Origin: a virus
DNA length: 60,128 nucleotides
Virus record (IMG/VR): IMGVR_UViG_3300007908_000001
Span: 1-60,128 of that record
Direction: 5' to 3' (one strand)
A program made the translations under genes and the position numbers. Positions 1 through 60,128 of the stretch are shown here, one piece after another. The notes under the pieces were generated by a model. It had not been told where the DNA came from and searched no databases. It saw nothing but the letters and a program-made list of their open reading frames with translations. Numbering within the stretch: the first letter of the stretch is position 1; each line of letters opens with the position of its first letter.

Positions 1-99
1 CACACGCTGATTTAAAATTATTGAAGAGCCATGCGTCTAACTCTAACGCAGGTGGCGTATTCTCGCGGACAGCCCGCGTAACCTGCGCTGCTTTATCGA
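1..99. repeat. Terminal direct repeat, left copy (contig closure)
   Basis: Bases 1-99 are identical to bases 60030-60128. The repeat lies inside one open reading frame, which stays in frame when the copies are merged. The simplest reading is an assembly overlap on a circular or circularly permuted genome of 60,029 bp, not a biological repeat. A length of 99 is typical of a k-mer overlap. Confidence 0.95.
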
Positions 100-859
100 A
101 TACTTCCGCTTTATCTTCGGCTGTAATCCGTTTACAGAACGCTCTAATGTCCGGAGTTTTAGCGTACTGCTCGTCTGTCATATTCCACGACTGTTTCGCT
201 AGATTTACGTAGAGGATAACGTAGTAATCGCAGTCGAACATTTCCGCATAAGCTACGGTTTGGCGAACGTGTGAATCTTCCGCAGTCTTCATCGAGTAAT
301 GCGACGTACGTGCCGGCGTAGTTTGCTTCGACTTTACCTCGATGCCTACGCGAATCTGTTCACCGTTATCCGTTACATACGACATGATTCCGTCCGGTGC
401 TCCGTATAGATAGAATGATTCGCCGTCGTGAGTGACGCGTTTATTCGTCTTGGCGAAGTCTTCAAACATCGGAGTGCCGTCTTCATTCCGCAGGAACTTA
501 AAGCGCGGCGCGTTTCCGGTTAGCTTTTCGTAGTTGCGTTCGATCGCGAGTAATTCGCGCTGTATTAAATCTCCGGAAATCGTTCCGAGTTTTTGCCAGC
601 GTCCGCGAAACGGCTTATTACGGAATGAATCGCGCTTACCGCCTTTCGCCTTAACGTATAATTCCCGCGGGCAATCGCCCAAACTCGACGGGCTGAAATA
701 TGGGCGCTTCGGCCATACCTTCGGAGGATTCGAGTACCATTTCGCAATCTGCGAGTCTAAATCGTTATCCCACGTTTCGGGTAGCGAGAACCAGTCGTCC
801 AATAGCGCAATTAAATCGCCTTCTATTTGCGTTGATAAGTCCGTTGTGAAATCCGTCAA
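1..859 (-). CDS. RecB/Cas4-like PD-(D/E)XK exonuclease (N-terminal 286 codons; continues at 60029)
   Basis: Reading from a TTG at 857-859, the frame stays open to base 1. It continues in the right-hand end of the window to a TGA at 59884-59886, giving 334 residues on the closed circle. The nuclease core is visible: an Asp in GAPDG (about residue 156) and GIEVKSK (E174, K176), the D...ExK pattern of RecB/Cas4-type nucleases. The sequence SLGDCPRELY near residue 60 fits the start of such domains. The TTG is chosen because GGGAGGG lies just upstream, and the stop of the preceding gene (861-863) is almost adjacent. Phage members of this family act as recombination exonucleases in DNA replication. 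Here the gene sits downstream of DNA polymerase, with SSB and a RuvC-like resolvase in the same operon. No separate recombinase was recognised. Confidence 0.85.
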   Translation of the reverse strand, partial: MTDFTTDLSTQIEGDLIALLDDWFSLPETWDNDLDSQIAKWYSNPPKVWPKRPYFSPSSLGDCPRELYVKAKGGKRDSFRNKPFRGRWQKLGTISGDLIQRELLAIERNYEKLTGNAPRFKFLRNEDGTPMFEDFAKTNKRVTHDGESFYLYGAPDGIMSYVTDNGEQIRVGIEVKSKQTTPARTSHYSMKTAEDSHVRQTVAYAEMFDCDYYVILYVNLAKQSWNMTDEQYAKTPDIRAFCKRITAEDKAEVFDKAAQVTRAVRENTPPALELDAWLFNNFKSAC

Positions 860-860
860 A

Positions 861-1928
861 TTATCGCCCTCCCTTCGCAATATCCTTGCGGTCTTCCGCG
901 AAGCATGCGATTTCGGCAGCTACTCGATATCGCCCCTTCACTACCGCGAATGATGTCGACGAGTTTTTCGTGACTTCCAAGATATCACCGTTGGATACAC
1001 CATTTGCGCAGCAATCGTTCTTCACACGGATAATGTCGCCTTTTCTCAATTCATTTGGCTTACGTCCCGCCTTCGTAAATAATTCGGTTGCTTCCGCTTG
1101 TGCAACGGCTTTCTCGTATTCCGCCTTTTCTGCGTCAGTTGCGTGGCGCATTTCGGAGTATAGCGTCCAGTTCGATGACGTAGGGCCCCCGATTACTTGG
1201 ACGCGAGCGTCGTCGCTGCCCGTTTCAGTAAGTTTACCGATGTCGCCTACGTCATTCTCCGAGTTAATCGAATTCCCCGTAATAACTACGATGTCGCCTA
1301 CGGATGGTTTCTTCGGGGGTTCGACCGTATACGCTTCGAGGTCTTGTGCGCGGAAGTAATCGACTTTCTCTCCGATTGTCACGCGGATATTGTACGGATC
1401 GTCGCCATAATAGCCTACGGAACTCACCGATACACGTCCGACTTCTCCACCGTGAATGCGATTGAATTGACCGCTTGTAAGCGCCTTGACGCGCATTCTG
1501 TACGTGAAAACTGCGGTTAAATCCGGCTGATGCTGTGTTTCTAACGCAGATACACGCTTGTCTAGCGAAGCTACATCACTTTCCACCGCGCTCACTTTAT
1601 CCGTAACCATTTCCGCGAATGGTGCGCTGACTTTCGGCGCGGTTTGCGCGACTTTTCGGTATAACGGATTTACACTACATCCCCGCATATATCCGTCATC
1701 GATTCCGGCATCGTTAGTAAATCGCACTGGATGCGGTATTCCGTAAAAATCCTTATTCCGAATCGTAATTTCGTAATACTCGCCGGTGCTACTATTTAAG
1801 AATACGTCGCCCGTCTGCGCGTCTAGGAAGTCGTTGGCAACCTTCGTATATTCCTCGCCATCATACGCAATCTTCGTGATTTCTCCATTAGTCATGTCGA
1901 TAGTTTTAATGCCTTCTAACCTCGCCAA
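861..1928 (-). CDS. Hypothetical protein with SH3/KOW-like segments
   Basis: A 355-residue protein with no recognised enzyme. A coiled-coil-prone stretch (about residues 110-135: DKVSAVESDVASLDKRVSAL) separates an N-terminal part from a C-terminal half. The C-terminal half holds two short beta-rich segments, each opening with a Gly-Asp-Ile-(Val/Ile) motif (VGDIVVITGN near 207, KGDIIRVKND near 303). They resemble the SH3-like modules of three other proteins of this genome (50.2, 52.0 and 58.9 kb). The start is TTG at 1926-1928, behind a weak GGGGCGG. It lies directly downstream of DNA polymerase in the same operon, so a DNA-metabolism role is possible but not shown. Confidence 0.8.
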   Translation of the reverse strand: MARLEGIKTIDMTNGEITKIAYDGEEYTKVANDFLDAQTGDVFLNSSTGEYYEITIRNKDFYGIPHPVRFTNDAGIDDGYMRGCSVNPLYRKVAQTAPKVSAPFAEMVTDKVSAVESDVASLDKRVSALETQHQPDLTAVFTYRMRVKALTSGQFNRIHGGEVGRVSVSSVGYYGDDPYNIRVTIGEKVDYFRAQDLEAYTVEPPKKPSVGDIVVITGNSINSENDVGDIGKLTETGSDDARVQVIGGPTSSNWTLYSEMRHATDAEKAEYEKAVAQAEATELFTKAGRKPNELRKGDIIRVKNDCCANGVSNGDILEVTKNSSTSFAVVKGRYRVAAEIACFAEDRKDIAKGGR

Positions 1929-1947
1929 ATTTATCCGCCCCGTTTCG

Positions 1948-4113
1948 TTATAATTTCGGTACTTCTTTTCCGCTTAGGAACTCGTCAAGCGTAATTGAGT
2001 CCGACCATCTTCGCTGAATCTCGATATCCGTCCCATTATCAACGCCGTCAATTAAGAATGATTGCGTCATAACTTCGTTAAGTATCCGGAAATCTTCCTC
2101 CGTAGCTGTATCCGGCATGAGTACGAGTATTTCGTCGTGTATAGCGCCGAAGTGTTTCCAACCGCGTTGCCTTGCGACTTTATCGAGTTCGACTAGCGTT
2201 ACCTTTGTCTGTATCGCCGCGAGTCCTTGAATCCGTGCGTTAGGCCCTTGACGCATCGCTCGATTACGCTTCGGATCATATCGCCTTGTATCGCCTTTAG
2301 CTTCGGGTAATCGGCGTTTACGCTGCTTATCGCCTATCCATACGAATCCGTGCTTATTCGCGAAGGCTTGCGTTTCCTTGATAAACGCGTCAATCTTCCG
2401 ATATTTATTGAAGAAGTTGATTCGGAATTTCTCTGCTTCATCCGGCGTTATTCCTAAACTTTCGGCTATCCCGTACTTACTTGCTCCGTATATCGATTGC
2501 AATAAGACGACTTTCATTTCTTTACGGACTCGCGTATCGCTACCGTCTGCGTTCTTATAACAGTCTTCGTATGGAATCCCGTAATACTCCGCGCCTAGAA
2601 CCGCATACGGGTCTCTACCTTCGGCGAATGCGTCTATTAATATCCGCTCACCGGATTCACTCGCTATCAACCGGACTTCCTGCGCCTTAAAGTCGGCTCC
2701 TACTAGGAAGTAACCGTCCGGCGCCACGAACATCTTACGAGATTTCGGCGATTGGTTCTGTACGTTTATGAGTCCGTCCCTAGATACGGAACCCTCCGTC
2801 TTATCACTTCCGCTACTGAATCTACCTGTACGTGCGCCATTCTGATATAGCCCCGTATGAACGCGCCCTGTCTTCTCCTTTATTAACGTAGGCAATGCGG
2901 TTACATACGTAGATAATAGCTTGTTAACTTCGCGATACTCTAGTAAATCCTTTATAATCGGAAACTCCTTTGATAACGGCTTTAACGTTTGATTGGCGTC
3001 AGTATTTTCGATAGTTTTACCGATATGCGACTCAATAGCAGGCTTTAACTGCGCCGGACTATTTATATTGATATCGCCTAATCCTCCGAATATACTTACG
3101 CTCAATTCTTCGGCTTGTTGCGTTAATTCCTTTCCGTATACCTCCGCATAATCCAAGTCGATAACGTATCCTTCTTTTTCCGTATTAACGAGAATATCCG
3201 TTATCGCCATTTCTACCGTCGTAAAATACTCGTATACTTCCGGCATTTTCTGCATATGCAGCCGTTGGAAGTCGCGAAGCCTCAACGTAACATCGCCGTC
3301 CTTTGCTGCATATGCGACCGCTTCATCTAGCGGAATTTCGTTGAAACCACGATTTCCGAATAGCTCGCCATAAGTCGATGAATCGTCTCTTAGATACTTC
3401 GTAACTAACGGCTTTAACGCGTATGTCATTTCGTTTTCGTTAAGCAGCTTCATAGCTTCCATCGAGTCCCAAGTTAAGCCGCGCAATGTAACGCCGTCAC
3501 GGTCGAGCATGTGTATATCGAATTTAGCGTTATGGGCGATTTTCCCAATCCGCTCATCTTCGTAAATCGGACGCAATCCCTCCGTCACATATTCATGCGG
3601 TAATTGCTCGCCTTCATCGTGTTTAGTCGGAATGTATGCGTGTATGTCCGCCTTGACTGCGCTGATTACGTGGCCGACGATATGATCCGACCATACGTCC
3701 GTACCCGTAGTTTCAACGTCGAATACGATTTCTTCCTCGCTTTCGAGTAGCTTAATGAACCGTTCGAATGCGGGTTTATCCGTTATTAATTCGTAGTTGT
3801 CCGGCATATTATTGACCATATCGCGGAGGCGTTCCGCTTGAATCTCGGCATCAAGTACACGCCACATCCGCAAGGCTTCCGCTTTCGAGAATCGTTTATC
3901 CGGAGAATCTCGTCCGACTTGACCCGCTTCCATTCCGCGCTTGACGGCGTGCAATCGGCGAACGTCCGGCTCCGAATTCTTCATCGCGAATATCCGCGCC
4001 CAAGCGTCCTCAATCGTTTCTATCGACGCCTTCTTCTTCGTAGCTGCCTTCGTAAGCGCGTCGCCGTTAGCGGTAGGATGTCGGATATTTAGCGTTAGTT
4101 TAACGTCGTCCAT
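1948..4113 (-). CDS. Family A DNA polymerase with 3'-5' exonuclease domain
   Basis: A 721-residue replicative polymerase. The proofreading domain shows DVETTGTD (D132, E134) and HNAKFDIHML, the DEDD exonuclease motifs. The polymerase domain has motif A as ADFKAQEVRL (Asp and Glu kept, but not the usual DYSQIELR), motif B in the RKEMKVVLLQSIYGASKYG region, and motif C as HDE near residue 658. The N-terminal 5'-3' exonuclease of bacterial Pol I is absent, as in many phage polymerases. It copies phage DNA together with the helicase, primase and SSB of this genome. Start ATG at 4111-4113. The gene is complete, with no intron, although several free-standing nuclease genes lie upstream. Confidence 0.95.
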   Translation of the reverse strand: MDDVKLTLNIRHPTANGDALTKAATKKKASIETIEDAWARIFAMKNSEPDVRRLHAVKRGMEAGQVGRDSPDKRFSKAEALRMWRVLDAEIQAERLRDMVNNMPDNYELITDKPAFERFIKLLESEEEIVFDVETTGTDVWSDHIVGHVISAVKADIHAYIPTKHDEGEQLPHEYVTEGLRPIYEDERIGKIAHNAKFDIHMLDRDGVTLRGLTWDSMEAMKLLNENEMTYALKPLVTKYLRDDSSTYGELFGNRGFNEIPLDEAVAYAAKDGDVTLRLRDFQRLHMQKMPEVYEYFTTVEMAITDILVNTEKEGYVIDLDYAEVYGKELTQQAEELSVSIFGGLGDININSPAQLKPAIESHIGKTIENTDANQTLKPLSKEFPIIKDLLEYREVNKLLSTYVTALPTLIKEKTGRVHTGLYQNGARTGRFSSGSDKTEGSVSRDGLINVQNQSPKSRKMFVAPDGYFLVGADFKAQEVRLIASESGERILIDAFAEGRDPYAVLGAEYYGIPYEDCYKNADGSDTRVRKEMKVVLLQSIYGASKYGIAESLGITPDEAEKFRINFFNKYRKIDAFIKETQAFANKHGFVWIGDKQRKRRLPEAKGDTRRYDPKRNRAMRQGPNARIQGLAAIQTKVTLVELDKVARQRGWKHFGAIHDEILVLMPDTATEEDFRILNEVMTQSFLIDGVDNGTDIEIQRRWSDSITLDEFLSGKEVPKL

Positions 4114-4119
4114 TTATCG

Positions 4120-4293
4120 CTACACCCCCGTCACATTTAACCGGATATAAAACTCCGTTATTGCCTCGTGATTGTCATCCGCCCAATCGAGGAAACACGG
4201 CTCGTCGCAGAAGTAATGCGCTTTGCGGTCGTCGTAAGCCGCGTCCTCGGGCGTTATAGTAGCGTTGCATTGCGTACATAGTAGCGGGTTCAT
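4120..4293 (-). CDS. Small zinc-ribbon protein, 57 aa
   Basis: The start is set at the ATG at 4291-4293, which overlaps the TGA of the preceding nuclease gene as ATGA and implies translational coupling. The protein opens with MNPLLCTQCN, followed by FCDEPC about 25 residues later, so four Cys can bind one zinc ion. There is no catalytic domain. Such small CxxC proteins are common in phage early operons and may bind nucleic acid or a protein partner. A longer reading from an upstream Met is possible but would overlap the nuclease gene by about 50 bases. Confidence 0.75.
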   Translation of the reverse strand: MNPLLCTQCNATITPEDAAYDDRKAHYFCDEPCFLDWADDNHEAITEFYIRLNVTGV

Positions 4294-4703
4294 AGCGCCG
4301 GCCCCGCATCGTAAGAATCGATCGTCGTATATAAACGCGTCCACGTAGTTTCTGCGTTATCGATGCTGCTCCAATATTCGCTAATTTCGCGGTTAGGCGT
4401 CATGTAGACGGCATTATCGTAAACTCCGATGAAATAATCGCAGTCGTCTTCCGTGTAGACAGCGCCGTTATTCTTCTTACCGCGGATAACGAACCAGTCG
4501 TTGCCGGATTTATTACGTTTGAGAATCGTCTTAATCTGAATCCTGCGTATTGTTCCGTCGCCTTTACGCGTTATTGCGAGGTCAAACGGTTCGGGAACGA
4601 TTGGCTCCAAAACCGTATAACCATTCGCTAGTAACGCTGTCTGCGCAATCAGCTCGGAGTGGCGACCGATCGAAGCTGTTGTCTGCGCTTGTCCGCCTAT
4701 CAT
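4290..4703 (-). CDS. PD-(D/E)XK endonuclease, 137 aa
   Basis: It shows the compact order typical of Holliday-junction-resolvase-like nucleases: GRHSELIAQTALLANGY (an early Glu in helix 1), then PFDLAI (catalytic Asp), then RIQIKT (Q-x-K in place of E-x-K). The length fits a single nuclease domain. Its start overlaps the stop of the next upstream gene (4700), and its stop overlaps the zinc-ribbon gene. A second PD-(D/E)XK protein lies immediately upstream. It could resolve branched DNA or cut a specific DNA site. A RuvC-like protein is also encoded in this operon, so the resolvase role is uncertain. Confidence 0.75.
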   Translation of the reverse strand: MIGGQAQTTASIGRHSELIAQTALLANGYTVLEPIVPEPFDLAITRKGDGTIRRIQIKTILKRNKSGNDWFVIRGKKNNGAVYTEDDCDYFIGVYDNAVYMTPNREISEYWSSIDNAETTWTRLYTTIDSYDAGPAL

Positions 4704-5296
4704 ATTGCGATACCTTTATAGAAGTCAGAGTACGTTCGTATAATGTCGAAGTCGTTATCGTAAACGTCATAAGAACTTTCGACGCCTACCGATACTGTCT
4801 GCTGCTGAACGTGATGACTTGGAACTACGAATGTTCGCTTAGGCGATTTTTCCGAACCATTTGCGACCATGATGTATATATCGCATGTAGGTTTATTTTT
4901 GACGAGATTGAACGTGTGGACGCGTGATTCCTTTATAAAATATTCATTCGCCATTTTCACGTCAATCTTAACTGCCCCGTCTATTAGTAAGTCGTAAGGA
5001 TGTCGTGTAGTCATATGTTCAACGATATATCCTTTATTTCGAAGTAATTCCGCGACTTCAAATTCCGCTTCTTGTCCGTCGTTCGTGTGACTTTCTTTTA
5101 GATCAACACCTAGCTTTCCTGCCCATCCGCGATATGTCCCAAACCTGCTTATGCGGCTGTGGAGGTCATTCCTACCAACACTTTTAAGTTCATCCGCAGT
5201 AGGCATCCTCGAAAGACTTAGGGAGTGCATTACTTCCTTTAATCCCTGTTCAACTTTTTCATCCGTCCATTGAGTTCGTTTTAATTTCGAAGTCAT
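4700..5296 (-). CDS. HNH-repeat plus PD-(D/E)XK homing-type endonuclease
   Basis: A protein of 198 residues in two parts. Residues about 30-70 (MPTADELKSVGRNDLHSRIS, then FGTYRGWAGKLG) match the homing-endonuclease-associated DNA-binding repeat. Residues about 72-120 form a PD-(D/E)XK core: GQEAEFEVAELLRNKGY, then PYDLLI (Asp) and VKIDVKM (D-x-K). The combination suggests a site-specific, selfish-type nuclease rather than a housekeeping enzyme. It is inserted between SSB and another nuclease, and overlaps its downstream neighbour by four bases. No intron or interrupted host gene is visible here. A restriction-type or recombination role is the alternative. Confidence 0.7.
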   Translation of the reverse strand: MTSKLKRTQWTDEKVEQGLKEVMHSLSLSRMPTADELKSVGRNDLHSRISRFGTYRGWAGKLGVDLKESHTNDGQEAEFEVAELLRNKGYIVEHMTTRHPYDLLIDGAVKIDVKMANEYFIKESRVHTFNLVKNKPTCDIYIMVANGSEKSPKRTFVVPSHHVQQQTVSVGVESSYDVYDNDFDIIRTYSDFYKGIAI

Positions 5297-5320
5297 TACG
5301 TTCCCCCTTTCTTTGCCATC

Positions 5321-6076
5321 TTAAAACGGTAAGTCTGATTCTGCTACTTGCGTATTATCGACGGGATTTCCTTCCGACCCTCCCGCTGCTGGGCGTTCGA
5401 GACCGATTAACGAGATATCGAAGCCAGCCGTAATTAGGTTCGTAATCTGCTCCGCTTCGTCCGCTTCAAACAGTAAGCCTTCGAATAGTTTCATATCGAA
5501 CGATTCCGGTGCTTTACCGAGGTTAGCGCGTTGTGCATCCGTCAAGTCTTCTTCCGGGTACATAATCGGCGTAAGGCTTACCGTCGTTGAAGTTCCGCTT
5601 CCTTGCTTCGACAATTCGAACGACATATCGGCTAGTCGCTTTTCATTACGCTTGATAACAGCGTGAATTGCCTGCGCTTGGTTCTTCGATACGTCGACGA
5701 TAATCGGTTCTCCCGAAGTTAAGTCGAAGAATCCCATTGCGAACCGTTGACTTGCGCGGTATTTCGACGCCTCTTGTCCGTGATGATCGTTGAACTCCTT
5801 CGATAAATCCTTGTGATATTTCCACGCCTTATCCCATACGGTGAGATTATCGACTGGATATCCGTTAGCCGATTTCTTTGACGGCTCTTTGGCTACGAAG
5901 CTATTGACGACTTTAAACACGCCGTAACTAAAGAACGTGATTAAATCCGCCGAGCCTAGTACCTTTACCGCTAATGTAGTTCCCGTCTTGAACGACGTAA
6001 ATTCCATTCCGCTACCGCTTTCGTTAGTTGCGTTCAATGCGTTGAGCGCGTCTGCGCCCGATTGATATTGCGTCAC
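5321..6076 (-). CDS. Single-stranded DNA-binding protein (phage type)
   Basis: 251 residues from a GTG at 6074-6076, chosen because AAGGGG lies eight bases upstream and the in-frame sequence before it is arginine-rich and unlike protein. The strongest sign is the acidic C-terminal tail ending ESDLPF, the SSB tip that docks replication partners. The body has the length and GMEFTSFKTG/FFSYGVFKV patches seen in Bacillus-type phage SSBs. I do not see a classic OB-fold motif I could name by position. It lies with polymerase and recombination genes. Function is inferred from the tail and the context. Confidence 0.7.
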   Translation of the reverse strand: MTQYQSGADALNALNATNESGSGMEFTSFKTGTTLAVKVLGSADLITFFSYGVFKVVNSFVAKEPSKKSANGYPVDNLTVWDKAWKYHKDLSKEFNDHHGQEASKYRASQRFAMGFFDLTSGEPIIVDVSKNQAQAIHAVIKRNEKRLADMSFELSKQGSGTSTTVSLTPIMYPEEDLTDAQRANLGKAPESFDMKLFEGLLFEADEAEQITNLITAGFDISLIGLERPAAGGSEGNPVDNTQVAESDLPF

Positions 6077-6090
6077 ATTACCGTCCCCTT

Positions 6091-6207
6091 TTAGTTGTTT
6101 ATTTTCAAGCGTTGGATTACGGCGAAAGTTGCGCTCGATTCGGTCAGCCCTGTTAGTTTGGTCACGGGGAAAACTTCGTCGTCTTTCGCCTTGAATACGC
6201 TGTACAT
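6091..6207 (-). CDS. Small hypothetical protein, 38 aa
   Basis: A short frame starting MYSVFKAKDDEVF and ending KINN just before the SSB ribosome binding site. GGAAG lies seven bases upstream of the ATG, and the amino-acid make-up is ordinary, unlike the arginine-rich overlapping frame. Probably a real small early gene translated just ahead of SSB. No function is recognised. The 130 bases upstream of it (6208-6339) show no convincing gene. Confidence 0.55.
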   Translation of the reverse strand: MYSVFKAKDDEVFPVTKLTGLTESSATFAVIQRLKINN

Positions 6208-6339
6208 GCGGATACTTCCGTGAACCGCTTGGTTCGCCTGTTTCCGCGTGCGTCATCACCGCCACGTATTCTCGTTCCGAACGCCCGCAAACGTGCTTAC
6301 CGTAGTAAATCCGTTTGCCGACGTTCAGCCGGCTTTTTA

Positions 6340-6948
6340 TTAAATAGCTGTCGATTCTAATTCGTCAACTGTTCTCGGATTATCGTGACACCTTTGAACG
6401 TAATCTTCGTAATCTTTCGTTGACATATCGTTTAAGTCCGCCAGGTATTCGATTAATTCGTCAAATTTCCGTTGTTCTAATTCTAAAAGGTCACGATTGT
6501 CTCTGAACCAATCAAATATGTTTCGGTTGCCCTTCGACTCATTTAAATCCGCTCTTAAAGGGATAATATTTTCCTTCTCTGCTCCTACCAATCCTAATGA
6601 AACCGGTATAACATGATCTATATGAAAGTCCTTACTTCCTGTTAAAACACACCTATTCCCGTGTCGGAGTAATACGCTCAACACTTCCTCCTCGGAGATG
6701 GAGGAGATTATACCCCTACTTTTATCCCTATTCTTCAATCGCGAGGCAATGCGACTAAACCTCGAACAACTTCTACAAATACTTCTTCTGTTAGCGAACC
6801 CTAATATTTTAGTAGCGTAGTCATCTAATGCCTTCATTTCCGAACATTTAAAGCAACTTTTAGCTATGACCTCGGCAGATTTATTCTTTAAGTACCTAGC
6901 CCCACCTTTATTTAACCCCTCGGTAAAGCCTGCTATATCTGTATTCAC
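6340..6948 (-). CDS. HNH endonuclease, free-standing
   Basis: A 202-residue HNH nuclease. A zinc finger comes first (CFKCSEM near residue 33 and CRSC near 58). The catalytic core follows: CVLTG, FHIDHVIPVSLG (His-Asp-His), then NIIPLRADLNESKGNR (Asn and basic residues). The gene is more AT-rich than its neighbours, as expected for a mobile homing-type gene. It overlaps the upstream gene by four bases (ATG/stop), and about 130 bases of unassigned sequence lie downstream. It is far from the terminase genes, which argues against the HNH nuclease that helps packaging in some phages. Confidence 0.88.
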   Translation of the reverse strand: MNTDIAGFTEGLNKGGARYLKNKSAEVIAKSCFKCSEMKALDDYATKILGFANRRSICRSCSRFSRIASRLKNRDKSRGIISSISEEEVLSVLLRHGNRCVLTGSKDFHIDHVIPVSLGLVGAEKENIIPLRADLNESKGNRNIFDWFRDNRDLLELEQRKFDELIEYLADLNDMSTKDYEDYVQRCHDNPRTVDELESTAI

Positions 6949-7535
6949 ACGCCCACCTCCGTTCCCACAAACTCGCTAACCGTCGATTTCATCGCCCGAA
7001 ACTGCGCTTCCAACTCGCCTTTCACGTCGTCCATACGGACAGCTTCCGCATGTAAATCGTCAATCTTGCGCTGTATATGTCCTTGCGTAACAGGCGACCT
7101 TGCCCGCGCCTTATTTAACGTAAGCTGTGCGATGTCAACTCCGATGACTGCGATTTCTTCCGTAATCCTTCGATACTCGCGGACAAATTGACGACGCGCC
7201 TTCGATAGTTCGCGTTTGACCGTCGATTGGAATGCGTTTAGGAATACGTTGTCTGACGAATACGTCTTGGCGACGCTTCCTTCGATTTCCTTCCGTTTCT
7301 CCGCGGATGGAAGTACGGTAATAATCCGGTCAACTTTCGGGTCTAGCGCGATCATCGAATCATACTCGTCGTTCTGATAAATCCGCTTGCCGTCCGGTTG
7401 CTTCATAATATAGTGAGCGTCCGCCATAATTTCGTTAGCGAAGTCGATTGCGTTTACCTCCTTGATTCCGTAATATTCGCGGAAACGTTCGATAGCGTGG
7501 ACAGTCGGCGTATATTGCGCTGTTTTAGTAGTCAT
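6945..7535 (-). CDS. Hypothetical protein, 196 aa, helical
   Basis: No family is recognised. The N-terminal half is mixed (HAIERFREYYGIKEVNAIDF, then IIMADAHYIM-type helices). Residues about 100-185 are rich in Arg, Glu, Lys and Ala with heptad-like spacing, so a long helical or coiled-coil C-terminal half is likely. It is the second or third gene of the operon that begins with the sigma-like factor, and its stop overlaps the HNH gene. Start ATG at 7533-7535. Confidence 0.75.
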   Translation of the reverse strand: MTTKTAQYTPTVHAIERFREYYGIKEVNAIDFANEIMADAHYIMKQPDGKRIYQNDEYDSMIALDPKVDRIITVLPSAEKRKEIEGSVAKTYSSDNVFLNAFQSTVKRELSKARRQFVREYRRITEEIAVIGVDIAQLTLNKARARSPVTQGHIQRKIDDLHAEAVRMDDVKGELEAQFRAMKSTVSEFVGTEVGV

Positions 7536-7541
7536 CGCCAG

Positions 7542-7718
7542 TCACCCGACCCTTCTAATGCGGATGCTACGTTGTACGTCCGCCATATCTACGTCGGATT
7601 CGAATCCACCGTTATAGTCGTATTCCGCTTGGTAGCGGTCAAGTAGCGCGTCTTGCGGGATAAAGTCGAGCGTTGTACTTGCGTTTGATTGCGTGAAAAA
7701 TGCGTCGTTATAAGTCAT
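7542..7718 (-). CDS. Small hypothetical acidic protein, 58 aa
   Basis: ATG at 7716-7718 follows GGAGGTAAACGAC, an excellent ribosome binding site. The protein opens MTYNDAFFTQSN and has an acidic middle (QAEYDYNGGFESDVDMADVQ). No family is recognised. It lies seven bases upstream of the next gene and is probably co-transcribed with it. Confidence 0.7.
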   Translation of the reverse strand: MTYNDAFFTQSNASTTLDFIPQDALLDRYQAEYDYNGGFESDVDMADVQRSIRIRRVG

Positions 7719-7824
7719 GTCGTTTACCTCCGATTAGTTTTTTAGTTATACGTATATATTGCGAATGAATTGCGTATACTGCTATTAGACGGATAAGCAC
7801 CGCCGTTAAATACGTAGATGATTG

Positions 7825-7854
7825 TTGCGTTATATGGTATTAGCGTGTTATAAT
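7825..7854 (+). promoter_or_regulatory. Candidate plus-strand promoter, antisense to the sigma-like gene
   Basis: TTGCGT (7825-7830), 18 bases, then TATAAT (7849-7854). It points rightward into the 3' end of the minus-strand gene at 7892-8434, where no plus-strand gene begins until 8597. If active it would make antisense RNA to that gene and could extend into the repressor. Evidence is the boxes alone. Confidence 0.35.
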
Positions 7855-7863
7855 GAATAACTG

Positions 7864-7886
7864 AAGGCGCAGTTAATTACGCCTTT
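7864..7886 (-). terminator. Weak hairpin after the sigma-like gene
   Basis: AAGGCG and CGCCTT arms enclose a 10-base loop, immediately downstream of the stop at 7892. There is no long T-run on the minus strand, so full termination is unlikely. It may attenuate transcription between the sigma-like gene and the rest of the operon. Confidence 0.35.
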
Positions 7887-7891
7887 ACAAA

Positions 7892-8434
7892 TTAAATAGC
7901 TTGCGCGGATAATTCCGTGCGACAAGTTTTACGAAATCGCTTGATGTAGCTTAGATGTCCCGAAGGTTGTCCCGTAAGTACTTCCGCCAAGAAGTGGGAA
8001 ATTTCGGTGTCGTCTGTGTAACCATCAGCCCATGCGTTCAGTATCATCTCTTTACGACGATCATTCTGCGCCAACAGATTGATCGTCTCTTTTATTTCTA
8101 GTTCAGCCGATGCGACGTTCGCCAAAACGTCTTCCGGATCGTATTCGATTGCTTGTCCTTCGTCATCTATAGTGGATAAGTCTGCAATGTGTTCCGCGTA
8201 CTCTCTTCGGTTCCGCTTTAAAGCATCATTAACTTCTCTGTGTATTAGCTTCAATATATACCGCTTGTGGTTTTTATTGTTTTCATTTAGCGCTAAATAC
8301 TTTCCTACCCGCAAGAAGGCTCTCCGCTCCACGTTTCCAGTGTTTGTCACCTTGTGTGAAATGGTGCTAACGGTGCGATAAATACTTTCCATAACCCAAT
8401 CATTTTGATAACTATGAATTTCGTAAACTCTCAT
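7892..8434 (-). CDS. Sigma-70-like transcription factor
   Basis: 180 residues. The C-terminal part (about residues 118-175) looks like sigma region 4: NLLAQNDRRKEMILNAWADG, then TEISHFLAEVL and YIKRFRKTCRTEL, a helix-turn-helix with the usual run of basic residues. The N-terminal part (RRAFLRVGKYLAL, LKLIHREVNDALKRNRRE) could hold a region-2-like helix pair. It is the first gene after the operator-promoter at 8532-8562 and so should be made early and be repressed in the lysogen. It probably directs host RNA polymerase to middle or late phage promoters. The start follows GGAGGAGAGATA. The alternative is a helix-turn-helix protein without sigma activity. Confidence 0.65.
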   Translation of the reverse strand: MRVYEIHSYQNDWVMESIYRTVSTISHKVTNTGNVERRAFLRVGKYLALNENNKNHKRYILKLIHREVNDALKRNRREYAEHIADLSTIDDEGQAIEYDPEDVLANVASAELEIKETINLLAQNDRRKEMILNAWADGYTDDTEISHFLAEVLTGQPSGHLSYIKRFRKTCRTELSAQAI

Positions 8435-8531
8435 TATCTCTCCTCCTACTATATATACCCCTTAGAATTACTAAGTCGGACCACAAAGATTAAATTCTTT
8501 TTAAAATGTTTGTCCAACTGGTATACTTATT

Positions 8532-8562
8532 ACTATATAGATAGAGTTTGAGAATGTCAAAC
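8532..8562 (-). promoter_or_regulatory. Promoter and operator O1 between sigma-like gene and repressor
   Basis: On the minus strand TTGACA (8555-8560), 17 bases, TATAGT (8532-8537): a near-consensus sigma-A promoter for the leftward operon. The -35 box lies inside the palindrome GTTTGA-GAATG-TCAAAC (8546-8562). The same palindrome covers two other promoters (15719-15735 and 49972-49988). The plus strand also offers TTGAGA with a GATTAT about 18 bases on, which could serve the repressor gene, so the site may control both directions. Confidence 0.8.
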
Positions 8563-8596
8563 CTTTTTTCAGATTATTTTTAAAAGGAGGTTCTAA

Positions 8597-8797
8597 ATGT
8601 ATAACTATCGACCATTACGCAATTATCTCGACACTCACGGATCATCCGTCAAGGCGCTAATGCGCGAAGTCGGATTCTCGACTAACGTAGCCGTGGCACT
8701 TAATAACGATAAGCCGGTCACAATCGAAGTCCTCGCGAACATCTGTCGCCACCTCAACGTGCCCATTGAACAAGTCGTTAATATCGTACTAGACTAA
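8597..8797 (+). CDS. XRE/Cro-type small repressor
   Basis: 66 residues on the plus strand, one of few genes in this orientation. A helix-turn-helix covers most of the chain: VKALMREVGFSTNVAVALNN (helices 2-3), then PVTIEVLANICRHLNVPIEQ, the usual third and fourth helices of XRE domains. A strong AAAGGAGG precedes the ATG. It is transcribed away from the sigma-like gene across a shared operator. I infer that it is the lysogeny repressor or Cro, binding GTTTGA-N5-TCAAAC. There is no C-terminal oligomerisation or protease domain, so it is shorter than the CI of lambda-like phages. Confidence 0.8.
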   Translation: MYNYRPLRNYLDTHGSSVKALMREVGFSTNVAVALNNDKPVTIEVLANICRHLNVPIEQVVNIVLD

Positions 8798-8855
8798 GGC
8801 GTCGTAACCGGCGTCTTTTCTTGTTATCGATGTACGAACGTTTATTCGTTATTCC

Positions 8856-9863
8856 TTATATTACCGTAATGTTACAGAATTGTAAACTACTTTCTCGCAA
8901 TTCCGACACGGAAGATTCTTCCAATCGGCGCAGTCCCTCGATTCCATACGCTTTCAGTACGTCATTCGCGTCTTTGTACCTACCGTAATTTACGCGATAA
9001 ATATCGACATATCCGCCTAGCCTTCGTAATAATTCAGAATTCAGTCGTTCGCCCGCTGCGTCGTTATCAGCGCCTAATAGTAATCTACGGATGCTACTTC
9101 GCTTAATCGCGTCTATTTGCGCATTACTTATCGAAGCGCCTCCGCAAGCAATCGCCGGTACGCCCGCAGTCGCCCACGATAGCGCATCGATTTCACCCTC
9201 GCAGATAACCGCTAGTTCCGTTCTCGCTTCGTTAATTACGTTTAATCCGTATACTAGCGATCGGATCGGCGTAGCGTCTTTCTCGTAAAAGAACGCCTTC
9301 CCTCGCGTTGCGCGGTATTTAACGTTCGCCATCCGTCCATCAGCCGTAAACCACGGTATCGCCGTGAATCCCGTATGCGCTTCGTTATAGCCGACGCCGT
9401 ACAGCCGTTGTATCTCCGCACTAATACCGCGTCTAGTTAAATACGGACTAACTGCCGACGTAACCGTTTCGGGCGATATTTCAACGTGTTTTATGCGCCT
9501 AGTCAAGCGTATCTCCGGTAAGCGTATATCCTCGGTGTCCGTGTAAAGCCGTCCGTATTCCGCGAGTAGATATTCCGCCGTTTCTTCTTCGCCTTCACCG
9601 CGTAAGTACGCCAGCAACTTAACGAAGCCTCCCGATTGATATTCGTCGTCTACTGCGCCGGAATCTCCGAACACGCCTGCGTAATCTCCTTCAAGATTAA
9701 CGAAGAATGACGGCGTATTATCGTCGCGAAACGGTGAGGCTGCGATAAGTTTATCCGTCGACCACCGCGCGTTATAGCCCCAATCGTAGACTTCGAGTTC
9801 GGCCGTGATGTCTACGTCGACTTCGTGGGATTGCGTACTATCTCTTATGCGGATTATCGGCAT
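8856..9863 (-). CDS. DnaG-type primase with TOPRIM domain, zinc-free N-terminus
   Basis: 335 residues. The TOPRIM catalytic motifs are clear: VICEGEIDALSW (about residue 220, catalytic Glu) and LLLGADNDAAGERL (about 265, DxD-type). The N-terminal segment SPFRDDNTPSFFVN followed by GVFGDSG mimics the DnaG zinc-binding module (CPFHxExTPSF...CFGCG), but all the zinc-binding Cys/His positions are replaced. DNA binding by this module must therefore work without zinc. It makes RNA primers alongside the helicase encoded just upstream. The gene ends facing the 3' end of the repressor gene. Start ATG at 9861-9863. Confidence 0.85.
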   Translation of the reverse strand: MPIIRIRDSTQSHEVDVDITAELEVYDWGYNARWSTDKLIAASPFRDDNTPSFFVNLEGDYAGVFGDSGAVDDEYQSGGFVKLLAYLRGEGEEETAEYLLAEYGRLYTDTEDIRLPEIRLTRRIKHVEISPETVTSAVSPYLTRRGISAEIQRLYGVGYNEAHTGFTAIPWFTADGRMANVKYRATRGKAFFYEKDATPIRSLVYGLNVINEARTELAVICEGEIDALSWATAGVPAIACGGASISNAQIDAIKRSSIRRLLLGADNDAAGERLNSELLRRLGGYVDIYRVNYGRYKDANDVLKAYGIEGLRRLEESSVSELRESSLQFCNITVI

Positions 9864-9866
9864 ACG

Positions 9867-10040
9867 TTATTCCTCCTCGTCGATTTCCATAAGGAAGTCC
9901 ATTAATTCCGATACTTCTTCGTAATACATTGATACGCTTCCAGTATCTTCACCTTCAAGATACTGCGTTAATTCAACTACTCCCCCGCTTGCGTTAGCTA
10001 CTATTTTACTATTTTCGTTATCATAAATTACCTTCTTCAT
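9867..10040 (-). CDS. Small acidic protein, 57 aa, between helicase and primase
   Basis: ATG at 10038-10040 follows AAAAGGAGGAATGTCGA. The sequence opens MKKVIYDNENSKIVANAS and ends in an acidic tail (EIDEEE). No known fold is recognised. It sits between the helicase and primase genes, with the primase ATG just behind its stop, so it is made with them. An accessory role in the primosome is a guess from position only. Confidence 0.7.
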   Translation of the reverse strand: MKKVIYDNENSKIVANASGGVVELTQYLEGEDTGSVSMYYEEVSELMDFLMEIDEEE

Positions 10041-10055
10041 TCGACATTCCTCCTT

Positions 10056-11393
10056 TTAAAATTCGAAATCTGCGACGGACGCTTCGCCGGTTTCCATTTC
10101 GCGGACAACGCCGAACTGCGGCATATAAAGGATTTCCGACGTATTCCCTTCGCCACCGTCGCGGCCCTTGAACACTCCGACCATTCCGCGTCCTTGCTTA
10201 TACGCGCTATCTACGCCTATGAGTAGCGCCGCATCTTCGAGTAACGCCTTTGTTTTCTTAACGTCCTTACGCTTCGGTAATTCAAGTTCGCGCTCCCCGT
10301 CGTCGTCTTCCGTCCCGTCCGTCTCTTCCGCTTGTGTAATTGCGATTATCACGGTCGAAGTCCTTCCAGCTAATCTACGTAATTTCATAGACGTATTAGC
10401 TGCGTCCCCGCCGGTAGTCCGTGATGTGTTATTCTCATAGTCGAGGTAATAGAACGGATCAATCACGACGAAATCCGCATCCGTCGAATCAATATCCGCA
10501 GTTAACGCGCGTAAACTTCTATCGCTGAAATCTTCGTCATCGACCGCCCTAACCGTTATATTTCCGGGAAGTCTATCGTTTAACGTATCGACGAAGAATC
10601 GGAACGCCGTTTCAAACTCGTCAGATAACCGTCCTAACCGAACGTCGCTCGAATTGAATCCCGCCGACATATCTACACCGTTTAGATTCGCAGTTGTAAC
10701 GCCTTCCTCTCCGGAAATAGATACGTAGATTCGCGTAAGCACCTCGTAAAATCCCATTTCCATGCTCCAGATTAAAACGTTAGCACCAAGCCGTGCCGCT
10801 TGTATCGCTTCTTCGAGAACTATTACGGACTTTCCGCGTCCAGACTTACCGAACACCGTGTATAGATTCGACGATACATACTCGCCAATCGCGCTAAACT
10901 TCGATTTCCATACGCGGAAACTCTCGCCGGCTTTTCTCCGTTCGTACTCCGCCATGAACTTCTCGTTATCGCGCTTAATATCCGTCCCGACCGATTGCCT
11001 AACGTTAGTCTGCGCCTGAATCCCGCTGACCTGCGTTGGTAGCCATTCGTTGATAAAGCGTTCTCCGCCGAGTTCGTTCAGCTTCCTCTCGAAGTCGCCT
11101 TTACGGAACCAATCGACGACTTTCTGCTGCGCCGTATGGTCTTTAATCTTCGTCGTAAGCCACGTATAGCTATCGGATACTTCCGGCACATATTCGAAGC
11201 CTTCGACGGACGCCGTGACGGTTGCATATGACGGGGCTTTCCCTCCGTTAGCTTCCGCGTATTCTTCGATAAATCGGTAAGTCGCCTTGTCAACGTCGCT
11301 GTGCATATCGGCGAGCGTGATGTTATGGCGCGTTAATGGCGTAGTGGTTCCGTCTTCTACGACTTTATTTAAGAGTAATTTCGCATACTCGAT
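10056..11393 (-). CDS. DnaB-type replicative helicase, apparent ATC start
   Basis: RecA-fold helicase with Walker A GKSGRGKS and Walker B DFVVIDPFYYL; ITQAEETDG fits motif H3. The first ATG in frame is at 11304-11306. The 29 codons upstream (starting with Ile-Glu-Tyr-Ala-Lys-Leu-Leu-Leu) read like the conserved N-terminus of phage DnaB-like helicases and contain no ATG, GTG or TTG. The frame is closed above them by nothing but the previous gene's end. GGAGG sits eight bases before an ATC at 11391-11393, one base after the TAA of the upstream gene. I therefore place the start at that ATC (445 residues). The helicase unwinds the fork and partners with the DnaC-like loader two genes upstream. 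Confidence 0.85.
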   Translation of the reverse strand: MEYAKLLLNKVVEDGTTTPLTRHNITLADMHSDVDKATYRFIEEYAEANGGKAPSYATVTASVEGFEYVPEVSDSYTWLTTKIKDHTAQQKVVDWFRKGDFERKLNELGGERFINEWLPTQVSGIQAQTNVRQSVGTDIKRDNEKFMAEYERRKAGESFRVWKSKFSAIGEYVSSNLYTVFGKSGRGKSVIVLEEAIQAARLGANVLIWSMEMGFYEVLTRIYVSISGEEGVTTANLNGVDMSAGFNSSDVRLGRLSDEFETAFRFFVDTLNDRLPGNITVRAVDDEDFSDRSLRALTADIDSTDADFVVIDPFYYLDYENNTSRTTGGDAANTSMKLRRLAGRTSTVIIAITQAEETDGTEDDDGERELELPKRKDVKKTKALLEDAALLIGVDSAYKQGRGMVGVFKGRDGGEGNTSEILYMPQFGVVREMETGEASVADFEF

Positions 11394-11394
11394 G

Positions 11395-11919
11395 TTACTC
11401 GCCTCCTTCCGTTATTACCGTTAATTCCGCTTTAATCTCGCCTAGCCTTTTCGCATATCCGCCGTCCTCATCGCCTATCAGTTCAATCGCAGTATTTACG
11501 TTGTTCATATCGTCAAGCAACGCATCGATCCGTTCCTGCTTCGTCGGCTCCTTCGCCTTCTTCGTCACAATCGTTTTAATCGGCTGCATCACGGTTTCCG
11601 CCTCCCCTCCGAATATATTACCGAACACTTCGTCGTACAGTCGCGTTGCTATTTCGTCAACCTCCGGATGTTGATACGTCTTTAGAAATTCCTCCGTCTG
11701 CCCTTCGCGACATACGACAGTTACGTCTTCCTGCGCTCCGAGCGTATATTCTCCGGCGGTTACGCAGGAACAGTCGTAGTATATTTCCTCCGCTTCGATA
11801 CCGCGTTCAAACGTAAATTCGTGCGTGTACGAGTCGACGCGGAATAGTCGGTTTGCGTAACCGGCGATGTTTACGAGGTCACCTAATTGCGCGATTGGCG
11901 TCATTTTCGGATTTATCAT
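11395..11919 (-). CDS. Hypothetical protein, 174 aa
   Basis: Start at the ATG at 11917-11919, which has AAGGAG eight bases upstream; an in-frame GTG at 11937 is less well placed. The N-terminal 100 residues are beta-rich with two Cys (YYDCSCVTAGEY). The C-terminal third (KEPTKQERIDALLDDMNNVN) is helical. It lies between the helicase loader and the helicase, with the helicase start one base past its stop, so it is probably a replication accessory protein. No family is named. Confidence 0.75.
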   Translation of the reverse strand: MINPKMTPIAQLGDLVNIAGYANRLFRVDSYTHEFTFERGIEAEEIYYDCSCVTAGEYTLGAQEDVTVVCREGQTEEFLKTYQHPEVDEIATRLYDEVFGNIFGGEAETVMQPIKTIVTKKAKEPTKQERIDALLDDMNNVNTAIELIGDEDGGYAKRLGEIKAELTVITEGGE

Positions 11920-11923
11920 CGAA

Positions 11924-12658
11924 TCATCTCCTTCCACGTCGTGACGAACCGCTAAAGTGTAGCGTCAAGCATTGATCGCGCATCCTATCGGCGAGCCTTG
12001 CGTCAAATACCGATTCCATTTCGTTGATTGCGAGGTTACTCGTATATATCGTAGGTAGCGAATTCGTAGTCCTTGCGTTTATGATTGCGTGGACTAGCGA
12101 TTTGAACGACTCGCTCGCCGACCTTACGCCGACATCATCGCAAACTAGGAAATCCACTGTCATCGCTTTCCGCATAGTCGCGGTAACTTTCGCTAATCCC
12201 GCTTCGTCGTTCGTCATCGACGCGAGGTTATAGTCCGTCTGCATCTCGTTTATGTCAAGGAATAACGCCGGACGTTGTGCCGGTTGTAATCCGCGTTTTA
12301 ATGAGCCGATGTAATGCGCCGCTAAATACTCGTTGAGCAAACTCGCAGCACTCGTCGTCTTACCAGTTCCCGGCGATTCGCTCCAAAGATACAGCGATTT
12401 GATTCGGTCGGCATCCGCGTCAAACATGCGCTCAAACGTCGCCACATATTGCGCTAACTGTCCGTAAATCTTCGCTTGTCCTTCGCGTGCCGGCGAATTG
12501 GTTAACGTATAATAGCGGTAATCTTTTGGGACGCCCGCCGCTCCGATTCTTCCGCCTTCACCGTTCAAACCTTCCATAGCGATGCGGTGCTGGCACGTAT
12601 GATTACAGTCGGCGCAACCGTTTTTCCGCTTATCTGCGAGGATACATTTCTGCGTCAA
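11924..12658 (-). CDS. DnaC-like helicase loader (AAA+ ATPase)
   Basis: 244 residues. Walker A is SESPGTGKTT (about residue 95), Walker B DFLVCDDVG (about 170), sensor 1 PTIYTSN and an arginine-finger region DARLADRMRD. This is the DnaC/IstB order. The N-terminus carries a Cys cluster (CADCNHTCQHR) that may bind a metal. The start is TTG at 12656-12658 with GGAGG seven bases upstream, overlapping the TGA of the protease gene. It loads the DnaB-type helicase onto single-stranded DNA at the origin or at forks. Confidence 0.9.
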   Translation of the reverse strand: MTQKCILADKRKNGCADCNHTCQHRIAMEGLNGEGGRIGAAGVPKDYRYYTLTNSPAREGQAKIYGQLAQYVATFERMFDADADRIKSLYLWSESPGTGKTTSAASLLNEYLAAHYIGSLKRGLQPAQRPALFLDINEMQTDYNLASMTNDEAGLAKVTATMRKAMTVDFLVCDDVGVRSASESFKSLVHAIINARTTNSLPTIYTSNLAINEMESVFDARLADRMRDQCLTLHFSGSSRRGRR

Positions 12659-13167
12659 GTTATCGCCTCCATTCCGTTGTAGATGCGTTCTCGTACGTTT
12701 GTTAAATCTGCGTCACAGCATTTCGTCATATAATTCCGTGGGTAATGAAGGACGCGTTTCCTACTCGTTAATATCGTATCTCCGCAACCTGCGCAGTTAT
12801 ATTCGACGAACACGCCTACGGAGTTTGTTCCCGACGCTGATACGCCCAATCGCTTTATCTCTGCTTCAAATATCGGATGTCCGTCATCGTACGGTTCGCC
12901 GCGGTGGCATAGCGCGTAATGCACACATTCGTGATATAACGTATCGACGATGACCTCCGGCGCTCCGTGGTCAAGTAGGAATCCCGCGAGCTGTATTTCG
13001 ATAGGCTCGTTGTTATGTGTCGAATTGAATCGTCCCATTACGCGCCGTAATCGATTATTCCGTTCAATCGGTATATCTAGCGTTATCCCGAAGTTATCGC
13101 GTAAGAATTCCGTAGCTAACTGCGTCAATTCCGATATAGTCATCGGCTTATCCTTCGTCATAACCAT
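12655..13167 (-). CDS. SprT-like zinc metalloprotease
   Basis: 170 residues from the ATG at 13165-13167, which has GAGGTG seven bases upstream. HECVHYAL is the HExxH zinc protease motif, in the context IVDTLYHECVHYALCHRGEP typical of SprT/Spartan domains. A C-terminal zinc ribbon follows (YNCAGCGD and KCCDADL). Spartan-type proteases trim protein crosslinked to DNA; phage versions are common in replication operons, and their role in phages is not established. It overlaps both neighbours slightly. Confidence 0.85.
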   Translation of the reverse strand: MVMTKDKPMTISELTQLATEFLRDNFGITLDIPIERNNRLRRVMGRFNSTHNNEPIEIQLAGFLLDHGAPEVIVDTLYHECVHYALCHRGEPYDDGHPIFEAEIKRLGVSASGTNSVGVFVEYNCAGCGDTILTSRKRVLHYPRNYMTKCCDADLTNVRERIYNGMEAIT

Positions 13168-13577
13168 TCGCTCACCTCGTCCCAATCGTTATTATCCGAT
13201 TCTTCTACGGCTTCCTCACGTCGCGCCTTCGCGATGGATTCCGCTTGTATCCGTTGCCAGTCCGTTTTCCGATAACTCCACATAAAACCGAAGCTTGTCC
13301 CCGGATATTGCGCAGTCGGACGGTAGCCCGCAAATGTTACGTCTATGAACGCTTTTACGTCCGCGTTGCTTGCCGTCCGTGGCCTCGGATTCGTCCGCGA
13401 TTGTGTACCGATTAATCCGCCGAGTATGCCTTGTTCCGTACGCCATCCGCGCATTGGAGCGTAGTCGATTCCGAATAGTTCCGCGTGCTTGTCCGTTAGG
13501 TAGGCGCAGAAAGTAGCGACGTTCCACGATTCTATCGGACGATTCCGCCAGTCCTTCGCAGGCGCTAATTTCGTCAT
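13158..13577 (-). CDS. Hypothetical protein, 139 aa, replication operon
   Basis: Opens MTKLAPAKDWRNRPIESWNV, with an aromatic- and Arg-rich middle (YAPMRGWRTEQGILGGLIG, FMWSYRKTDWQRIQ) and an acidic end (EESDNNDWDEVSEWL). The middle may bind DNA. It lies upstream of the protease and helicase loader with a short overlap. No family is named; comparable proteins occur in the replication cassettes of Bacillus phages. Confidence 0.75.
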   Translation of the reverse strand: MTKLAPAKDWRNRPIESWNVATFCAYLTDKHAELFGIDYAPMRGWRTEQGILGGLIGTQSRTNPRPRTASNADVKAFIDVTFAGYRPTAQYPGTSFGFMWSYRKTDWQRIQAESIAKARREEAVEESDNNDWDEVSEWL

Positions 13578-13894
13578 TATTTCGCCACCTCCGTATTCAG
13601 CAGTCCGTCAACATGCCGTCTAAACTCCGCAATATCATAGCGTATCTCTTTAAGAGTCGTAGCGTCGCCCGTCCGTATGCTATATTCGAGTAGTCCGGAT
13701 AAAGCCTTCGGTAGCGACGAGTAGTATTTTCCGATGCTCTGCCATTCGTATCGGATAGCTGCGTCGTGTTTCTCCGGATCGTACGCCGGTGCTTTCGTCG
13801 GGTCGATAGCGTTGAGTACCTCGATTTGTATGTTATCCGCGTCTAGTAGTAAGCGGTGATTTGCGTCGATTTCGATATGCTTGCGTTTAGTCAT
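13577..13894 (-). CDS. Hypothetical protein, 105 aa
   Basis: Starts MTKRKHIEIDANHRLLLDAD, with no membrane segment. Residues about 50-100 are predicted helical. Stop and start overlap with neighbours, so it is translated as part of the replication operon. No function is recognised. Confidence 0.7.
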   Translation of the reverse strand: MTKRKHIEIDANHRLLLDADNIQIEVLNAIDPTKAPAYDPEKHDAAIRYEWQSIGKYYSSLPKALSGLLEYSIRTGDATTLKEIRYDIAEFRRHVDGLLNTEVAK

Positions 13895-14124
13895 TCCGTA
13901 TCGCCTCCGTTTATTTGTTGCGTTTCTACGTTCACCAAATCGATTTCGATTCCGAGTAAATCCAGTATGTCGCGGATGCCTTCCGCCTTGCCTTCGCTAA
14001 ATGACGTGTACCTACGTTCGTATTCGTGCTTACCGTCGCGATTTACTGCGGCAGCCCTCCGTTGTTGATAGAACATATAGCGGATTTTATGCGCCGTTCT
14101 GTCGGTTACTTTTGGTTGCGTCAT
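13891..14124 (-). CDS. Hypothetical basic protein, 77 aa
   Basis: Opens MTQPKVTDRTAHKIRYMFYQ, then QRRAAAVNRDGKHEYERRY, a basic helical stretch, and ends acidic. It overlaps the next gene by four bases. The basic half could bind nucleic acid. No family is recognised. Confidence 0.7.
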   Translation of the reverse strand: MTQPKVTDRTAHKIRYMFYQQRRAAAVNRDGKHEYERRYTSFSEGKAEGIRDILDLLGIEIDLVNVETQQINGGDTE

Positions 14125-14148
14125 GTTATCGCCGTCCTTTCGTTTGAT

Positions 14149-14727
14149 TTATTTGTCCGCAATCATCTGCATACATATTACGGCTACCTCCGTCTGTTTC
14201 CCCTTTTTGAATATCGTATTAATATACGAAGGGTCTTTTTTCCAGCCGTCTATCCCGTCAGACGCTTTCAGTCTTACTTGTCCTATCTTATATAAACAGA
14301 TTCCCGTAACTTCTTGGAATTTAATATATACCTCCGTATATCCTTTACGCCGCCCGCCGGGATGCGTCATAGCCGCTCGATGTATTAATTCTCTAATCTC
14401 GGAACCAGCCATCTTATTAGCGCGCTCTATCGCTGACGGAAGTAGTTTAGTAACTTGACCATAGAATTTAGTGTGTTTGATTTCGTCGGTTGTATTCTTG
14501 CTTGCAATAACTTCGTCTTGAATTTTATCCATCTTTCGCCCGATAACTCCTAGCTCGTCCTTTATCGCCACTATTACAGCGCTCTGTCTTTCCATGAACG
14601 CGCTTTGCTGCTTAACTATCGTAACCAACGTTTCATTCTCGGTTAATACCGTCCCTACCATTGTCAATAATTCTTCTACGTTTTCTACTACTTGTCCACC
14701 GTTTCTCACTAAGTTAAATACGCCCAT
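14149..14727 (-). CDS. Coiled-coil protein with ORF6C-like C-terminus (possible antirepressor)
   Basis: 192 residues. The first 90 are helical with heptad-like repeats (NVEELLTMVGTVLTENETLV, MDKIQDEVIASKNTTDEI). The C-terminal part (SEIRELIHRAAMTHPGGRRK, GYTEVYIKFQEVTGICLYKI) resembles the ORF6C domain found at the end of phage antirepressors. The N-terminal DNA-binding half of a Bro/KilA-type protein is missing. It is the second gene behind operator-promoter O2, so it would be made early. An antirepressor role is inferred from the domain only. Confidence 0.6.
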   Translation of the reverse strand: MGVFNLVRNGGQVVENVEELLTMVGTVLTENETLVTIVKQQSAFMERQSAVIVAIKDELGVIGRKMDKIQDEVIASKNTTDEIKHTKFYGQVTKLLPSAIERANKMAGSEIRELIHRAAMTHPGGRRKGYTEVYIKFQEVTGICLYKIGQVRLKASDGIDGWKKDPSYINTIFKKGKQTEVAVICMQMIADK

Positions 14728-14742
14728 TTATACCGCCCCTTT

Positions 14743-15654
14743 TTAGTTTATTTCACTGTATTCAGCGTCCAACACTTGACTAGCGTTTCCTTGCTTCGTG
14801 TAACCAAAAGACTCTGCCATAGCCTTTAATGCGCCTATTGCTTCGTCGTATTGCTGCTTACTTTCTTCGTCGAGATTATCTATAACCGGCTTATACTCGT
14901 TCATATACGTGTACCGCTTTGCGAATTCCCTAACGCCTTGACTAAGCGACATTACTGCAACGATCATGTCCTGTCTGTGCGTCGCCGTTATATGTTCGTC
15001 GTAATTCTCTATATCTCCGAATTTATCGTTATACGCTTCTAGTCTCTGTTTAATAGAATCGTAATCATGTGGAGTATTTTCAACTTCAACTTCTACGTAC
15101 TCGGTTCTGATTTCGATGGTGGGTTCCCGACCTTCGACTTCTTCTAGCCGTTGTGTTGCGATTTCTTCACTTCGTTCCGCTTGCTTGGCGCGTGCTTCTG
15201 ACTGTTCGCGCTCTTTACGTTCGGCATCCCGTTCTTCCTGCGTCTTCTTTAATTCCGCCTTGACTTCGCGCAATTCCCGTACCGTCATTTCGTCTACTGT
15301 CTTTTCTGCGCCTGTTGACGGGATTGTGTGCGTTTCGGTGCGGGATTGTTCCGGCATGGTTGCTATTTCGTATAAAGCTCGTAATCCTAAATGTCCGAAC
15401 GTGCGGACATCTTCACCGTTGAAATCGACGTACACTTTAATGAACTCCGACGCCCTCCGCCTATCCATGCCAATAGATTCGAGCCAAGGCGTGTATTCTC
15501 CGTATTTCAAATCGTCCCTCACATGCTTCAACCGCCTACCTATTTCGAATATCGCTTCGCCTGCTACGCGTTGATATGCGTTGATTTCCGCCGTGATTAC
15601 GTTTATGTCCGTTGATAGTTCGTGTGAACCACCGCCTTTAATTTCGTTTGTCAT
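14743..15654 (-). CDS. DUF3102 coiled-coil protein, first gene of early operon
   Basis: 303 residues. The N-terminal 90 carry the DUF3102 pattern (ITAEINAYQRVAGEAIFEIG, RRLKHVRDDLKYGEYTPWLE, then MDRRRASEFIKVYVDF). Residues about 125-175 are a long charged coiled coil (ELKKTQEERDAERKEREQSE). The C-terminal domain is helical. DUF3102 proteins are frequent in temperate phages and plasmids of Firmicutes and may bind DNA; their function is not known. It is first after the O2 promoter, so it is tightly repressed in the lysogen and early on induction. Confidence 0.8.
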   Translation of the reverse strand: MTNEIKGGGSHELSTDINVITAEINAYQRVAGEAIFEIGRRLKHVRDDLKYGEYTPWLESIGMDRRRASEFIKVYVDFNGEDVRTFGHLGLRALYEIATMPEQSRTETHTIPSTGAEKTVDEMTVRELREVKAELKKTQEERDAERKEREQSEARAKQAERSEEIATQRLEEVEGREPTIEIRTEYVEVEVENTPHDYDSIKQRLEAYNDKFGDIENYDEHITATHRQDMIVAVMSLSQGVREFAKRYTYMNEYKPVIDNLDEESKQQYDEAIGALKAMAESFGYTKQGNASQVLDAEYSEIN

Positions 15655-15704
15655 TACGCTTGTCCTCCTTCGTTTTTCCGTATGCTATTCGCTGTACACT
15701 TATT

Positions 15705-15735
15705 ACTATAGTTTAGTAGTTTGATAATGTCAAAC
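15705..15735 (-). promoter_or_regulatory. Early promoter and operator O2
   Basis: On the minus strand TTGACA (15728-15733), 17 bases, TATAGT (15705-15710), reading into the DUF3102 gene 50 bases on. The -35 lies within GTTTGA-TAATG-TCAAAC (15719-15735). The flanking bases CTTATTACTATA and the CCTTT after the palindrome are also nearly the same as at O1, so the two promoters form a matched, co-regulated pair. Confidence 0.82.
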
Positions 15736-15753
15736 CTTTATTCTGAATTATTT

Positions 15754-15930
15754 TTATTCCGTTTGATATCCGCGTGCTAATGCTTCCGTTATTTGTTCGT
15801 TCGTCATCGTTAGTAATGCGCCGAGAGTTTCGTAGTGTTCTGCGAATAACTGTAACGCGTCGAATTGATCCGGCGTTACTATAGGAAGTATGCGTTTTAA
15901 CTCCGCAGCCTTCTCGCTTAAATTCGCCAT
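15754..15930 (-). CDS. Small helical protein, 58 aa, upstream of O2
   Basis: ATG at 15928-15930 with GAGGTGA upstream; a GTG four codons earlier is also possible. Opens MANLSEKAAELKRILPIVTP and is probably all helical. It lies upstream of the O2 promoter, so it is not under that operator unless through another promoter. Function is not recognised. Confidence 0.6.
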   Translation of the reverse strand: MANLSEKAAELKRILPIVTPDQFDALQLFAEHYETLGALLTMTNEQITEALARGYQTE

Positions 15931-16461
15931 GTTCGGATTCACCTCGCTTGTCCGCCCCGTAAGGACGTTTATTTCGGTAAATCTGCGCTAAACACGAACA
16001 ATAGATTTCCGTTTAGACTTTCGGACTACACGTTATTTGACCGTTTTATAATCGGCTTCCTTCTATTAAAGAGTGCGTCCGAGATTACTAGTTTCAATCC
16101 GGCGATATTCCGTTAATTTACCGAAAATACCGGCTTGTCCGTTTACCCGTGAAATTCGTTCATTCTGACCGTTCTAGCGTCGAGTGGGGTGTTTATACCC
16201 GAAACGTCTTAGAAGCGATTTTAGCACGGTAAAACGATGGGAAAATCATAGCGTCTGTTATATTCGGTCGGTTGCCGATGTGAAAATCGAGATTTCGGCG
16301 GGGAGCCTTTTATTTTAATTTTCGAGGGGTATCACTACCCAAAACCGCCGCACTAGTTATACCGCCCAATACCGTCGTTAACGCCATTTAGGTACTGGCG
16401 ATAGATACTTAAACGCTTGTAAAGGTTGTTATTAACGCTATCCCGGAGGCTTTAGCCGACG

Positions 16462-16526
16462 GTATGTTTTAATTACTTAAGGTCTTAAAGCTTTAAGTAC
16501 TAAGTTCTTAAGACCTTAAAACATAC
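16462..16526. repeat. Large imperfect palindrome rich in CTTAAG
   Basis: Left arm GTATGTTTTAA (16462-16472) and GGTCTTAA (16481-16488); right arm TTAAGACC (16508-16515) followed by TTAAAACATAC (16516-16526). The left arm has an extra eight bases (TTACTTAA) not matched on the right. The centre contains CTTTAAG and AGTACT palindromes. No T-run follows, so it is not a terminator; a cruciform or protein-binding element is more likely. Confidence 0.75.
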
Positions 16527-16545
16527 GCCGAAAAGGGTTTCGGCG
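16526..16545. repeat. Perfect 8-bp hairpin CGCCGAAA-AGGG-TTTCGGCG
   Basis: A perfect inverted repeat with a four-base loop, directly beside the large palindrome. It is not followed by T residues. It may be part of the same origin-like or regulatory structure. Confidence 0.7.
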
Positions 16546-16790
16546 GGTAAGGCTCTTAAAGCCCTTAAGTTATTTAAGTACTTAACGCGCGTGCGTGCGC
16601 AGGAAAGGTTAAACGCACCCTCCGAATCCACTTTCGCGATGATCGCCGTTTTCTAGTTTCGGAAATTCCGTCCATTTTCGCCGATTCCGCGATTACCGAA
16701 ACACGAATAATGAACCGTTAGACCTATGCAATGGCGCACGCCCTAGACGGACACATACGATATACCCGAACATTCCCCGCAATATCCCGC

Positions 16791-16916
16791 CTATCGTTCG
16801 TTTTTATCCGAACCAACTCCGCCCACCCTTCCGGATTCCCACCACATGGCTACGAAAAGAACCGTAACTATAATTCCGATGTAGCTTCCGATTAACAGCT
16901 TGCCGAATTCCGTCAT
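16791..16916 (-). CDS. Small single-pass membrane protein, 41 aa
   Basis: ATG at 16914-16916 follows GGAGGTGAACGCAT, an excellent ribosome binding site. One membrane helix (GSYIGIIVTVLFVAMWW) is followed by a short polar tail ending DKNER. It lies in the lysogeny region and may be expressed in the prophage. Function is not recognised; a holin-like or exclusion role would be speculation. Confidence 0.7.
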   Translation of the reverse strand: MTEFGKLLIGSYIGIIVTVLFVAMWWESGRVGGVGSDKNER

Positions 16917-17006
16917 ATGCGTTCACCTCCGTTTATCTGGCGTCCTATTATTAATACCCCGTAGATTCGTAAATTCGGACCATCAATCGTAATTTCTTTT
17001 TAAACG

Positions 17007-17040
17007 CAAAAAAGCCCCACGCCAATTAAGCGCAGAGCCT
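17007..17040 (-). terminator. Rho-independent terminator after the 17.06 kb gene
   Basis: On the minus strand GCTCTGCGC pairs with GGCGTGGGGC (with G-U pairs) around a TTAATT loop, followed by TTTTTT. It lies 24 bases downstream of the stop at 17064, so it ends the integrase/membrane-protein transcript. Confidence 0.8.
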
Positions 17041-17063
17041 CCGTTTACCTATCCAGTATTAAC

Positions 17064-17612
17064 CTACCGTTTTATCTTCCATCCGCCGAACATCTTCTGC
17101 GTAGCCACTACGTCATTATTCGTAGCACTGACGATATCGACCATAACGTCGTCCTTCGCATCAATCGACTCTTCAACTACGCCGCTAATCGTAACCGCGA
17201 AACTTTCCTTCTCGCTTTCGGAGGACGCTGCCCAAGTCGCTTCGTCGACGTATACGCGAATCTTGAAGTGATTAACGTTGAATTTCGCGTCTGTGCTGAC
17301 GATGATGCCCTCGGTATCCTCCGCCCAAGTTGCGGTCTTTTCTTCGTAACCTGCGATTGCTCTATCGCGTTGATCGTTTACGAGTTGTTCATCGCGTTCG
17401 GCCTTTTCGGATTCCACTTTCTTACCGTCAGCTTTCGCAGTCTTATCGGATACACGCTTTTCTTCTGCCGCAACTTCTTCCGCGACACGCGCCTCTTTAG
17501 TTTCGTCTGATTCGAAGATAACTCCGATAAATCCTATCGCTAGAAATACAGTTATCACAATAACCCACCAACGCTTGTAAAACGGTTTCTTCGCCTTCTT
17601 AACCTTCGCCAT
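17064..17612 (-). CDS. Membrane-anchored extracellular protein, possible lysogenic conversion factor
   Basis: 182 residues from the ATG at 17610-17612, which has GGGAG nine bases upstream. The N-terminus is basic (MAKVKKAKKPFYKRWW), followed by one membrane helix (VIVITVFLAIGFIGVIF). A charged helical stalk (about residues 35-85) leads to a compact C-terminal domain (FKIRVYVDEATWAASSESEK ... KMFGGWKIKR). The topology places the C-terminal domain outside. It is encoded directly after the integrase and before a terminator, a common place for genes expressed in the lysogen, such as superinfection exclusion factors. No family is named. Confidence 0.75.
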   Translation of the reverse strand: MAKVKKAKKPFYKRWWVIVITVFLAIGFIGVIFESDETKEARVAEEVAAEEKRVSDKTAKADGKKVESEKAERDEQLVNDQRDRAIAGYEEKTATWAEDTEGIIVSTDAKFNVNHFKIRVYVDEATWAASSESEKESFAVTISGVVEESIDAKDDVMVDIVSATNNDVVATQKMFGGWKIKR

Positions 17613-17676
17613 ATTAATCCACTCCCTTATCGTCATATTTACGCAAGTATACCGAATAATGGAAATAGACGCAAGG

Positions 17677-18648
17677 CTAATATTCCACGCCGTCTTCGAT
17701 CGCAGCGTCTAAATCCGTTGAATAAATCGCGACGTATTTCCGTAATTCGTTAATATCGCTATGCCCCATTAACCGTTGCAGCGTAAATACGTCTGTTCCC
17801 GCCTGTATCTTAAACTTCGCGAATGTCCGTCGGAATACATGCGGACTACACTGAACCGCGTCAATTACTCCGCAATTCCGTCCATGCCGTCGTATCTGGT
17901 ACTGTATCGACCCTACCGCAAGCCTATCGTCAGTCGCCGTTATGAAAAGAGCATCGGTACTATCGGAAACACCGCGGACGCGAAGATACGCCGTCAATAT
18001 CGCCTGTAATCGACCTGTTAGCGGTATGCGACGCCCATAGCGATTCTTCGCACGTTGTACGTTAATCGACTTATCCGCGAATAGTACGTCGCCAACGTCT
18101 AACGCGTGTAACTCGGATACGCGAATCCCCGTATCGGCAAGCGTCCGCATAACCGCTAAATCGCGCAGTCCCTCAAACGTCGTAATATTCGGCGCACCTA
18201 AAATCCGGCGTAACTGCGCCTTGCTAAACGTTGGCCCGACTTCGTGACGTTCTTTTAGTACTTCGACTTCATTAGCGGGATTCGTCGTAATCATCCGTTT
18301 GCCTACGCAGAAGTTACCGAATATTTTAGCGGTGCGTACCCGTAAATTGATCGTAGACCTCGCGAGTCCTTGGCGAATAGAGTCCGTTTTAAAGGATTGA
18401 AAGTCGTCTACCGATATATTTTTAATGTTCGATAAATCTACGTCTATATCGACTAGGTGGCGCTGTAACTGAAGCAACTCCTTGCGATAAGACTTCGTAG
18501 TTTCATCCGACAAGCCTTTTGCAATTCCGTTGTTTATAAACGCATCTACGGCATCGCTAAACGAAATGACCCGCGCTACTTCTGCACGCCCAGCCGCTCT
18601 ATTAACTTCCTCGATAACCGACGGGCTAACCGTCCTTTTCCGTGCCAT
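17677..18648 (-). CDS. int: Tyrosine recombinase integrase
   Basis: 323 residues. An N-terminal SAM-like core-binding domain (about 25-120) precedes the catalytic domain. The catalytic set is complete: R176 (ADTGIRVSEL), K201 (QRAKNRYGRRI), H270-x-x-R273 (SPHVFRRTF), H296 (RLMGHSDIN) and Y305 (RKYVAIYS). The length and order are like XerC/D-type phage integrases without a large arm-binding domain. It inserts the phage genome into the host chromosome at attB. The candidate attP lies 180 bases upstream. The start follows GGAGGTTTTTATT. Confidence 0.95.
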   Translation of the reverse strand: MARKRTVSPSVIEEVNRAAGRAEVARVISFSDAVDAFINNGIAKGLSDETTKSYRKELLQLQRHLVDIDVDLSNIKNISVDDFQSFKTDSIRQGLARSTINLRVRTAKIFGNFCVGKRMITTNPANEVEVLKERHEVGPTFSKAQLRRILGAPNITTFEGLRDLAVMRTLADTGIRVSELHALDVGDVLFADKSINVQRAKNRYGRRIPLTGRLQAILTAYLRVRGVSDSTDALFITATDDRLAVGSIQYQIRRHGRNCGVIDAVQCSPHVFRRTFAKFKIQAGTDVFTLQRLMGHSDINELRKYVAIYSTDLDAAIEDGVEY

Positions 18649-18712
18649 AATAAAAACCTCCGCCTATCTACGATGTTATACGTAAATCGAACGGAGGAAC
18701 CTTCGCCATATA

Positions 18713-18775
18713 ACGTTACCCTCGTAGTATTCTTGCGTGGTTAATTAAGCCTTAAAATACTACGAGGGTTAACGT
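18713..18775. repeat. 19-20 bp inverted repeat upstream of integrase
   Basis: Left arm 18713-18731 (ACGTTACCCTCGTAGTATT) and right arm 18756-18775 are reverse complements apart from one extra base, with a 24-base AT-rich spacer. No T-run follows. The CCCTCGTAGT part equals the predicted 5' end of the host tRNA (see 18830-18901). Arm-type integrase or excisionase sites, or a control site for the integrase, are the likely readings. Confidence 0.75.
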
Positions 18776-18829
18776 GTAAGCTACGATGTGCAACCGCCTA
18801 TAAACGCCTACACTACGCGGATAACATTA

Positions 18830-18901
18830 CGCCCTCGGCGGGAGTCGAACCCACATCGCAAGCTTCGGAGGCTTGCGTGTTATCCATTACACTACTACGA
18901 T
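18830..18901 (-). other. attP: Candidate attP: tRNA-Arg(CCG) lacking a matching 5' acceptor strand
   Basis: Minus strand: D stem GTGT/ACAC with loop AATGGATA; anticodon stem CAAGC/GCTTG with loop CTCCGAA (anticodon CCG, Arg); T arm GTGGG-TTCGACT-CCCGC; 3' acceptor strand CGAGGGC with discriminator G. The 5' acceptor strand reads ATCGTAG and pairs badly, where GCCCTCG is needed, so this is not a working tRNA by itself. Phages that integrate into tRNA genes carry such a 3' part so that the host tRNA is restored on insertion. The identity segment probably runs from about 18895 down to 18830. It lies 182 bases upstream of the integrase start. Confidence 0.75.
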
Positions 18902-19065
18902 TGTCAAGCGGTCATAAACGTAGTAGTGGCGTAGGGTTAGGCGGGTAAGCTGCGTTGTGCCTACGTGGTACTCCGTTCTTTTACGTAGATGTAGCGTAGC
19001 ATAGCGGACAAGCGTCGTCAAGTTTCGAGTACTACCGCATGAGAAATCGCAGTAGTAGCGTACCC
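18885..19065. repeat. Cluster of CGTAGTA-type motifs around attP
   Basis: ACTACTACG (18891-18899) and CGTAGTAGT (18919-18927) form an inverted repeat with a 19-base spacer. Further forms occur in GAGTACTACCGC (about 19027) and GCAGTAGTAGCGTAC (about 19050). The rest of 18902-19031 holds no gene. These repeats may be integrase binding sites. Confidence 0.45.
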
Positions 19066-19244
19066 ATCGGAAGCTTCTTATACGAATCTGCGTAGCTTGT
19101 TAGAAACTCCGTTCTCTCCGTGTTATCTGCGCTGTCTACTCCGTCGTAATTTGAAATTAGCGACTCCACCTTCGCAACTTCCTTCGCCCGAAACTTCTCA
19201 AGTTTCTCGATCATGTCGACGCTTAGATTAATCGTAACTTGCAT
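19032..19244 (-). CDS. Ribbon-helix-helix-like small protein, 70 aa
   Basis: The N-terminus MQVTINLSVDMIEKLEKFRA has the strand-then-helix pattern of ribbon-helix-helix DNA-binding proteins (CopG/Arc type). A charged helical tail follows. The start has GGAGGAGAACGG upstream. It lies downstream of the large ATPase gene and next to attP, so a role in regulating that module, or as a recombination accessory factor, is possible. Confidence 0.55.
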   Translation of the reverse strand: MQVTINLSVDMIEKLEKFRAKEVAKVESLISNYDGVDSADNTERTEFLTSYADSYKKLPMGTLLLRFLMR

Positions 19245-19275
19245 CCGTTCTCCTCCTCGATTTTATTATCGTTAT

Positions 19276-21828
19276 TTATAACGCTTCTTGTAATTCCGCC
19301 CAACTCCGTCCATACAGTTGCGCGTGTCTTTTCGTATAAAACGAATTATCATATCGCAACTCAAACGGTATCGGCGGTAACATTCGGACTAAAAACGCGT
19401 GTATCGGTTCTTTCGTGTTGAGTATCGCTATCGCGTGAAACTTCGGCGTCTGTAGCGCATCTTCAACGGTAAACGTCGGGACCAGTCGTTCCTTCGCGAG
19501 TTCGAACGTTTTCTTATATTCCGACGCGAATAGGAACTGATTAACGCCGCCTCCGATTAGATTCTTCTGTAGGTAATCCGGTAATTTATCCCAGTGGTGA
19601 AACGCGAATATCGAGCCTAGCCGTTCCTTCCGCCCTTCCGTCGCGATCCGTCCCATTAACTCCGCAAGTCCTTTCGACTCTACTTGTTCCGGTTCGTTAA
19701 ATACGATGAAGCATCCGTGTTTCTCCTTATCTTCTTCGGACATCAAGAACCGCGTCATAAGCACTTTTAGCGTTACCCAATGCGCTAACGTGTTGCTGGC
19801 GTTCCCTAATTTCCGTTTAGGCATCCGGACGATAATCACCTTGCCTTCGCGCATCCACTTTTCGAAGTTTAATTCAGGTAACGGCGGTTGCGCGAATATA
19901 TCATGTAACGTATCGTCGCCGAAGAACATGTTCAAGCGGCTTAATATTGCGTCGCATTTGTTGCCGAGTTCTTCGTTCGTTCCCCAGCGGATCAAGTCGT
20001 TCGCTAACCGCAGATTACCGTCCTTCATTAAACGTTCAATCGTATCTGCGCGGAATTCCTCTTCCTCGATAATCCGCTTGATATTATAGAGTGAACCGCC
20101 GGACGCCTTCGACGCTTCCGTTAAATAACGTTGTGACCGCGCTAATCCTTCGAGTTGCATAAAGTCGATCATTTCCGTGGCGAACCGCGAACCTCCTTTA
20201 CGTCCTAACTTTTCGATAACCTCCGTTAAGTCCATCGGAATGATAAAGTCCTCATTTGCGAGGTCTAAGTCGATTATCTTATCCGGAGGTAGTAAGTCGC
20301 GGATGCCGTCCGCCATTCCTTTGTGACCCGGCTGGCATATCCAATCCGGAATAACGAAGGATATTCCGTGCTTCATTGCGCCTTCATAGACGAAGTTTTG
20401 AATCGCGTTATCCTTTCCGCTGCCTTGCTTGCCGATGAACGTGTATCCGGAATAGAAGTTATCCTTCTCGTTCGCCGGTAATCCGACGAGGAATTCCTTG
20501 TCTTTCACTTCCGCGTGACCGATAAGTAGGTTCCGCTTATTACGTAGCGCACTCGGAATAACCGTTTCAACGCGCGTCTTCGCATCCATTTCGTCGGCGT
20601 ATTTAAGCTGTAAATCGCGTATTGGCATTTGTAACGCAAGCTTACTCATTTCGTCCGTCGATACGAGGTTTACATCTGCGTCATACTTCGTTTTAGACGA
20701 TAGCTTCAACGTGTTCAGTTCGTCGATTACGTGCGCACCGGTTTTACGTCCGTTTAATTCGTTATTCTCTGCGATGTCGTTAAGCGAGATTGCTAACGTT
20801 TCGCATAGCGTTTCCCGCGTTAGTCTATCGGAGGAATGACCGGCGACTCGGATGCGCGATTTGAATACCGGAAGATTAATCTTTTCGAGACTAGCACCAC
20901 TTAATTTCGTCGCGCTAATTTCGTCTTCCAACGTATACCCCTTTTCGATAACCTTCGTTTTCGTTACGTCCTTATCCGACTTGAAAAACGAGTTCGATAT
21001 AGCTTCGATCGTATCCGTTAATAAGCTATTTACTTCGTTGATAAATCCGGCGAGTCCCGTCTTAATTATCGGTAACGCCTTCTTCGGACTGAAATTCGTA
21101 CGCTGCGGAACTTTACCCTTCGATAACTTTTCACGCGCCCAAGACGCGTTCTTAATCCACTTCTGCCGGCTTTCGACTTCGTTGCAAATTGATAGACGTG
21201 CGATGTCGCCGTCGTGCTGTAGTTCTTCTACCGTCGTTAAAATCGAGGACATAGGCGTCTTCTTATCGTTTGAGTGCGTGTTTAGCGAGAATATATCGTG
21301 TCGGAGGTATTTCATATCTTGTATAACGGTATCATTTTCGGGGACGTGTATGTGGTCGATAGTAGTTTCTTTGAGCGTGACGTTCATCTTGTTTTCGAGT
21401 CTGCGTTTGAGTTTGACGGCTTGATATTCGGAAGTAGATACATAGAATTCAATCTTGCGCTCGCCGTTGACTTGCCGGAATATCACGTCGAACCACAAGT
21501 AATCCTTTTCGCGATAATGTAGTTTGAGTTTATTCCGTTCTAATCGGCTGCCTAAGTTATTGTACATTTCGTACATCTTATGAATTGAACGCCATAACCG
21601 CTTATTATTACCTGCTACGGTCGCGTGCGGAATTATGCGATACGTTATCATACGGTTTTCTTCATATTCGAAGTAGTCTTCGAGTTTTACCGTAACGATT
21701 TTAGGAGTCCGTTTATACCACGGCTTTTTAAGAATAGTTGGCTCGGATTCGGGCGCGCATATAATAGAAGGAAGTAATTCGTTTCGTAATGAAGGTAACA
21801 TCGGTTCTCTTATCGCGATTTCATACAA
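19276..21828 (-). CDS. HerA/FtsK/TraG-type DNA-translocase ATPase, 850 aa
   Basis: Walker A is GKQGSGKD (residues 466-473) in YTFIGKQGSGKDNAIQNFV. A Walker-B-like strand is CFIVFNEPEQV (706-716), followed by GRIATEGRKERLGSIFAFHH, the helix and sensor pattern of HerA/VirD4/TraG-type hexameric ATPases. The first 420 residues are an unassigned regulatory or membrane-docking region (DYFEYEENRMITYRIIPHAT). No membrane helix is seen in the ATPase itself; two small membrane proteins are encoded just upstream. TTG start with GGAGG six bases ahead. Enzymes of this kind pump DNA or protein in conjugation. In this phage the substrate is unknown. Terminase is separate, so it is not the head-packaging motor. 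Confidence 0.8.
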   Translation of the reverse strand: MYEIAIREPMLPSLRNELLPSIICAPESEPTILKKPWYKRTPKIVTVKLEDYFEYEENRMITYRIIPHATVAGNNKRLWRSIHKMYEMYNNLGSRLERNKLKLHYREKDYLWFDVIFRQVNGERKIEFYVSTSEYQAVKLKRRLENKMNVTLKETTIDHIHVPENDTVIQDMKYLRHDIFSLNTHSNDKKTPMSSILTTVEELQHDGDIARLSICNEVESRQKWIKNASWAREKLSKGKVPQRTNFSPKKALPIIKTGLAGFINEVNSLLTDTIEAISNSFFKSDKDVTKTKVIEKGYTLEDEISATKLSGASLEKINLPVFKSRIRVAGHSSDRLTRETLCETLAISLNDIAENNELNGRKTGAHVIDELNTLKLSSKTKYDADVNLVSTDEMSKLALQMPIRDLQLKYADEMDAKTRVETVIPSALRNKRNLLIGHAEVKDKEFLVGLPANEKDNFYSGYTFIGKQGSGKDNAIQNFVYEGAMKHGISFVIPDWICQPGHKGMADGIRDLLPPDKIIDLDLANEDFIIPMDLTEVIEKLGRKGGSRFATEMIDFMQLEGLARSQRYLTEASKASGGSLYNIKRIIEEEEFRADTIERLMKDGNLRLANDLIRWGTNEELGNKCDAILSRLNMFFGDDTLHDIFAQPPLPELNFEKWMREGKVIIVRMPKRKLGNASNTLAHWVTLKVLMTRFLMSEEDKEKHGCFIVFNEPEQVESKGLAELMGRIATEGRKERLGSIFAFHHWDKLPDYLQKNLIGGGVNQFLFASEYKKTFELAKERLVPTFTVEDALQTPKFHAIAILNTKEPIHAFLVRMLPPIPFELRYDNSFYTKRHAQLYGRSWAELQEAL

Positions 21829-21844
21829 CGTAATCCTCCTTCGT

Positions 21845-22141
21845 TTATTTAGTCGCTAATATACAAACCGTTAAAATTAAGCCAGCAACCATAACGGATA
21901 ACGGTTTCAACATACCGCCCCTACTCACTAAAGGCGATATCATAACGAAGGCTCCCGTTGCAAATACGCCATATCCGGCTATATCGGGCAACGCACCGAC
22001 GAACCAAGTCCACACGTCGCTACCGACTTCTCTAAACCATCCGCCAATTGATTCCGCGACAGGCTTCGTAACCATTTCGTTGCCCTTTTCGTACATACGC
22101 TGTTCAAGTTGCTCCGTCTTCCAGTTTATCCAATCCCACAT
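21845..22141 (-). CDS. Two-helix membrane protein, 98 aa
   Basis: The N-terminal half is amphipathic (MWDWINWKTEQLEQRMYEKG), followed by two membrane helices (DIAGYGVFATGAFVMISPLV and KPLSVMVAGLILTVCILATK) joined by a basic turn (SRGGML). ATG with GGGAG upstream. It lies between the pilin-like and ATPase genes, 13-16 bases from each, so all three are one transcription unit. It may dock the ATPase at the membrane. No named family; a second pilin-like subunit is possible. Confidence 0.75.
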   Translation of the reverse strand: MWDWINWKTEQLEQRMYEKGNEMVTKPVAESIGGWFREVGSDVWTWFVGALPDIAGYGVFATGAFVMISPLVSRGGMLKPLSVMVAGLILTVCILATK

Positions 22142-22154
22142 ATTCGTACTCCCT

Positions 22155-22508
22155 TCAAATTGTTTTTAAGAAATCCCGAATATCCAACGCGTGTCTTGCG
22201 AGTACAAATCCGCAAGCAACCGATATGAGTAATTCTATAGCCTTTGTCCGATGACCGAGCATCCACGCGACACCTGTAAATACGATGATACAAGCCGCTG
22301 CGTAATCTAATCCGGTCATTAACGACTGCCATATGCGGTTAAACGTATCCGCCGCGCCGTCGTTAGCAAACGCAATAGTCGGAAACGTAGCCGCGAATGT
22401 GCCGACCATAGCCGGATAGAGCTTCTTAAACCGTTTACTATCCGGCTTATCAACTGTGTACATCTTGCCGTCGATTTCGATGACATCCAACACTTCGATT
22501 TTCGCCAA
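22155..22508 (-). CDS. VirB2/TrbC-like pilin-type membrane protein
   Basis: 117 residues. After about 30 polar residues comes a hydrophobic segment ending AFPTIAFA-ND (LYPAMVGTFAATFPTIAFA), which looks like a signal peptide with an A-x-A cleavage site. Two more membrane helices follow (YAAACIIVFTGVAWMLG and AIELLISVACGFVLARHALD), joined by HRTK, and a basic end. This layout is that of VirB2/TrbC conjugation pilins. TTG start with GGAGG eight bases ahead. It is the first gene of the ATPase operon. The pilin call rests on topology; a generic small membrane protein is the alternative. Confidence 0.6.
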   Translation of the reverse strand: MAKIEVLDVIEIDGKMYTVDKPDSKRFKKLYPAMVGTFAATFPTIAFANDGAADTFNRIWQSLMTGLDYAAACIIVFTGVAWMLGHRTKAIELLISVACGFVLARHALDIRDFLKTI

Positions 22509-22582
22509 TTAATTATCCTCCTTACGTTTATTTACGTTGATCCGTGGCATACTAACAGGACAGAACGAAAGGGAGTGACGAT

Positions 22583-22651
22583 ATGCACATTGTAATCGGA
22601 CTAATAGTTGGCGCAGGATTAGGAATCCTTTCTAATTTAATCGGGGGTTAA
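22583..22651 (+). CDS. 22-residue hydrophobic peptide on the plus strand
   Basis: A tiny frame: ATG at 22583-22585 behind AAAGGGAGTGACGAT, encoding one glycine-rich membrane helix (VIGLIVGAGLGILSNLIG) and ending TAA at 22649-22651. A plus-strand terminator hairpin follows at once. Orientation is opposite to its neighbours and it overlaps the 3' end of the minus-strand gene at 22648. The good ribosome binding site plus terminator favour a real gene. It could be a small membrane-active peptide; no homologue is claimed. Confidence 0.5.
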   Translation: MHIVIGLIVGAGLGILSNLIGG

Positions 22652-22947
22652 TGAAACAACTTCGGGCCGGATGTATTTCCGGTCTTTTTCGATTGACGCT
22701 GTTTTAACTCCGTAAGACGTTCAGCCGCAGTTTTCGGAAGGCTCTCCGAAGAACGTTCGGTATACGACGGAATAGTTGTCGTTGGTATTTCCGGTAAACC
22801 ATTTCCTTTTGCTGCGATGTCTGCGAGGATTAACTTTTTTACATATCCCGAAAAGTTACGGCGAGCGACGTGTTTTAGTATTTTCTTATCGGTTTCCTTA
22901 CTGCGATTAAAAGCGACCGGTTTGGAAAAACGATTAGGTACTGCCAT
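22648..22947 (-). CDS. Ribbon-helix-helix-like basic protein, 99 aa
   Basis: ATG at 22945-22947 with GGAGG upstream. Residues about 8-45 (PVAFNRSKETDKKILKHVAR, RNFSGYVKKLILADI) match the pattern of plasmid and mobile-element ribbon-helix-helix proteins, with one strand followed by two helices. The C-terminal half is polar and basic (SLPKTAAERLTELKQRQSKK). It precedes the pilin/ATPase operon. Conjugative elements often encode such a protein as a transfer or copy-control regulator, so it may belong to the same module. Confidence 0.6.
   Translation of the reverse strand: MAVPNRFSKPVAFNRSKETDKKILKHVARRNFSGYVKKLILADIAAKGNGLPEIPTTTIPSYTERSSESLPKTAAERLTELKQRQSKKTGNTSGPKLFH
22665..22689 (+). terminator. 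Terminator after the plus-strand mini-gene
   Basis: GGCCGG (22665-22670) pairs with CCGGTC (22679-22684) around an eight-base loop, followed by TTTTT. It lies inside the 3' part of the minus-strand gene 22648-22947, and only makes sense as the end of a plus-strand transcript. Confidence 0.6.
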
Positions 22948-22989
22948 TAGGCGTTTGCCTCCTTTTTGGTTATAGCGTATTGTATGCAA

Positions 22990-23146
22990 CGATGTTAGCG
23001 ATGATACCGATTTTATGTAATTAATCGCAAATAGCGATATTATGGGCGAAATAAAATCCGAAAGGGAAACGCCCTCCGGACTAGTCGTAAAGCTAATAGC
23101 GCTTGCTGCTATCTAGCTTATGCGTAACGTATGCAAAAGATGACAA
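22990..23146. other. Intergenic region upstream of the conjugation-like module
   Basis: No gene seen. It contains AT-rich, promoter-like sequence reading leftward (TACAAT and TATAAC near 22970-22990) and a short palindromic stretch TAATCGCAAATAGCGATATTA (22 bases minus one, about 23020-23042). It probably carries the promoter for the 22.9-19.0 kb genes, separated from the lysis genes by the terminator at 23147-23196. Confidence 0.4.
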
Positions 23147-23196
23147 CAAAAAAGGCGACTGCCCAACGGAATTCAATCCGCCAAACAGTCGCCTTA
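23147..23196 (-). terminator. Strong terminator at the end of the late operon
   Basis: On the minus strand AAGGCGACTG and CAGTCGCCTT form a 10-bp stem around a 28-base loop, followed by TTTTT. It lies directly downstream of the amidase stop (23201), so it ends the long structural and lysis transcript and isolates the module to its left. Confidence 0.9.
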
Positions 23197-23200
23197 TCTA

Positions 23201-24100
23201 TTACACTCGTTGAATCCGTACATCCTTCGCCTTACCTCGTAAAGCCTTCGCTACCGCGTCCGTTACATTCGCAACTACGCCGTACGCTCCGACTTGCTTA
23301 CCGTCTACAATGACGCGATATACGTCGCCATCTGCCTTCGGTGCGGGCGCAGGCTTTGCGGGAGGCTTCGGCTTAGGTTTCGCCATTTCCGCCAATACCT
23401 CCGCTAGTTTTCGCTGTGACGCAGGCCCGAAGATGCCGTCCGCTGTAAGTCCGTATTTGCGTTGGAACGCCTTGACCGCCGTTTCCGTCCCGCGACCGAA
23501 TGAGCCGTCGACTGCGAGTTTGTATCCGACTTTATTCAAGTCCGCCTGTAACGCCGTAACTAGTACGCCAGTATCGCCGTAACGTAAATCGTACGGTGCT
23601 TTCGGATTAGCCACTTTAACAACGCCTCCTTTTACTTCCGCTATGAATTGCGCCCAGTTAACGCCTTTCGAACCGTTGCGCAGATTCGTCGGGCAATTCT
23701 TCCCGCTCCATCGGTTATGCTGAACGACGTTAGTGAGCGGGATATTCTCCTCCGCCATAATCTTACGGACAAGCGCCGCAGCGTTATCGACTGCCTTACG
23801 GAAATCTCCGTCGCTATTAACGCAGATTTCTATTCCGATAGAATTCAAGTTACCGCTGCCCCTGCCGTCACCCGCGTGGAAACATTGCGCTGTATGCGGA
23901 AATGATTGTATCGCCTGCTTATCGTCGACTTGCCAGTGCCACGACGCCGAGAATCCGTTAGTCTGTAAATTAGCGTGTGCTTGCGCATTTGCACCCTTCG
24001 CCGTATTCGCCGTTTCGTGTATCGTAATATACTTGCGACCGTTTGTACCGCCATAAGTTCTCGCTGTGCTTGCGACGAGTTGTCGTTTAATCGCGACCAT
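23201..24100 (-). CDS. Endolysin: N-acetylmuramoyl-L-alanine amidase
   Basis: 299 residues. The amidase_2 domain covers about 1-155: YITIHETAN (zinc His), CFHAGDGRGSGN, SIGIEICVN, QHNRWSGKNCPTNL (second His and Cys). A peptidoglycan-binding domain follows (about 168-238: LRYGDTGVLVTALQADLNKV, VDGSFGRGTETAVKAFQ). After a Pro/Ala/Lys linker a small C-terminal domain (VYRVIVDGKQVGAYG ... KDVRIQRV) resembles a SPOR-type wall-binding fold. It cuts the amide bond between muramic acid and the stem peptide at lysis. There is no signal peptide, so it depends on the holin. Its start overlaps the holin stop. Confidence 0.95.
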   Translation of the reverse strand: MVAIKRQLVASTARTYGGTNGRKYITIHETANTAKGANAQAHANLQTNGFSASWHWQVDDKQAIQSFPHTAQCFHAGDGRGSGNLNSIGIEICVNSDGDFRKAVDNAAALVRKIMAEENIPLTNVVQHNRWSGKNCPTNLRNGSKGVNWAQFIAEVKGGVVKVANPKAPYDLRYGDTGVLVTALQADLNKVGYKLAVDGSFGRGTETAVKAFQRKYGLTADGIFGPASQRKLAEVLAEMAKPKPKPPAKPAPAPKADGDVYRVIVDGKQVGAYGVVANVTDAVAKALRGKAKDVRIQRV

Positions 24101-24381
24101 TATACGTCATCCTTTCGTGGCTTATCGTAAGTCAACGCTTGTTTCGAATCCGATAAACCGGAAACAGTCGGATCGGGGATTGCGTTATATACCGATACAA
24201 CTATTGTGAAGAATACATACGGATTTAATACCGCGTCGATTATTACGTCCCATAATGCGCCCCACGTCGTCAAGTCCGCGCCGGTTATTCCGAAGTAGGC
24301 TCCGATTGGAACCGCGATTGCGAGAAACACTTGCGCCCAAAACTGCGTATTCTTAGCGCGTACCTTCCAGTTAATTTTCAT
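24100..24381 (-). CDS. phiLC3-family holin
   Basis: 93 residues. Opens MKINWKVRAKNTQFWAQVFL, the hallmark N-terminus of phiLC3-type holins. Two membrane helices (FWAQVFLAIAVPIGAYFGI and PYVFFTIVVSVYNAI) and the conserved end DPTVSGLSDSKQALTYDKP. It makes the membrane lesion that releases the amidase encoded directly downstream. Confidence 0.95.
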   Translation of the reverse strand: MKINWKVRAKNTQFWAQVFLAIAVPIGAYFGITGADLTTWGALWDVIIDAVLNPYVFFTIVVSVYNAIPDPTVSGLSDSKQALTYDKPRKDDV

Positions 24382-24394
24382 AAATTACCGCTCC

Positions 24395-24748
24395 CTATCG
24401 TATTATTTGATTAACGCTTTCGATACCGAAGTAGAATAGTAGCGCTGCGATGACAAGCGCTGATACAACCTTCCACCAAAAGTTTTTATGTCGGGTTAAT
24501 TCCGCTTCCCTGTCGCCGTCCATTTTATCGCGAATGTAACGTGTATCGCTTTTAATTTCGCCGAGCGTTTCTTTTAACATCGATATCTCTTGATCCTGTA
24601 GTTTATCCGACATTTGTAAATCGCGGATATCGTCCTTCATTCCGAGTTGATTCGTATTCAACCGGTTGAGGACGCCTTTCATATCGGTAATATCTTGATT
24701 GACGCGTTCCCGCCATATATCCATAGCTTCGTCAGTCCCTTCGCCCAT
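24395..24748 (-). CDS. XhlA/BhlA-type hemolysin-like lysis protein
   Basis: 117 residues from the ATG at 24746-24748, which follows GGGGG at a good distance; the in-frame codons further upstream lack a site. Residues about 10-80 are coiled coil (RVNQDITDMKGVLNRLNTNQ, LQDQEISMLKETLGEI), then one membrane helix near the C-terminus (FWWKVVSALVIAALLFYFG). This is the layout of XhlA, which in PBSX-like phages works with the holin in lysis. It lies 14 bases upstream of the holin. Confidence 0.9.
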   Translation of the reverse strand: MGEGTDEAMDIWRERVNQDITDMKGVLNRLNTNQLGMKDDIRDLQMSDKLQDQEISMLKETLGEIKSDTRYIRDKMDGDREAELTRHKNFWWKVVSALVIAALLFYFGIESVNQIIR

Positions 24749-24871
24749 TTCGTACCCCCTAGATGTTGCGGTATTTGTGCGCACCGCCTATACTATAAAT
24801 ACGCCGTCTGCGAGTACCCTGCGTATGACGGCGAGGGGAGGCGTGAACTCCCCGTTTATTTTTACGGACGC

Positions 24872-24899
24872 AAAAAGAACGCCGTGTGAGGGCGCTCTC
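24872..24899 (-). terminator. Terminator after the moron gene
   Basis: On the minus strand GAGCGCC and GGCGTTC (one G-U pair) enclose a CTCACAC loop, followed by TTTTT. It lies about 50 bases beyond the stop of the polymerase-like gene at 24950. It separates the acquired cassette from the lysis genes, which may then need read-through or their own promoter. Confidence 0.75.
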
Positions 24900-24949
24900 A
24901 ATTCCGTTATCTTGAATTCAAGTAATCAACATAATGTTCCAAAGATACA

Positions 24950-26263
24950 TTACCAAGTAATTCTGTATCTTTTTCTTTTTCTTACTTGTTCAGCGTTATC
25001 TTTTGATTCGTTTGATTCAGAATGTGGATTAGCAATTTCCCTTCTATATTCAAAATTCTGCCTCTGTATCATGCCAACAATGAAACAAAATATATTAAAA
25101 TAAGTGAACCAACCTTGTATAACAGGTTCTACCATAAAAGTAATAATAAACGCTGTAAATAACGCAATTACTATACCCTTTAACACTACAGGGTGATTGT
25201 ATCTACGAAACGTAATTATCGAGCCAATAGAAATTAACGTAAATAAAACTAAGACAGCAAAAGGGAAAAAACCGCCTTCAAATGCAACATCAAGCCATAA
25301 GTTATGTGCATAATTTAACGGAATTAAAGTTTCCTTCCCTCCCATCGGATTTTCAAATAAACCATTAAAGGTCAGTTTCCAAGCAAGTACTCTCGAATCT
25401 GAACCGATGTCTGTCGATTGCAACCTAGCATAAAGTAAGGTGTTTTCCCAGGCAAATCTGAGCCCAAACATATTTTGATCGAAAAGGTATTTAAATATTA
25501 ACAGAAAGAACGCGGTTGAAAAAATACCCGCAACTTTCTTTAAACTAGCTTTTCTAACAAATAACGTAGTTACCAAAAATGATAATACGATTATCGCGAA
25601 ACCAGACCGATTTCCTAATTGCAGTACACAATAGGTTGCCGCTACAAAACTGAGTAAAGCCATTATTCTAATAGTATTATTATGCTTATCCTTATTATCC
25701 TTCAAGAACACTAAAGGGAGCATAGCTAACCCAAAAGATAATAACGTATTTATTCCTGTTGCTGTGATAAAACTATCGTCCCAAAAATTCATTACCAGCC
25801 TCTGACCCCCGAATGTCTTAATTGCAGAAGTCATATCACCATAAGTGAGTACAGTATTCAACAAACTTAAATAGCCGAATAAAGTAAAGGACACGATAAC
25901 CAAGATTAAATACTGATACATCTTTTTGTATTTACCGTTAGTTACGATATACCCCATCACATATAACGTAAAAGGATATATTAGGTACAATAAGATGGTG
26001 CCATTTGTACTGAATTTGTAATAATACTGAACTAAGGCATAGATGATGCTGAAAACCATAAGTGTTGCAAGAGTTATTGTAAATCTAGTGTTGTATTTAA
26101 ACCTAATCAAATAAATACACATTACCGGGAAAATAAGTAGAGGAATGTAAACCCCCACATTTAAAAAATTAATACAATATAACACCAAAATAAGCATAAA
26201 TACCAGGTCTTTGTAGCTGATTGCCCGTAGATTGTCTCTCTTTGTTAATATATCCAAGTTCAC
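24950..26263 (-). CDS. O-antigen ligase/polymerase-like (Wzy_C) membrane protein, moron
   Basis: 437 residues with about 10-12 membrane helices. The large-loop motif of the Wzy/WaaL family is visible: LGNRSGFAI in one helix boundary and YAHNLWLDVAFEGG in the periplasm-side loop, then a charged C-terminal tail. Family members join or polymerise surface polysaccharide. The gene is much more AT-rich and poorer in CG than the phage backbone, and stands between the fibre and the lysis genes. It is not needed for virion assembly. It may change the host surface glycan in the lysogen, for example to block superinfection. GTG start at 26261-26263; a TTG two codons later has the better-spaced GAGG. Confidence 0.8.
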   Translation of the reverse strand: MNLDILTKRDNLRAISYKDLVFMLILVLYCINFLNVGVYIPLLIFPVMCIYLIRFKYNTRFTITLATLMVFSIIYALVQYYYKFSTNGTILLYLIYPFTLYVMGYIVTNGKYKKMYQYLILVIVSFTLFGYLSLLNTVLTYGDMTSAIKTFGGQRLVMNFWDDSFITATGINTLLSFGLAMLPLVFLKDNKDKHNNTIRIMALLSFVAATYCVLQLGNRSGFAIIVLSFLVTTLFVRKASLKKVAGIFSTAFFLLIFKYLFDQNMFGLRFAWENTLLYARLQSTDIGSDSRVLAWKLTFNGLFENPMGGKETLIPLNYAHNLWLDVAFEGGFFPFAVLVLFTLISIGSIITFRRYNHPVVLKGIVIALFTAFIITFMVEPVIQGWFTYFNIFCFIVGMIQRQNFEYRREIANPHSESNESKDNAEQVRKRKRYRITW

Positions 26264-26367
26264 GTCCTCATTTCCGCATAACTTTGTCTACTAAACTCTA
26301 GTCTACCAAAGCGCAAATGAGTTTGGTAATTTTTTCATTAAATAGTTCTTCCTACAAGCGTATTACT

Positions 26368-28878
26368 TCACCCTAAATTCTTTAAGAAATAATAAATCGG
26401 CTTAGACATCTCATCATACCCCGCATCATTTGGATGTACCGCATCGCTGATATGCGATTCCGTGTTTAATTGTGCATGTATTGGTACAAGGTATAAATTT
26501 TCTAACTCTCTATTGTCATACTTAGCAATGAATTGTCGCAACCACTCGTGATAAACTGCTTTATATCTCCAACGTGTCTGACCCGCGCCATACGCAGAAC
26601 CAAATGCGGTCTGTGTTGCGTTTGGTGGTATCGTTACCATCAAGGCGATTCTGATTGTTGAACTAAACGCTTTAATGCTCGCTATGATAGTTTCAAAGTG
26701 AGCCAATATCGAAGGTACTCCCGCTTTTGCTTCTTCCACAGTTGCGTAATTGAAAATGTCATTAATACCTAAATGTATAAACACATAATCTAGGCTTGAA
26801 TACCCTTGTTGGTTCATGTAATACGCAAAATCAAACTTGGAAGTTGTGGGATTCCAAAAAGCGTTTGTTGTCCCTGCCAATGAAGCGGACTTTGTATAAA
26901 CAGCACCACTCCAACCACTTCTCCCTTCGTGTAGATTAGGAGTCGTCCCTCTTGTTCCAAATAACTGTACATTCATCGAGTCCCCCACAAAAGAATCCAA
27001 CAACGCTTGCGTATACTTTCCAGCATTTGTCGTGCTATCTCCGATGAATAATACATTTTTAGTACCCGAACCATTTGTAGTGGATACTGTTTTCAACGTA
27101 ACCCCCTTCGATGCAACTCTTTTCTGCCCGTCATAAGCTTCGATTGTTATAGGTAACTCTCCCGGTGTCCCCGACAACGACCCGACCCGTTTATCATAAT
27201 GAATTCCTCTAGCGCTTATCACATCAATGTTATATTCACTTGCTTCGTGAATAATATTGTCGAAGTATATATTTAATGGTTTGCCTTCTACCGCATAAAT
27301 TTTATTTGGTAAGTCAATCAGTAGGTTTTCTTTGCCTTCTTCATCTACGGGCTTTGAAGATAAATATTTGGACGGTATTACGGGCTGATAAGGTGCATAT
27401 GTGGAAGGTAAAGTATCACCTTTCACCAACATCTGAGTGTCTAAGTTCGTTAATAGTACCGACACCCTTAGATATTTAGCGTTTTCTGGCGCTGTAATAA
27501 TCGGTGTCATTTGTGGCGCTGCCGGATTAGCGATGTAAATTTTGTTCGCATCATACCATGAAAAATGTTGGTTGATATTATTTCTAATATATCTACCGGA
27601 ACCAATAACTTCTATAAAGTCACTATACGTGAACCCCGCACTAGCCAAAAGAGAGCCATTTAAATACGATACATATTGTCCGGCTGTCGTTTTAGTTTTA
27701 TCAAACAAGTTAACTGATTCCAAGAAACCCAATTCGTTAGCATTGATCACAAAGTTTTCAAACGCTGATTTATCCAACCCTTTGATTAAATCCTTCTGGA
27801 TTTGCCATTGAAAAGGAATATAATATGATGGTGCTACTTCATTCTTGACTACAGTTAATGTGTTATTACGTGTAGCAAGTAAGTGAATCCTCATATAATA
27901 TGCCCCAGACGGAACTGATAACGTCGTGACGTTTACTCCCGTAACAGCACTAATAAATGAATAGTCAACAGTGTAAAATGCATAACCACCTATCGGTAAA
28001 GATGTGTTTATCGTATCCCCGTGATTAACCTTTATATAATCCGATGTACGCCATGTTTCATCTGCTCTAACAGTCCCGTCAGCAGTTAATAAATAACCAC
28101 TTTCAGCACTGTCTTTATCGTATATATTTCTTGAGTCCACAAAGGAGGCTTTTCTTTCCGTGATTATATCATCAGCAAGCGTTTGAAGTATAGGAGCATT
28201 ACCATTTATTTGTTGCTTCAATGTATCAGAAACGTCTGATTCACCAATTAGAACTGACTTTTTTCGAACTTCTGCGTCATTCGCCTTTTCCGCCAACTGT
28301 TGATTAACTTTATCGAGTCTAGCGTTAAGATTGACCTCTCCTCCGCGCGCTTGCACGACCTCCGGATTATTACTTCCAGCTTCCGCAATCACCGCGTCAA
28401 ACTGATCGCGTACTCCTTCCGCAACTACCTCGGCGTGTTCCGCTTTATCGACCGCTACGACTACCTTCGCGTCCATATCGTCGAATTGTCGCTGAAACTG
28501 CTCGACGGTAATCGTATTTACGTCGGTATATCCGAGGTTATCGAGCGACGGCGTTATTTTCAAACGTAAGAAGTCGTCCGCGGGGAACTTCTGCGTCTTG
28601 CCGCCGACTGTAGACGTGAATTCTACGCGCATCCTGTCGCCGTACCCTACGTCTTCCGTTACGGTAATTCCGATGCGTCCTTCGCCGAGTATCTGCGCCG
28701 TTCCTTCGTGGACGACTCCGCCTGCTCGTTGCGCGATTTTATACGTAACCGCTGAACCCGTTAAATCTACGAGATTTCCCTCGCCGTCGAACAGGTTAAA
28801 TTCGAGTGTGAAGTCGTGTCCTTGCTTAATGATGTTACCGCCTTTAATTAGCGTCACCTTCGTTATAGGTTTGTGCAT
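26368..28878 (-). CDS. Receptor-binding fibre: BppU N-terminus, SGNH hydrolase C-terminus
   Basis: 836 residues. The N-terminal 110 (MHKPITKVTLIKGGNIIKQG, HDFTLEFNLFDGEGNLVDLT) match the baseplate upper protein BppU attachment domain. A helical neck follows (about 120-200). The middle has repeated beta modules, and the C-terminus is an SGNH/GDSL esterase: GDST (613-616, nucleophile Ser), HLGINDIF (block III, about 702-709), and DAVHP (D812, H815). The enzyme probably removes acetyl or similar groups from the receptor glycan. The DNA changes from backbone-like to AT-rich inside the gene near 28.25-28.3 kb, so the receptor-binding part looks swapped in. Confidence 0.9.
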   Translation of the reverse strand: MHKPITKVTLIKGGNIIKQGHDFTLEFNLFDGEGNLVDLTGSAVTYKIAQRAGGVVHEGTAQILGEGRIGITVTEDVGYGDRMRVEFTSTVGGKTQKFPADDFLRLKITPSLDNLGYTDVNTITVEQFQRQFDDMDAKVVVAVDKAEHAEVVAEGVRDQFDAVIAEAGSNNPEVVQARGGEVNLNARLDKVNQQLAEKANDAEVRKKSVLIGESDVSDTLKQQINGNAPILQTLADDIITERKASFVDSRNIYDKDSAESGYLLTADGTVRADETWRTSDYIKVNHGDTINTSLPIGGYAFYTVDYSFISAVTGVNVTTLSVPSGAYYMRIHLLATRNNTLTVVKNEVAPSYYIPFQWQIQKDLIKGLDKSAFENFVINANELGFLESVNLFDKTKTTAGQYVSYLNGSLLASAGFTYSDFIEVIGSGRYIRNNINQHFSWYDANKIYIANPAAPQMTPIITAPENAKYLRVSVLLTNLDTQMLVKGDTLPSTYAPYQPVIPSKYLSSKPVDEEGKENLLIDLPNKIYAVEGKPLNIYFDNIIHEASEYNIDVISARGIHYDKRVGSLSGTPGELPITIEAYDGQKRVASKGVTLKTVSTTNGSGTKNVLFIGDSTTNAGKYTQALLDSFVGDSMNVQLFGTRGTTPNLHEGRSGWSGAVYTKSASLAGTTNAFWNPTTSKFDFAYYMNQQGYSSLDYVFIHLGINDIFNYATVEEAKAGVPSILAHFETIIASIKAFSSTIRIALMVTIPPNATQTAFGSAYGAGQTRWRYKAVYHEWLRQFIAKYDNRELENLYLVPIHAQLNTESHISDAVHPNDAGYDEMSKPIYYFLKNLG

Positions 28879-28901
28879 TTTATACGTCCACCCTTCCCGG
28901 A

Positions 28902-29093
28902 TTAATCCGTATCAATTTCGACCGCTCCCGCGTCCGTTTGTTCCCTCGTTTTCATCAGTTCAATCTGCGAATGAGCGAGGTCTAAGTCGAGCATAAGACC
29001 CGCTATTCTACGGCTTTGCTTTTCTACCGTCATCTTTAATACGGCTTCTAACTCCGTATCTTGTTGCGATTGCGCTCCGTCTATTTCCGTCAT
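28902..29093 (-). CDS. Small coiled-coil protein, 63 aa, tail region
   Basis: Helical throughout (TELEAVLKMTVEKQSRRIAG, LDLDLAHSQIELMKTREQ). The start overlaps the stop of the Tal gene. Small helical proteins often sit between Tal and fibre genes in TP901-like phages; the role is not known. Confidence 0.7.
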   Translation of the reverse strand: MTEIDGAQSQQDTELEAVLKMTVEKQSRRIAGLMLDLDLAHSQIELMKTREQTDAGAVEIDTD

Positions 29094-31393
29094 TTCATCG
29101 CTCCTTCTAATGCGTCTATTTTCTCGATAGCTTGCTTTAATCCTCGGAATAAGAATCCGACAAGTCCGTAAATACCGAATCCATCGCCACGCTCCGAATA
29201 CGTTTCGTAAGGCATTTCGTCGAGCATTAATCCGAGTTGCTTCTTCGTATGAGAACCTTCGTTTACGCGGTTGTATAAATAGGCGTCTGCGTTACGGATA
29301 ATGTCGAGTACGTCGATATCATATACGTCAATATTTCGTTTATTTTCGCGTACCGACGTATCTGTAATAAACTCCCGCGCGCGAACCGGACGGTATGTTG
29401 TTTCCGTCCCACGTACCGTGACTTTTACTTCGCCGCCGCCCGCAGGACGTATGAAGAAATCAACGCCATCCCCCGTACCTTTATCGATAAAGTCACCATA
29501 GTATCCTAGCCCTCTGTATGCGACGTACGTAGACGTGCCGCTATTGTTTACAGCTCTAACTTCACCTGTTGCGTTTGGGCGCAAGAATAGATTGTCGGAA
29601 GCGCCCGAAAGATTATTAACGTCATACGTATTTGCCTTAACGCTTTCAACACGGATTGGCTGATAGATGTCCGTCGTGCCGTTTAACGTAACGCGTAATT
29701 CCCCCGCGCTTAACGGTCTGGCGTATAAATTAACCGCACTTGCTCCGGTGCCTGTGTTTATGTTCCAAAAGTTTCCGTAAAATCCGGATGCTCTTAATGG
29801 AAGGTAACGATAACTTCCGATTAAACCGTCGCCCGGAATATCGTCATATTCGACAACCCGTGCTTCACCGCTCCTTGACGCTAGATATACATTAGTTTGC
29901 GACGTTCCAAACGCTGAACTTGTTACTAATGTCGAATCCGCTTGGAATCGAATATCCCCGCCGGCATTCCGTCCATAAAATCCGCTAGGCGACATTTCGA
30001 CGTACCTTCCGTTAGATTGCAGTAAATGGATATTTCCGCCAGTAATCGTCATTTCGTCAGCGCCGGAAATCGAACGGAATGTACTTCCGTAAATCTCGAC
30101 ACCTTCGATGACGATTCCGCGAAGTGTCCCCGCAGTAATAACGTCTGCAACGATACCGTCGCCTGTTACCGCAGTCCTAAACGAATTCCCGCCGTCGTTA
30201 GATATTCCGATACCTGCCGATGTAAATACCGTCAGCTTATTAGGATTGTTCGGATCGCGCCCGATAATCCCGTTGTTAAACTCCAATTCCGTCTGTGCCG
30301 ACTGTAGCGCTAATGTCGCCGCTCTTACTGCTTCGTCTAACGCACTGAACGGTAATTCCGTACGCCCTTCGATTAAGTCGTTAATGCGTCCTATTGCCGA
30401 TGTTAGATTCGATTGATGTCGCTTAGTTAACGAATCCGAGCCTAGCGTTAATTTCAAGTCGATAACGTTACCGCGCCAATCCTTGACGACCGTAATATCG
30501 CTAACGCGCACTTCTACGTCTAATCCGATACGCTCGTCGATAAGGAATACGCGGTCGCCTAATTCCGGCTGCGCTAACGCGTAGCCTTGTCGCCTTAAAT
30601 CGTGTATGTCCGCAGATACGCTAATCTTTAAAGATTCGTTGACTAACGTCTTCAATGCGTTGTCCATCGTCGTTTCGTCCGTAACACGTCCGTCGTAAAT
30701 CGGAGGCGCGTGACGTATTCCGACGATGTCCGCAATAGGTGACGTGTATTCACGGGTTAAAGCCGCGTTTTCTTCGTCGCCTTCTTCGTAATCGCCGAAA
30801 CCTTTAGCGTACGTCCATAACGCAGTAGCATCGATTTCCTCGATGATATTAGACGCGTTAAGTCGATAACGGTATTGAAACGATGTGTCGCGTCCTATTT
30901 GCGATTCAAGGTAAACGATCTTTCCGCTTATGCGGAATTCCGCTTTATATCGCTCTAACGCACGTTTGAACGTCGCCAATTTAGTGTCGCCTTTACCGAA
31001 GCCTTGCCATTGAACCGCTGTAAACGCGTCGACGATAACGAAGTTAAAGCCGGTATCCGCGAAGATTAACGTAAAGGCGTCGTGCGCCGTCATATGCGTA
31101 TTGTATTCTTCGTAAATCCGATCATTGTCGAATACGTCGAAGAATAACGGGACTGCGATAACACTTGCGATTAATTTATCGCCTTCGCCCGCCTTCTTTA
31201 CGTAGACGACTTTATACTCAACGCCGTCATCGTCGATAACGTTCCACATTTCCGTTAAGTTGTCGATAAATAATTCATTAACCTTCGACGGCTCTATGGT
31301 AAACGCTATTGACTGATTGCCGTTTCTTTCGCCTTGCCACTCCGTCGTGGCTTCGAGTAGGTATTCGTTGCCGACTAAATCTCGTACATACAT
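29090..31393 (-). CDS. Tail-associated protein Tal with C-terminal S74 chaperone
   Basis: 767 residues. The N-terminal 330 follow the prophage endopeptidase tail (gp18/Tal) pattern: MYVRDLVGNEYLLEATTEWQ, AHDAFTLIFADTGFNFVI, then PELGDRVFLIDERIGLDVEV. Residues about 380-680 are repeated beta segments with GFYGRN/GFYGNF/GYYGDF motifs, likely a trimeric shaft. The end (DTSVRENKRNIDVYDIDVLD, LGLMLDEMPYE) is a peptidase S74 intramolecular chaperone, which trims itself off after folding. It forms the tail tip and may reach the cell wall. No separate peptidoglycan hydrolase domain is seen. Confidence 0.88.
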   Translation of the reverse strand: MYVRDLVGNEYLLEATTEWQGERNGNQSIAFTIEPSKVNELFIDNLTEMWNVIDDDGVEYKVVYVKKAGEGDKLIASVIAVPLFFDVFDNDRIYEEYNTHMTAHDAFTLIFADTGFNFVIVDAFTAVQWQGFGKGDTKLATFKRALERYKAEFRISGKIVYLESQIGRDTSFQYRYRLNASNIIEEIDATALWTYAKGFGDYEEGDEENAALTREYTSPIADIVGIRHAPPIYDGRVTDETTMDNALKTLVNESLKISVSADIHDLRRQGYALAQPELGDRVFLIDERIGLDVEVRVSDITVVKDWRGNVIDLKLTLGSDSLTKRHQSNLTSAIGRINDLIEGRTELPFSALDEAVRAATLALQSAQTELEFNNGIIGRDPNNPNKLTVFTSAGIGISNDGGNSFRTAVTGDGIVADVITAGTLRGIVIEGVEIYGSTFRSISGADEMTITGGNIHLLQSNGRYVEMSPSGFYGRNAGGDIRFQADSTLVTSSAFGTSQTNVYLASRSGEARVVEYDDIPGDGLIGSYRYLPLRASGFYGNFWNINTGTGASAVNLYARPLSAGELRVTLNGTTDIYQPIRVESVKANTYDVNNLSGASDNLFLRPNATGEVRAVNNSGTSTYVAYRGLGYYGDFIDKGTGDGVDFFIRPAGGGEVKVTVRGTETTYRPVRAREFITDTSVRENKRNIDVYDIDVLDIIRNADAYLYNRVNEGSHTKKQLGLMLDEMPYETYSERGDGFGIYGLVGFLFRGLKQAIEKIDALEGAMK

Positions 31394-31405
31394 CCGCGCA
31401 CCTCC

Positions 31406-32188
31406 TTACAGATAATAATGCGGATATTCAAACTTTATTTTTGCGTCAAATGTTCCGACGATTTCGAAATCGTTCCATCCGGGTGACAACGTAATTACGC
31501 CTTTATCCGTCTTCCGTATAATATCCAGCCCATTGGACGTAATTCGTGCGCCGTCGATTACGATGTCTTGCGTCGCTATATTGTCGTTGATTCGGATTGA
31601 AGAACCATTCGTAATGTTCCGCATTTCGAAATGTCCAATGTTACGCGTCGAGTCGCTAATCGTAATCTTTAACTGTTGCTCAAACGGATGAATCTCGACG
31701 TTGCCTTCGTTCACAAGGCGAAATTCCGGTAGGGTAAATGTCTGCGATATTACGTCCGATTCCCCGAAAGGAAGTTCCGTAGTTTCGAAGACTAATTCGC
31801 CGAATCCGTATTTAAACGATTGTTCGATCGCGAAGTCGTTCACTAACCGGACTTTATACTTACGGTCATTTACCGTCACGTTATCGCCTGTCTGATAAAC
31901 GTCGCGCCGCATTTCTCGGATATAAAACGATTGCAGTCCGCCGATTATTCCGAATAGCGTGTCGCGCTTCGTCGCATAATCGAGCATATCATCGGACTTA
32001 TAATAAAAAGGAACGCTAATCGTACGCGTTCCGTAAGTCGCTCCGTAGTCTATCGTTCCGTGACGCCCGTCCGACGTGCCATAGCGCGGGATTATAGGAA
32101 TTGACGATACTACGAAATCCCGCGCCGTTACACCGTAATCAGCGAGCGTAAACGATTGTCCGTCCGTTCTTTCTATCATAACGTCCAT
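31406..32188 (-). CDS. Distal tail protein (Dit)
   Basis: 260 residues. The N-terminal half (MIERTDGQSFTLADYGVTAR, GTIDYGATYGTRTISVPFYY) is the ring-forming Dit domain of siphovirus tails. A galectin-like C-terminal half ends in WNDFEIVGTFDAKIKFEYPH. It lies between tape measure and Tal, the canonical position, and its start overlaps the tape-measure stop. It joins the tail tube to the baseplate. Confidence 0.9.
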   Translation of the reverse strand: MDVMIERTDGQSFTLADYGVTARDFVVSSIPIIPRYGTSDGRHGTIDYGATYGTRTISVPFYYKSDDMLDYATKRDTLFGIIGGLQSFYIREMRRDVYQTGDNVTVNDRKYKVRLVNDFAIEQSFKYGFGELVFETTELPFGESDVISQTFTLPEFRLVNEGNVEIHPFEQQLKITISDSTRNIGHFEMRNITNGSSIRINDNIATQDIVIDGARITSNGLDIIRKTDKGVITLSPGWNDFEIVGTFDAKIKFEYPHYYL

Positions 32189-34518
32189 TAATCGAAATAC
32201 CTCCTTACCGTCGCGTCTACCGCATTGCCGTCATTAACGTGCGGTCTAACGATGCCCCCGACTTTCTGTCCGTCCATTTCGACGACTAGATTCGTCAACT
32301 TACGCTCTAACGACGCTATTGCGCCGACTAACATCGAGTCGCGCTGATTGACGTTTACCTCGCCGGATAACGCTGCGGACAGACTGCGGTAATCTGCGTT
32401 AGGCGTTGCGTAGGATAAATCCGGCTTGATAGTCGCAGATTCCGATAAGGCTTGCGCCGACTTCGTTACTGCGCCATTCATTCCGTCGATACCTATTGCG
32501 AGACCTTCGCCGAGATTGACTCCGTAGCCCTTGAATAGACGGGATGGCGAGTTGATTCCGAAGAAGCTAGTTACCGTGTTTTTAATGTTAGTCGCGATAT
32601 TCTTAACGGCTTTACCGGCTGCGCCAACCATCGAGCTAATGCCTTTGATAAGTCCTTTGATGATGTCCTTACCAATCTGCTTTAAATCAATCTCTTTAAA
32701 AAATTTGACGATATTATTCATGATTTTAATAGCAGTCGCTTTAATAGAGTCCCAAGCGCCTTCCCAATCTCCTTTTATCAAATACATTACTGCATCGATT
32801 ATTCCGAGGATGACATCCATCGTTTGACGTATCACTGTCTTAATAATCCCCCAAGCGACCTTGATGATACCGGTAATGATCGGCCAAACGATTTGGAATA
32901 TCCCTTTGATATAGCCCATAATCAACTTAATAACTTCCCATATATTCTTGAATGTCCCGCTAACAACCGCCATAATCGCCTCGCCGTGATTATCCCAAAC
33001 CGCCTTAATCTTTCCGAGGATTTCCTTGATAAAACTCCAAACCTCGGTTATTACTGTCTTAACGATTCCCTTAATAAATTCGAGCGCTTCCGTAAAGCCT
33101 TCCTTAATCTGTTCCCACACTTCGAGGACTCCATCGCGGAACCATTCCACGTTGTTATACGCCCATACAAAAGCAGCTACGAGTATCGCAATAACCGCAA
33201 CAACGCCGGATATAATAGCGATTGTTTTCAAGAGAACTAACGACGTAGTTCCGAAAACAGTTGCAATTGCCGCGAAGCCTGTGAGTATCGACGGTATGAA
33301 TCCGATTAATAATAGTATCGGGCCGATGATTAACGCTAGAGCTGCGACCACTGCTAATATTACCGCTATTGTAGATTTAGTTCCTTCGCTTAATCCGTTA
33401 AACTTATCGGCTAACGATTGGACAAACCCCGCCATACTCTTAACTAGCGGGAGCAACGCAGTTCCGATGGAGATTGCGATTTCTTCGAAGGCTGACGAAA
33501 GATTCTCCATCGCGCCTTGCAAGTTATCCTTCATCGTATTACGCATTTCTAAGAGCGCTCCGTCGGAATCCTCGACTTTACCTTTTAATTCTCCGTACTC
33601 GTTTCCAAGTCCTTCGATCATTGCGTTAAATGTTTTACCGTGGTTAAGTCCGGCTAACTGCGTCTGATAATGCGCTTTTTCTGCGTCAGTCATTTTCGAT
33701 AGTTTACCGCGTACTTCCGTTAATACCGTTTCCATCCCGCGGAAATTACCTTCGGAGTCGAACGCTGAAACTCCTATTTCCTTCATCGCCTTTGCAGCGG
33801 GCCCTGTTGAAGCCGTCATTCTCGTCATAATTGCGTTGATTGCCGTCCCTGCTTCGCTCGCTTTAAATCCTCGGTTTGCTAATACGCCTAAGAATGCTGT
33901 CGATTCCTCTAAAGGAACGTTAAATCTATCGAATGTACCTCCGGCAATAACGAACGCTTCCATAAGCGCGTCGATGTCCGTGTTTGAGTTAGCCGCTGTT
34001 GTAGCGACTTTATCGAGATATCCGTCGAGGTCTTGTACTTCAAGTCCGAGTCCAGCCATACTATCCGTTACAAGATCGGAAGCCCTTCCGAGGTCTAATG
34101 CGCCTGCTTCCGCTAAGTGAAGAATCGGGCCAATTCCGCCCATCATCTGTTGCGTATTCCACCCCGCGAGCGCCATATACTCAAGTGCTTCGGCTGATTC
34201 GGTAGCACTGAACGACGTGCTTGCGCCCCAATCTCGCGCCGACTGCGTTAAGTCGTCTAATTCCTTACCAGTAGTCCCGCTTATCGCCGCTACCTTAGAC
34301 ATTCCGCCTTCAAAGTCCGCTGCCTTTTTAACGGCGTAACCAAGACCGGCGGAAATCGCTAAGCCCGCTCCTGTAACTACTTTGCCCGTCGACTTAAACG
34401 CATCAAACGTTTCTTTATTCGCCGATGTAAAGTCAGTTAACGACTTATTCGCGTCTTTCATTTTCCGACTAAAATCGGTAATGTCCGCTCCTACGCGGAT
34501 TAATATGCTATCGCTCAA
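32188..34518 (-). CDS. Tail tape measure protein
   Basis: 776 residues, TP901 family: SILIRVGADITDFSRKMKDA at the start, the conserved core KVAAISGTTGKELDDLTQSA and TSFSATESAEALEYMALAGW. Two hydrophobic regions follow (about 378-450: STIAVILAVVAALALIIGPI and others), then helical repeats and a C-terminal FGINSPSRLFKGYG. Tape measures fix tail length at about 1.5 angstrom per residue, so a tail of roughly 115 nm is expected. TTG start at 34516-34518 with GGAGTG upstream. Confidence 0.95.
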   Translation of the reverse strand: MSDSILIRVGADITDFSRKMKDANKSLTDFTSANKETFDAFKSTGKVVTGAGLAISAGLGYAVKKAADFEGGMSKVAAISGTTGKELDDLTQSARDWGASTSFSATESAEALEYMALAGWNTQQMMGGIGPILHLAEAGALDLGRASDLVTDSMAGLGLEVQDLDGYLDKVATTAANSNTDIDALMEAFVIAGGTFDRFNVPLEESTAFLGVLANRGFKASEAGTAINAIMTRMTASTGPAAKAMKEIGVSAFDSEGNFRGMETVLTEVRGKLSKMTDAEKAHYQTQLAGLNHGKTFNAMIEGLGNEYGELKGKVEDSDGALLEMRNTMKDNLQGAMENLSSAFEEIAISIGTALLPLVKSMAGFVQSLADKFNGLSEGTKSTIAVILAVVAALALIIGPILLLIGFIPSILTGFAAIATVFGTTSLVLLKTIAIISGVVAVIAILVAAFVWAYNNVEWFRDGVLEVWEQIKEGFTEALEFIKGIVKTVITEVWSFIKEILGKIKAVWDNHGEAIMAVVSGTFKNIWEVIKLIMGYIKGIFQIVWPIITGIIKVAWGIIKTVIRQTMDVILGIIDAVMYLIKGDWEGAWDSIKATAIKIMNNIVKFFKEIDLKQIGKDIIKGLIKGISSMVGAAGKAVKNIATNIKNTVTSFFGINSPSRLFKGYGVNLGEGLAIGIDGMNGAVTKSAQALSESATIKPDLSYATPNADYRSLSAALSGEVNVNQRDSMLVGAIASLERKLTNLVVEMDGQKVGGIVRPHVNDGNAVDATVRRYFD

Positions 34519-34543
34519 TTAATGCGTCACTCCTTTCCGACGC

Positions 34544-34876
34544 CTATTCCTTCGGTAAATTCGTAAGTTGCGCAAGCCATTCGTTCGTGCGAGCGGTCTT
34601 TTCCTTCATGTCCGCCAAATCCGCCGTCTTAGTTTCGGACTCGCTACGACGCTTAAATAAGTCGCTCGCCTTTAGTCGCTTAGCGTGATACGCTTGTCGC
34701 ATCATCATCGCTTCGTTCGCCATACGCTCATATTCGTCAGCTTGACGTTCCCCCTGCGCCCGCAATTCAATCGTAAACTCGCGCGGTGTTAACGATAATG
34801 TCTCACTTGCGGATAATCCGAGGTATCGCCTACCGTCAAATATCGCCTTCTCGACTTCGCATAAATCCGAATTTAC
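34544..34876 (-). CDS. Tail assembly chaperone, frameshifted C-terminal part (gpGT-like)
   Basis: The frame is open from upstream of the stop of the 34873-35238 gene, in the -1 frame, with no usable start codon until a TTG deep inside (34763-34765). The reading (VEKAIFDGRRYLGLSASETL, SLTPREFTIELRAQGERQAD) matches the T part of gpG/gpGT chaperones, with the typical TPREF. It should be made by a -1 ribosomal frameshift near the end of the upstream gene. I see no canonical X-XXY-YYZ slip site in the overlap, so the exact site is open. The fusion recruits tape measure to the growing tail. Confidence 0.75.
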   Translation of the reverse strand, partial: VNSDLCEVEKAIFDGRRYLGLSASETLSLTPREFTIELRAQGERQADEYERMANEAMMMRQAYHAKRLKASDLFKRRSESETKTADLADMKEKTARTNEWLAQLTNLPKE

Positions 34877-35238
34877 TTCAGAATTTCGTCTAGCGCCGCT
34901 CTTGCTTTCTTGTCCTTCGATAGCAACTTCGTTACTACCGCTTTGTAGAAAAAACTATCGGTAACTACCTCGTTCGACAGGCGTAATATACCTTGGAAAT
35001 CGAGTTCTTCCGTTGCCATAGCTTCGGATATAGCGTCTTCAATTACGTCTATCGCGAAGTTTTCCTTCGTATGCAATAACGCCGCTTGTACGATATGCGG
35101 AAATGTATCCAAATCGCCTTGTATCGCTTTTCCGATTAATTCGTATGAGCCACCTTCGTATAGTCCGTTCAGACGCTTAACGCCCGCCCATTCCAGACGC
35201 AATTCGTATTCTTTTCCGTTAACTTTAAATGTCGCCAT
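34873..35238 (-). CDS. Tail assembly chaperone (gpG-like)
   Basis: 121 residues; opens MATFKVNGKEYELRLEWAGV, then KRLNGLYEGGSYELIGKAIQ, the pattern of gpG-type chaperones in Gram-positive siphoviruses. It lies between the tail tube and tape measure genes. The unshifted product and the -1 frameshift product (see 34544-34876) act together in tail assembly. A terminator hairpin upstream (35306-35327) lowers its level relative to the tube protein. Confidence 0.85.
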   Translation of the reverse strand: MATFKVNGKEYELRLEWAGVKRLNGLYEGGSYELIGKAIQGDLDTFPHIVQAALLHTKENFAIDVIEDAISEAMATEELDFQGILRLSNEVVTDSFFYKAVVTKLLSKDKKARAALDEILK

Positions 35239-35305
35239 ATATCGTTAATCCCCTTTTTACCGCCGGTAGGCGTAGTTGTACGGGTAGCGCCCGTCATTCG
35301 TAAGT

Positions 35306-35327
35306 AAAAGCGGACAATTAAGTCCGC
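35306..35327 (-). terminator. Attenuating terminator after the tail tube gene
   Basis: GCGGAC and GTCCGC arms around AATTAA, followed on the minus strand by TTTT. It lies just after the major tail protein stop. A second hairpin (ACGGG-TAGC-GCCCGT, 35280-35294) follows. This arrangement would give much tail tube protein and less chaperone and tape measure. Confidence 0.75.
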
Positions 35328-35332
35328 CGTTG

Positions 35333-35776
35333 TCAATCTATCGTCGTTGCGCCTTCCGGTACTTCTACGAGCGTTTCCACCGACGTATTGCCGATTAGTT
35401 TCGCGTCAAACGAATATGTCGCCGATTCGTCATCCGGATACTCTACGTCAAAAGACGATAGCATGTATTTTCCGACTTTCGCTTCGAGCGTATTAATATT
35501 GATTTCGAGGATTTCCGCGAACGTTGCGTCGTCAATATGTTTTTCGAGTTGCGTAAGGGCCGGATCATCGTCGGACATAAGTCCTTCGAATGAAATCGTT
35601 TCTTCTTTCTTCCCGTAATCTGTCCCATCGATATCCTTCGTAGATATTTCCAGTTCTTCGCGAGTCTTCGAACGTCCTCCGCTTGTTTGATACAAAACGC
35701 GTAGCGTCTGTTCTGCGGATAGTTCGTCTTCAAAACGTACCGCGAATACTACCTGTTGCCCTTTTATAATAGCCAT
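35333..35776 (-). CDS. Major tail (tube) protein
   Basis: 147 residues, TP901-1-like tail tube: MAIIKGQQVVFAVRFEDELS, TREELEISTKDIDGTDYGKK, then ISFEGLMSDDD and YSFDAKLIGNTSVETLVEVP. The domain is beta-rich, of the length usual for this family. It polymerises around the tape measure. It is followed by an attenuator. Confidence 0.9.
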   Translation of the reverse strand: MAIIKGQQVVFAVRFEDELSAEQTLRVLYQTSGGRSKTREELEISTKDIDGTDYGKKEETISFEGLMSDDDPALTQLEKHIDDATFAEILEININTLEAKVGKYMLSSFDVEYPDDESATYSFDAKLIGNTSVETLVEVPEGATTID

Positions 35777-35793
35777 CCGTTAATTCCCCCTCG

Positions 35794-36225
35794 TTATTTT
35801 CCGTATTGATTTACGTCGATTTCTACGTCGAAATAAACCCTATGATACCGCGATAAATCTTCGATGTTATCCGCATTAAACGGTACTTCCGCCGTTACAT
35901 CGCACATAAAAAAGCCGTCCACTACTGCGGGCGACTTCTCGTAATTTACATACGGTATTTTGTCGTAAAGTAATATCCGACTTATTGCGGTTTGATGCCG
36001 TGAACGCGTAGAGCCAGAACTCGCGAACAATCCGATTTGAAACCGGAATGTCGTCTGTATTGCTTCGCGCTGTTTCGCTAATATCTCGTTGTTATTCTGC
36101 ATTTGCTCGATGGTGATAAACGGATTCTCCGCCGGTAGTTTCATACCGCTTTGATGCCATACGACGGGCAATCCGGTAGCTGTCCGCAAATGCGTTATTA
36201 ATGAAGCGTGTAAACTGTATTGCAT
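35794..36225 (-). CDS. Tail terminator/completion protein
   Basis: 143 residues. The opening MQYSLHASLITHLRTATGLP, then VVWHQSGMKLPAENPFITIE, resembles tail terminator proteins (DUF3168/gpU-like) that cap the tail before head joining. The position between the gp10-like protein and tail tube supports this. The call is by position and general pattern. Confidence 0.7.
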   Translation of the reverse strand: MQYSLHASLITHLRTATGLPVVWHQSGMKLPAENPFITIEQMQNNNEILAKQREAIQTTFRFQIGLFASSGSTRSRHQTAISRILLYDKIPYVNYEKSPAVVDGFFMCDVTAEVPFNADNIEDLSRYHRVYFDVEIDVNQYGK

Positions 36226-36229
36226 CGCG

Positions 36230-36586
36230 TCACTCCTTCGTTATTTCCCGTAATATTGCTTCGCGGTATGGCGTCCGGTTATTCCAAACGGCTTTCCGGA
36301 TAAAGCCTTTCTTCGTCTTATGCTCGTATTCTTGTCGACGGGCGTATTCGAGTGTGCTTCCGAAAGTCCATACGCCTTTTAATCCGTTATCGCGTTCCGG
36401 ACTTGCCGTAATTGAATTCTTAAGGTAGGCATCCAATACCGGAGCCGCTTCCGCCGCTTCGTTCGCCATCTTCCGCGTGTACGTTTCCGTAACCTTGTCG
36501 ACGGTTTCAAGCGTCTTATGTCCGGCAAACTCGCGGAACTTCTTTTCGAGCGCATCTCCGCCAAGTATCTTTATATCGAGTTTCAT
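36230..36586 (-). CDS. HK97 gp10-like head-tail protein
   Basis: 118 residues: MKLDIKILGGDALEKKFREF, TRKMANEAAEAAPVLDAYLK, then a charged end with KGFIRKAVWNN. This is the HK97 gp10 pattern (a helix followed by a beta region with the Ala-Pro motif). It is a neck or head-completion component. It overlaps its upstream neighbour. Confidence 0.85.
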   Translation of the reverse strand: MKLDIKILGGDALEKKFREFAGHKTLETVDKVTETYTRKMANEAAEAAPVLDAYLKNSITASPERDNGLKGVWTFGSTLEYARRQEYEHKTKKGFIRKAVWNNRTPYREAILREITKE

Positions 36587-36975
36587 ACGGTTCGCCTCGC
36601 AATCATTTCGTATCGATTACGCTCGCCGATACCTTTTTTATCAATCGCGATTATCACGTAGGTAACACCGTCATGTCGTACGTATTCGATTAACTCCGCA
36701 ATGTCCGCGATTAAGTCGATTTCAACCGATATCTGAATATCGCCCTTCTCGTAGATAATCCCGTTATCTGTGTAACGATCACTTCCGCCTTGTGCCGATG
36801 ATACTTCGGTAACTACGGATAAGACGTTGCGCTCAACGATCACTTCGTCCGTTAGCTCGCCGGATATATCGTCGTATACGCCGGTCTTGTAACTGACCGT
36901 AATATTGCGTTGTCTTCCCCGTTTAATTTCGCTACTTGCTTCGCGCATGTACGCGATATCTGCATCCGTTAACAT
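36583..36975 (-). CDS. Head-tail joining (stopper-like) protein
   Basis: 130 residues: MLTDADIAYMREASSEIKRG at the start, then NITVSYKTGVYDDISGE and a beta-rich core. Position and size fit a head-closure or stopper protein (SPP1 gp16-like). It opens with a helical leader and follows the adaptor and gpF-like genes. The assignment is by context. Confidence 0.7.
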   Translation of the reverse strand: MLTDADIAYMREASSEIKRGRQRNITVSYKTGVYDDISGELTDEVIVERNVLSVVTEVSSAQGGSDRYTDNGIIYEKGDIQISVEIDLIADIAELIEYVRHDGVTYVIIAIDKKGIGERNRYEMIARRTV

Positions 36976-36978
36976 GCG

Positions 36979-37803
36979 TTATAACCACCTTTCGTCGAGG
37001 ACGTAGGTAATGTACGATGTACAGTTCGGATGTGGTGAATAAATCTCGTCGTCAGACGGTTTATAAACTCCCGCACCCTTTCCGTATTTATCCGCGTTTG
37101 CTAATTCGTAGCATCGGTGAGCATCGTGATTTCGATGTCCGGGACGGTCGTTAATCCGTACCCACTGAACGACTTCCGATTCCCTTGCGCTAAACGCCGT
37201 AGCTGTCCGGTAAGCCGTCGAGCCTTCGGTTTGCGCGAGTCTACGAATCTTCCACGTTTCGTTATCGTGAACACGGCGAATCTTCGGTATCATCGTCGAC
37301 ACGCCTTCGCCTCGTAGAATAGACGAGCGGATAACGGACGATAGTTCGTCGCGCATCTCTCCGCTCAAATCCCACACGCGGTCGGATAGCACAAGACCGT
37401 CGCTTCCGAATCGCTTCGTTACATAGCGGAAGACATTCCGGTTTACCTTGTCGAACGAAGAAACGCCGATGCCGACACTTCCGATAGTTGATACGATTCC
37501 TGCGTTAACCCTGCGCGTAGTCCATTCGCTAGTATTCGTTATGATTTCGTCGAAGGCTAGTACGCCGTGTTCCCGTAATAATCGTTCTATATCGTCCATA
37601 TCACGCATAAGCCGCCCGATTCGCTGTCGCTTGATAACGCCATCACTTCCGGCATATTCCGTTAGTAAGTCCGATAACTCTACGCGTACCCTTCCGATTT
37701 CCCGTATAGCGAACGCCTGCTGTTTTTTATTGAGTGCGTTGTAGTCCGTGGATAATCGTTTGAATATGCGGTCAAGTTCCGCTTGTGATTTAACCGCCGT
37801 CAT
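36979..37803 (-). CDS. Minor head protein, Mu gpF/SPP1 gp7-like
   Basis: 274 residues. The C-terminal part carries the family motif: RRLAQTEGSTAYRTATAFSA, VVQWVRINDRPGHRNHDAHR, then SPHPNCTSYITYV, with conserved His and Cys. The N-terminal 150 are helical. These proteins attach to portal and act in DNA ejection or head assembly. It is encoded after the connector gene instead of next to the portal, which is less usual. Confidence 0.85.
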   Translation of the reverse strand: MTAVKSQAELDRIFKRLSTDYNALNKKQQAFAIREIGRVRVELSDLLTEYAGSDGVIKRQRIGRLMRDMDDIERLLREHGVLAFDEIITNTSEWTTRRVNAGIVSTIGSVGIGVSSFDKVNRNVFRYVTKRFGSDGLVLSDRVWDLSGEMRDELSSVIRSSILRGEGVSTMIPKIRRVHDNETWKIRRLAQTEGSTAYRTATAFSARESEVVQWVRINDRPGHRNHDAHRCYELANADKYGKGAGVYKPSDDEIYSPHPNCTSYITYVLDERWL

Positions 37804-38180
37804 AACCGATCACGTCGTGGCATTACGGCAAACGACGATTTAAACACCAAGTCCTGAACGTCTAACTCCGCTTGGTACTCATCGCGGAATAACTTCGCAA
37901 GTTCGCGGTATTCCTTCGATATCATCGTCTTGTCGACCGATTCTTCGCCGTCCGTAAATTTAAAGTATGACGCCGCGTTGATAGCGACGAGTGTCGCCAG
38001 TTCCGCAGACGCATACGATAGTAGCTTGTTATAATCCGTCAGAGGTACGTCGACGCTCGTTTGATATCCGAACATGCCAAACGTATCCTCCAAGGTATCC
38101 GTCACTGCGTCGATAGGCAACGCTGTAACTGCGTCAAATCTTCGTATCAAGCGCTGTGACATCTGCTCAAAAGTCGCCAT
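37800..38180 (-). CDS. Head-tail connector (adaptor) protein
   Basis: 126 residues, mostly helical: MATFEQMSQRLIRRFDAVTA, ASAELATLVAINAASYFKFT, EYRELAKLFRDEYQAEL. This fits gp6/gp15-like adaptors that sit below the portal. It overlaps the gpF-like gene start by four bases. Confidence 0.7.
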   Translation of the reverse strand: MATFEQMSQRLIRRFDAVTALPIDAVTDTLEDTFGMFGYQTSVDVPLTDYNKLLSYASAELATLVAINAASYFKFTDGEESVDKTMISKEYRELAKLFRDEYQAELDVQDLVFKSSFAVMPRRDRL

Positions 38181-38197
38181 ATACGCACCTCCTTCGG

Positions 38198-38422
38198 TTA
38201 TTTATCTTTTGACGCTGGCTTCCGTTTCTTAGGCGCAGGCTTGGCAGCTTTCGGCGCTGACTCCGATTTAGTAGCCGGCTTCGCCTTCGCTTTAGGTTCG
38301 GGAAGTATTTCGACGTAGCCGAGTCCTTCGTAATACTCCGCCTCGTCTTTCGATAGTTCGATTGTTGAGCCGATGGGACGTCCGTCAAACGTCGCCCCGA
38401 CCGTCTTAACTTTTACCGTCAA
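38198..38422 (-). CDS. Small protein with Lys/Ala/Pro-rich tail, 74 aa
   Basis: The first 45 residues form a small folded domain (VKVKTVGATFDGRPIGSTIE, LSKDEAEYYEGLGYVEI). The rest is a low-complexity tail (KAKAKPATKSESAPKAAKPA). It lies right behind the major capsid gene. Comparable small proteins occur here in related phages; their role is not known. Confidence 0.75.
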   Translation of the reverse strand: MTVKVKTVGATFDGRPIGSTIELSKDEAEYYEGLGYVEILPEPKAKAKPATKSESAPKAAKPAPKKRKPASKDK

Positions 38423-38423
38423 C

Positions 38424-39437
38424 TTATTCAGCCGCTACGTCAGCGTGGAAGATTAAGTCCGGATTTTCGATAACCGGTACGCCTGCCGCTGCAACGCGGA
38501 TAACCGATTGGATAGGCTCGAACAGGTCGTACGCGCGAAGGTCGATTCCCGGCTTATAGTCGTTCTCAACCGTTGGCCCGAATAGATATTGACCCGCTCC
38601 ACGTGATGCGAATACTACGCGATACTTCGGTAAGAATTCGATAACTTCGTCGTTACCCGTATAGATGTCTTTTACCGTAATAGAACGTTGAGCCTGTACT
38701 TTAACGTTAGGCAAGCCGTAACCCGCTAGTACGTCGTTTACTTCGTTAACAGATACGCGAGTAAATACACCGCTGTTACCGCGCGCTTCCGTGATGATTT
38801 CTTCGTTCGTTTGTAGTAACGAAAGTGCTTCGCGTGACATAATGATAGCGTCCGCTGATTTACCGTTCTTCGTCACATACGCGTCGTTCCATGCGATTAA
38901 ATCCGATAGAGGTTTCGCAGTAGCCGCAGTCCAAGCGTTTGCTCCGGACTTAACGTCAGGTGCGTCAATACCGAAACTTACGTTAATTTTAACGCCGTTC
39001 TTGTTGTACGCGAATGTACCTTTTAGTAGCGCCTCAAGTTTAGATACGTCTACGCGCTTGTTAAGTGCGTTTACTAGGTCAGCCGCTTTAACCGTTAACT
39101 GATCGACCATAGCCGACTTTTCTGCGTCCGAGCGTGCTTGGTTAAGCGCAAGTAGTTCTTCTTCCGTCGCGATATATTTAAGTCCGAGCTTTGCAACTTC
39201 GCCCATTTTATGAGCTACTGCGTCACGGTCAATTACAGGTGGTTCAGCACCGTATCCGATATATGCTGCGATGTGATTCGACTTCTTAACGATGTCGTAT
39301 GCGAACGTAGAACTAAACGTCTGTCCGTTCGGTAAAAATTCGTCCGCCAGTGATGGCGCCGTGTCACCTTCGATAAGTGTTACTAATCCGCGTAAAGCGG
39401 GTTCTTGCATCTCTAATAGATGGGAAATTCCAGCCAT
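38424..39437 (-). CDS. Major capsid protein
   Basis: 337 residues of the phage_cap_E (HK97-fold) type: LLEMQEPALRGLVTLIEGDT, AHKMGEVAKLGLKYIATEEE, then GVFTRVSVNEVNDVLAGYGL and RVVFASRGAGQYLFGPTVEN. It builds the icosahedral shell. The order around it (portal, scaffold, decoration, capsid) is canonical. No protease gene is seen, so maturation does not seem to need a prohead protease. Confidence 0.95.
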   Translation of the reverse strand: MAGISHLLEMQEPALRGLVTLIEGDTAPSLADEFLPNGQTFSSTFAYDIVKKSNHIAAYIGYGAEPPVIDRDAVAHKMGEVAKLGLKYIATEEELLALNQARSDAEKSAMVDQLTVKAADLVNALNKRVDVSKLEALLKGTFAYNKNGVKINVSFGIDAPDVKSGANAWTAATAKPLSDLIAWNDAYVTKNGKSADAIIMSREALSLLQTNEEIITEARGNSGVFTRVSVNEVNDVLAGYGLPNVKVQAQRSITVKDIYTGNDEVIEFLPKYRVVFASRGAGQYLFGPTVENDYKPGIDLRAYDLFEPIQSVIRVAAAGVPVIENPDLIFHADVAAE

Positions 39438-39491
39438 AATAAAAACTCCTCCTAATATTATCCGTTATATTTTTGTTAGTATTGCGTTATT

Positions 39492-39863
39492 TTAGATATG
39501 CGTTACATAGCGAATTTGTGGATTAGCCGCTTTAAATTCTGCTGTTGGTGCGTCTGCTAATTTAGCTTCGTAAACACTCCCGCGAACAATCAGTTCTCCC
39601 GCGATAAGATCGTTCTCACCGTCGTTATTGAAATCGACGTTAAGAATTCCGTAGTTATCGAAACCTTCAACAGCGCTGAATGGCTCGTACTTCCCGCTCG
39701 TCGTATTACGTGCGATTAGCTTTCCTACGTCGTGATAACCTGTCGCGAACGCAGTAGAGTCTAGCGTTGCGCCTCCCTCGATAAATTGAAGATGTTCAGA
39801 CGCGAGAATGTTCTTTCCGCCTGTGAAACCTGTTTCTGAAAATTTCGGTGTGTATAAAGGCAT
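39492..39863 (-). CDS. Head decoration protein
   Basis: 123 residues, beta-rich, with lambda gpD-like spacing: GGKNILASEHLQFIEGGATL, DVGKLIARNTTSGKYEPFSA, then DLIAGELIVRGSVYEAKL. It lies between scaffold and capsid, where HDPD-type decoration proteins are usually encoded. It stabilises the expanded capsid. Confidence 0.88.
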   Translation of the reverse strand: MPLYTPKFSETGFTGGKNILASEHLQFIEGGATLDSTAFATGYHDVGKLIARNTTSGKYEPFSAVEGFDNYGILNVDFNNDGENDLIAGELIVRGSVYEAKLADAPTAEFKAANPQIRYVTHI

Positions 39864-39893
39864 GATATTTTTTCCTCCTAGTTTTGTTTTCCG

Positions 39894-40487
39894 TTATGAT
39901 AAACGGTGTTTAATTCGTTCGTACATCGCCTTACCAATTTCCGTACCGTCCTTCTGTTCCGGTTGTTTCCGCGCGCCTCCGCCTGTTGCCGGATCAACGT
40001 AAGCCGGTGTCGGTGGTGCTACCGCTTTAAATCGTTCAACTGACGCCATAACTTCATCGTCATCGTCGCCCGTAATAAACGGCATTACATCCGCTAACTT
40101 GTCCGCGGGATAACCCGCTTCAATAAGTAGCGCCTGTTTCTTCGTTGCTAATTCGCTTGCCTTCGCCTGTAATTCGATTTCCGCAATGCGTGCCTGCGAT
40201 TGTTCGTAGAGCGTTTTAAACTCCGAATCTTCTTCGAGTTTCTTACGTTCCGCTTCGTCTTTCGCGTCTTGAATCGCCTTGTCCGCCCTAGCCTTCTCGC
40301 GCGCTAAACGCTCGCCTACAATGCGGTCGATGTCCGCTTGCGTATACTTCGGTTCTGCCGGTGGGTCGACTGGCGGGTCTAACGGTGGCGTTGGTGGGTC
40401 AGCCGGTGGTTCCGCGAAATGCTGTAAGTCTAAGCGTAGTAATTTCGGTGTTTCAAGGCGCAATGCCTCCGGTGTTTCTAGTTTCAT
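39894..40487 (-). CDS. Scaffolding protein (DUF4355)
   Basis: 197 residues from the ATG at 40485-40487, with GGGAGG upstream; a longer frame exists but lacks a site. A Pro-rich segment (PPADPPTPPLDPPVDPPAEP) comes first. A helical coiled coil follows (KYTQADIDRIVGERLAREKA to LEEDSEFKTLYEQSQARIAE), then a conserved GYPADKLADVMPFITGDDDD and a basic end. This is the DUF4355/GP20 scaffold pattern. It guides capsid assembly and then leaves. Confidence 0.88.
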   Translation of the reverse strand: MKLETPEALRLETPKLLRLDLQHFAEPPADPPTPPLDPPVDPPAEPKYTQADIDRIVGERLAREKARADKAIQDAKDEAERKKLEEDSEFKTLYEQSQARIAEIELQAKASELATKKQALLIEAGYPADKLADVMPFITGDDDDEVMASVERFKAVAPPTPAYVDPATGGGARKQPEQKDGTEIGKAMYERIKHRLS

Positions 40488-40582
40488 ATCGTATTCCTCC
40501 CGTGTTTTAACGCCGTCGCGTATTTGTCCGAGGCAGTTTATCGACATGTTCGTATCGGTCTAGGCTTGCGCCGGTATTACGT

Positions 40583-42106
40583 TTATTCTTCGCCGCCGTA
40601 CGGGTCGCTACGTTGCTGCGCCCTACTGCGTTCGTTTTCGATTTCCTGTCGTTTAATCGCCGTGTTCTCGACGCCCGCCCGTGCTAATGCGCCCGCTTGC
40701 GATTCAATGCCTGCGTCCATTTCTAACGTTAATAGTTCGACGAGTTCCGCTCGATTATCCGGTAATGGTAACGCAAATTTGATTTCGTGTTCGTAGTTAT
40801 CGCCGATAAGCGTTAACACTGACTTGTCGTATCCGAATGTTCTTTCGCTTGTCCGCGCCTGTAAATAGCGGATGGACTTTTCGTGTAATTCGTATAACCG
40901 CGGTTCCCACGATAGCCAGTGTTCTTCCGTTTCTTGGATGACATCGTGAAACATAACGTGTAATGCGTCCGCGTTAAGTCCGCCGAAATTAAGTTCGCTA
41001 ATCGACATCTGCGGTATCGACGTGATTTCGTGTAAAGCGCCTTTCACGCGGTCATACTGCGACTTGAACGCTTCGTTCCAGCGGAATCCGCCTTCTACCT
41101 TCTTAACGTCCGGCGTAAGGTCGCCTGTACCGGTGATCCCGATAACTGCGCCAGGTGCAATCTCCATCTTCTCCGCCGCGCCTTCCGGCCCGTTAATAAT
41201 CGCGGTAATCCCGAACATTTCGAATTTAAGCGAATCAATCGCATCCTCGTTCATCGCGTTTAATACGTCCGTCTGCGAACGCATATCGTCGATTTCCGAG
41301 TTAACCGCCGGTTCGCCCGCGAGTTCTTCAATCGGAAATAATACGACGGGGATAAAGTCGAGTCCCATTGGAGCAAGCTCCGTGATTGTGCGCACGAGTT
41401 CGAGTTCATCGTTATAGACGCCTTCCGACAACCAACATACGCCGTCAATTAGTTCGTACGTTTGCTTGCGGTAGTATAGCGCACCGTCTTCCTCGAATTC
41501 CTTAACGAAGTGACACGCGATTAAATCCTCGAAATCATCTTCGGAATATATCGGAAATGTTTCGGTATCCGGAACCCATATCCAACGCAACTTTCCGGTG
41601 ACCGGATTATACATAATCTTCGCGGCTACTCGTCCGGCAATCAGTCGGTCACGCGACGCCTGTAATAACCGTTCACGCATACGGTTCTCGCGCCATAGTC
41701 GATATATCAACGCTTCAAACGCTTCGGCACGTTCGAACTCCGTTTGTTGCTCCGCCGATGGCTCGTAATCCGGCTTTGATGCTTCCGCGGGATTGTCGAT
41801 TGATTTCGCGATTACGTCGATTCCGTGCTTACCGCCCATTTGCCAGCGAGCCTTCCGCTTGATAAACGCCTTGAAGTAGTTCGTCGCATATCGCGTAGGA
41901 TCGTAGTCGAGTCCGGCGGGGCGCTGTAGTTCCTCCGCCTTAACGAGTTCGTCCGATGCGCCTTTGTGCTGATAGCCGGCGTAATACAGATAATTCGCGT
42001 GTTGCTTTTGTAAGCGCTGATGCTCCGCTTCGCCTAACGCTTGTTGAAACGGTGTATAAATTAAATCGTTGAGATTCTCCGGCGTTAATATGTTAAAATC
42101 CGCCAA
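40583..42106 (-). CDS. Portal protein, SPP1 gp6-like
   Basis: 507 residues: LNDLIYTPFQQALGEAEHQR at the start, YAGYQHKGASDELVKAEELQ, a wing rich in acidic residues, and the crown/clip near DVKKVEGGFRWNEAFKSQYD and SIPQMSISELNFGGLNADAL. This is the SPP1-type portal family. It forms the dodecameric DNA gate and docks terminase. It lies directly downstream of the large terminase. Confidence 0.93.
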   Translation of the reverse strand: MADFNILTPENLNDLIYTPFQQALGEAEHQRLQKQHANYLYYAGYQHKGASDELVKAEELQRPAGLDYDPTRYATNYFKAFIKRKARWQMGGKHGIDVIAKSIDNPAEASKPDYEPSAEQQTEFERAEAFEALIYRLWRENRMRERLLQASRDRLIAGRVAAKIMYNPVTGKLRWIWVPDTETFPIYSEDDFEDLIACHFVKEFEEDGALYYRKQTYELIDGVCWLSEGVYNDELELVRTITELAPMGLDFIPVVLFPIEELAGEPAVNSEIDDMRSQTDVLNAMNEDAIDSLKFEMFGITAIINGPEGAAEKMEIAPGAVIGITGTGDLTPDVKKVEGGFRWNEAFKSQYDRVKGALHEITSIPQMSISELNFGGLNADALHVMFHDVIQETEEHWLSWEPRLYELHEKSIRYLQARTSERTFGYDKSVLTLIGDNYEHEIKFALPLPDNRAELVELLTLEMDAGIESQAGALARAGVENTAIKRQEIENERSRAQQRSDPYGGEE

Positions 42107-42107
42107 G

Positions 42108-43913
42108 TTAACGCCTCCTTCCGTAGTGTTGTTGTCCGCCCGTGTTCCAGCGGTCGTTGCGTCGTACTGTCGTTACAGATACGTTTGTATCGGCGAGTGC
42201 TGAAATCGCCATTTCTAACGCGTCAATTAAATCGTCATGGTCGCCCGTACCGTAGCGTTCGAACTGTTCGAGTAAATGCGAATGTTTCCGATCAAACTGA
42301 ATCGTACCGTTTTCAATCGCCGGTAATAACGCTTCTATACGTAATTCCTTACGGCTACGTTGATATATTTTCTTGACGCGTGTTTCTGCAGGATAGCCGA
42401 CTTTCTTTAGCGCCTTCTTTAATTCGTCGACGAAGAACTCCTGTGCCGCGACGCTTTCCGCGCCGATTATTGTCGGTTGGTTACGTAAGACGTTCTTCAC
42501 GTTTTCCCCGATAAATACGTCGGGCTTTACACGTTGTCCGTACATATCCGCGACGTAAATCGTTCCCGTTTTCTTATCGCGAGCAACTGTAGCAATTGCG
42601 GAAAAGTCACCACGTTGCTTTCCGAGGGCCATATCGACACCGTTTGCAACTTCGTAAATGTCGCTTAATACGTCGATGTTTCCGTTGTGATACGTAAACG
42701 TTTCGGGAACAAATACTTGCGATTCTTCGTCTATTGGGTTATTCATATATTCCGTATTAAAGGCAAGGGACCCATCATCCCACTTAACTTTCATTAACTT
42801 TAATAGCGACTGCACTTCCGGCCATACTACGCGAGAACCATCGAGCATTTCCGCCTCATGTGCGTAATAGAATTCCTCTGCATCAATTTTCCTGTTTTCG
42901 TTTTCACGTTCGATATATATCGTTCGGCATTGTTCCCATAAGTCCATTCGTAAGGGTTCGGATATGATTGCACGGTATATTTTAGTTTTGAAATCCGACC
43001 GGTTATACAGAATGTTCATTAGCAATGAGTCTAGGTGAACGGTTGTTCCGACGACTACAAACGCCGTCCTTTTACCTTTCGGGTCGCCTAGCGGAATCAC
43101 AGTTTGACTAAACCAGTTCTTTAATTTCTTCCGCTGTTCTGGCGTACTCGCATTTCCCCCCGCTCGAGCGTCTTCAAGGTCATCGCAGATTATTAAATCC
43201 GGTCGAGAACCGTTCCAGTTACGTCCTCGAAGCGCTTGTCCCGTAGATACTGCTTGTACGAGCGTTAACATCCGCTTGCCTTCGTTTCCGTCCGGGTGCC
43301 ATGCAATAAACGCCTCGCTATTATCGAGAACGTTCGATTGATCCTTCGGTGATAATAGCGGGCCAAAGTCCTCGCGTAGTTTACGATTTCCTTTAAGTTG
43401 ATTTCGTATCCACTCCATATTCGCCTTCGCTACGTCCGGCGTTTCCGAAATGATAATTACGTATTTACGCTTTCGGTAGCAAACTTCACTAATCGGGAAA
43501 TCTTTCGTAAACCACGTTGATTTTGCGTGCGACCTCGGTGCTGCGAGTGCGACTCTGGCGTTTGTATTTACCGTCGAAACGTCGTCAATTACTTCGGTCA
43601 TTTCACGGTGAAATTCCGGTGCATCTTCCTTCGTTAAAACATCGAAATCTTCCCAGTTTCCGCTATTACCGGGATTGCGTAACTCCGAGAAGTATTCAAG
43701 CGCGAATTCGTAACTATCGCCGTCACACCGGTCAATCCGTTCTAACCGTTCCAATTCCGTCCGTTTCTCGAAATAATCTTCGAGGATTCCTGCGTTCGCT
43801 AAATCGTCTACATCCGGATACTCTGCGTCGAGGACGGCGATGTAATCCGTATAGACTTCGATCATTTCCTTCCGCTCGTTTGCGCCGAGCCATCGGTTAT
43901 TTACCCATGCGAT
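42108..43913 (-). CDS. terL: Large terminase subunit, apparent ATC start
   Basis: ATPase: AAPRSHAKSTW (Walker-A-like) and LIICDDLEDARAGG (Walker B). Nuclease: NGVDMALGKQRGDFSAI and GTGDHDDLIDALEM (RNase H-like Asp residues). The first ATG (43863-43865) has AAGGA only two bases ahead, which is too close. The frame continues upstream for 16 sensible codons (Ala-Trp-Val-Asn-Asn-Arg-Trp) to an ATC at 43911-43913, with GGAGG nine bases before it. I take the ATC as start (601 residues). A 19-codon frame (43901-43960) overlaps this start and might couple translation. It packages DNA into heads. Confidence 0.9.
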   Translation of the reverse strand: MAWVNNRWLGANERKEMIEVYTDYIAVLDAEYPDVDDLANAGILEDYFEKRTELERLERIDRCDGDSYEFALEYFSELRNPGNSGNWEDFDVLTKEDAPEFHREMTEVIDDVSTVNTNARVALAAPRSHAKSTWFTKDFPISEVCYRKRKYVIIISETPDVAKANMEWIRNQLKGNRKLREDFGPLLSPKDQSNVLDNSEAFIAWHPDGNEGKRMLTLVQAVSTGQALRGRNWNGSRPDLIICDDLEDARAGGNASTPEQRKKLKNWFSQTVIPLGDPKGKRTAFVVVGTTVHLDSLLMNILYNRSDFKTKIYRAIISEPLRMDLWEQCRTIYIERENENRKIDAEEFYYAHEAEMLDGSRVVWPEVQSLLKLMKVKWDDGSLAFNTEYMNNPIDEESQVFVPETFTYHNGNIDVLSDIYEVANGVDMALGKQRGDFSAIATVARDKKTGTIYVADMYGQRVKPDVFIGENVKNVLRNQPTIIGAESVAAQEFFVDELKKALKKVGYPAETRVKKIYQRSRKELRIEALLPAIENGTIQFDRKHSHLLEQFERYGTGDHDDLIDALEMAISALADTNVSVTTVRRNDRWNTGGQQHYGRRR

Positions 43914-44603
43914 ATTACATCGCCTCCTTTACGCTTATTTGTACCGCTCATTTGCGCCATGATATCGCCATGCTTACGTCGCTCCTAGCCGTTTGATGAG
44001 CGTTTATACCCCGAAGAGGTTAGGACGCTTGTTTAGACGGTTATAATGCGGTAGAATGACGTAGTTGCTTCGGATATGCCCCGAATGTAATCCGCGATAG
44101 CCAAAGTGATTATTTTATTCCGCGATTTTATCGGAGGGCAAAACGATATTTTAGTATTCGCGTGTTTGAACCGCCTGTAATTGTCTGTCAATTCTGACAA
44201 CCCCGGGGGTCTATTTGCGCCCACTCTACGCACTATTCGCAACATTCCGTCATGTATACGATATTCATCGCAGCTTCCGAAAACCTTTATTATGTAAACC
44301 TACGTAGTCTCCATAACCGCATACCTACGCAGTTTACCGCCTTTCCGTATACTACCGTTTATACATCGAATATACATCGTGATACCTACGCAGTTTACCG
44401 CCTAATGTTCGTATAGAACGGATGTACTGCGTTGTATAAAGATGTATTGACGGAGTAGTGCGAATTGTTCCGATAGTAGGTTTAACTCAAAGCGAATAAG
44501 CATCGACCTCGGAAATCGGATTTGCCTGTATATCCGTCGACCACACTCGTACTCACTCCGACACCTCTACGCTGTTCCTTCTATATATCGCCTGCAATTA
44601 CGC
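43914..44603. other. 690-base gap between small and large terminase genes
   Basis: No well-supported gene apart from a possible 19-codon frame at 43901-43960. A 70-codon minus frame (44033-44245) lacks a ribosome binding site. The gap holds a 22-bp direct repeat (44321 and 44382), tandem TATACATCG (44360 and 44371), a palindrome TGTCAATTCTGACA near 44187, and a GTTTATACCC block (about 44005) also found near 16191. Terminase genes are normally adjacent, so a packaging (pac or cos) site is a reasonable guess. Confidence 0.5.
44321..44403. repeat. 22-bp direct repeat between terminase genes
   Basis: The copies at 44321-44342 and 44382-44403 are identical (ATACCTACGCAGTTTACCGC plus CT). A diverged third copy begins near 44297 (AAACCTACGTAGT ... 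ACCGC). They lie beside tandem TATACATCG. They may be terminase or regulator binding sites. Confidence 0.8.
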
Positions 44604-44993
44604 CTATTCGGAGCTGTCCGTCTTTCTCATACGTTCTATCTGCGCCTTCATCTCGTCCAAATCAACGCTATCACCCTTCGTATTAACCTCGACTTTATCC
44701 GTAAGCATTCCGAGGGATTGGAGGTATGTACGGAATAATGCCGCATTGCCATCGACTATTACGTGTTGCGGTATACTTGCGAACATGTCCGGTAAATGCT
44801 CGACTGCATTCCGTAGTACCTGTGTTTTCATTTCTTCGTTAAAAGCGTCTAATTTGCGCCATTCGTGTATCGTTGATTCCGCGATTCCTACGTATTCTGC
44901 GACTTGCTTATACGTCATTCCTCCGCGTTGTGGTAACGCTAATACTGCGATTGCTGCGTATTGCTTATCGTTGAGTTTCCGTTTTCTTGACAT
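44604..44993 (-). CDS. terS: Small terminase subunit (phBC6A51-type helix-turn-helix)
   Basis: 129 residues. A helix-turn-helix near the start: GGMTYKQVAEYVGIAESTIH and EWRKLDAFNEEMK, the pattern of phBC6A51-family terminase small subunits. A helical oligomerisation part follows, then an acidic/polar tail. It recognises phage DNA and hands it to the large subunit. ATG with GGAGGTGATACG upstream. The 690-base distance to the large subunit gene is unusual. Confidence 0.85.
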   Translation of the reverse strand: MSRKRKLNDKQYAAIAVLALPQRGGMTYKQVAEYVGIAESTIHEWRKLDAFNEEMKTQVLRNAVEHLPDMFASIPQHVIVDGNAALFRTYLQSLGMLTDKVEVNTKGDSVDLDEMKAQIERMRKTDSSE

Positions 44994-45399
44994 CGTATCA
45001 CCTCCGTTTATATTGCGTGTATCTCCGTAGTAATAGCGCCTAATAACCGTTTATTACGTTATCCGCGAATTGTTAACAATTCCTAAAAGATACCTCCGGC
45101 TGAAGCCGTCGGACGCTATCATTTATTACTGGACGCCTAATCTTTTAAACAAGCGCTATAGTAATTGACGATAGATTCTTCCGAAGCGCTTTAGCGCAAG
45201 GTATGTTTCGGTCTTATCTCTTTATCTCGTTGTCCGGCGATTGTCCTTTCCGGTAACAAAGACTAAGAAGTAATTTCACCGTCAAAACGGCTGTAACCGT
45301 TGGTACGACTGGCTTTAAGGCACTTTTCGACTGTCCGGTAAATGTCCGCTTTTTATGCCGTTTTGTCCGGTAAATGTCCGCTCTGTTCTCATCGCGTTC
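44994..45399. other. 400-base non-coding gap with iteron-like repeats
   Basis: No gene found. It contains TGTCCGG-type repeats (45225-45385), a hairpin CCGGCTGAAGCCGTCGG near 45097, and the blocks GCTTTAGC and GGTATGTTT with GGTCTTA (45190-45220), which also occur in order in the 16.4 kb gap. It lies directly downstream of the Rep-like gene, so it is a candidate replication origin. Confidence 0.5.
45332..45382. repeat. 19-bp direct repeats, iteron-like
   Basis: TGTCCGGTAAATGTCCGCT occurs at 45332-45350 and again at 45364-45382. Each copy itself holds TGTCCG twice. Related TTGTCCGGCGATTGTCC lies at about 45230. Repeats of this kind beside a replication-type gene resemble initiator binding iterons. 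Confidence 0.8.
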
Positions 45400-46206
45400 T
45401 CAATTAGCGTTAAACATCGCCTGTAAAGTCGCATCTGGTGCGCTATCTTGACGGTAGAAAACGCTAGGATTGAACGTATATCTATCTGGTTCGTTACCGA
45501 GTTTAATCCGCGCAATCACGTATTCGCCGTCGAATTTCATTAGCGGTAATCTACGCCTTAACGTCCGCACATCCACGCCGATTGCATCCGCCAGTTCTCG
45601 CTGCGTAAACCATCGAATATTCTTCGGGTCACGTTCGAAAGGATCGGCGCACAAGGCGTTAGTCGACATATGAACAAACGGTAACATTCGGTATATTAAT
45701 CCAATGTCATTCGCCTTGACTTCGCGATACACACGCCTAACCTTCGCCGTATACGTCTTGATTACGTATTGATTGTCGATAGCGCCTTTAAAGTGATAGC
45801 GCTCGTTTATGACGTATTTATCGCCATCTTTCGTAATGATTCCGTTATCAATGCACGCCGTTAGGAAGTCGTTAAACGTAGAACGCTTCGTTCCGGTCAA
45901 TTGCAATACGTGTTGCATATCTACAGGCTTCATTGGCGACTTATCCGGATTAACGATAACTCCGTCGTCCCATCCGATGTAACACTGTAGAAGCGTTAAG
46001 TACCCGCATTGAGGCGTTGTCAGCACGTTATATACTTCGTGTAAATGGCGCATATTCGCGTTGGTAAAGCCGATTGAACGTCCACTACGGGATTCCTTCG
46101 CCTTCATTTCGGCATAACCGCGATTACGTTCTTGCGTTGATTGTAGCTCCTTTATTTCGCCTGTTTCTCGGTTAATCATCGCCCATGAATTACTCAACCG
46201 CCTCAC
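45400..46206 (-). CDS. Rep-like winged-helix protein
   Basis: 268 residues. The middle reads QCGYLTLLQCYIGWDDGVIV, then NPDKSPMKPVDMQHVLQLTG and TKRSTFNDFLTACIDNGIIT, a winged helix-turn-helix as in RepA/Rep-type initiators of Firmicute plasmids. A second helix-turn-helix is RWFTQRELADAIGVDVRTLR. It lies beside iteron-like repeats. It could start replication at this locus or act as a transcription regulator. Its start is unsure: a GTG at 46204-46206 or a TTG two codons on, both inside the methyltransferase gene end. Confidence 0.65.
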   Translation of the reverse strand: MRRLSNSWAMINRETGEIKELQSTQERNRGYAEMKAKESRSGRSIGFTNANMRHLHEVYNVLTTPQCGYLTLLQCYIGWDDGVIVNPDKSPMKPVDMQHVLQLTGTKRSTFNDFLTACIDNGIITKDGDKYVINERYHFKGAIDNQYVIKTYTAKVRRVYREVKANDIGLIYRMLPFVHMSTNALCADPFERDPKNIRWFTQRELADAIGVDVRTLRRRLPLMKFDGEYVIARIKLGNEPDRYTFNPSVFYRQDSAPDATLQAMFNAN

Positions 46207-47167
46207 CGCCCTTTAACGCTTGCGCTTCGTCAATTCTGCGTCGTGCTATTGCTACGTAATCCGCGTCCTGCTCGATAGCTACGAAGTCACGTCCGGCATT
46301 GATCGCCGCGACCGCTGTTGATCCACTGCCCGCCGTTAGGTCGACTACCGTGTCGCCGGCGTTGCTGAACGTCTTAATTAAGTCTTCGAGTAGTAGGACG
46401 GGTTTTTGCGTCGGATGGAAACCGTCATAGTCCTTTTTGTAGCGGAGAATATTCGACTTGTACTTGCCGCCTTCCCAAAGATTGAACGTACTTGATAAGT
46501 CGTGTTTGAATTTCTCGTCGACACGTTTAAGAACGCTGTACTCGGTAAAGCCGTCCATTTCATTTATCTGATACAGATGGATTAATTCGTTGTATGTCTG
46601 TTCAGTGCAAAGCGTAAATTGCGAACTCTCTTTGTTTCCCTCGAGGAAGTGTTGTGATCCTCCGTGACCTAATTCCTTAAAGAACCTACTTCTCGAATAG
46701 CTCGTAAAATGCCTGACTTTTAAAGCGTATTCCCGTAGAGGATGTAATGCCCCCGTGTCGTACGTCTTGCTAAAGACGAGCACGTCCTCGTAATAACTAA
46801 CTGGTGCCTTCTTTGCTATCAACGCGTTTGCGAAGTGGTCTTTTTCCCAAATCATGCGATACGAAAACGGTATATTAGCGTTAGCCTCGTTTATAAGTCG
46901 CGTCGTATACGGTTCTTGACTGAATAAAACCATTTTACCGTTCTTCCGTAGAATCCGATTCGCTATCTCGTAGATTCGTACCGGGTCAATAGCCTCGTCC
47001 CACTCCGTTTTATCAATCATGCCGTGGTCTAAGCCGCTACCCGCGCCAATTCCTTTAACCGTTCCATACGGCAAATCCGTCAGTATTAAATCAACGCTAC
47101 CACTCGCTATCTTATCGCTTTCTATTAAGCAGTCGCCTGTCAGTAATGCGTTTTTAATTTCCTTCAT
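46190..47167 (-). CDS. DNA amino-methyltransferase, beta type
   Basis: 325 residues. The catalytic motif DLPYG (motif IV, a DPPY variant) comes early and the SAM-binding DLTAGSGST (motif I) late, the beta-class order. FHPTQKP and FSQEPYT flank the target region. It methylates adenine-N6 or cytosine-N4. There is no restriction partner, so it probably protects phage DNA or marks it for other use. ATG with GGGGAGCGAT upstream. Confidence 0.92.
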   Translation of the reverse strand: MKEIKNALLTGDCLIESDKIASGSVDLILTDLPYGTVKGIGAGSGLDHGMIDKTEWDEAIDPVRIYEIANRILRKNGKMVLFSQEPYTTRLINEANANIPFSYRMIWEKDHFANALIAKKAPVSYYEDVLVFSKTYDTGALHPLREYALKVRHFTSYSRSRFFKELGHGGSQHFLEGNKESSQFTLCTEQTYNELIHLYQINEMDGFTEYSVLKRVDEKFKHDLSSTFNLWEGGKYKSNILRYKKDYDGFHPTQKPVLLLEDLIKTFSNAGDTVVDLTAGSGSTAVAAINAGRDFVAIEQDADYVAIARRRIDEAQALKGGEAVE

Positions 47168-47606
47168 TCATATCGCTCCCCTTCGATTTTCCCCTAATGT
47201 GAAACATTGCGCGGAAGGGCGTAGGGATTCGCCTGTTCGGTTACGGTAATGAGCCGCTTCCTATCCGCACATAACGACGACCGACGGAGTTGTACCGCCG
47301 CTTACGCCTAACATCGTCTTAATACGCAACGCAAAAAGCCCGCCGACATTCCGACGAGCTTAAGCGGTGCTATTTCGTTACTAGTCTTCCGCAGCTTGCG
47401 TTTTTATGTCGGAGCTAAGGCTGTTGGCTTTCGCGTTGACACGCCCTCACACGCTACTAATCCGACTGCCGGCGCACGTAGTCCGGCTATGTACGCGAGC
47501 CTTGCCGTAAGGTGCTACGGAGTATGCTCGCTGTAAATTATTGTCGTTTCATTCGTACACATACTAGTACAGACGTTTCGACGTTTTTATAACGTTATAT
47601 CCGTAA
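47168..47606. other. 440-base non-coding region
   Basis: No gene on either strand that I can support. It holds a minus-strand terminator at 47331-47361 and several short inverted stretches (GCCGGCGCACGTAGTCCGGC near 47472). A small RNA is possible but not shown. It separates the small-regulator operon (49.4-47.6 kb) from the methyltransferase, which probably has its own promoter here. Confidence 0.4.
47331..47361 (-). terminator. Terminator between 47.6 kb gene and methyltransferase
   Basis: On the minus strand GCTCGTCGG and CGGCGGGC (with G-U pairs) around AATGT, followed by TTTTT. It ends transcripts coming from 47607 and upstream. Confidence 0.65.
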
Positions 47607-47993
47607 TTAATAAATCTTCCGCGTTGGCAAGCGATGATCTACGCCGTCCGTGCCGATAGTTTCCGGTACTTTCCGCATAGTTAATCCGCGGTAATATTCC
47701 TCGTCTTGCCTTTCGCTGCTAATCGGATATTCCGTATTCCTTACTTTATACGGCGTAACGTCCGTTAATATGTCGTAAATTATCAGCGAACCTAAACGGC
47801 TTAAAGCGCTAGTCGGAGCGTGCCTTCCGACTTCTGCGTAGTATGCTTCCGTAATGTCTGCTGTCTTATCCACGCGCTGTTGAGCCGTCGTTTCGCCACC
47901 TTTAACGAGCGCAAACAGTAAGTCGATGTATTCGTCTAGCTGCGCTGTAATCACGCTGTAATCGCCTGTAAACGTTGCTGTAATATTCGTCAT
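47607..47993 (-). CDS. Hypothetical protein, 128 aa
   Basis: Opens MTNITATFTGDYSVITAQLD; the first 85 residues are helical (EYIDLLFALVKGGETTAQQR, TEAYYAEVGRHAPTSALSRL), the rest polar and basic. It overlaps the stop of the methyltransferase gene upstream. No family is recognised. Confidence 0.7.
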   Translation of the reverse strand: MTNITATFTGDYSVITAQLDEYIDLLFALVKGGETTAQQRVDKTADITEAYYAEVGRHAPTSALSRLGSLIIYDILTDVTPYKVRNTEYPISSERQDEEYYRGLTMRKVPETIGTDGVDHRLPTRKIY

Positions 47994-48664
47994 GCGGACA
48001 CCTCCTGTAGTCGTTCGTTTGCGATACGTGCGTAGTCTTCTTCGATTTCATATCCGATAAACTGGCGGTCATTTCTTAACGCCGATATTGCCGTCGAACC
48101 CGTTCCCGCGAAACCGTCGAAAACTACGTCGCCTTTATCGCTACTATTACGTATGAATATATCGAGTAAGTCTGTTGGCTTTTCGGTGGGGTGCGTCAAC
48201 CTAACGCTAGGAATCTTAGCGCAATCTATTACGTCGGGGATACGCTTCTCACGGAATAGCGTCCGACCTTTGTGACCGAATAACACGAATTCATGCTTCG
48301 GTCCATACGCGCCTTTTAAATCCCCGCTTCCGTGATTGTTCTTATTCCATACGATAAGGTTCTTTAGTTTGAAATAGCGCTCGAATTCCGTCTTAAAGAA
48401 GTCGATGTGATGCCACGAACAGAACATGTAAATCGCGGTATCATCCTTTAATATCCGATGACATTCCGCAATATAATCCGCTATTAATTCGTGTGCGTCA
48501 ACGTCATTAGTGATGTGTCGGAACTTATCGCTTACTACGCGTCGACGACTTTGGTAGTTCATTAAATACGGCGGATCGGTAACGATTAAATCGACGCTAC
48601 CATCCGCCATACTGCGCATACCTTCTAATGTATCACCGTTTATAATTTCGTTAATCTTCGTCAT
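47990..48664 (-). CDS. DNA amino-methyltransferase, small
   Basis: 224 residues. DPPY in DLIVTDPPYLMNYQS (motif IV) and FAGTGSTAISAL (motif I) identify an N6-adenine/N4-cytosine methyltransferase of beta type; RLTHPTEKPTDLL is the usual motif near the end. It lacks a large target-recognition domain, so specificity is short. It overlaps the sigma-4-like gene. It is the second of three methyltransferases and has no restriction enzyme beside it. Confidence 0.92.
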   Translation of the reverse strand: MTKINEIINGDTLEGMRSMADGSVDLIVTDPPYLMNYQSRRRVVSDKFRHITNDVDAHELIADYIAECHRILKDDTAIYMFCSWHHIDFFKTEFERYFKLKNLIVWNKNNHGSGDLKGAYGPKHEFVLFGHKGRTLFREKRIPDVIDCAKIPSVRLTHPTEKPTDLLDIFIRNSSDKGDVVFDGFAGTGSTAISALRNDRQFIGYEIEEDYARIANERLQEVSA

Positions 48665-48960
48665 TATTCCGCCCCTTTTCCGTGTTCCTTCTCTATTGCC
48701 GATATCGCCCGTCCTAAGAGCGCAACTATCGCCGGCTGACTAACGCCCATCGCCTTACCAGCGTCAACCTGCGTCATTCCCTCGCCGTACACAAGCCGTA
48801 GCGCTTCCGCCTGCCTATCGGTGAGCCTAGCGGCTTTGACCGCCGTAGCGAAGTCTAGGAGCGCTACGATGGCATCTACGTCGCCTACGTATTGGCGTTC
48901 GGTTAGCGCGTGGTAGTTTGCGAGGATGGCGCGTGTTTCCGTCACGCCTTCGGGTTTCAT
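48664..48960 (-). CDS. Sigma region 4-like helix-turn-helix regulator, 98 aa
   Basis: Residues about 45-90 (RLTDRQAEALRLVYGEGMTQ, VDAGKAMGVSQPAIVALLGR) form a sigma-70 region 4-like helix-turn-helix. No region 2 is present, so it is not a full sigma factor; ArpU/LtrC-like late activators have this form. It stands near the head of the late block and could activate late transcription. It overlaps both neighbours. Confidence 0.75.
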   Translation of the reverse strand: MKPEGVTETRAILANYHALTERQYVGDVDAIVALLDFATAVKAARLTDRQAEALRLVYGEGMTQVDAGKAMGVSQPAIVALLGRAISAIEKEHGKGAE

Positions 48961-49379
48961 AAAGACAACTCCGCATCTACCCGCTGCGCATCCGCTAAGT
49001 ACTCGTCAATACGCTTACCGAGTCCGGATAACGCGCCATACATGCGGAATATCTCGCGACCATCAATCGCCCATACATCGGCATTACCGTCTGCAACCGC
49101 ATACTGAACCGCGCCTTGCGCTTCCCATCCGTCCGTAATCGACTTAAACTTGCGGGAACAGTCGATGTAATACGCTTGCTCGTCCTTCCTGCGTTGTTCT
49201 ACGCGTGCCTGTGCGTCGATAACGCGTAAGTGCGCCTTTAGTTGAGCCATACGTCGCTCACGATATTCTGCGCCGTAATCCGCTTCTAGTAAGGCGTAAT
49301 AACGTCTGACATCCGCTTCTTTCATCGTTTCGACACCTTCGATATACTGCGCTTGTAAGTTACGCATTTCTTCCGTCAT
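48957..49379 (-). CDS. Hypothetical helical protein, 140 aa
   Basis: Helical and charged: NLQAQYIEGVETMKEADVRR, YYALLEADYGAEYRERRM, KAHLRVIDAQARVEQRRKDE. It is first in its operon; AAAGGGG precedes the ATG. A weak leftward promoter (TTGGAC and GATTAT, 49407-49440) may lie upstream. No function is recognised. Confidence 0.7.
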   Translation of the reverse strand: MTEEMRNLQAQYIEGVETMKEADVRRYYALLEADYGAEYRERRMAQLKAHLRVIDAQARVEQRRKDEQAYYIDCSRKFKSITDGWEAQGAVQYAVADGNADVWAIDGREIFRMYGALSGLGKRIDEYLADAQRVDAELSL

Positions 49380-49476
49380 TTAATCGTCCCCTTTCGCCTA
49401 TCCCGTCGAACTCTCCGATAATCCGCCTAAACTAGCGAAGTCCAAGCGAATTCCTTCGCCCTTACGTTTACTTTCG

Positions 49477-49505
49477 TTGCAATCCGTCCATACTTGCGTT
49501 ATAAT
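49477..49505 (+). promoter_or_regulatory. Plus-strand promoter for the 49.5 kb gene
   Basis: TTGCAA (49477-49482), 17 bases, TATAAT (49500-49505): a near-consensus sigma-A promoter, 35 bases before the ATG at 49541. No GTTTGA palindrome overlaps it, so the gene it drives may be expressed in the lysogen. Confidence 0.8.
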
Positions 49506-49540
49506 CTCGTTACAATACGAAATAAGGACGTGTCCATCCG

Positions 49541-49945
49541 ATGACTACTAACGTGAAACCAACAACCGCACTTACCGATATCGATCCGCTACTTGACGGA
49601 TTCGAGTCCGTACCTGCCGACGCAATTCCGTTCATTACGCTCGATACGCAGAAACGCTTTTACCTTAACGCTTCACTCCGTAAGCTAATCGGAATCAAGG
49701 CGCATGACCGCGTGGCGCTTGCGTACAACTCCGACACGCGTAGCCTTGCGGTACTGTCCGGAAGCGCCGCCGAGGTCATCCCGAACACGTCATACTTCGT
49801 AGACAACCGCCATTACATGAGTGCGCGTCGATTCTGCGCCGAGTACCGCTATGATGTCGCGAAGGCTCCGTATACGTTCGTGTTTCAACGTGCGGGTACG
49901 GCTGACGGCGTTTATTTGTTTAAGTTGACGAAGCTGTCGGAATGA
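49541..49945 (+). CDS. Plus-strand hypothetical protein, possible AbrB-like fold
   Basis: 134 residues. Residues about 28-75 (IPFITLDTQKRFYLNASLRK, LIGIKAHDRVALAYN) have the strand and helix order of a SpoVT/AbrB-type swapped hairpin: F-I-T-L-D, K-R-F-Y-L-N, L-R-K-L-I-G-I, D-R-V-A-L-A-Y. The C-terminal part is beta-rich (YTFVFQRAGTADGVYLFKLT). It has its own near-consensus promoter and is transcribed against the rest of the genome. A DNA-binding regulator, possibly of the lysogenic state, is the working guess. The ribosome binding site is weak (AAGGACG). Confidence 0.7.
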   Translation: MTTNVKPTTALTDIDPLLDGFESVPADAIPFITLDTQKRFYLNASLRKLIGIKAHDRVALAYNSDTRSLAVLSGSAAEVIPNTSYFVDNRHYMSARRFCAEYRYDVAKAPYTFVFQRAGTADGVYLFKLTKLSE

Positions 49946-49971
49946 CTACGTTAAACTTTCGTCAAGATAAC

Positions 49972-50002
49972 GTTTGACTTTCTCAAACTCCGATGCTATG
50001 CT
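49972..50002 (+). promoter_or_regulatory. Plus-strand promoter and operator O3
   Basis: TTGACT (49974-49979), 17 bases, TATGCT (49997-50002). The -35 lies in GTTTGA-CTTTC-TCAAAC (49972-49988), the third copy of the genome's operator palindrome. It drives the 59-residue gene at 50038, so that gene should be repressed in the lysogen and early after induction. Confidence 0.8.
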
Positions 50003-50037
50003 ATGAGTATCAAATACAACGACGGAGGTAATGCGGA

Positions 50038-50217
50038 ATGGAAACGACGACAAACATTCATCAAGGGTACTCGGGGGAATTAGATATAACAACGATCTTT
50101 GAAGATACATTAATCGCTGAAAGTATAATTTCAACCGAGGTAAAAGGGTTTTATTACGGAAGACCCGATACCGAAGGCATGGAAAGCTACTACGGTAAAC
50201 TAAAAGCGACGTTTTAG
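50038..50217 (+). CDS. Small early protein, 59 aa, plus strand, operator-controlled
   Basis: ATG at 50038-50040 behind GGAGG with good spacing, stop at 50215-50217, then a clear terminator: a complete mono-cistronic unit under operator O3. The protein opens METTTNIHQGYSGELDITTI and has an acidic first half (FEDTLIAESIISTEV) and an aromatic second (GFYYGRPDTEGMESYYG). No family is recognised. Early and repressor-controlled small proteins often interfere with host functions or with the repressor, but nothing here shows which. Confidence 0.75.
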   Translation: METTTNIHQGYSGELDITTIFEDTLIAESIISTEVKGFYYGRPDTEGMESYYGKLKATF

Positions 50218-50222
50218 ATAGT

Positions 50223-50249
50223 AAAGACGCCACGTTCGGCGTCTTTTTT
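50223..50249. terminator. Bidirectional terminator between converging genes
   Basis: AAAGACGCC-ACGTTC-GGCGTCTTT with T-runs on both strands. It ends the plus-strand 59-residue gene and, read leftward, the middle operon that finishes with the cytosine methyltransferase (stop at 50248). Confidence 0.92.
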
Positions 50250-51741
50250 ATTCGCTTAAATACGGTATAATTCGTTCCCCTATCGCTTGAATTACGTTTA
50301 CCGTAACCGCATTACCGGCTTGCTTGTATCGTTGTGAATCCGATAGACCAGCGTCAACTGCCTTCTGATGTGCTTCATCGGAAAATCCTTGCAGACGCCA
50401 ACATTCTAACGGTGTTAATTTACGGATTCGGTATCTCGGAATTTGTCCGATAGCTACGCCATGACGGTCTTGCGTATTTATCGTAAATGCCGGTTCGTCG
50501 TTCTCTTTGAACCTTCGCCCGTTCTGACGCTTTTCTTCGCGTTCCGGCGTAAGTACAGGACGGACTTCTTCGATATGTGTACGCCTTCCTTTGTTAATTC
50601 CGCTAGGGGCGATTCCTTTTGTATAGTTAGCGTCTAAGCAATACGAGAGGGCTTCGCCATTTGCGATTACTTGCGGTTCCGCGCGACCAATCATATACGG
50701 GTCTTTATATATCCGAGCTGTCACCGTAGAAGCTACGTCTTGATATAATCTCGGCTTACCTTCGCGCTTAGCTTGACTTACGTCAATTAACGTAGGATTA
50801 TCGTCGTTCTCACGCCCATCTAACTGCTCAACCAATGCAGCCGTCTTATCTTCGGATAAGTAATACTTTTCGTCTGCTTCCGTCTCTAACACGTCCCGTA
50901 AGCGTGTGACGACTTCGCCTTCTTGGGGAAAATCGAAGTTAAACGTCTTAATGCCTTCTAACGCTTGGATACGTTCTTTACCTCGCGGAATTATCGTACT
51001 CCCATTAATAACCCAAGGTTCTGGCGTTATTAAATCGTCCCTAACTGCTACGATAAAGATTCTTTCGCGATTCTGTGGGACGCCGAAGTATTTCGAGTTT
51101 AATATAGTGAAGTCTACGGTATATCCAATTTCGCACAGTGTTTCGATCATAACGTTTAACGTCCGACCTTTATCGTGATTAACGAGTCCTTTTACGTTTT
51201 CAAGTAGAAGTACTTTCGGTTGTTTCTCCTTCGCAATACGGACGATTTCAAAGAATAACGTACCACGTACATCTTCGAAGCCCTTTCGATTTCCGGCGAC
51301 ACTAAATGCTTGACAAGGAAATCCACCTACTAGTAAATCGTGATTAGGGAAGTTCACCTCATCTAATTTTGTAATATCTCCGAACAATCGCTCATCACCG
51401 TGTATCGCCGTGTATGACTGTTTTGCAAACTTATCTATCTCGGATGCTATTACACAATTTCCGCCTAACTTATCTAAAGCCGTTTCGAATCCGCCAATTC
51501 CGCTGAACAATGATACGTAATTAAACTTCGTCAAATTATCGCTCCCTTTCGTTACTAATTCAAAAACCTTATAACCGAACGCGTTACAACTTAATTCAGT
51601 ACCTTCGTCGTCTACGTAAAGGAAAGAGTCGTCATCTGCCTCGGTAACTTCGTATTCCTTTCCGAAAGTTAAAAACGGATATTTACTTTCGATATATCGT
51701 ACCTTATCGCCCTTCTTCGGAAACTCCTTTAATCCGCTCAC
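50248..51741 (-). CDS. C5-cytosine DNA methyltransferase with N-terminal SH3-like domain
   Basis: 497 residues. The methyltransferase begins near 74: YVSLFSGIGGFETAL (motif I), GGFPCQAFSVAG (motif IV, catalytic Cys), LLLENVKGLV (motif VI, ENV), NSKYFGVPQNRERIF (motif VIII). Motifs IX-X stand near the end (LECWRLQGF, QAGNAVTV). Residues 5-65 (KKGDKVRYIESKYPFLTFGK ... FLYVDDEGTE) form an extra small module shared with the gene at 52.0 kb. It probably blocks host restriction of phage DNA. No restriction enzyme is linked. Confidence 0.95.
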   Translation of the reverse strand: MSGLKEFPKKGDKVRYIESKYPFLTFGKEYEVTEADDDSFLYVDDEGTELSCNAFGYKVFELVTKGSDNLTKFNYVSLFSGIGGFETALDKLGGNCVIASEIDKFAKQSYTAIHGDERLFGDITKLDEVNFPNHDLLVGGFPCQAFSVAGNRKGFEDVRGTLFFEIVRIAKEKQPKVLLLENVKGLVNHDKGRTLNVMIETLCEIGYTVDFTILNSKYFGVPQNRERIFIVAVRDDLITPEPWVINGSTIIPRGKERIQALEGIKTFNFDFPQEGEVVTRLRDVLETEADEKYYLSEDKTAALVEQLDGRENDDNPTLIDVSQAKREGKPRLYQDVASTVTARIYKDPYMIGRAEPQVIANGEALSYCLDANYTKGIAPSGINKGRRTHIEEVRPVLTPEREEKRQNGRRFKENDEPAFTINTQDRHGVAIGQIPRYRIRKLTPLECWRLQGFSDEAHQKAVDAGLSDSQRYKQAGNAVTVNVIQAIGERIIPYLSE

Positions 51742-51998
51742 TCAATCGCCCCTTCCGTTACTTCGCCTTTCCCTAACCACGTAAACTCCGCTTCCATCCC
51801 CGTATGCTTCACGTAAGCCCTCGCAAGTTCACGCATATCCCGCATGTGCAACGCGTCAATTTCGGATTCCGAGCTATTTGCGACGATTAGCGCGAGGATA
51901 GTGAACGCCTTGTCCGCAGCCATTCCGCCGGCTATGAGTTCCGCGAAGGCTTCCGTTCGAGTCATCGGCGATTTCCATTCCCAAATCGGCGTAGTCAT
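51738..51998 (-). CDS. Hypothetical protein, 86 aa
   Basis: Opens MTTPIWEWKSPMTRTEAFAE, then helical (LIAGGMAADKAFTILALIVA; ALHMRDMRELARAYVKH). Four-base overlaps to both neighbours suggest coupled translation. No family is recognised. Confidence 0.7.
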   Translation of the reverse strand: MTTPIWEWKSPMTRTEAFAELIAGGMAADKAFTILALIVANSSESEIDALHMRDMRELARAYVKHTGMEAEFTWLGKGEVTEGAIE

Positions 51999-52579
51999 TC
52001 GGATGCCTCCGCTTCTAACCGCTTAATCGCAAACTCAAGGTATTTCGCAGCCTTGCGTAAATCCTCCGTAGGCGTATCGTGTTTATACGGAGCGCGTGCG
52101 ATGTACTTTATTGCGGTTCCCGCGCAGTGTGCCACGAAGCCGTCCGCATAGCCTTGCGTGATTTCCTCGATAACTTCGATAGTTTCGAATTTACCGCGCT
52201 TGTAATGTGAAGGCGAATTAACGGCGTCACTTGTTCCCGTCTCGATAGCGTCTAATTCCGTCTGTTTGAGTTCGATAATATCCGCGTGGAAATTCGGAGC
52301 AAGCGCCTTCTCAACATCGGAAAGTCTGCGTCCGAGATTCGCTAGTAAATCGTGTATGGACGGTGAGGATTCCGTTTCTTCTGATACGATTTCGAAACAA
52401 TCGAAGTCAAATTCTCCGATGATTGAACGACTTCTAGGCGCGCCACTATCATCCACGAAAAAAGCCCCGCCGTACTTAACCTCGTCTATTTCGTATTCGT
52501 GACCTAACGTAACGTAGTCGTTAAAATACCCGCCTATATACCGTACCTTATCGCCAACCTTCGGAATTTCCGTTAACAT
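51995..52579 (-). CDS. DUF3310 (SaV-like) protein with N-terminal SH3-like domain
   Basis: 194 residues. The C-terminal 75 (VNSPSHYKRGKFETIEVIEE, TAIKYIARAPYKHDTPTEDL, RKAAKYLEFAIKRLE) are the DUF3310 signature, a family of unknown function common in phages. Residues 4-68 (PKVGDKVRYIGGYFNDYVTL, GHEYEIDEV ... FFVDDSG) are the same extra module as in the cytosine methyltransferase. It lies in the nucleotide-metabolism operon. Confidence 0.85.
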   Translation of the reverse strand: MLTEIPKVGDKVRYIGGYFNDYVTLGHEYEIDEVKYGGAFFVDDSGAPRSRSIIGEFDFDCFEIVSEETESSPSIHDLLANLGRRLSDVEKALAPNFHADIIELKQTELDAIETGTSDAVNSPSHYKRGKFETIEVIEEITQGYADGFVAHCAGTAIKYIARAPYKHDTPTEDLRKAAKYLEFAIKRLEAEASE

Positions 52580-52609
52580 ATTACCGCTCCCCTTTCGTAT
52601 ATAACGCAG

Positions 52610-53248
52610 TCATCTACCACGTCTTACCACCCGTACCTCAACCGACTGCCTTCCGAACTCATACGCCTGTGCCTTCGTTTCGTGCGCTACGTCGATAATT
52701 GCGCCTTGAATAGCACCGCCGATGTCCTCCGCGATAGCTTCGAATGAATTACCGTTGCCTAGCGTTACACGCACGATTGAGCCTAGCGGAATGTAACGCG
52801 GATCAACCGCAATTACTTTATATCCTCCGCTGTATATCGACTTCCTTAAATCAACGCCAGTCTTCGTAATGCCGGAACAACCTTCGCAATAAGCCGTGTA
52901 TGCCGTAGCCGTATAAGTCTGCGCTTGTCCTACGTAATTACTGCTACGACTTACCTCCGCTTGTTCCTTCGCCTTAACCACTTCGTGCGCTTTAGCTTCG
53001 CTGATTCTGCGCCGTGTTTCCGCGTTTGCCTTACTCAGTAATTCCGCTTGCATCTTCGCGAGCCGTTCCGCATGTTTAGCGTCAATCACCGCCAAGCCTT
53101 CCGCCGTTACGTTAGGTGGCGTAGGCTCGACGAATGGCGCCGGCGGTTCCGCTTCCTCGTCGTCTGCGGAGGATTCCGACTGCATGCCGGTGATTGCGTT
53201 GAAGTATACGGTAGTTGCGAGAATTAATGCTGCGATTAGTTTCCGGAT
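52610..53248 (-). CDS. 3D-domain wall-active protein with signal anchor, apparent ATC start
   Basis: The C-terminal 105 residues are a 3D domain of the MltA/RpfB-C type: TYTATAYTAYCEGCSGITKT, VIAVDPRYIPLGSIVRV, then IAEDIGGAIQGAIIDV with the three Asp. The first ATG (53183-53185) would lack a secretion signal. Upstream codons (Ile-Arg-Lys-Leu-Ile-Ala-Ala-Leu-Ile-Leu-Ala) encode a signal anchor and run to an ATC at 53246-53248, one base after the thymidylate synthase stop, with AAAGGTGG nine bases before. I use that ATC (212 residues). It probably acts on the cell wall from outside, an odd companion for nucleotide genes. Confidence 0.8.
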   Translation of the reverse strand: MRKLIAALILATTVYFNAITGMQSESSADDEEAEPPAPFVEPTPPNVTAEGLAVIDAKHAERLAKMQAELLSKANAETRRRISEAKAHEVVKAKEQAEVSRSSNYVGQAQTYTATAYTAYCEGCSGITKTGVDLRKSIYSGGYKVIAVDPRYIPLGSIVRVTLGNGNSFEAIAEDIGGAIQGAIIDVAHETKAQAYEFGRQSVEVRVVRRGR

Positions 53249-53249
53249 A

Positions 53250-54074
53250 TTACACCGCCACCTTTCCGCTTAATTTCGGATGCGGGTCGTATCCGCTGAT
53301 AACGAAGTCTTCGAATGATAGCGCGTCGATGTCGTCCGTTTGCTTCGTGATTGATAGCGTAGGCAATGCGCGTGGACTGCGCTCTAATTGCGTCTTAATC
53401 TGCTCGATGTGGTTTAGGTAAACGTGCGCATCGCCGATTGTATGGACGAATTCTCCGACTTGCAATCCGGTAACATGCGCGATCATGTGCGTTAATAGCG
53501 AGTAACTAGCGATGTTGAACGGTATTCCGAGGAATACGTCGCCGCTACGTTGATACAGTTGACACGACAGCTTTCCGTTAGCTACGTAGAATTGAAACGC
53601 GAAGTGGCACGGAGGTAACGCCATGTCATCGAGTTCTCCGACGTTCCATGCGTTAACTAGTAAGCGACGACTATCCGGATTCTTGCGGATTTCAGCGATT
53701 ACGTCCGCGATTTGGTCGACGGGATAGGACGGCGATGCGTATCCGGTACCATCACCCTCGTACGTTCGCCAATTGCGCCATTGAACCGGATATATCGGGC
53801 CGAGGTCGTAGTTATCGCGATACCACTCCCGCCAAATCTTAACGCCATTATCTTCGAGGTATTGACCGTTCCCCTCCCCGCGCAGGAACCATAGTAATTC
53901 GTGTGCGACCGATTTCCATGCGATGCGCTTCGTCGTTAATAACGGAAAGCCTTCCGCTAAGTCGTAGCGCATCTGATAGCCGAACGTCGATAGCGTACCT
54001 GTTCCGGTGCGGTCGCCTTTTTCAACGCCGTTATCGAGAATGTGCCGACATAAGTCGAGGTATTGTTTCGTCAA
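53250..54074 (-). CDS. thyA: Thymidylate synthase (ThyA type)
   Basis: 274 residues with all landmarks: [43 protein letters not shown] (catalytic Cys about 156), [19 protein letters not shown] and [15 protein letters not shown]. It methylates dUMP to dTMP with methylene-tetrahydrofolate. dUTPase three genes upstream supplies dUMP, and the reductase supplies deoxynucleotides, so the phage boosts dTTP during replication. Confidence 0.97.
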
Positions 54075-54092
54075 TTAATCGCTCCCTTTCCG

Positions 54093-54260
54093 TCAATCAT
54101 TCGTTAATAATCCGAGTATGAACGCGGCGAGTAGTCCGTACCAGAATATCGCTGTACCGCTTAAATCGCTGTTGAATAACGCGTTAACTGCGTCGATGAC
54201 ATTCGGCGTTAATCCGAAGATATTTACGATGATTACTCCGAGCAGGTATATCGCAATCAT
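54093..54260 (-). CDS. Small two-helix membrane protein, 55 aa
   Basis: ATG at 54258-54260 overlaps the dUTPase stop. Two membrane helices (MIAIYLLGVIIVNIFGL and IFWYGLLAAFILGLL) are joined by a polar loop. No family is recognised. It is one of several tiny membrane proteins in this operon (others at 55.7 and 58.3 kb). Confidence 0.7.
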   Translation of the reverse strand: MIAIYLLGVIIVNIFGLTPNVIDAVNALFNSDLSGTAIFWYGLLAAFILGLLTND

Positions 54261-54721
54261 TCCGCAGTCACCTCGTAACCGTCTTTATCCGATAAGCCTG
54301 CTTGCCTGTCGTGATTCTCCGCGTTCTTTTCGATGTACATCCTGTGTATATCGTCCGGCGACAACCCGACTTCGCGCGATAACGATAGTAAGAAGTGCCA
54401 TACGTCGATCACTTCGCCTTGTAACGCATCCATATCGACTTCCTTCGGATTCTTCCACCACTTCCAGTTAACTTCGCGGCGAATCTCGTCAATCTCCGAT
54501 TCCATGGCGATAGTTAAACCCGTTACCCACTCGTCGAGTGATTTCGTAATACCGCGTTCAGCGATGATTCGCCCGTCAAGTGCCGCCTGCATATCGAACA
54601 TTTGAGATAATTTATCGCTTGACGGTTCCGGCGAGGATAGCGCAATAGAACTGCGCGTATGCCCCTTAAAGAACCGCTCTAATTCGAGCCTTATATCGTC
54701 TGATTCGGTGAATCTCGCCAT
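54257..54721 (-). CDS. Dimeric (all-alpha) dUTPase
   Basis: 154 residues. The core reads LSQMFDMQAALDGRIIAERG, then IAMESEIDEIRREVNWKWWK (metal-binding Glu pair and the Trp-rich signature), then LQGEVIDVWHFLLSLSREVG (Glu and Asp). This is the dUTPase_2/MazG-like family found in phages. It hydrolyses dUTP to dUMP, feeding thymidylate synthase and keeping uracil out of DNA. Confidence 0.9.
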   Translation of the reverse strand: MARFTESDDIRLELERFFKGHTRSSIALSSPEPSSDKLSQMFDMQAALDGRIIAERGITKSLDEWVTGLTIAMESEIDEIRREVNWKWWKNPKEVDMDALQGEVIDVWHFLLSLSREVGLSPDDIHRMYIEKNAENHDRQAGLSDKDGYEVTAE

Positions 54722-54982
54722 TTAATCGCCCTCCCCTTCGTCTTCCTCGTAATATTCGATTTCTTCCGTATTGCCGTCCGCAAGGAATCCGATAACTGGC
54801 GTGCGTTCTTCGTATTCACCGTCTGCGAGTGCCGGATTAATGGCGACTTGTATATCGCAATCACCGTCGCCAAGTCCTGCGATAAACTTGCCGACGTGAA
54901 CGCCAATTTCTTCGAGTTCTTCCGCAGTTTCTACGTTTATTCCGAAGGTGTAATTACGGATAGGTCTGTTAGATTCCGTCAC
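54722..54982 (-). CDS. Hypothetical acidic protein, 86 aa
   Basis: The start is set at the GTG at 54980-54982, preceded by GGGAGG eight bases upstream; an upstream Met would overlap the PhoH gene. Opens MTESNRPIRNYTFGINVETA and ends in a very acidic tail (EEIEYYEEDEGEGD). The middle may be a small ferredoxin-like or beta fold. No function is recognised. Confidence 0.7.
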   Translation of the reverse strand: MTESNRPIRNYTFGINVETAEELEEIGVHVGKFIAGLGDGDCDIQVAINPALADGEYEERTPVIGFLADGNTEEIEYYEEDEGEGD

Positions 54983-55005
54983 GGGTAACGCCTCCCTTTC
55001 GTTAG

Positions 55006-55659
55006 TTACCACGTCAAGTCGTCCGCCTTGGTGCTTAGTCTTCCGCGGAAATTTATCGAAAGTTCGCATACGTGAACCCACGATTCTTCGCGTAGATGTG
55101 CGATGTACGGATCAAAGCCCGACTTTGCCGGATTAGGTAAATCGTTTTGACCCGTATGCCCTTCGATAATCACCGTACAACTATCGTGAATTCTTGTAAG
55201 AATCTTCTTCATTTCGCCTTTCGTGAAATTCTGCGATTCTGCGATGATTACCGTCGAGTCCTTGATGTTACTTCCGCGAGCGAAGATATGGCTCTTAGGA
55301 TATACCCACGCGTCACCACGCTTCAACGCGTCCATATTCGAAGGGTCGTAGATAACCTTCGCAGGATTTTCGCCGATTTCGAGCAATGCGTCGATTAAAG
55401 GTTGCTGATATTCAGCTTCTTTTTCCTGTTGCGTTCCCGGACGGAATCCCATTTTGCCTTCCGATACTGGCGAAAAGATATAGACGAGAGGCTTTCCGAT
55501 AACTGCCGCACAAGCGACGGCGAGCGTAGTCTTACCGCTGCCCGCCCGTGCATTTACGATAGTAACTTGATTATCGAAGATTGAATCGACATACTCGCGT
55601 TGCTCACCGGTTAACTTCGGCTCAAATCCGAATAGCATGTTGTCTTTAGGTAACGGCAT
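55006..55659 (-). CDS. PhoH-like ATPase
   Basis: 217 residues: LTGEQREYVDSIFDNQ, then VTIVNARAGSGKTTLAVACA (Walker A), PVSEGKMGFRPGTQQEKEAE, and TVIIAESQNFTKGEMKKIL (the PhoH Walker B with Gln-Asn). It closes with a sensor-like HDSCTVIIEGHTGQND. PhoH proteins are RNA helicase-like ATPases, common in phages and of unclear role there. Confidence 0.92.
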   Translation of the reverse strand: MPLPKDNMLFGFEPKLTGEQREYVDSIFDNQVTIVNARAGSGKTTLAVACAAVIGKPLVYIFSPVSEGKMGFRPGTQQEKEAEYQQPLIDALLEIGENPAKVIYDPSNMDALKRGDAWVYPKSHIFARGSNIKDSTVIIAESQNFTKGEMKKILTRIHDSCTVIIEGHTGQNDLPNPAKSGFDPYIAHLREESWVHVCELSINFRGRLSTKADDLTW

Positions 55660-55679
55660 TCAATCGTCCCCTTTACGTT

Positions 55680-55847
55680 TTAATTACGTTTGAACATGAG
55701 CAGTATCGCATGATGCGTCAGCCATACGAGGATGTAAAGACCGAACGCTATTAACAGCGGAAGGAATACGAGCCACCAACTCCACGTAATAACTCCGACA
55801 AGTTTCAATACTACGAAGATAATCGTTAACACTTCTAACACGCCCAT
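55680..55847 (-). CDS. Small membrane protein, 55 aa
   Basis: ATG at 55845-55847 behind AGGGGACGATATA. Two hydrophobic stretches (VLTIIFVVLKLVGVI and WWLVFLPLLIAFGLYILVWL) and a short basic end (MFKRN). No family is recognised. It lies between the ribonucleotide reductase and PhoH genes. Confidence 0.7.
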   Translation of the reverse strand: MGVLEVLTIIFVVLKLVGVITWSWWLVFLPLLIAFGLYILVWLTHHAILLMFKRN

Positions 55848-55876
55848 TATATCGTCCCCTTTACGTTATAGTTTCG

Positions 55877-58126
55877 TTACCTAACAGGACATACGCCCCC
55901 TTCGCAACCGTCCATTCCGTCAAGCGACGAATCTTCGCCAGTTTCGTATTGTTCGAGAATCGCCGGATCAAACGGTTTGAATTCCGCAACCATTTCGTCG
56001 TACTGTTCTTCGGTAATCGCTTCATACGGAGCTAATTCGTACGTCCCGCCGTCAGCTGCCAAGAACGATACGCCTACGAACTCGTCCCATCCGTCATATA
56101 CGATTTGCTCAACTTCGCTCCATTCGTCGGGTTTAACGGTAATCGTATTCGACGAATTATGTTCGGTGTAATAGCGTTGGAAATTGAAGTACGTATCGAA
56201 TTGTTCCGATGCGCTAACGTCGTCCTTCGTAACCTTCGCGCCACTCTTAACGGGAAAGTCGATGACTAGCGTTCTAGCGTTTGCAAGACGTAGTGCTTCC
56301 GTTTCGCCTTTCGTACCGACTTCCGCATGTACTTTCCACCCGTTATCCATCGCTGCTTTCGCTAACGGATCATTTGCGTTAATGCGTACTCGTCGGATAT
56401 AGTACGGTGAATGTGAGTAATGCAATCCGCTTGATACGCCTCCTGCGACTTGTGAAATCGTTCCTTCCGGCTTGACCGTCGTAACTAGTAACGGCGATGA
56501 TACTCGCATTTCTTTCGCATACGCATCGGCTTCTCGTCGAGCGACTTCGCCTAAATGTGCGATTAACGTAGCTTCGTCAGTAGCGTTGTAACCGAGTAGC
56601 GCCATTGCGTCCTTAACGCCTGTCATCGAAGTACCTAGTAATCTATCGCGCTGCTGAACGTCGTTCCAGTGCGGAATCTCTAGCGTTACAAGCGTCATAC
56701 GTAAGCCTGCTCGCGCTGATTTACGCTGCGCTTCCGTGAGTGCATCCGTATCGAGTACGTAATTATCGCCTTCTTTACGGACGAATTCTACGAGGTTAAC
56801 CGTCGTTAAGTTACATACGCCATAACTGTCGAGTAGTATCTCGGCGCAAGGGTTTAAGCCCTCCGCGTTAGGACGCCTGCGTTTCGCTTCTTCGAGGTTA
56901 ACGAATCCCGGCTCGCCTTCCGCTTGCATGATTTCGAATACTAGCGATAACTGCTCGCGCGACGGCTTTTCTTCGAAGGCTATCGAGTTGTTCGACATTC
57001 TGCGGTGATGTAACGGTCTTGCGTTAGCGTTGCCAGTCGGTAACGATTCGAGGAATTCCGCTTGCTTATGAAGTCCGGCTTTACGCGTAGCTTCTATAAC
57101 CTTGCGATGCTGTTCGATATTCCAAATTCCGTTGATTCCGTATTTCGCAAACATCGACTCATAATCGTCTGCGTCGAATAGGAATATTTCGGCTGTTCTG
57201 CGTACACCACCGACAACTACGTTATTTCCGATAAGGTTTCCGATATCGAGGATATGAACCGGACGTACCTTAACGCGTGTTTCGTCGTATTGTTCTAACG
57301 GCACTAGCGTCGAATCGATTTCATTCCGTAATACCTGCGTGATTCCTTCGAACATTTCCTGTAACGGCTCATGGCCGGATGCAGATCCGCCAAATGTATT
57401 AAGGCGAGCGCCGTTCGGACGGATGTAATCGTAGAATATTCCGATAGTTGAAACGTCTTCATATTCGTATTCCGTTAGTAGTCGGAAGTAGATGCGCAGC
57501 GATTCGACCCAACCTTCCTTCGAGTCGCCTACGTGGATGACCGCTTTACGTCCGCCGTCTTCTGCGTCAATTAGGAATAACTGCGTTTCGTCTTGCTTAA
57601 CGATCGGATAGCGTTGTACGAACGGCTCGTGTATGACTTCGACGTTATTCCGTATTGGACGCATGTTTGCTGCGTATTCCTTCGTAGACTTAAAGCCAAC
57701 GCCAGTTCCGACGAGTAGTAAGTAGAACAAGTCGCCTAAATCGTCCCAACTGCGGACACTTACGTAAGAACAGTTAAAGTTCGCAAGCGGGTATTTATCG
57801 GCAACTCCGCCGTCAGCCCCGCCGACCCATAACGTTCTTCCCGATAGGAATTGACGTAGGTTGAACATGCTGTCGAAGAATCCTTCCGCTTCCTTTCGGA
57901 ACTTCGCGTAATCAACCGCGTATCCGATTTTCTGCATATGCTTAACGCCTAGTCCTACGTTATATTCCGTAGCACGCCTAGCCGTTTCTTTCCACGTTTC
58001 ACGGCGTCCTTTCTCCGGTAAGAATCGCGAGTATGTCCGATAATATACGAACTGTCCCAGCGCGTTCATATGCGTTGGAAAGTCCGGGTATTCCTCAATG
58101 AATTCATTCGTTAATAGTTCCGTCAC
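55877..58126 (-). CDS. nrdJ: Adenosylcobalamin-dependent ribonucleoside-triphosphate reductase (class II)
   Basis: 749 residues, monomeric RTPR type. Active-site regions are NFNCSYVSVRSW (first Cys), GLNPCAEILLDSYGVCNLTT (radical Cys with N-x-C-x-E, then partner Cys), and a C-terminal pair CEGGVC, which recycles the disulfide. VGTGVGFKSTKEY and HHRRMSNNSIAF fit the family. GTG start at 58124-58126. The enzyme makes dNTPs from NTPs using vitamin B12 and works without oxygen demand. It is the main nucleotide source in this operon. The host must supply cobalamin. Confidence 0.96.
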   Translation of the reverse strand: MTELLTNEFIEEYPDFPTHMNALGQFVYYRTYSRFLPEKGRRETWKETARRATEYNVGLGVKHMQKIGYAVDYAKFRKEAEGFFDSMFNLRQFLSGRTLWVGGADGGVADKYPLANFNCSYVSVRSWDDLGDLFYLLLVGTGVGFKSTKEYAANMRPIRNNVEVIHEPFVQRYPIVKQDETQLFLIDAEDGGRKAVIHVGDSKEGWVESLRIYFRLLTEYEYEDVSTIGIFYDYIRPNGARLNTFGGSASGHEPLQEMFEGITQVLRNEIDSTLVPLEQYDETRVKVRPVHILDIGNLIGNNVVVGGVRRTAEIFLFDADDYESMFAKYGINGIWNIEQHRKVIEATRKAGLHKQAEFLESLPTGNANARPLHHRRMSNNSIAFEEKPSREQLSLVFEIMQAEGEPGFVNLEEAKRRRPNAEGLNPCAEILLDSYGVCNLTTVNLVEFVRKEGDNYVLDTDALTEAQRKSARAGLRMTLVTLEIPHWNDVQQRDRLLGTSMTGVKDAMALLGYNATDEATLIAHLGEVARREADAYAKEMRVSSPLLVTTVKPEGTISQVAGGVSSGLHYSHSPYYIRRVRINANDPLAKAAMDNGWKVHAEVGTKGETEALRLANARTLVIDFPVKSGAKVTKDDVSASEQFDTYFNFQRYYTEHNSSNTITVKPDEWSEVEQIVYDGWDEFVGVSFLAADGGTYELAPYEAITEEQYDEMVAEFKPFDPAILEQYETGEDSSLDGMDGCEGGVCPVR

Positions 58127-58297
58127 TCAATCGCTCCCTTTCGTAGTTAACCGTTCTAATTCCGCTATAGCTTCGTCCATCTCCGTTAGTTCCTCGTTCA
58201 ATCCCGCCAGTTTCGCAGTCGTGCGGTCGATATCGTATTTAATCTCCGCACGACGTTCCTTCGCTGCGTGTACCGCGCGCCTTAATGTGTAAGTCAT
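58127..58297 (-). CDS. Small coiled-coil protein, 56 aa
   Basis: Fully helical: RRAVHAAKERRAEIKYDIDR, LAGLNEELTEMDEAIAELER. The ATG at 58295-58297 overlaps the stop of the membrane peptide upstream, and the reductase GTG follows its TGA by one base. No function is recognised. Confidence 0.7.
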   Translation of the reverse strand: MTYTLRRAVHAAKERRAEIKYDIDRTTAKLAGLNEELTEMDEAIAELERLTTKGSD

Positions 58298-58416
58298 CCG
58301 CCTAACATCCAGCGATAAACGTAGAACGCGTACGCAAGCACCGTCGTTGTCAACGCGATTAATATTAGCGCTACGATGGAATAGCCGACGAATTCTCCGA
58401 ATTTATTTGCGTTCAT
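58294..58416 (-). CDS. Small membrane protein, 40 aa
   Basis: Start at the ATG at 58414-58416, with GGAAGG upstream and a four-base overlap to the RuvC-like gene. One membrane helix (VALILIALTTTVLAYAFYVY), then a short end. A longer frame upstream lies inside the RuvC gene and is rejected. No family is recognised. Confidence 0.65.
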   Translation of the reverse strand: MNANKFGEFVGYSIVALILIALTTTVLAYAFYVYRWMLGG

Positions 58417-58949
58417 TTTATCAGTCCTTCCTCGATTAATTTCGCCAAGCCTACCGCACATGCGTCCGAACAATCGTCCGTAGCAAACTCGCCTGTATAA
58501 CCCGTCCAATTCCGTACTGCATCGGCAACTTCGTCCTTACTCGCAACACCTTTTCCGACTACAATCCGCTTGATTTCCGACTGCGCCATTCCGTGCTTCG
58601 TTTTCTTGCGTCCTGCCTTCGTTGTCGATACGTGTTTATCGAACGCTAACCCGAATTTGTGCGCCGCATGTTCCGTTCCTGTCCACGCAGCAAACACCGG
58701 ATAGTTTTGCGCCGATGACATGCCGTGGAAATCTTCTCGGACTACGTAGTCAAATCCGTTCTTACCTACGTATTCTGCGATAAATAACGTCGCCCACGAT
58801 TCAACGATGTCAGCACGTAATGCGTACGGCGATTTAGCGTCCGGTTTGACGTGGGACATAGCGATGATCACCGCTTTACCACGTTTTACTTCGAGAACCG
58901 CAACGCCCGGCGAAGTTAAGGACGTGTCAAACGCTAGAATACGCGTCAT
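58413..58949 (-). CDS. RuvC-like Holliday junction resolvase
   Basis: 178 residues from the ATG at 58947-58949, which overlaps the upstream stop. RILAFDTSLTSPGVAVLEV carries the first catalytic Asp, VVREDFHGM the Glu, and DEVADAVRNW and DDCSDACAVGL the last acidic residues, the RNase H-fold set of RuvC-type resolvases. It cuts branched DNA before packaging. It lies in the same operon as the RecB-like nuclease, two genes away. Confidence 0.88.
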   Translation of the reverse strand: MTRILAFDTSLTSPGVAVLEVKRGKAVIIAMSHVKPDAKSPYALRADIVESWATLFIAEYVGKNGFDYVVREDFHGMSSAQNYPVFAAWTGTEHAAHKFGLAFDKHVSTTKAGRKKTKHGMAQSEIKRIVVGKGVASKDEVADAVRNWTGYTGEFATDDCSDACAVGLAKLIEEGLIK

Positions 58950-59887
58950 TCGTAAACCGCGTCCGTGTCTTCGAGGATTTCCGTCCAAGACGCATCTACC
59001 CACGTCAAGTTATCGTTTCTTCCGCGATTAGGCGCGTCTACGAGTAACCCGCCGGGGTTATCGGTGCATCCCCCGTCATACCCAACGACTCTATGAACGC
59101 CGTTTTTTGCGGTGTAATACGCTCTCCCCCCGCATTTAACGCGCGTCCCGACAACAGGCTCCGCAGGCTTCGGCGCATCCGTAAACTCCTTCGGAATATC
59201 TACGCCGAGCGCTCGTCCTAACGCGATAGCCTTACCGATGTCAGCGTTGAACACGTCATCGGGGGCGCATTTAGCGATACCTTTCGAGCGTACTTCGTTC
59301 GAACTGAAAACCTTCGCCAACGCTACGACTGTGCGCTTTTCTGCGTTGACGTGGAATTCCGGCGTTATTAGGTACCTACGGAAAGCCTCATTACCTCCGT
59401 ATTGGTCGTTTCTGTCGCGCGCTCGACGGGTCAAGTCCGCCACAAACGCCTGCGCCCGCTTGATTACGTCGGCTCTGCGCTGGTTGGGTGACGCTGGTTC
59501 CGGGCTAATCATCGACTCCATAAAGCGTGATTTCGAATGTCCTCGAGGGATTCTTACGAATAATCCCGTCGCCTCTGTGAACGTCTTACCGTTAATTAGT
59601 ATTTCCGTAGGTTCCTGCGCCTTCTTCATCGCAGCCACTTCCGCTTCGAGAGCCGCAATCTTCACCTCGGCTTCGGAGAGTCTTGCGTTGTGTTTGCGCG
59701 GCTTATATGGTTCGATACTTCCGGGCGTAATATAGCCGCACGTTGCGCCGTTATAATTTACGGGATAGTGTTGACCGTCGAAGCCACTGATTATCTCCGC
59801 TAAATCTCCGATTCTTGCGCTACTCATACAGTCCTCCGACACTAGTCGTTTGATTCGCACCATTTCGCCCACGTTAAACTTCGTCAT
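58946..59887 (-). CDS. Hypothetical protein with SH3-like ends, 313 aa
   Basis: Start at the ATG at 59885-59887, overlapping the TGA of the RecB-like gene; AAGGGAG lies upstream. Residues 1-55 (MTKFNVGEMVRIKRLVSEDC ... GDLAEIISGFDG) look like a KOW/SH3-type domain. A coiled coil follows (LSEAEVKIAALEAEVAAMKK). The C-terminal 80 residues contain another such segment (VVGTRVKCGGRAYYTA ... GVHRVVGYDGG). A middle part with basic helices (RADVIKRAQAFVADLTRRAR) may bind nucleic acid. No named family. Confidence 0.75.
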   Translation of the reverse strand: MTKFNVGEMVRIKRLVSEDCMSSARIGDLAEIISGFDGQHYPVNYNGATCGYITPGSIEPYKPRKHNARLSEAEVKIAALEAEVAAMKKAQEPTEILINGKTFTEATGLFVRIPRGHSKSRFMESMISPEPASPNQRRADVIKRAQAFVADLTRRARDRNDQYGGNEAFRRYLITPEFHVNAEKRTVVALAKVFSSNEVRSKGIAKCAPDDVFNADIGKAIALGRALGVDIPKEFTDAPKPAEPVVGTRVKCGGRAYYTAKNGVHRVVGYDGGCTDNPGGLLVDAPNRGRNDNLTWVDASWTEILEDTDAVYE

Positions 59888-60128
59888 AATCCCGCTCCCT
59901 TTCGTGTTTCCGTAATAAACTCGATAGCCTTCGCATAATCGCGTTTCTTGTAATCCGGTAAATTCGAATGTTGCATACGGGAATTCTGCGCTACTAGTAC
60001 GTCGAATTCTTCCGCTGATAAGTCGAGCGCACACGCTGATTTAAAATTATTGAAGAGCCATGCGTCTAACTCTAACGCAGGTGGCGTATTCTCGCGGACA
60101 GCCCGCGTAACCTGCGCTGCTTTATCGA
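59884..60128 (-). CDS. RecB/Cas4-like exonuclease, C-terminal part (joins bases 1-859)
   Basis: The last 48 codons of the nuclease that starts at 859: ARVAQNS-type helices, then KRDYAKAIEFITETRKGAGL and TGA at 59884-59886. Bases 60030-60128 duplicate 1-99, so only 59884-60029 is new sequence. The frame is continuous across the join (859 + 146 = 1005 bases). The stop overlaps the next ATG as ATGA. Confidence 0.85.
   Translation of the reverse strand, partial: DKAAQVTRAVRENTPPALELDAWLFNNFKSACALDLSAEEFDVLVAQNSRMQHSNLPDYKKRDYAKAIEFITETRKGAGL
60030..60128. repeat. Terminal direct repeat, right copy
   Basis: Identical to bases 1-99; see the left copy. It should be counted once in a circular map. 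Confidence 0.95.

Follow-up and report, generated by a model that had tools for sequence, protein, structure and literature searches.

A conserved gene unit of a VirB4/HerA-type ATPase and a VirB2/TrbC-like membrane partner in a phage genome: a possible reduced DNA translocon

In the phage DNA analysed here (60,128 nucleotides, the whole of which is called the window), the genes for an RHH-type protein, a VirB2/TrbC-like membrane protein, a two-helix membrane protein and a large ATPase form a single conserved, co-diverging unit. The ATPase is predicted to adopt a VirB4/HerA/TrwB-type fold, and the chances are about even that the phage uses the module as a DNA translocon, a reduced relative of type IV secretion systems. 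The translocon idea itself is already in the literature: gp31.1, gp31.2 and gp32 of SPP1 were proposed as a membrane translocon in 2018 (PMC6316719), and the Tyroviruses were noted in 2022 (PMC9703825).

Every gene of the initial annotation was present where it had been placed, all on the minus strand and with intergenic spacings of 13 and 16 bases as given there. Two elements had escaped it, the 22-residue plus-strand ORF and the tRNA-like segment that appear below with the other features of the locus.

22648–22947, minus strand: RHH-type small protein, 99 residues, ATG at 22947 (phrog_17574, E 5e-27)
22583–22651, plus strand: hydrophobic micropeptide, 22 residues, MHIVIGLIVGAGLGILSNLIGG, previously unannotated ORF
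22548–22554, minus strand: motif TAGTATG, promoter or operator candidate in the divergent intergenic region
22155–22508, minus strand: VirB2/TrbC-like membrane protein, 117 residues, TTG start (Pfam TrbC, E 1.2e-5, just under the curated cut-off)
21845–22141, minus strand: two-helix membrane protein, 98 residues, in the VirB3 position (phrog_20592, 1e-16)
19276–21828, minus strand: ATPase of the HerA/VirB4/VirD4 superfamily, 850 residues (phrog_5156; SPP1 gp32 homologue)
19032–19244, minus strand: 70-residue protein, RHH-like at its N-terminus, following the ATPase gene after 31 bases; module membership doubtful
23152–23195, minus strand: intrinsic terminator at the boundary of amidase gene and module, 19-pair stem, T-rich tail
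17677–18648, minus strand: tyrosine recombinase (integrase) adjoining the module (Pfam Phage_integrase, 4e-26)
18837–18895, minus strand: tRNA-like segment without the 5' acceptor strand (Rfam tRNA, 45.5 bits, model positions 7–64)

The ATPase gene starts with TTG behind the ribosome-binding site GGAGG, and the start at 22989, upstream of the RHH-like gene, is likewise a TTG. The terminator reported earlier is real, with its stem lying immediately behind the amidase stop. The tRNA-like segment beside the integrase is a candidate attP core; no host tRNA matching it was found in seven genomes, all of one genus, a result that carries no weight either way. As had been reported, no relaxase was seen among the window proteins scanned, a scan that was not exhaustive. 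Pfam detected neither VirB6/TrbL nor VirB8 among the module's genes, and the window module contains no wall hydrolase. A reading as a defence system was dropped, as the PADLOC models gave no match for any of the five proteins.

The conservation of the module is evident from its recurrence, in about 85 loci, as an RHH-type protein, a TrbC/VirB2-like protein, a two-helix membrane protein and a HerA/VirB4-type ATPase. Of the 84 loci whose upstream DNA was long enough, 72 have the TrbC-like gene by profile. Close relatives in which the ATPase lacks the membrane genes, which would have counted against the initial reading, were not found. Divergence of the ATPase is closely tracked by that of its neighbours, with Mantel r of 0.91 for the VirB2-like protein, 0.80 for the two-helix protein and 0.66 for the RHH-type protein. 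This co-occurrence and co-divergence exclude chance hydrophobic proteins. A DNA translocon is favoured by the DNA-related genes around the ATPase: that of the RHH-type protein, an actin-like ParM/Alp gene in about 18 loci and, in SPO1 and BcoS-136, a Replic_Relax gene that follows it. One relative, moreover, belongs to an element of conjugative appearance that also encodes VirB4 and TrbL.

The Walker A motif of the ATPase, GKQGSGKD, lies at residues 466–473 as first read, and the Walker-B-like strand could be located as FIVFNEP at 707–713. A swap of the Walker A Thr/Ser and the Walker B Asp covaries perfectly, of which no report was found in the literature. In the AlphaFold2 model (pLDDT 86), the best Foldseek matches were to TrwK/VirB4 (E 1.9e-12), with an alignment that spans the whole chain and whole-chain TM-scores that are low, about 0.3. 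Further matches were HerA, TrwB (TMt 0.6) and TdpA, the order of closest folds being TrwK/VirB4, then HerA and TrwB. On the Foldseek result, the module thus has the VirB4/VirD4-class ATPase that marks a type IV secretion system. The window ATPase itself matches no Pfam family, and a distant family member exceeds the T4SS-DNA_transf cut-off. Of the original HerA/TraG/FtsK-type assignment, the HerA/VirB4/TrwB fold is retained and FtsK is not: there is no PF01580 match, FtsK is absent from the 50 best fold matches, and the protein has no hydrophobic segment that could form the N-terminal membrane domain of FtsK/SpoIIIE. A role as a genome packaging motor in place of the terminase was ruled out, because the window encodes its own TerL and portal.

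For the 117-residue protein, the TrbC/VirB2 match of the window copy is joined by TrbC matches in 29 of 38 homologues (best 6.4e-7) and by T4SS_pilin matches in 11 of them (both Pfam). The topology first described, a signal-like helix ending AFA^ND followed by two helices, holds: the signal-like helix covers residues 24–41, with an AxA site, and the hairpin residues 52–83 and 87–105. With the position fixed, 60 of 67 sequences pass as having a signal peptide, against a shuffle mean of 42.6 and a maximum of 53, which is only moderate support; a first signal-peptide count was uninformative because 73% of shuffles passed. The AlphaFold2 model is a helical hairpin only, uninformative and matching no PDB entry and no solved pilin. 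A single-sequence PDB search found nothing, and the best that the pilin-like profile gave for VirB2 in the PDB was E 0.095. The initial reading of a conjugation-like ATPase that shares a single conserved unit with a VirB2/TrbC-like protein is supported. The surprise originally expressed at that partner is only partly warranted, given the 2018 proposal for SPP1.

The 98-residue protein resembles VirB3 in position and topology; it has no VirB3 Pfam match, and 4 of 35 homologues weakly match TrbC. An M23 wall peptidase is fused to this protein in 20 loci (Pfam, 2.8e-27) and is a separate gene in 6, making 26 related loci with M23.

RHH-like proteins had been placed on both sides of the module. 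The upstream one is conserved, being found by profile in 64 of 84 loci having upstream DNA, and the downstream 70-residue protein is not conserved among relatives. The upstream protein, which has no Pfam RHH match, carries the motif NFSGYVKKLI and occupies the same place as SPP1 gp31; its sequence suggests an RHH fold. The micropeptide ORF overlaps its gene by 4 bases and is divergent from the VirB2-like gene. Comparable ORFs, encoding hydrophobic peptides of 17–26 residues, are present in most loci (49 of 66, against 12 of 773 control genes), and their substitutions are biased to the third codon position, a purifying pattern. No report of such a divergent hydrophobic peptide gene was found in the literature. 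Of 51 distinct intergenic regions, 23 contain the motif TA[GT]TATG, where shuffles predict 1.2.

In a DNA translocon, the RHH-type protein would bring phage DNA to the membrane, and the two small membrane proteins would form a channel or a short pilin-like assembly. The ATPase, which lacks a membrane helix, would dock on it and drive DNA export, either from the cell or through a septum, although the data are compatible with a protein substrate as well. An M23 peptidase, the module's own or another, would open the wall, and the receiving compartment would be a neighbouring cell or the forespore. Expression is early in lytic relatives. The fuller proposal, that phages of spore-formers send their genome to neighbours or the forespore without a virion, by a T4SS-like pump that has no relaxase and that combines a swapped ATPase active site with a membrane micropeptide, is put forward tentatively, as the less probable case.

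In a more specific version of the DNA translocon, the module would act in parallel to SpoIIIE and deliver the phage genome to the forespore when the host sporulates, making virospores. We regard this as rather unlikely, and its probability overlaps with that of the DNA translocon because the forespore is a special destination of the latter. Many phages of spore-formers, SPP1 and SPO1 among them, carry the module, and its phage homologues come from such phages, with the 'Microcystis' phage MaeS as an exception. SpoIVA is found in 23 of 23 bacterial genomes with a strong ATPase match (E<1e-20), whereas the sample as a whole has it in 268 of 399 (hypergeometric 8e-5). This association is not clean, because the restriction to certain hosts coincides with a phylogenetic split, Bacillales on one side and Lactobacillales and Staphylococcales on the other. 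Also in its favour, phage genomes are known to be entrapped in spores (PMC9429907), FtsK/SpoIIIE-like genes and ParM were noted in Bacillus phage Grass (PMC3853049), and SPP1 gp31.2 and gp32 are dispensable in vegetative cells (PMC6316719). A forespore pump alone, however, leaves early expression in vegetative SPP1 infection unexplained.

That same early expression and dispensability would suit superinfection exclusion or envelope modification, with membrane proteins that block other phages or conjugative DNA and the ATPase as assembly motor; exclusion is among the likely roles that the SPP1 authors list for such early genes (PMC6316719). A superinfection-exclusion-like gene lies near the module (17064–17636), and the conserved micropeptide could serve as an inhibitor or immunity factor. 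Nevertheless, an 850-residue motor, a pilin-like protein, M23 and a co-diverging protein of DNA-binding type exceed the needs of known exclusion systems, and we consider this role improbable.

VirB4/T4SS-type ATPases export proteins too. SPP1 gp33, whose gene lies directly behind gp32, exemplifies the kind of surface protein that could be the substrate, and a gp33-like early tailspike gene follows the ATPase in both SPP1 and 000TH010. Across the loci, however, no conserved candidate substrate gene lies behind the ATPase and the conserved extra partner is of DNA-binding type, which makes protein secretion a distant prospect.

Slightly less credit still is due to FtsK-Xer-like maintenance, in which the ATPase would help the adjacent tyrosine recombinase to resolve dimers or partition genes to segregate the DNA, with the membrane proteins as anchors. 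The window, MMB025, Slash, MaeS, TPDSL_ph2, PJN02 and BcoS-136 all have a tyrosine recombinase close to the ATPase, and actin-like ParM/Alp genes neighbour the module in about 18 loci. Yet both are missing from many loci, the window protein has no FtsK Pfam match, and lytic SPP1 retains the module with no integrase nearby. Finally, dispensability in SPP1 and the split ATPase gene of Slash could point to a functionless, decayed remnant of a conjugative element, but frames open in nearly all loci, co-divergence, the purifying pattern of the micropeptide and perfect active-site covariation make this very improbable.

Should DNA be moved by the translocon, the phage genome could spread independently of virions or the phage survive in spores. 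The module is shared by the classic model phages SPP1 and SPO1, where its genes have long been without an assigned function, and no tested function for SPP1 gp32 was found in the literature. It would also offer mechanistic studies a T4SS-like machine of very small size. Two precise, cheap experimental handles are the micropeptide and the active-site swap with its covariation.

Among known systems, SPP1 has four matching genes in identical order, gp31-gp31.1-gp31.2-gp32, under the early promoter PE5 (PMC6316719). The window ATPase is 58% identical to that of L052, a locus whose gene lengths are as in SPP1. SPP1 is lytic and uses PE5, whereas an integrase gene is present in the window phage and a terminator precedes its module. 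Expression in the lysogen, as initially suggested, is not a general rule, because lytic SPP1 reads the homologues early. The order pilin-like, two-helix, large ATPase is that of VirB2-VirB3-VirB4 in R388 Trw and Agrobacterium VirB, a likeness reinforced by the best fold match (TrwK/VirB4) and the Pfam TrbC match. In contrast to these systems, the window module has no VirB6, VirB8 or relaxase that was seen, its two-helix protein has no VirB3 match, and its active-site residues are swapped. HerA/TdpA and FtsK-HerA pumps share the ATPase superfamily by fold, but no NurA or Tdp partner was seen here, nor an FtsK membrane domain. Bacillus phage G, with gp156, likewise carries an ATPase of the family, in a fuller T4SS-like set with TrbL/VirB6-like gp153 and VirB4-like gp155. 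Tyrovirus gp11-18, with ParM, an RHH-type protein, a T4SS-type protein and a replication-relaxation gene, is a region for which its authors suggested a conjugative-plasmid origin (PMC9703825); it is a distant version of the module, with filament and Replic_Relax genes that were not found beside that of the window. Conjugation itself offers precedents for the translocon reading: pLS20 transfer depends on RHH auxiliary proteins (PMC5675868), and in R1 the conjugation machine is acted on by ParM/ParR (PMC4949242).

All five genes that the initial annotation had placed at 19032-22947 were found in position on the minus strand, as was the spacing of 13 and 16 bases between the genes for the 117-, 98- and 850-residue proteins, each of which is preceded by a Shine-Dalgarno site. 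The terminator claimed between the late operon and the module is real, sitting behind the amidase gene, and the window is indeed the genome of a siphovirus, which encodes its own TerL, portal, tape measure protein, DNA polymerase, DnaB helicase and primase. An integrase gene lies 0.4 kb behind the 70-residue gene, and the segment between them is the probable attP core:

18837-18895, tRNA-like segment without the 5' acceptor strand (Rfam, 45.5 bits)

Elsewhere in the window, a membrane-anchored protein of 190 residues (17064-17636) matches superinfection-exclusion families (phrog_4980, E 1e-8); a DUF4352 protein is likewise close to the module in phage D6E. A polytopic membrane protein of 437 residues resembling the O-antigen ligase/polymerase type (24950-26263) is encoded upstream of the genes for holin and amidase. 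Three genes match DNA methyltransferase families (46190-48664 and 50248-51741), the match at 50248-51741 being interrupted by a large insertion that may be a domain of its own.

The ATPase belongs to phrog_5156 (E 1e-252), a family of unknown function. Its AlphaFold model (pLDDT 86) is matched best by TrwK/VirB4 (E 1.9e-12, whole chain aligned), followed by HerA, TrwB and TdpA; at whole-chain TM-scores of about 0.3, the fold of the domains is clear but their arrangement is not. Two active-site positions of the family covary perfectly:

Residue 473 of the window ATPase, Walker A
Residue 711 of the window ATPase, Walker B

In 71 of 121 homologues, the Walker A Thr/Ser is replaced by Asp and the Walker B Asp by Asn, while the other 50 have D or E at the Walker B position together with T or S in Walker A, mixed pairs being absent from all 121. 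The acidic residue seems to have swapped position between the two motifs, perhaps in few evolutionary events, such that the sequence count is not one of independent cases.

The 117- and 98-residue proteins and the upstream ribbon-helix-helix (RHH)-like protein fall into phrog_5422, phrog_20592 and phrog_17574, respectively, all families of unknown function. The description of the 117-residue protein as pilin-like held at the level of sequence: its sole Pfam match is TrbC/VirB2 (E 1.2e-5, slightly below cut-off), and of 38 homologues scanned singly, 29 matched TrbC (best 6.4e-7) and 11 T4SS_pilin (best 1.6e-5). Structure lent it no support, as its AlphaFold hairpin matched no solved pilin, and in a family profile search of the PDB, VirB2 chains ranked first at an E-value of only 0.095. 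The protein is thus called VirB2/TrbC-like on the strength of its sequence, not of its structure.

Depending on the tblastn query, 49-68 phage records contain a homologue of the ATPase, as do 14 and 57 loci in IMG/VR and some bacterial genomes; carriers include SPP1-like phages (L052), SPO1 (gp27.4), TP-84, GBK2, Slash-like phages, LysYB1 and phage G. With an iterated profile, the VirB2-like gene was detected at 72 of the 84 loci that have over 1.4 kb of upstream sequence, the RHH-type gene at 64 and the two-helix gene at 55; the E-values are optimistic, the neighbourhood being the whole search space, and several of the loci are near-duplicates. Most loci that the profile missed (Slash-like phages, TPDSL_ph2) encode a similarly sized protein of like topology in the same position. 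With duplicates removed, pairwise divergence correlates with that of the ATPase for the VirB2-like (r 0.91), two-helix (0.80) and RHH-type (0.66) proteins (p 0.001 each). An M23 peptidase domain is fused N-terminally to the two-helix protein at 20 loci, and a separate M23 gene lies nearby at 6 more. ParM/Alp actin-like genes are close to the module at about 18 loci; a Slash-related contig instead carries a tubulin-like (TubZ/PhuZ type) gene upstream (L085, 3427-4527). A Replic_Relax gene follows the ATPase in SPO1 and BcoS-136. Phage Slash (L013, 5260-7751) has its ATPase gene split into two frames, but in its relative Stahl, to which it is 97% identical, the gene is whole. The module of Microcystis phage MaeS (L014) is nearest to that of Slash-like Bacillus phages (ATPase 51% identical), and its stated cyanobacterial host may therefore be wrong.

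The region between the RHH and VirB2-like genes contains a recurrent TAGTATG-like motif and, on the opposite strand, a further reading frame:

22583-22651, plus strand, hydrophobic micropeptide ORF, MHIVIGLIVGAGLGILSNLIGG

This ORF of 17-26 codons has a ribosome-binding site of its own, is oriented divergently from the VirB2-like gene and occurs at about 50 loci (in SPP1, MHFFISLLIGYIVGVLV); no annotation of it was found in the phage records or phage literature compared. By fixed criteria, it precedes 49 of 66 VirB2-like genes versus 12 of 773 other genes of the same loci. In two groups, variable columns favour the third codon position (4/2/14 and 7/2/19) and synonymous changes exceed nonsynonymous ones (218 to 90 and 107 to 31), which is how a translated gene would be expected to change; nonsynonymous changes are the more numerous in two groups of greater divergence.

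DNA translocation is the best-supported activity of the module, given the ATPase superfamily, the co-diverging DNA-binding-type partner, and the neighbouring filament and Replic_Relax genes. Conjugation of pLS20 requires RHH proteins (PMC5675868), and ParM/ParR contact conjugation proteins of R1 (PMC4949242). Delivery into spores fits the host range: SpoIVA is present in all 23 genomes with a strong ATPase match, versus 268 of the 399 sampled genomes (hypergeometric 8e-5), and the hosts of homologue-bearing phages are spore-formers, one odd record excepted. However, phylogeny confounds this correlation. Exclusion, protein secretion and dimer resolution are possible roles; the literature yielded no experiment bearing on any of these, nor on translocation or its destination.

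The module itself was already known in outline from work on SPP1 and Tyroviruses. SPP1 gp32 resembles TrwB, VirB4 and FtsK, and could make a translocon with the membrane proteins gp31.1 and gp31.2; gp31.2 and gp32 are non-essential, and early promoter PE5 drives these genes (PMC6316719). In Tyroviruses, ParM, a ParG-like RHH protein, a T4SS protein and a replication-relaxation protein co-occur (PMC9703825). The present analysis adds the relation to VirB2, the wide distribution, the M23 fusions and two features for which we found no earlier description in the phage literature on the module, the micropeptide and the residue swap.

Distant relatives of the ATPase were also reached when 399 genomes of the class were searched by profile: one lies in what looks like a conjugative element, with homologues of VirB4 (AAA_10, E 4e-81) and TrbL as neighbours, and another scores above the T4SS coupling-protein cut-off. 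In the jumbo phage G, the T4SS-like set is fuller, with TrbL/VirB6-like and VirB4-like proteins encoded beside the family member gp156 (L163, record 86015-98138). The lineage may therefore be one of coupling-type ATPases, working alone in small phages.

Follow-up and report, generated by a model that had tools for sequence, protein, structure and literature searches.

The window analysed, 60,128 nucleotides of viral DNA, belongs to a tailed and probably temperate phage whose host would be Planococcaceae-like. The phage brings a DNA polymerase and an RNR of its own. Candidate lysogeny genes in the window are a tyrosine recombinase (17677-18648) and a small HTH protein (8597-8797); no clear CI-type repressor was found. 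Between the tail and lysis genes lie a fibre gene and the gene of a polytopic membrane protein, arranged with their neighbours as follows:

29090-31393, minus strand: Tal / prophage endopeptidase tail protein, upstream of the fibre (Prophage_tail E 8.7e-32)
26368-28878, minus strand: tail fibre / receptor-binding protein, 836 aa (phrog_4440 tail fibre N-terminus, phrog_26878, phrog_19519)
28283-28878, minus strand: conserved proximal fibre, approximately residues 1-199, left exchange anchor (...RLDKVNQQLAEKA; amino acid and nucleotide homology)
26398-27054, minus strand: SGNH/GDSL esterase domain, fibre residues 609-827 (Pfam Lipase_GDSL E 1.2e-13)
24950-26263, minus strand: wzy-like gene, 437 aa, putative repeat-unit polymerase of the Wzy/WaaL/PglL superfamily (profiles, relative in locus L008, conserved residues)
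24884-28282, minus strand: foreign exchange cassette of distal fibre and wzy (composition change-point and homology edges)
24872-24899, minus strand: intrinsic terminator behind wzy (GAGCGCC-ctcacac-GGCGTTC-TTTTT; from sequence, fold -16.3 kcal/mol)
24395-24784, minus strand: XhlA-like lysis protein, backbone (XhlA E 0.0034, below the cutoff; in a region 75% identical in nucleotides to prophage L067)
24100-24381, minus strand: Phage_holin_1 holin, backbone (E 1e-26)
23201-24100, minus strand: Amidase_2 endolysin, backbone (E 3e-19)

A foreign cassette between tail and lysis genes

Maximum-likelihood segmentation of the whole window by GC content gives 24901-28275 as the outstanding low-GC segment. 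The cassette at 24884-28282 has a GC content of 0.366 and a CpG observed/expected ratio of 1.10, compared with 0.475 (sd 0.014, minimum 0.443) and 1.91 (sd 0.07, minimum 1.71) in 999 backbone segments of equal length, distances of about 8 and 11 sd respectively. By gene, GC is 51.5% in the proximal fibre, 39% in the distal fibre and 33% in wzy. The homology edges coincide with these composition edges. Nucleotide homology to other prophage fibres ends at 28282-28289, within the fibre gene (94% identity to the L031 fibre over 28282-28313; 75% to that of L105 over 28289-28404). On the other side, backbone homology to L067, a prophage that has no such membrane gene (moron), restarts at 24883 in the terminator after wzy, with 75% identity over 24530-24883. 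The 3′ arm of this terminator is the right exchange anchor; the terminator is kept in L067 and is common to the backbone. The cassette is an acquired, dispensable insertion of foreign composition. The first-pass annotation had described an AT-rich, CG-poor cassette from the fibre gene to 24.95 kb, encoding an SGNH-tipped fibre and a glycan polymerase-like membrane protein; the GC scan bears this out with almost the same limits, and the domain matches agree with the content.

The proximal fibre (residues 5-211) shares 38.6% amino acid identity with that of L031 and 35% with that of L062, and relatives of the fibre carry the annotation receptor-binding protein. In the SGNH domain, blocks I, III and V are intact (GDS 613-615, GIND 704-707 and DAVH 812-815), and the catalytic motifs are also kept in L002. 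A structural model of the domain (pLDDT 54) had esterases and PatB near the head of its Foldseek list, but no match reached an E value below 0.01. SGNH enzymes are esterases, which take off acyl groups and leave chains uncut; the earlier statement that the fibre cuts surface glycan should thus read that it de-acylates it.

The membrane protein and its transcription

The membrane protein has 12 predicted transmembrane segments. Its matches to Wzy_C (E 2.8e-6, 27.6 bits, cutoff 31.7) and to the oligosaccharide repeat unit polymerase family TIGR04370 (E 2.1e-6, 27 bits, cutoff 40) have significant E values and fall under the curated cutoffs in score; the bit scores of its nearest relative, a Wzy-like gene of a Sporosarcina capsule-type locus (L008; 61% identical), are smaller again, at 21.9 and 26.2. 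The motif residues R219, R291-W295, P306-x-G-G, H320-N321 and G331 are all identical in this relative and in register with most of the eight sequences aligned; the His-Asn motif is absent from the polymerase-like protein of L105. An AlphaFold2 model built from two sequences (pLDDT 41) was too poor for use. The Sporosarcina locus also holds a sugar transferase, CapE/CapF-type and epimerase genes, three glycosyltransferases and a Wzx flippase, with the relative as the only Wzy-like gene seen in it, and a weaker relative resides in a similar locus (L030). On these sequence relationships, the window polymerase is a descendant of a capsule/EPS-locus lineage. No relatives were found among 50,697 phages by tblastn or in IMG/VR by pattern scans, and for the Wzy proteins of L031 and L108 none was found among phages either.

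Between the window gene and its Sporosarcina relative, 22 of 83 fourfold sites are identical, compared with 84% at codon position 2. Synonymous sites are therefore saturated with position 2 conserved, indicating purifying selection on the protein. This bears on whether wzy is an idle passenger in the phage that left a capsule locus together with the SGNH part. Such a history would fit the capsule locus of genome G105, where a decayed fibre-type SGNH lies approximately 160 bp upstream of a wzy 37% identical to that of the window, in the same order. However, the 437-codon reading frame is intact, the motif residues are conserved, purifying selection is strong relative to the host gene, and unrelated polymerases recur independently in the slot. 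An idle passenger is accordingly highly improbable.

The wzy gene lies on the same strand as the fibre, 104 nt behind it, with its own ribosome site, and closes the tail operon. A promoter scan gave it no candidate site better than chance, which makes expression in the lysogen doubtful. A lysogenic-conversion moron would have its own promoter and terminator and be expressed in the lysogen, whereas this gene ends the tail operon at a terminator belonging to the backbone; the first-pass suggestion that it remodels glycan in the lysogen is not upheld. The arrangement suits a late-lytic role, in which Wzy is made with the fibre and keeps progeny off the envelope fragments of burst cells, a neuraminidase-like logic that involves no function in lysogeny. 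Polymerised chains, however, build up slowly relative to the lytic cycle. In addition, the corresponding genes of phiRS7, A403, L069 and L169 are antisense to the late genes and so are presumably transcribed separately in those phages. A purely late-lytic role is considered unlikely.

Recurrence and block exchange in the slot

With the Tal protein as the anchor of the survey, 99 Tal-to-lysin slots of related phages and prophages yielded six distinct polytopic proteins: three polymerases (that of the window included), two acyltransferases and one DUF6077 protein. Most Tal-type phages have no such gene (88 non-redundant slots). A sample of 398 genomes from across Bacilli yielded no further case. 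In unrelated prophages, polymerases are located between the fibre and lysis genes: in L031 (Wzy_C, 46.1 bits), L108 (Wzy_C, 45.5 bits), L182 (TIGR04370, 63.3 bits, above cutoff) and, as a polymerase-like 12-TM protein behind an SGNH protein, in L105; Pfam Wzy_C alone is uninformative, with matches in 218 of 261 genomes. In Staphylococcus phage phiRS7 (Wzy_C, 58.8 bits) and Anoxybacillus phage A403 (44.6 bits), an antisense polymerase adjoins the fibre gene. The tail genes of A403 look inverted here, which may reflect a rearrangement or a misassembly, and its “holin-Wzy fusion” calls for caution.

Exchange as one block is seen in two prophages of genome G042. L068 and L070 share 97.3% identity as far as fibre codon ~199, past which the former has a distal fibre and a DUF6077 gene and the latter another distal fibre and no DUF6077 gene; homology restarts 8 nt ahead of the end of the membrane gene. 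This clean pair is one case and concerns a DUF6077 protein rather than Wzy. Among 261 genomes the DUF6077 moron has a single occurrence; a truncated copy resides in a further phage remnant, whose lysis cassette is partly different. The G105 locus does not count as another prophage carrying the pair, since it belongs to the host's capsule genes and its SGNH has decayed.

The linkage of fibre and moron is taken to be real, given that other phages have comparable pairs and that the prophages of one genome differ blockwise. The linked pair of the first-pass annotation is thereby supported, and the search it proposed in prophages and capsule loci returned pairs in several prophages and the decayed SGNH beside wzy in G105. 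It had also named the same fibre in a phage lacking the moron as evidence to the contrary. SGNH-tipped fibres, 25-36% identical over the shared part, do occur with no polymerase (L002, Lactococcus 98203 and Streptococcus Javan383), and the objection applies in part.

Polymerase-less fibres of this kind would be expected if the interval that separates the tail genes from the lysis genes were a tolerant landing place and wzy an ordinary conversion gene, functionally untied to the fibre and of benefit to the host against other phages, predators or desiccation. An operon end right before a terminator tolerates insertions, and fibre tips are paired variously with membrane genes: Wzy accompanies an SGNH or a beta-helix tip, an acyltransferase a GDPD tip, with many such combinations. 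Nevertheless, the polytopic proteins of the slot are nearly all surface-glycan enzymes, and a landing place predicts neither block exchange with the distal fibre nor an SGNH-wzy pair in a capsule locus. This explanation is regarded as rather unlikely. That Gram-positive phages repeatedly keep different versions of a fibre-tip/glycan-gene pair at one spot suggests that receptor change and glycan rewriting come in one swap.

A proposed receptor-exchange cassette and comparable systems

The reading favoured here, with slightly more confidence than doubt, is a receptor-exchange cassette: a de-acylating SGNH fibre tip and a capsule-derived Wzy, swapped as one block, with the remodelled glycan limiting superinfection. 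The distal fibre would recognise a surface polysaccharide, and the SGNH domain would strip its O-acyl groups at adsorption. The adjacent Wzy, from a host capsule/EPS locus, is predicted to polymerise host-made repeat units with a linkage, or in a proportion, that differs from that of the resident Wzy. Polysaccharide newly made by an infected or lysogenic cell may then misfit the incoming fibre, so that superinfection is reduced and fewer progeny re-adsorb. The enzyme that remodels the glycan has to suit the receptor of the fibre, and the two would therefore be swapped together, with fibre codon ~199 and the tail-operon terminator as the conserved anchors on either side of distal fibre and enzyme gene.

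More tentatively, and with doubt prevailing, Gram-positive Bacillota prophages may in general carry a glycan-active tip and an enzyme rewriting the same glycan as one transferable unit, such that receptor and superinfection-exclusion chemistry change in one recombination. If true, this would explain how a phage changes receptor without lockout by, or of, its own lysogens, and predicts that, as in Acinetobacter, a prophage polymerase encoded away from the capsule locus can determine capsule/EPS type in Bacillota. Moron type would be expected to co-vary with fibre tip. Some phage genes labelled “O-antigen ligase”, or even “holin” (A403), may be surface-glycan polymerases.

To our knowledge, phage Wzy proteins have been proven in Gram-negatives only. 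The WzyPh1 protein of an Acinetobacter baumannii prophage (K127) alters the linkage between capsule units (PMC9241936). Like the window gene it is phage-encoded and of capsule-locus ancestry, and it was found in several different prophages; its function is demonstrated, where that of the window Wzy is predicted, its host is Gram-negative, and the available part of that report describes no coupling to a receptor-binding gene (PMC9241936). In Sf6, acetylation hinders the phage's own tailspike and superinfection is blocked (PMC9558356). Sf6, SfII, phiV10 and epsilon15 (Oac/acyltransferase-3) resemble the present proposal in that a phage enzyme modifies the polysaccharide of the tailspike, but the target of this serotype-converting group is the O-antigen of Gram-negatives, and Sf6 oac lies beside the integrase gene (PMC9558356) and not, as the window wzy does, together with a fibre tip in one block.

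SGNH fibres are active esterases in the receptor-binding proteins of Klebsiella prophages and in gp63.1 of coliphage G7C (PMC13123978). These share with the window a C-terminal SGNH domain on a fibre, which in their case de-acetylates surface polysaccharide; their hosts are Gram-negative, and no polymerase partner is reported in the accessible portion of that source (PMC13123978).

Orf17-Orf18 (“O-antigen ligase”) of phiRS7 is likewise an adjacent pair of fibre and Wzy_C genes in a Gram-positive phage. It differs in an antisense wzy, a bidirectional terminator common to wzy and fibre, a location before Tal and a fibre tip that is NodB-like by eye only, with no Pfam match, rather than SGNH; no study of its “O-antigen ligase” product was found in the sources consulted. 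The prophage-encoded TarP of Staphylococcus aureus is a glycosyltransferase acting on teichoic acid. It parallels the proposed role of Wzy as a prophage enzyme altering a Gram-positive surface glycopolymer, but is not a polymerase, and the sources consulted describe no exchange of it with a fibre tip. Phage Wzy proteins, glycan-modifying phage enzymes and SGNH fibres are thus of known kinds; what the present locus appears to add is their coupling to receptor exchange.

The acquired cassette and its edges

The window is a tailed-phage record of 60,128 bases from IMG/VR. Its minus strand carries the late genes in the order tape measure, distal tail protein, Tal, small protein, fibre, polytopic membrane protein, XhlA-like protein, holin and amidase. 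Downstream of the lysis cassette, the region 19276-22508 carries a VirD4/FtsK-type ATPase-like gene (850 aa; phrog_5156, function not assigned) and, adjoining it, the gene of a small membrane protein resembling TrbC/VirB2, whose match (E 1.2e-5) falls narrowly short of the cutoff. Related prophages carry genes similar to this region downstream of the lysin, some with ParM-like genes by eye. The backbone CpG observed/expected ratio, 1.91 throughout, is unusually high.

Late genes at the cassette
29090-31393, minus strand: Tal, the tail gene upstream of the fibre
26368-28878, minus strand: fibre, between the small protein and the polytopic membrane protein
24950-26263, minus strand: polytopic membrane protein (wzy), between the fibre and the XhlA-like gene

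In a GC segmentation of the window, 24901-28275 stood out most strongly as a low-GC segment; the composition therefore shifts inside the fibre gene, at about codon 199, and again immediately past the membrane gene. Positions 24884-28282 have a GC content of 36.6% and a CpG observed/expected ratio of 1.10, against means of 47.5% (minimum 44.3%) and 1.91 (minimum 1.71) in backbone windows of equal length (n=999). Fibre residues 1 to ~210 are common to other prophage fibres (38.6% amino acid identity in locus L031, 35% in L062), and nucleotide homology to L031 and L105 stops at the left edge, 28282-28289. The prophage L067, which has no fibre or membrane gene there, matches window 24530-24883 at 75%, and this match opens within the 3′ arm of the intrinsic terminator at 24872-24899 (-16.3 kcal/mol). 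Two independent approaches, composition and homology, thus agree on the limits of the cassette to about 20 bases, confirming the AT-rich, CG-poor block that the first-pass annotation had described from inside the fibre gene to 24.95 kb.

The membrane protein and the distal fibre

For the membrane protein, the family matches are Wzy_C (E 2.8e-6) and TIGR04370, the oligosaccharide repeat unit polymerase family (E 2.1e-6), both below the curated cutoff. A profile of eight polymerases from capsule loci and from the slot between Tal and lysin matches 9rmk, an oligosaccharyltransferase of known structure (E 5e-4), which is consistent with membership of the Wzy/WaaL/PglL superfamily. The best relative (61% identical) lies on a Sporosarcina contig, L008, flanked by glycosyltransferases; the locus also encodes an initiating sugar transferase, two CapE/CapF-type enzymes, a UDP-GlcNAc 2-epimerase and a Wzx flippase. 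A 30% relative occurs in a similar locus, L030. Identity between the window and L008 genes at codon positions 1/2/3 is 68/84/42%, with 22/83 fourfold sites identical. Position 2 is conserved while fourfold sites diverge; therefore, selection has kept the Wzy protein.

In the distal fibre, residues 609-827 match an SGNH domain (E 1.2e-13) with GDS, GIND and DxxH motifs, and by eye there seem to be jelly-roll-like repeats; predicted structures, of the polymerase as of the SGNH domain, were too weak to serve as evidence. Relatives are annotated, among other things, as receptor-binding protein (Lactococcus phages) and SGNH hydrolase (Staphylococcus phage Sebago). The proposed linkage of fibre and polymerase is not universal: no polymerase accompanies the SGNH fibres of L002, 98203 and Javan383, which are 25-36% identical to the window’s fibre over the part they share.

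Recurrence of the pairing

Queries with Tal or the fibre served to gather loci from 261 Sporosarcina-family genomes, 398 Bacilli-wide genomes, IMG/VR and annotated phages. Both Tal and lysin were present in 99 loci (88 after removal of redundancy at 95% Tal identity; 235 kb of slot). These 99 hold six distinct polytopic proteins (five or more predicted TM helices), with no transporters or further polytopic proteins.

Polytopic proteins of the slot
Window: Wzy
L031: Wzy_C, 46.1 bits
L182: TIGR04370, 63.3 bits, over cutoff
L069 (3181-6238, genome G163): acyltransferase-3, antisense, beside a prophage fibre whose terminal domain is a GDPD phosphodiesterase
L169: acyltransferase-3
L068: DUF6077, 14 TM

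Related arrangements outside the slot set
L108: fibre, Wzy_C, XhlA, holin, amidase, in that order
L105 (genome G205): SGNH-type fibre, followed at 7963-10175 (31-35% GC) by a membrane-anchored SGNH and a 12-TM polymerase-like protein without family match
Phage phiRS7: one bidirectional terminator serving the fibre gene and a Wzy_C gene antisense to it
Anoxybacillus phage A403 (L164/L004, 2766-4466, YP_009837540.1): annotated “holin” adjoining the fibre gene

Most of the slot and related membrane genes have a very high AT content (26-36% GC). Fibre tips neighbouring polymerases are SGNH or beta-helix, and the GDPD tip beside the L069 acyltransferase is a possible teichoic-acid cutter. No homology among the slot polymerases was detectable by BLAST, and the slot has therefore been filled repeatedly. 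In the A403 “holin”, an N-terminal holin part (about residues 1-108) continues in frame as a Wzy_C polymerase (E 1.7e-11); neighbouring tail genes look inverted, so a rearrangement or an assembly join may have produced this fusion. In L062 (7889-8860) and L186 (14471-15442) the slot holds an AT-rich 323-aa protein of no known family, which follows a fibre bearing a polysaccharide deacetylase domain; being soluble, this protein was left out of the polytopic count.

The pairing of fibre tip and glycan enzyme is uncommon. Comparable pairs recur in prophages (L031, L182, L108); the first-pass annotation had proposed a search there and in host capsule loci. In the capsule locus of genome G105, a wzy whose product is 37% identical to the window’s Wzy is preceded, at a distance of about 160 bp, by a decayed fibre-type SGNH gene (L029 11729-12261), frameshifted and stop-ridden; the SGNH-wzy neighbourhood therefore exists outside phage too. 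Two prophages of genome G042 share 97.3% identical DNA through Tal, Dit and the fibre to codon ~199. Beyond this, L068 has one distal domain and the DUF6077 gene, L070 a different distal domain without that gene, and homology starts again 8 nt before the membrane gene ends. The difference between the two prophages therefore takes in distal fibre and membrane gene as a single block, whose left edge is that of the window; this sole clean exchange concerns DUF6077, not a Wzy.

Expression and known systems

The most likely of the readings is that the cassette serves as a receptor-exchange unit. The new fibre tip would recognise an O-acylated polysaccharide, which the cassette’s enzyme would alter afterwards. 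The window wzy has a ribosome site and is apparently the last gene of the tail operon, and no promoter better than chance was found for it (16 sites vs 14.9 expected), which favours late expression or read-through. The corresponding genes of phiRS7, A403, L069 and L169 are antisense and must therefore have transcription of their own. The original reading is upheld in part: the recurring pairs and the L068/L070 block speak for a linkage of the receptor-binding tip with a glycan enzyme; expression in the lysogen gains no such backing from the window’s promoter search.

In Acinetobacter, a prophage Wzy alters the linkage between capsule units (PMC9241936), and the Sf6 O-acetyltransferase blocks Sf6’s own tailspike (PMC9558356). 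Klebsiella prophage SGNH fibres are active esterases (PMC13123978). In the open-access literature searched, the proven parallels for the glycan-altering part are Gram-negative. The cassette would represent a new variety of phage surface-glycan conversion, one found in Gram-positive hosts and coupled physically to the receptor-binding tip.
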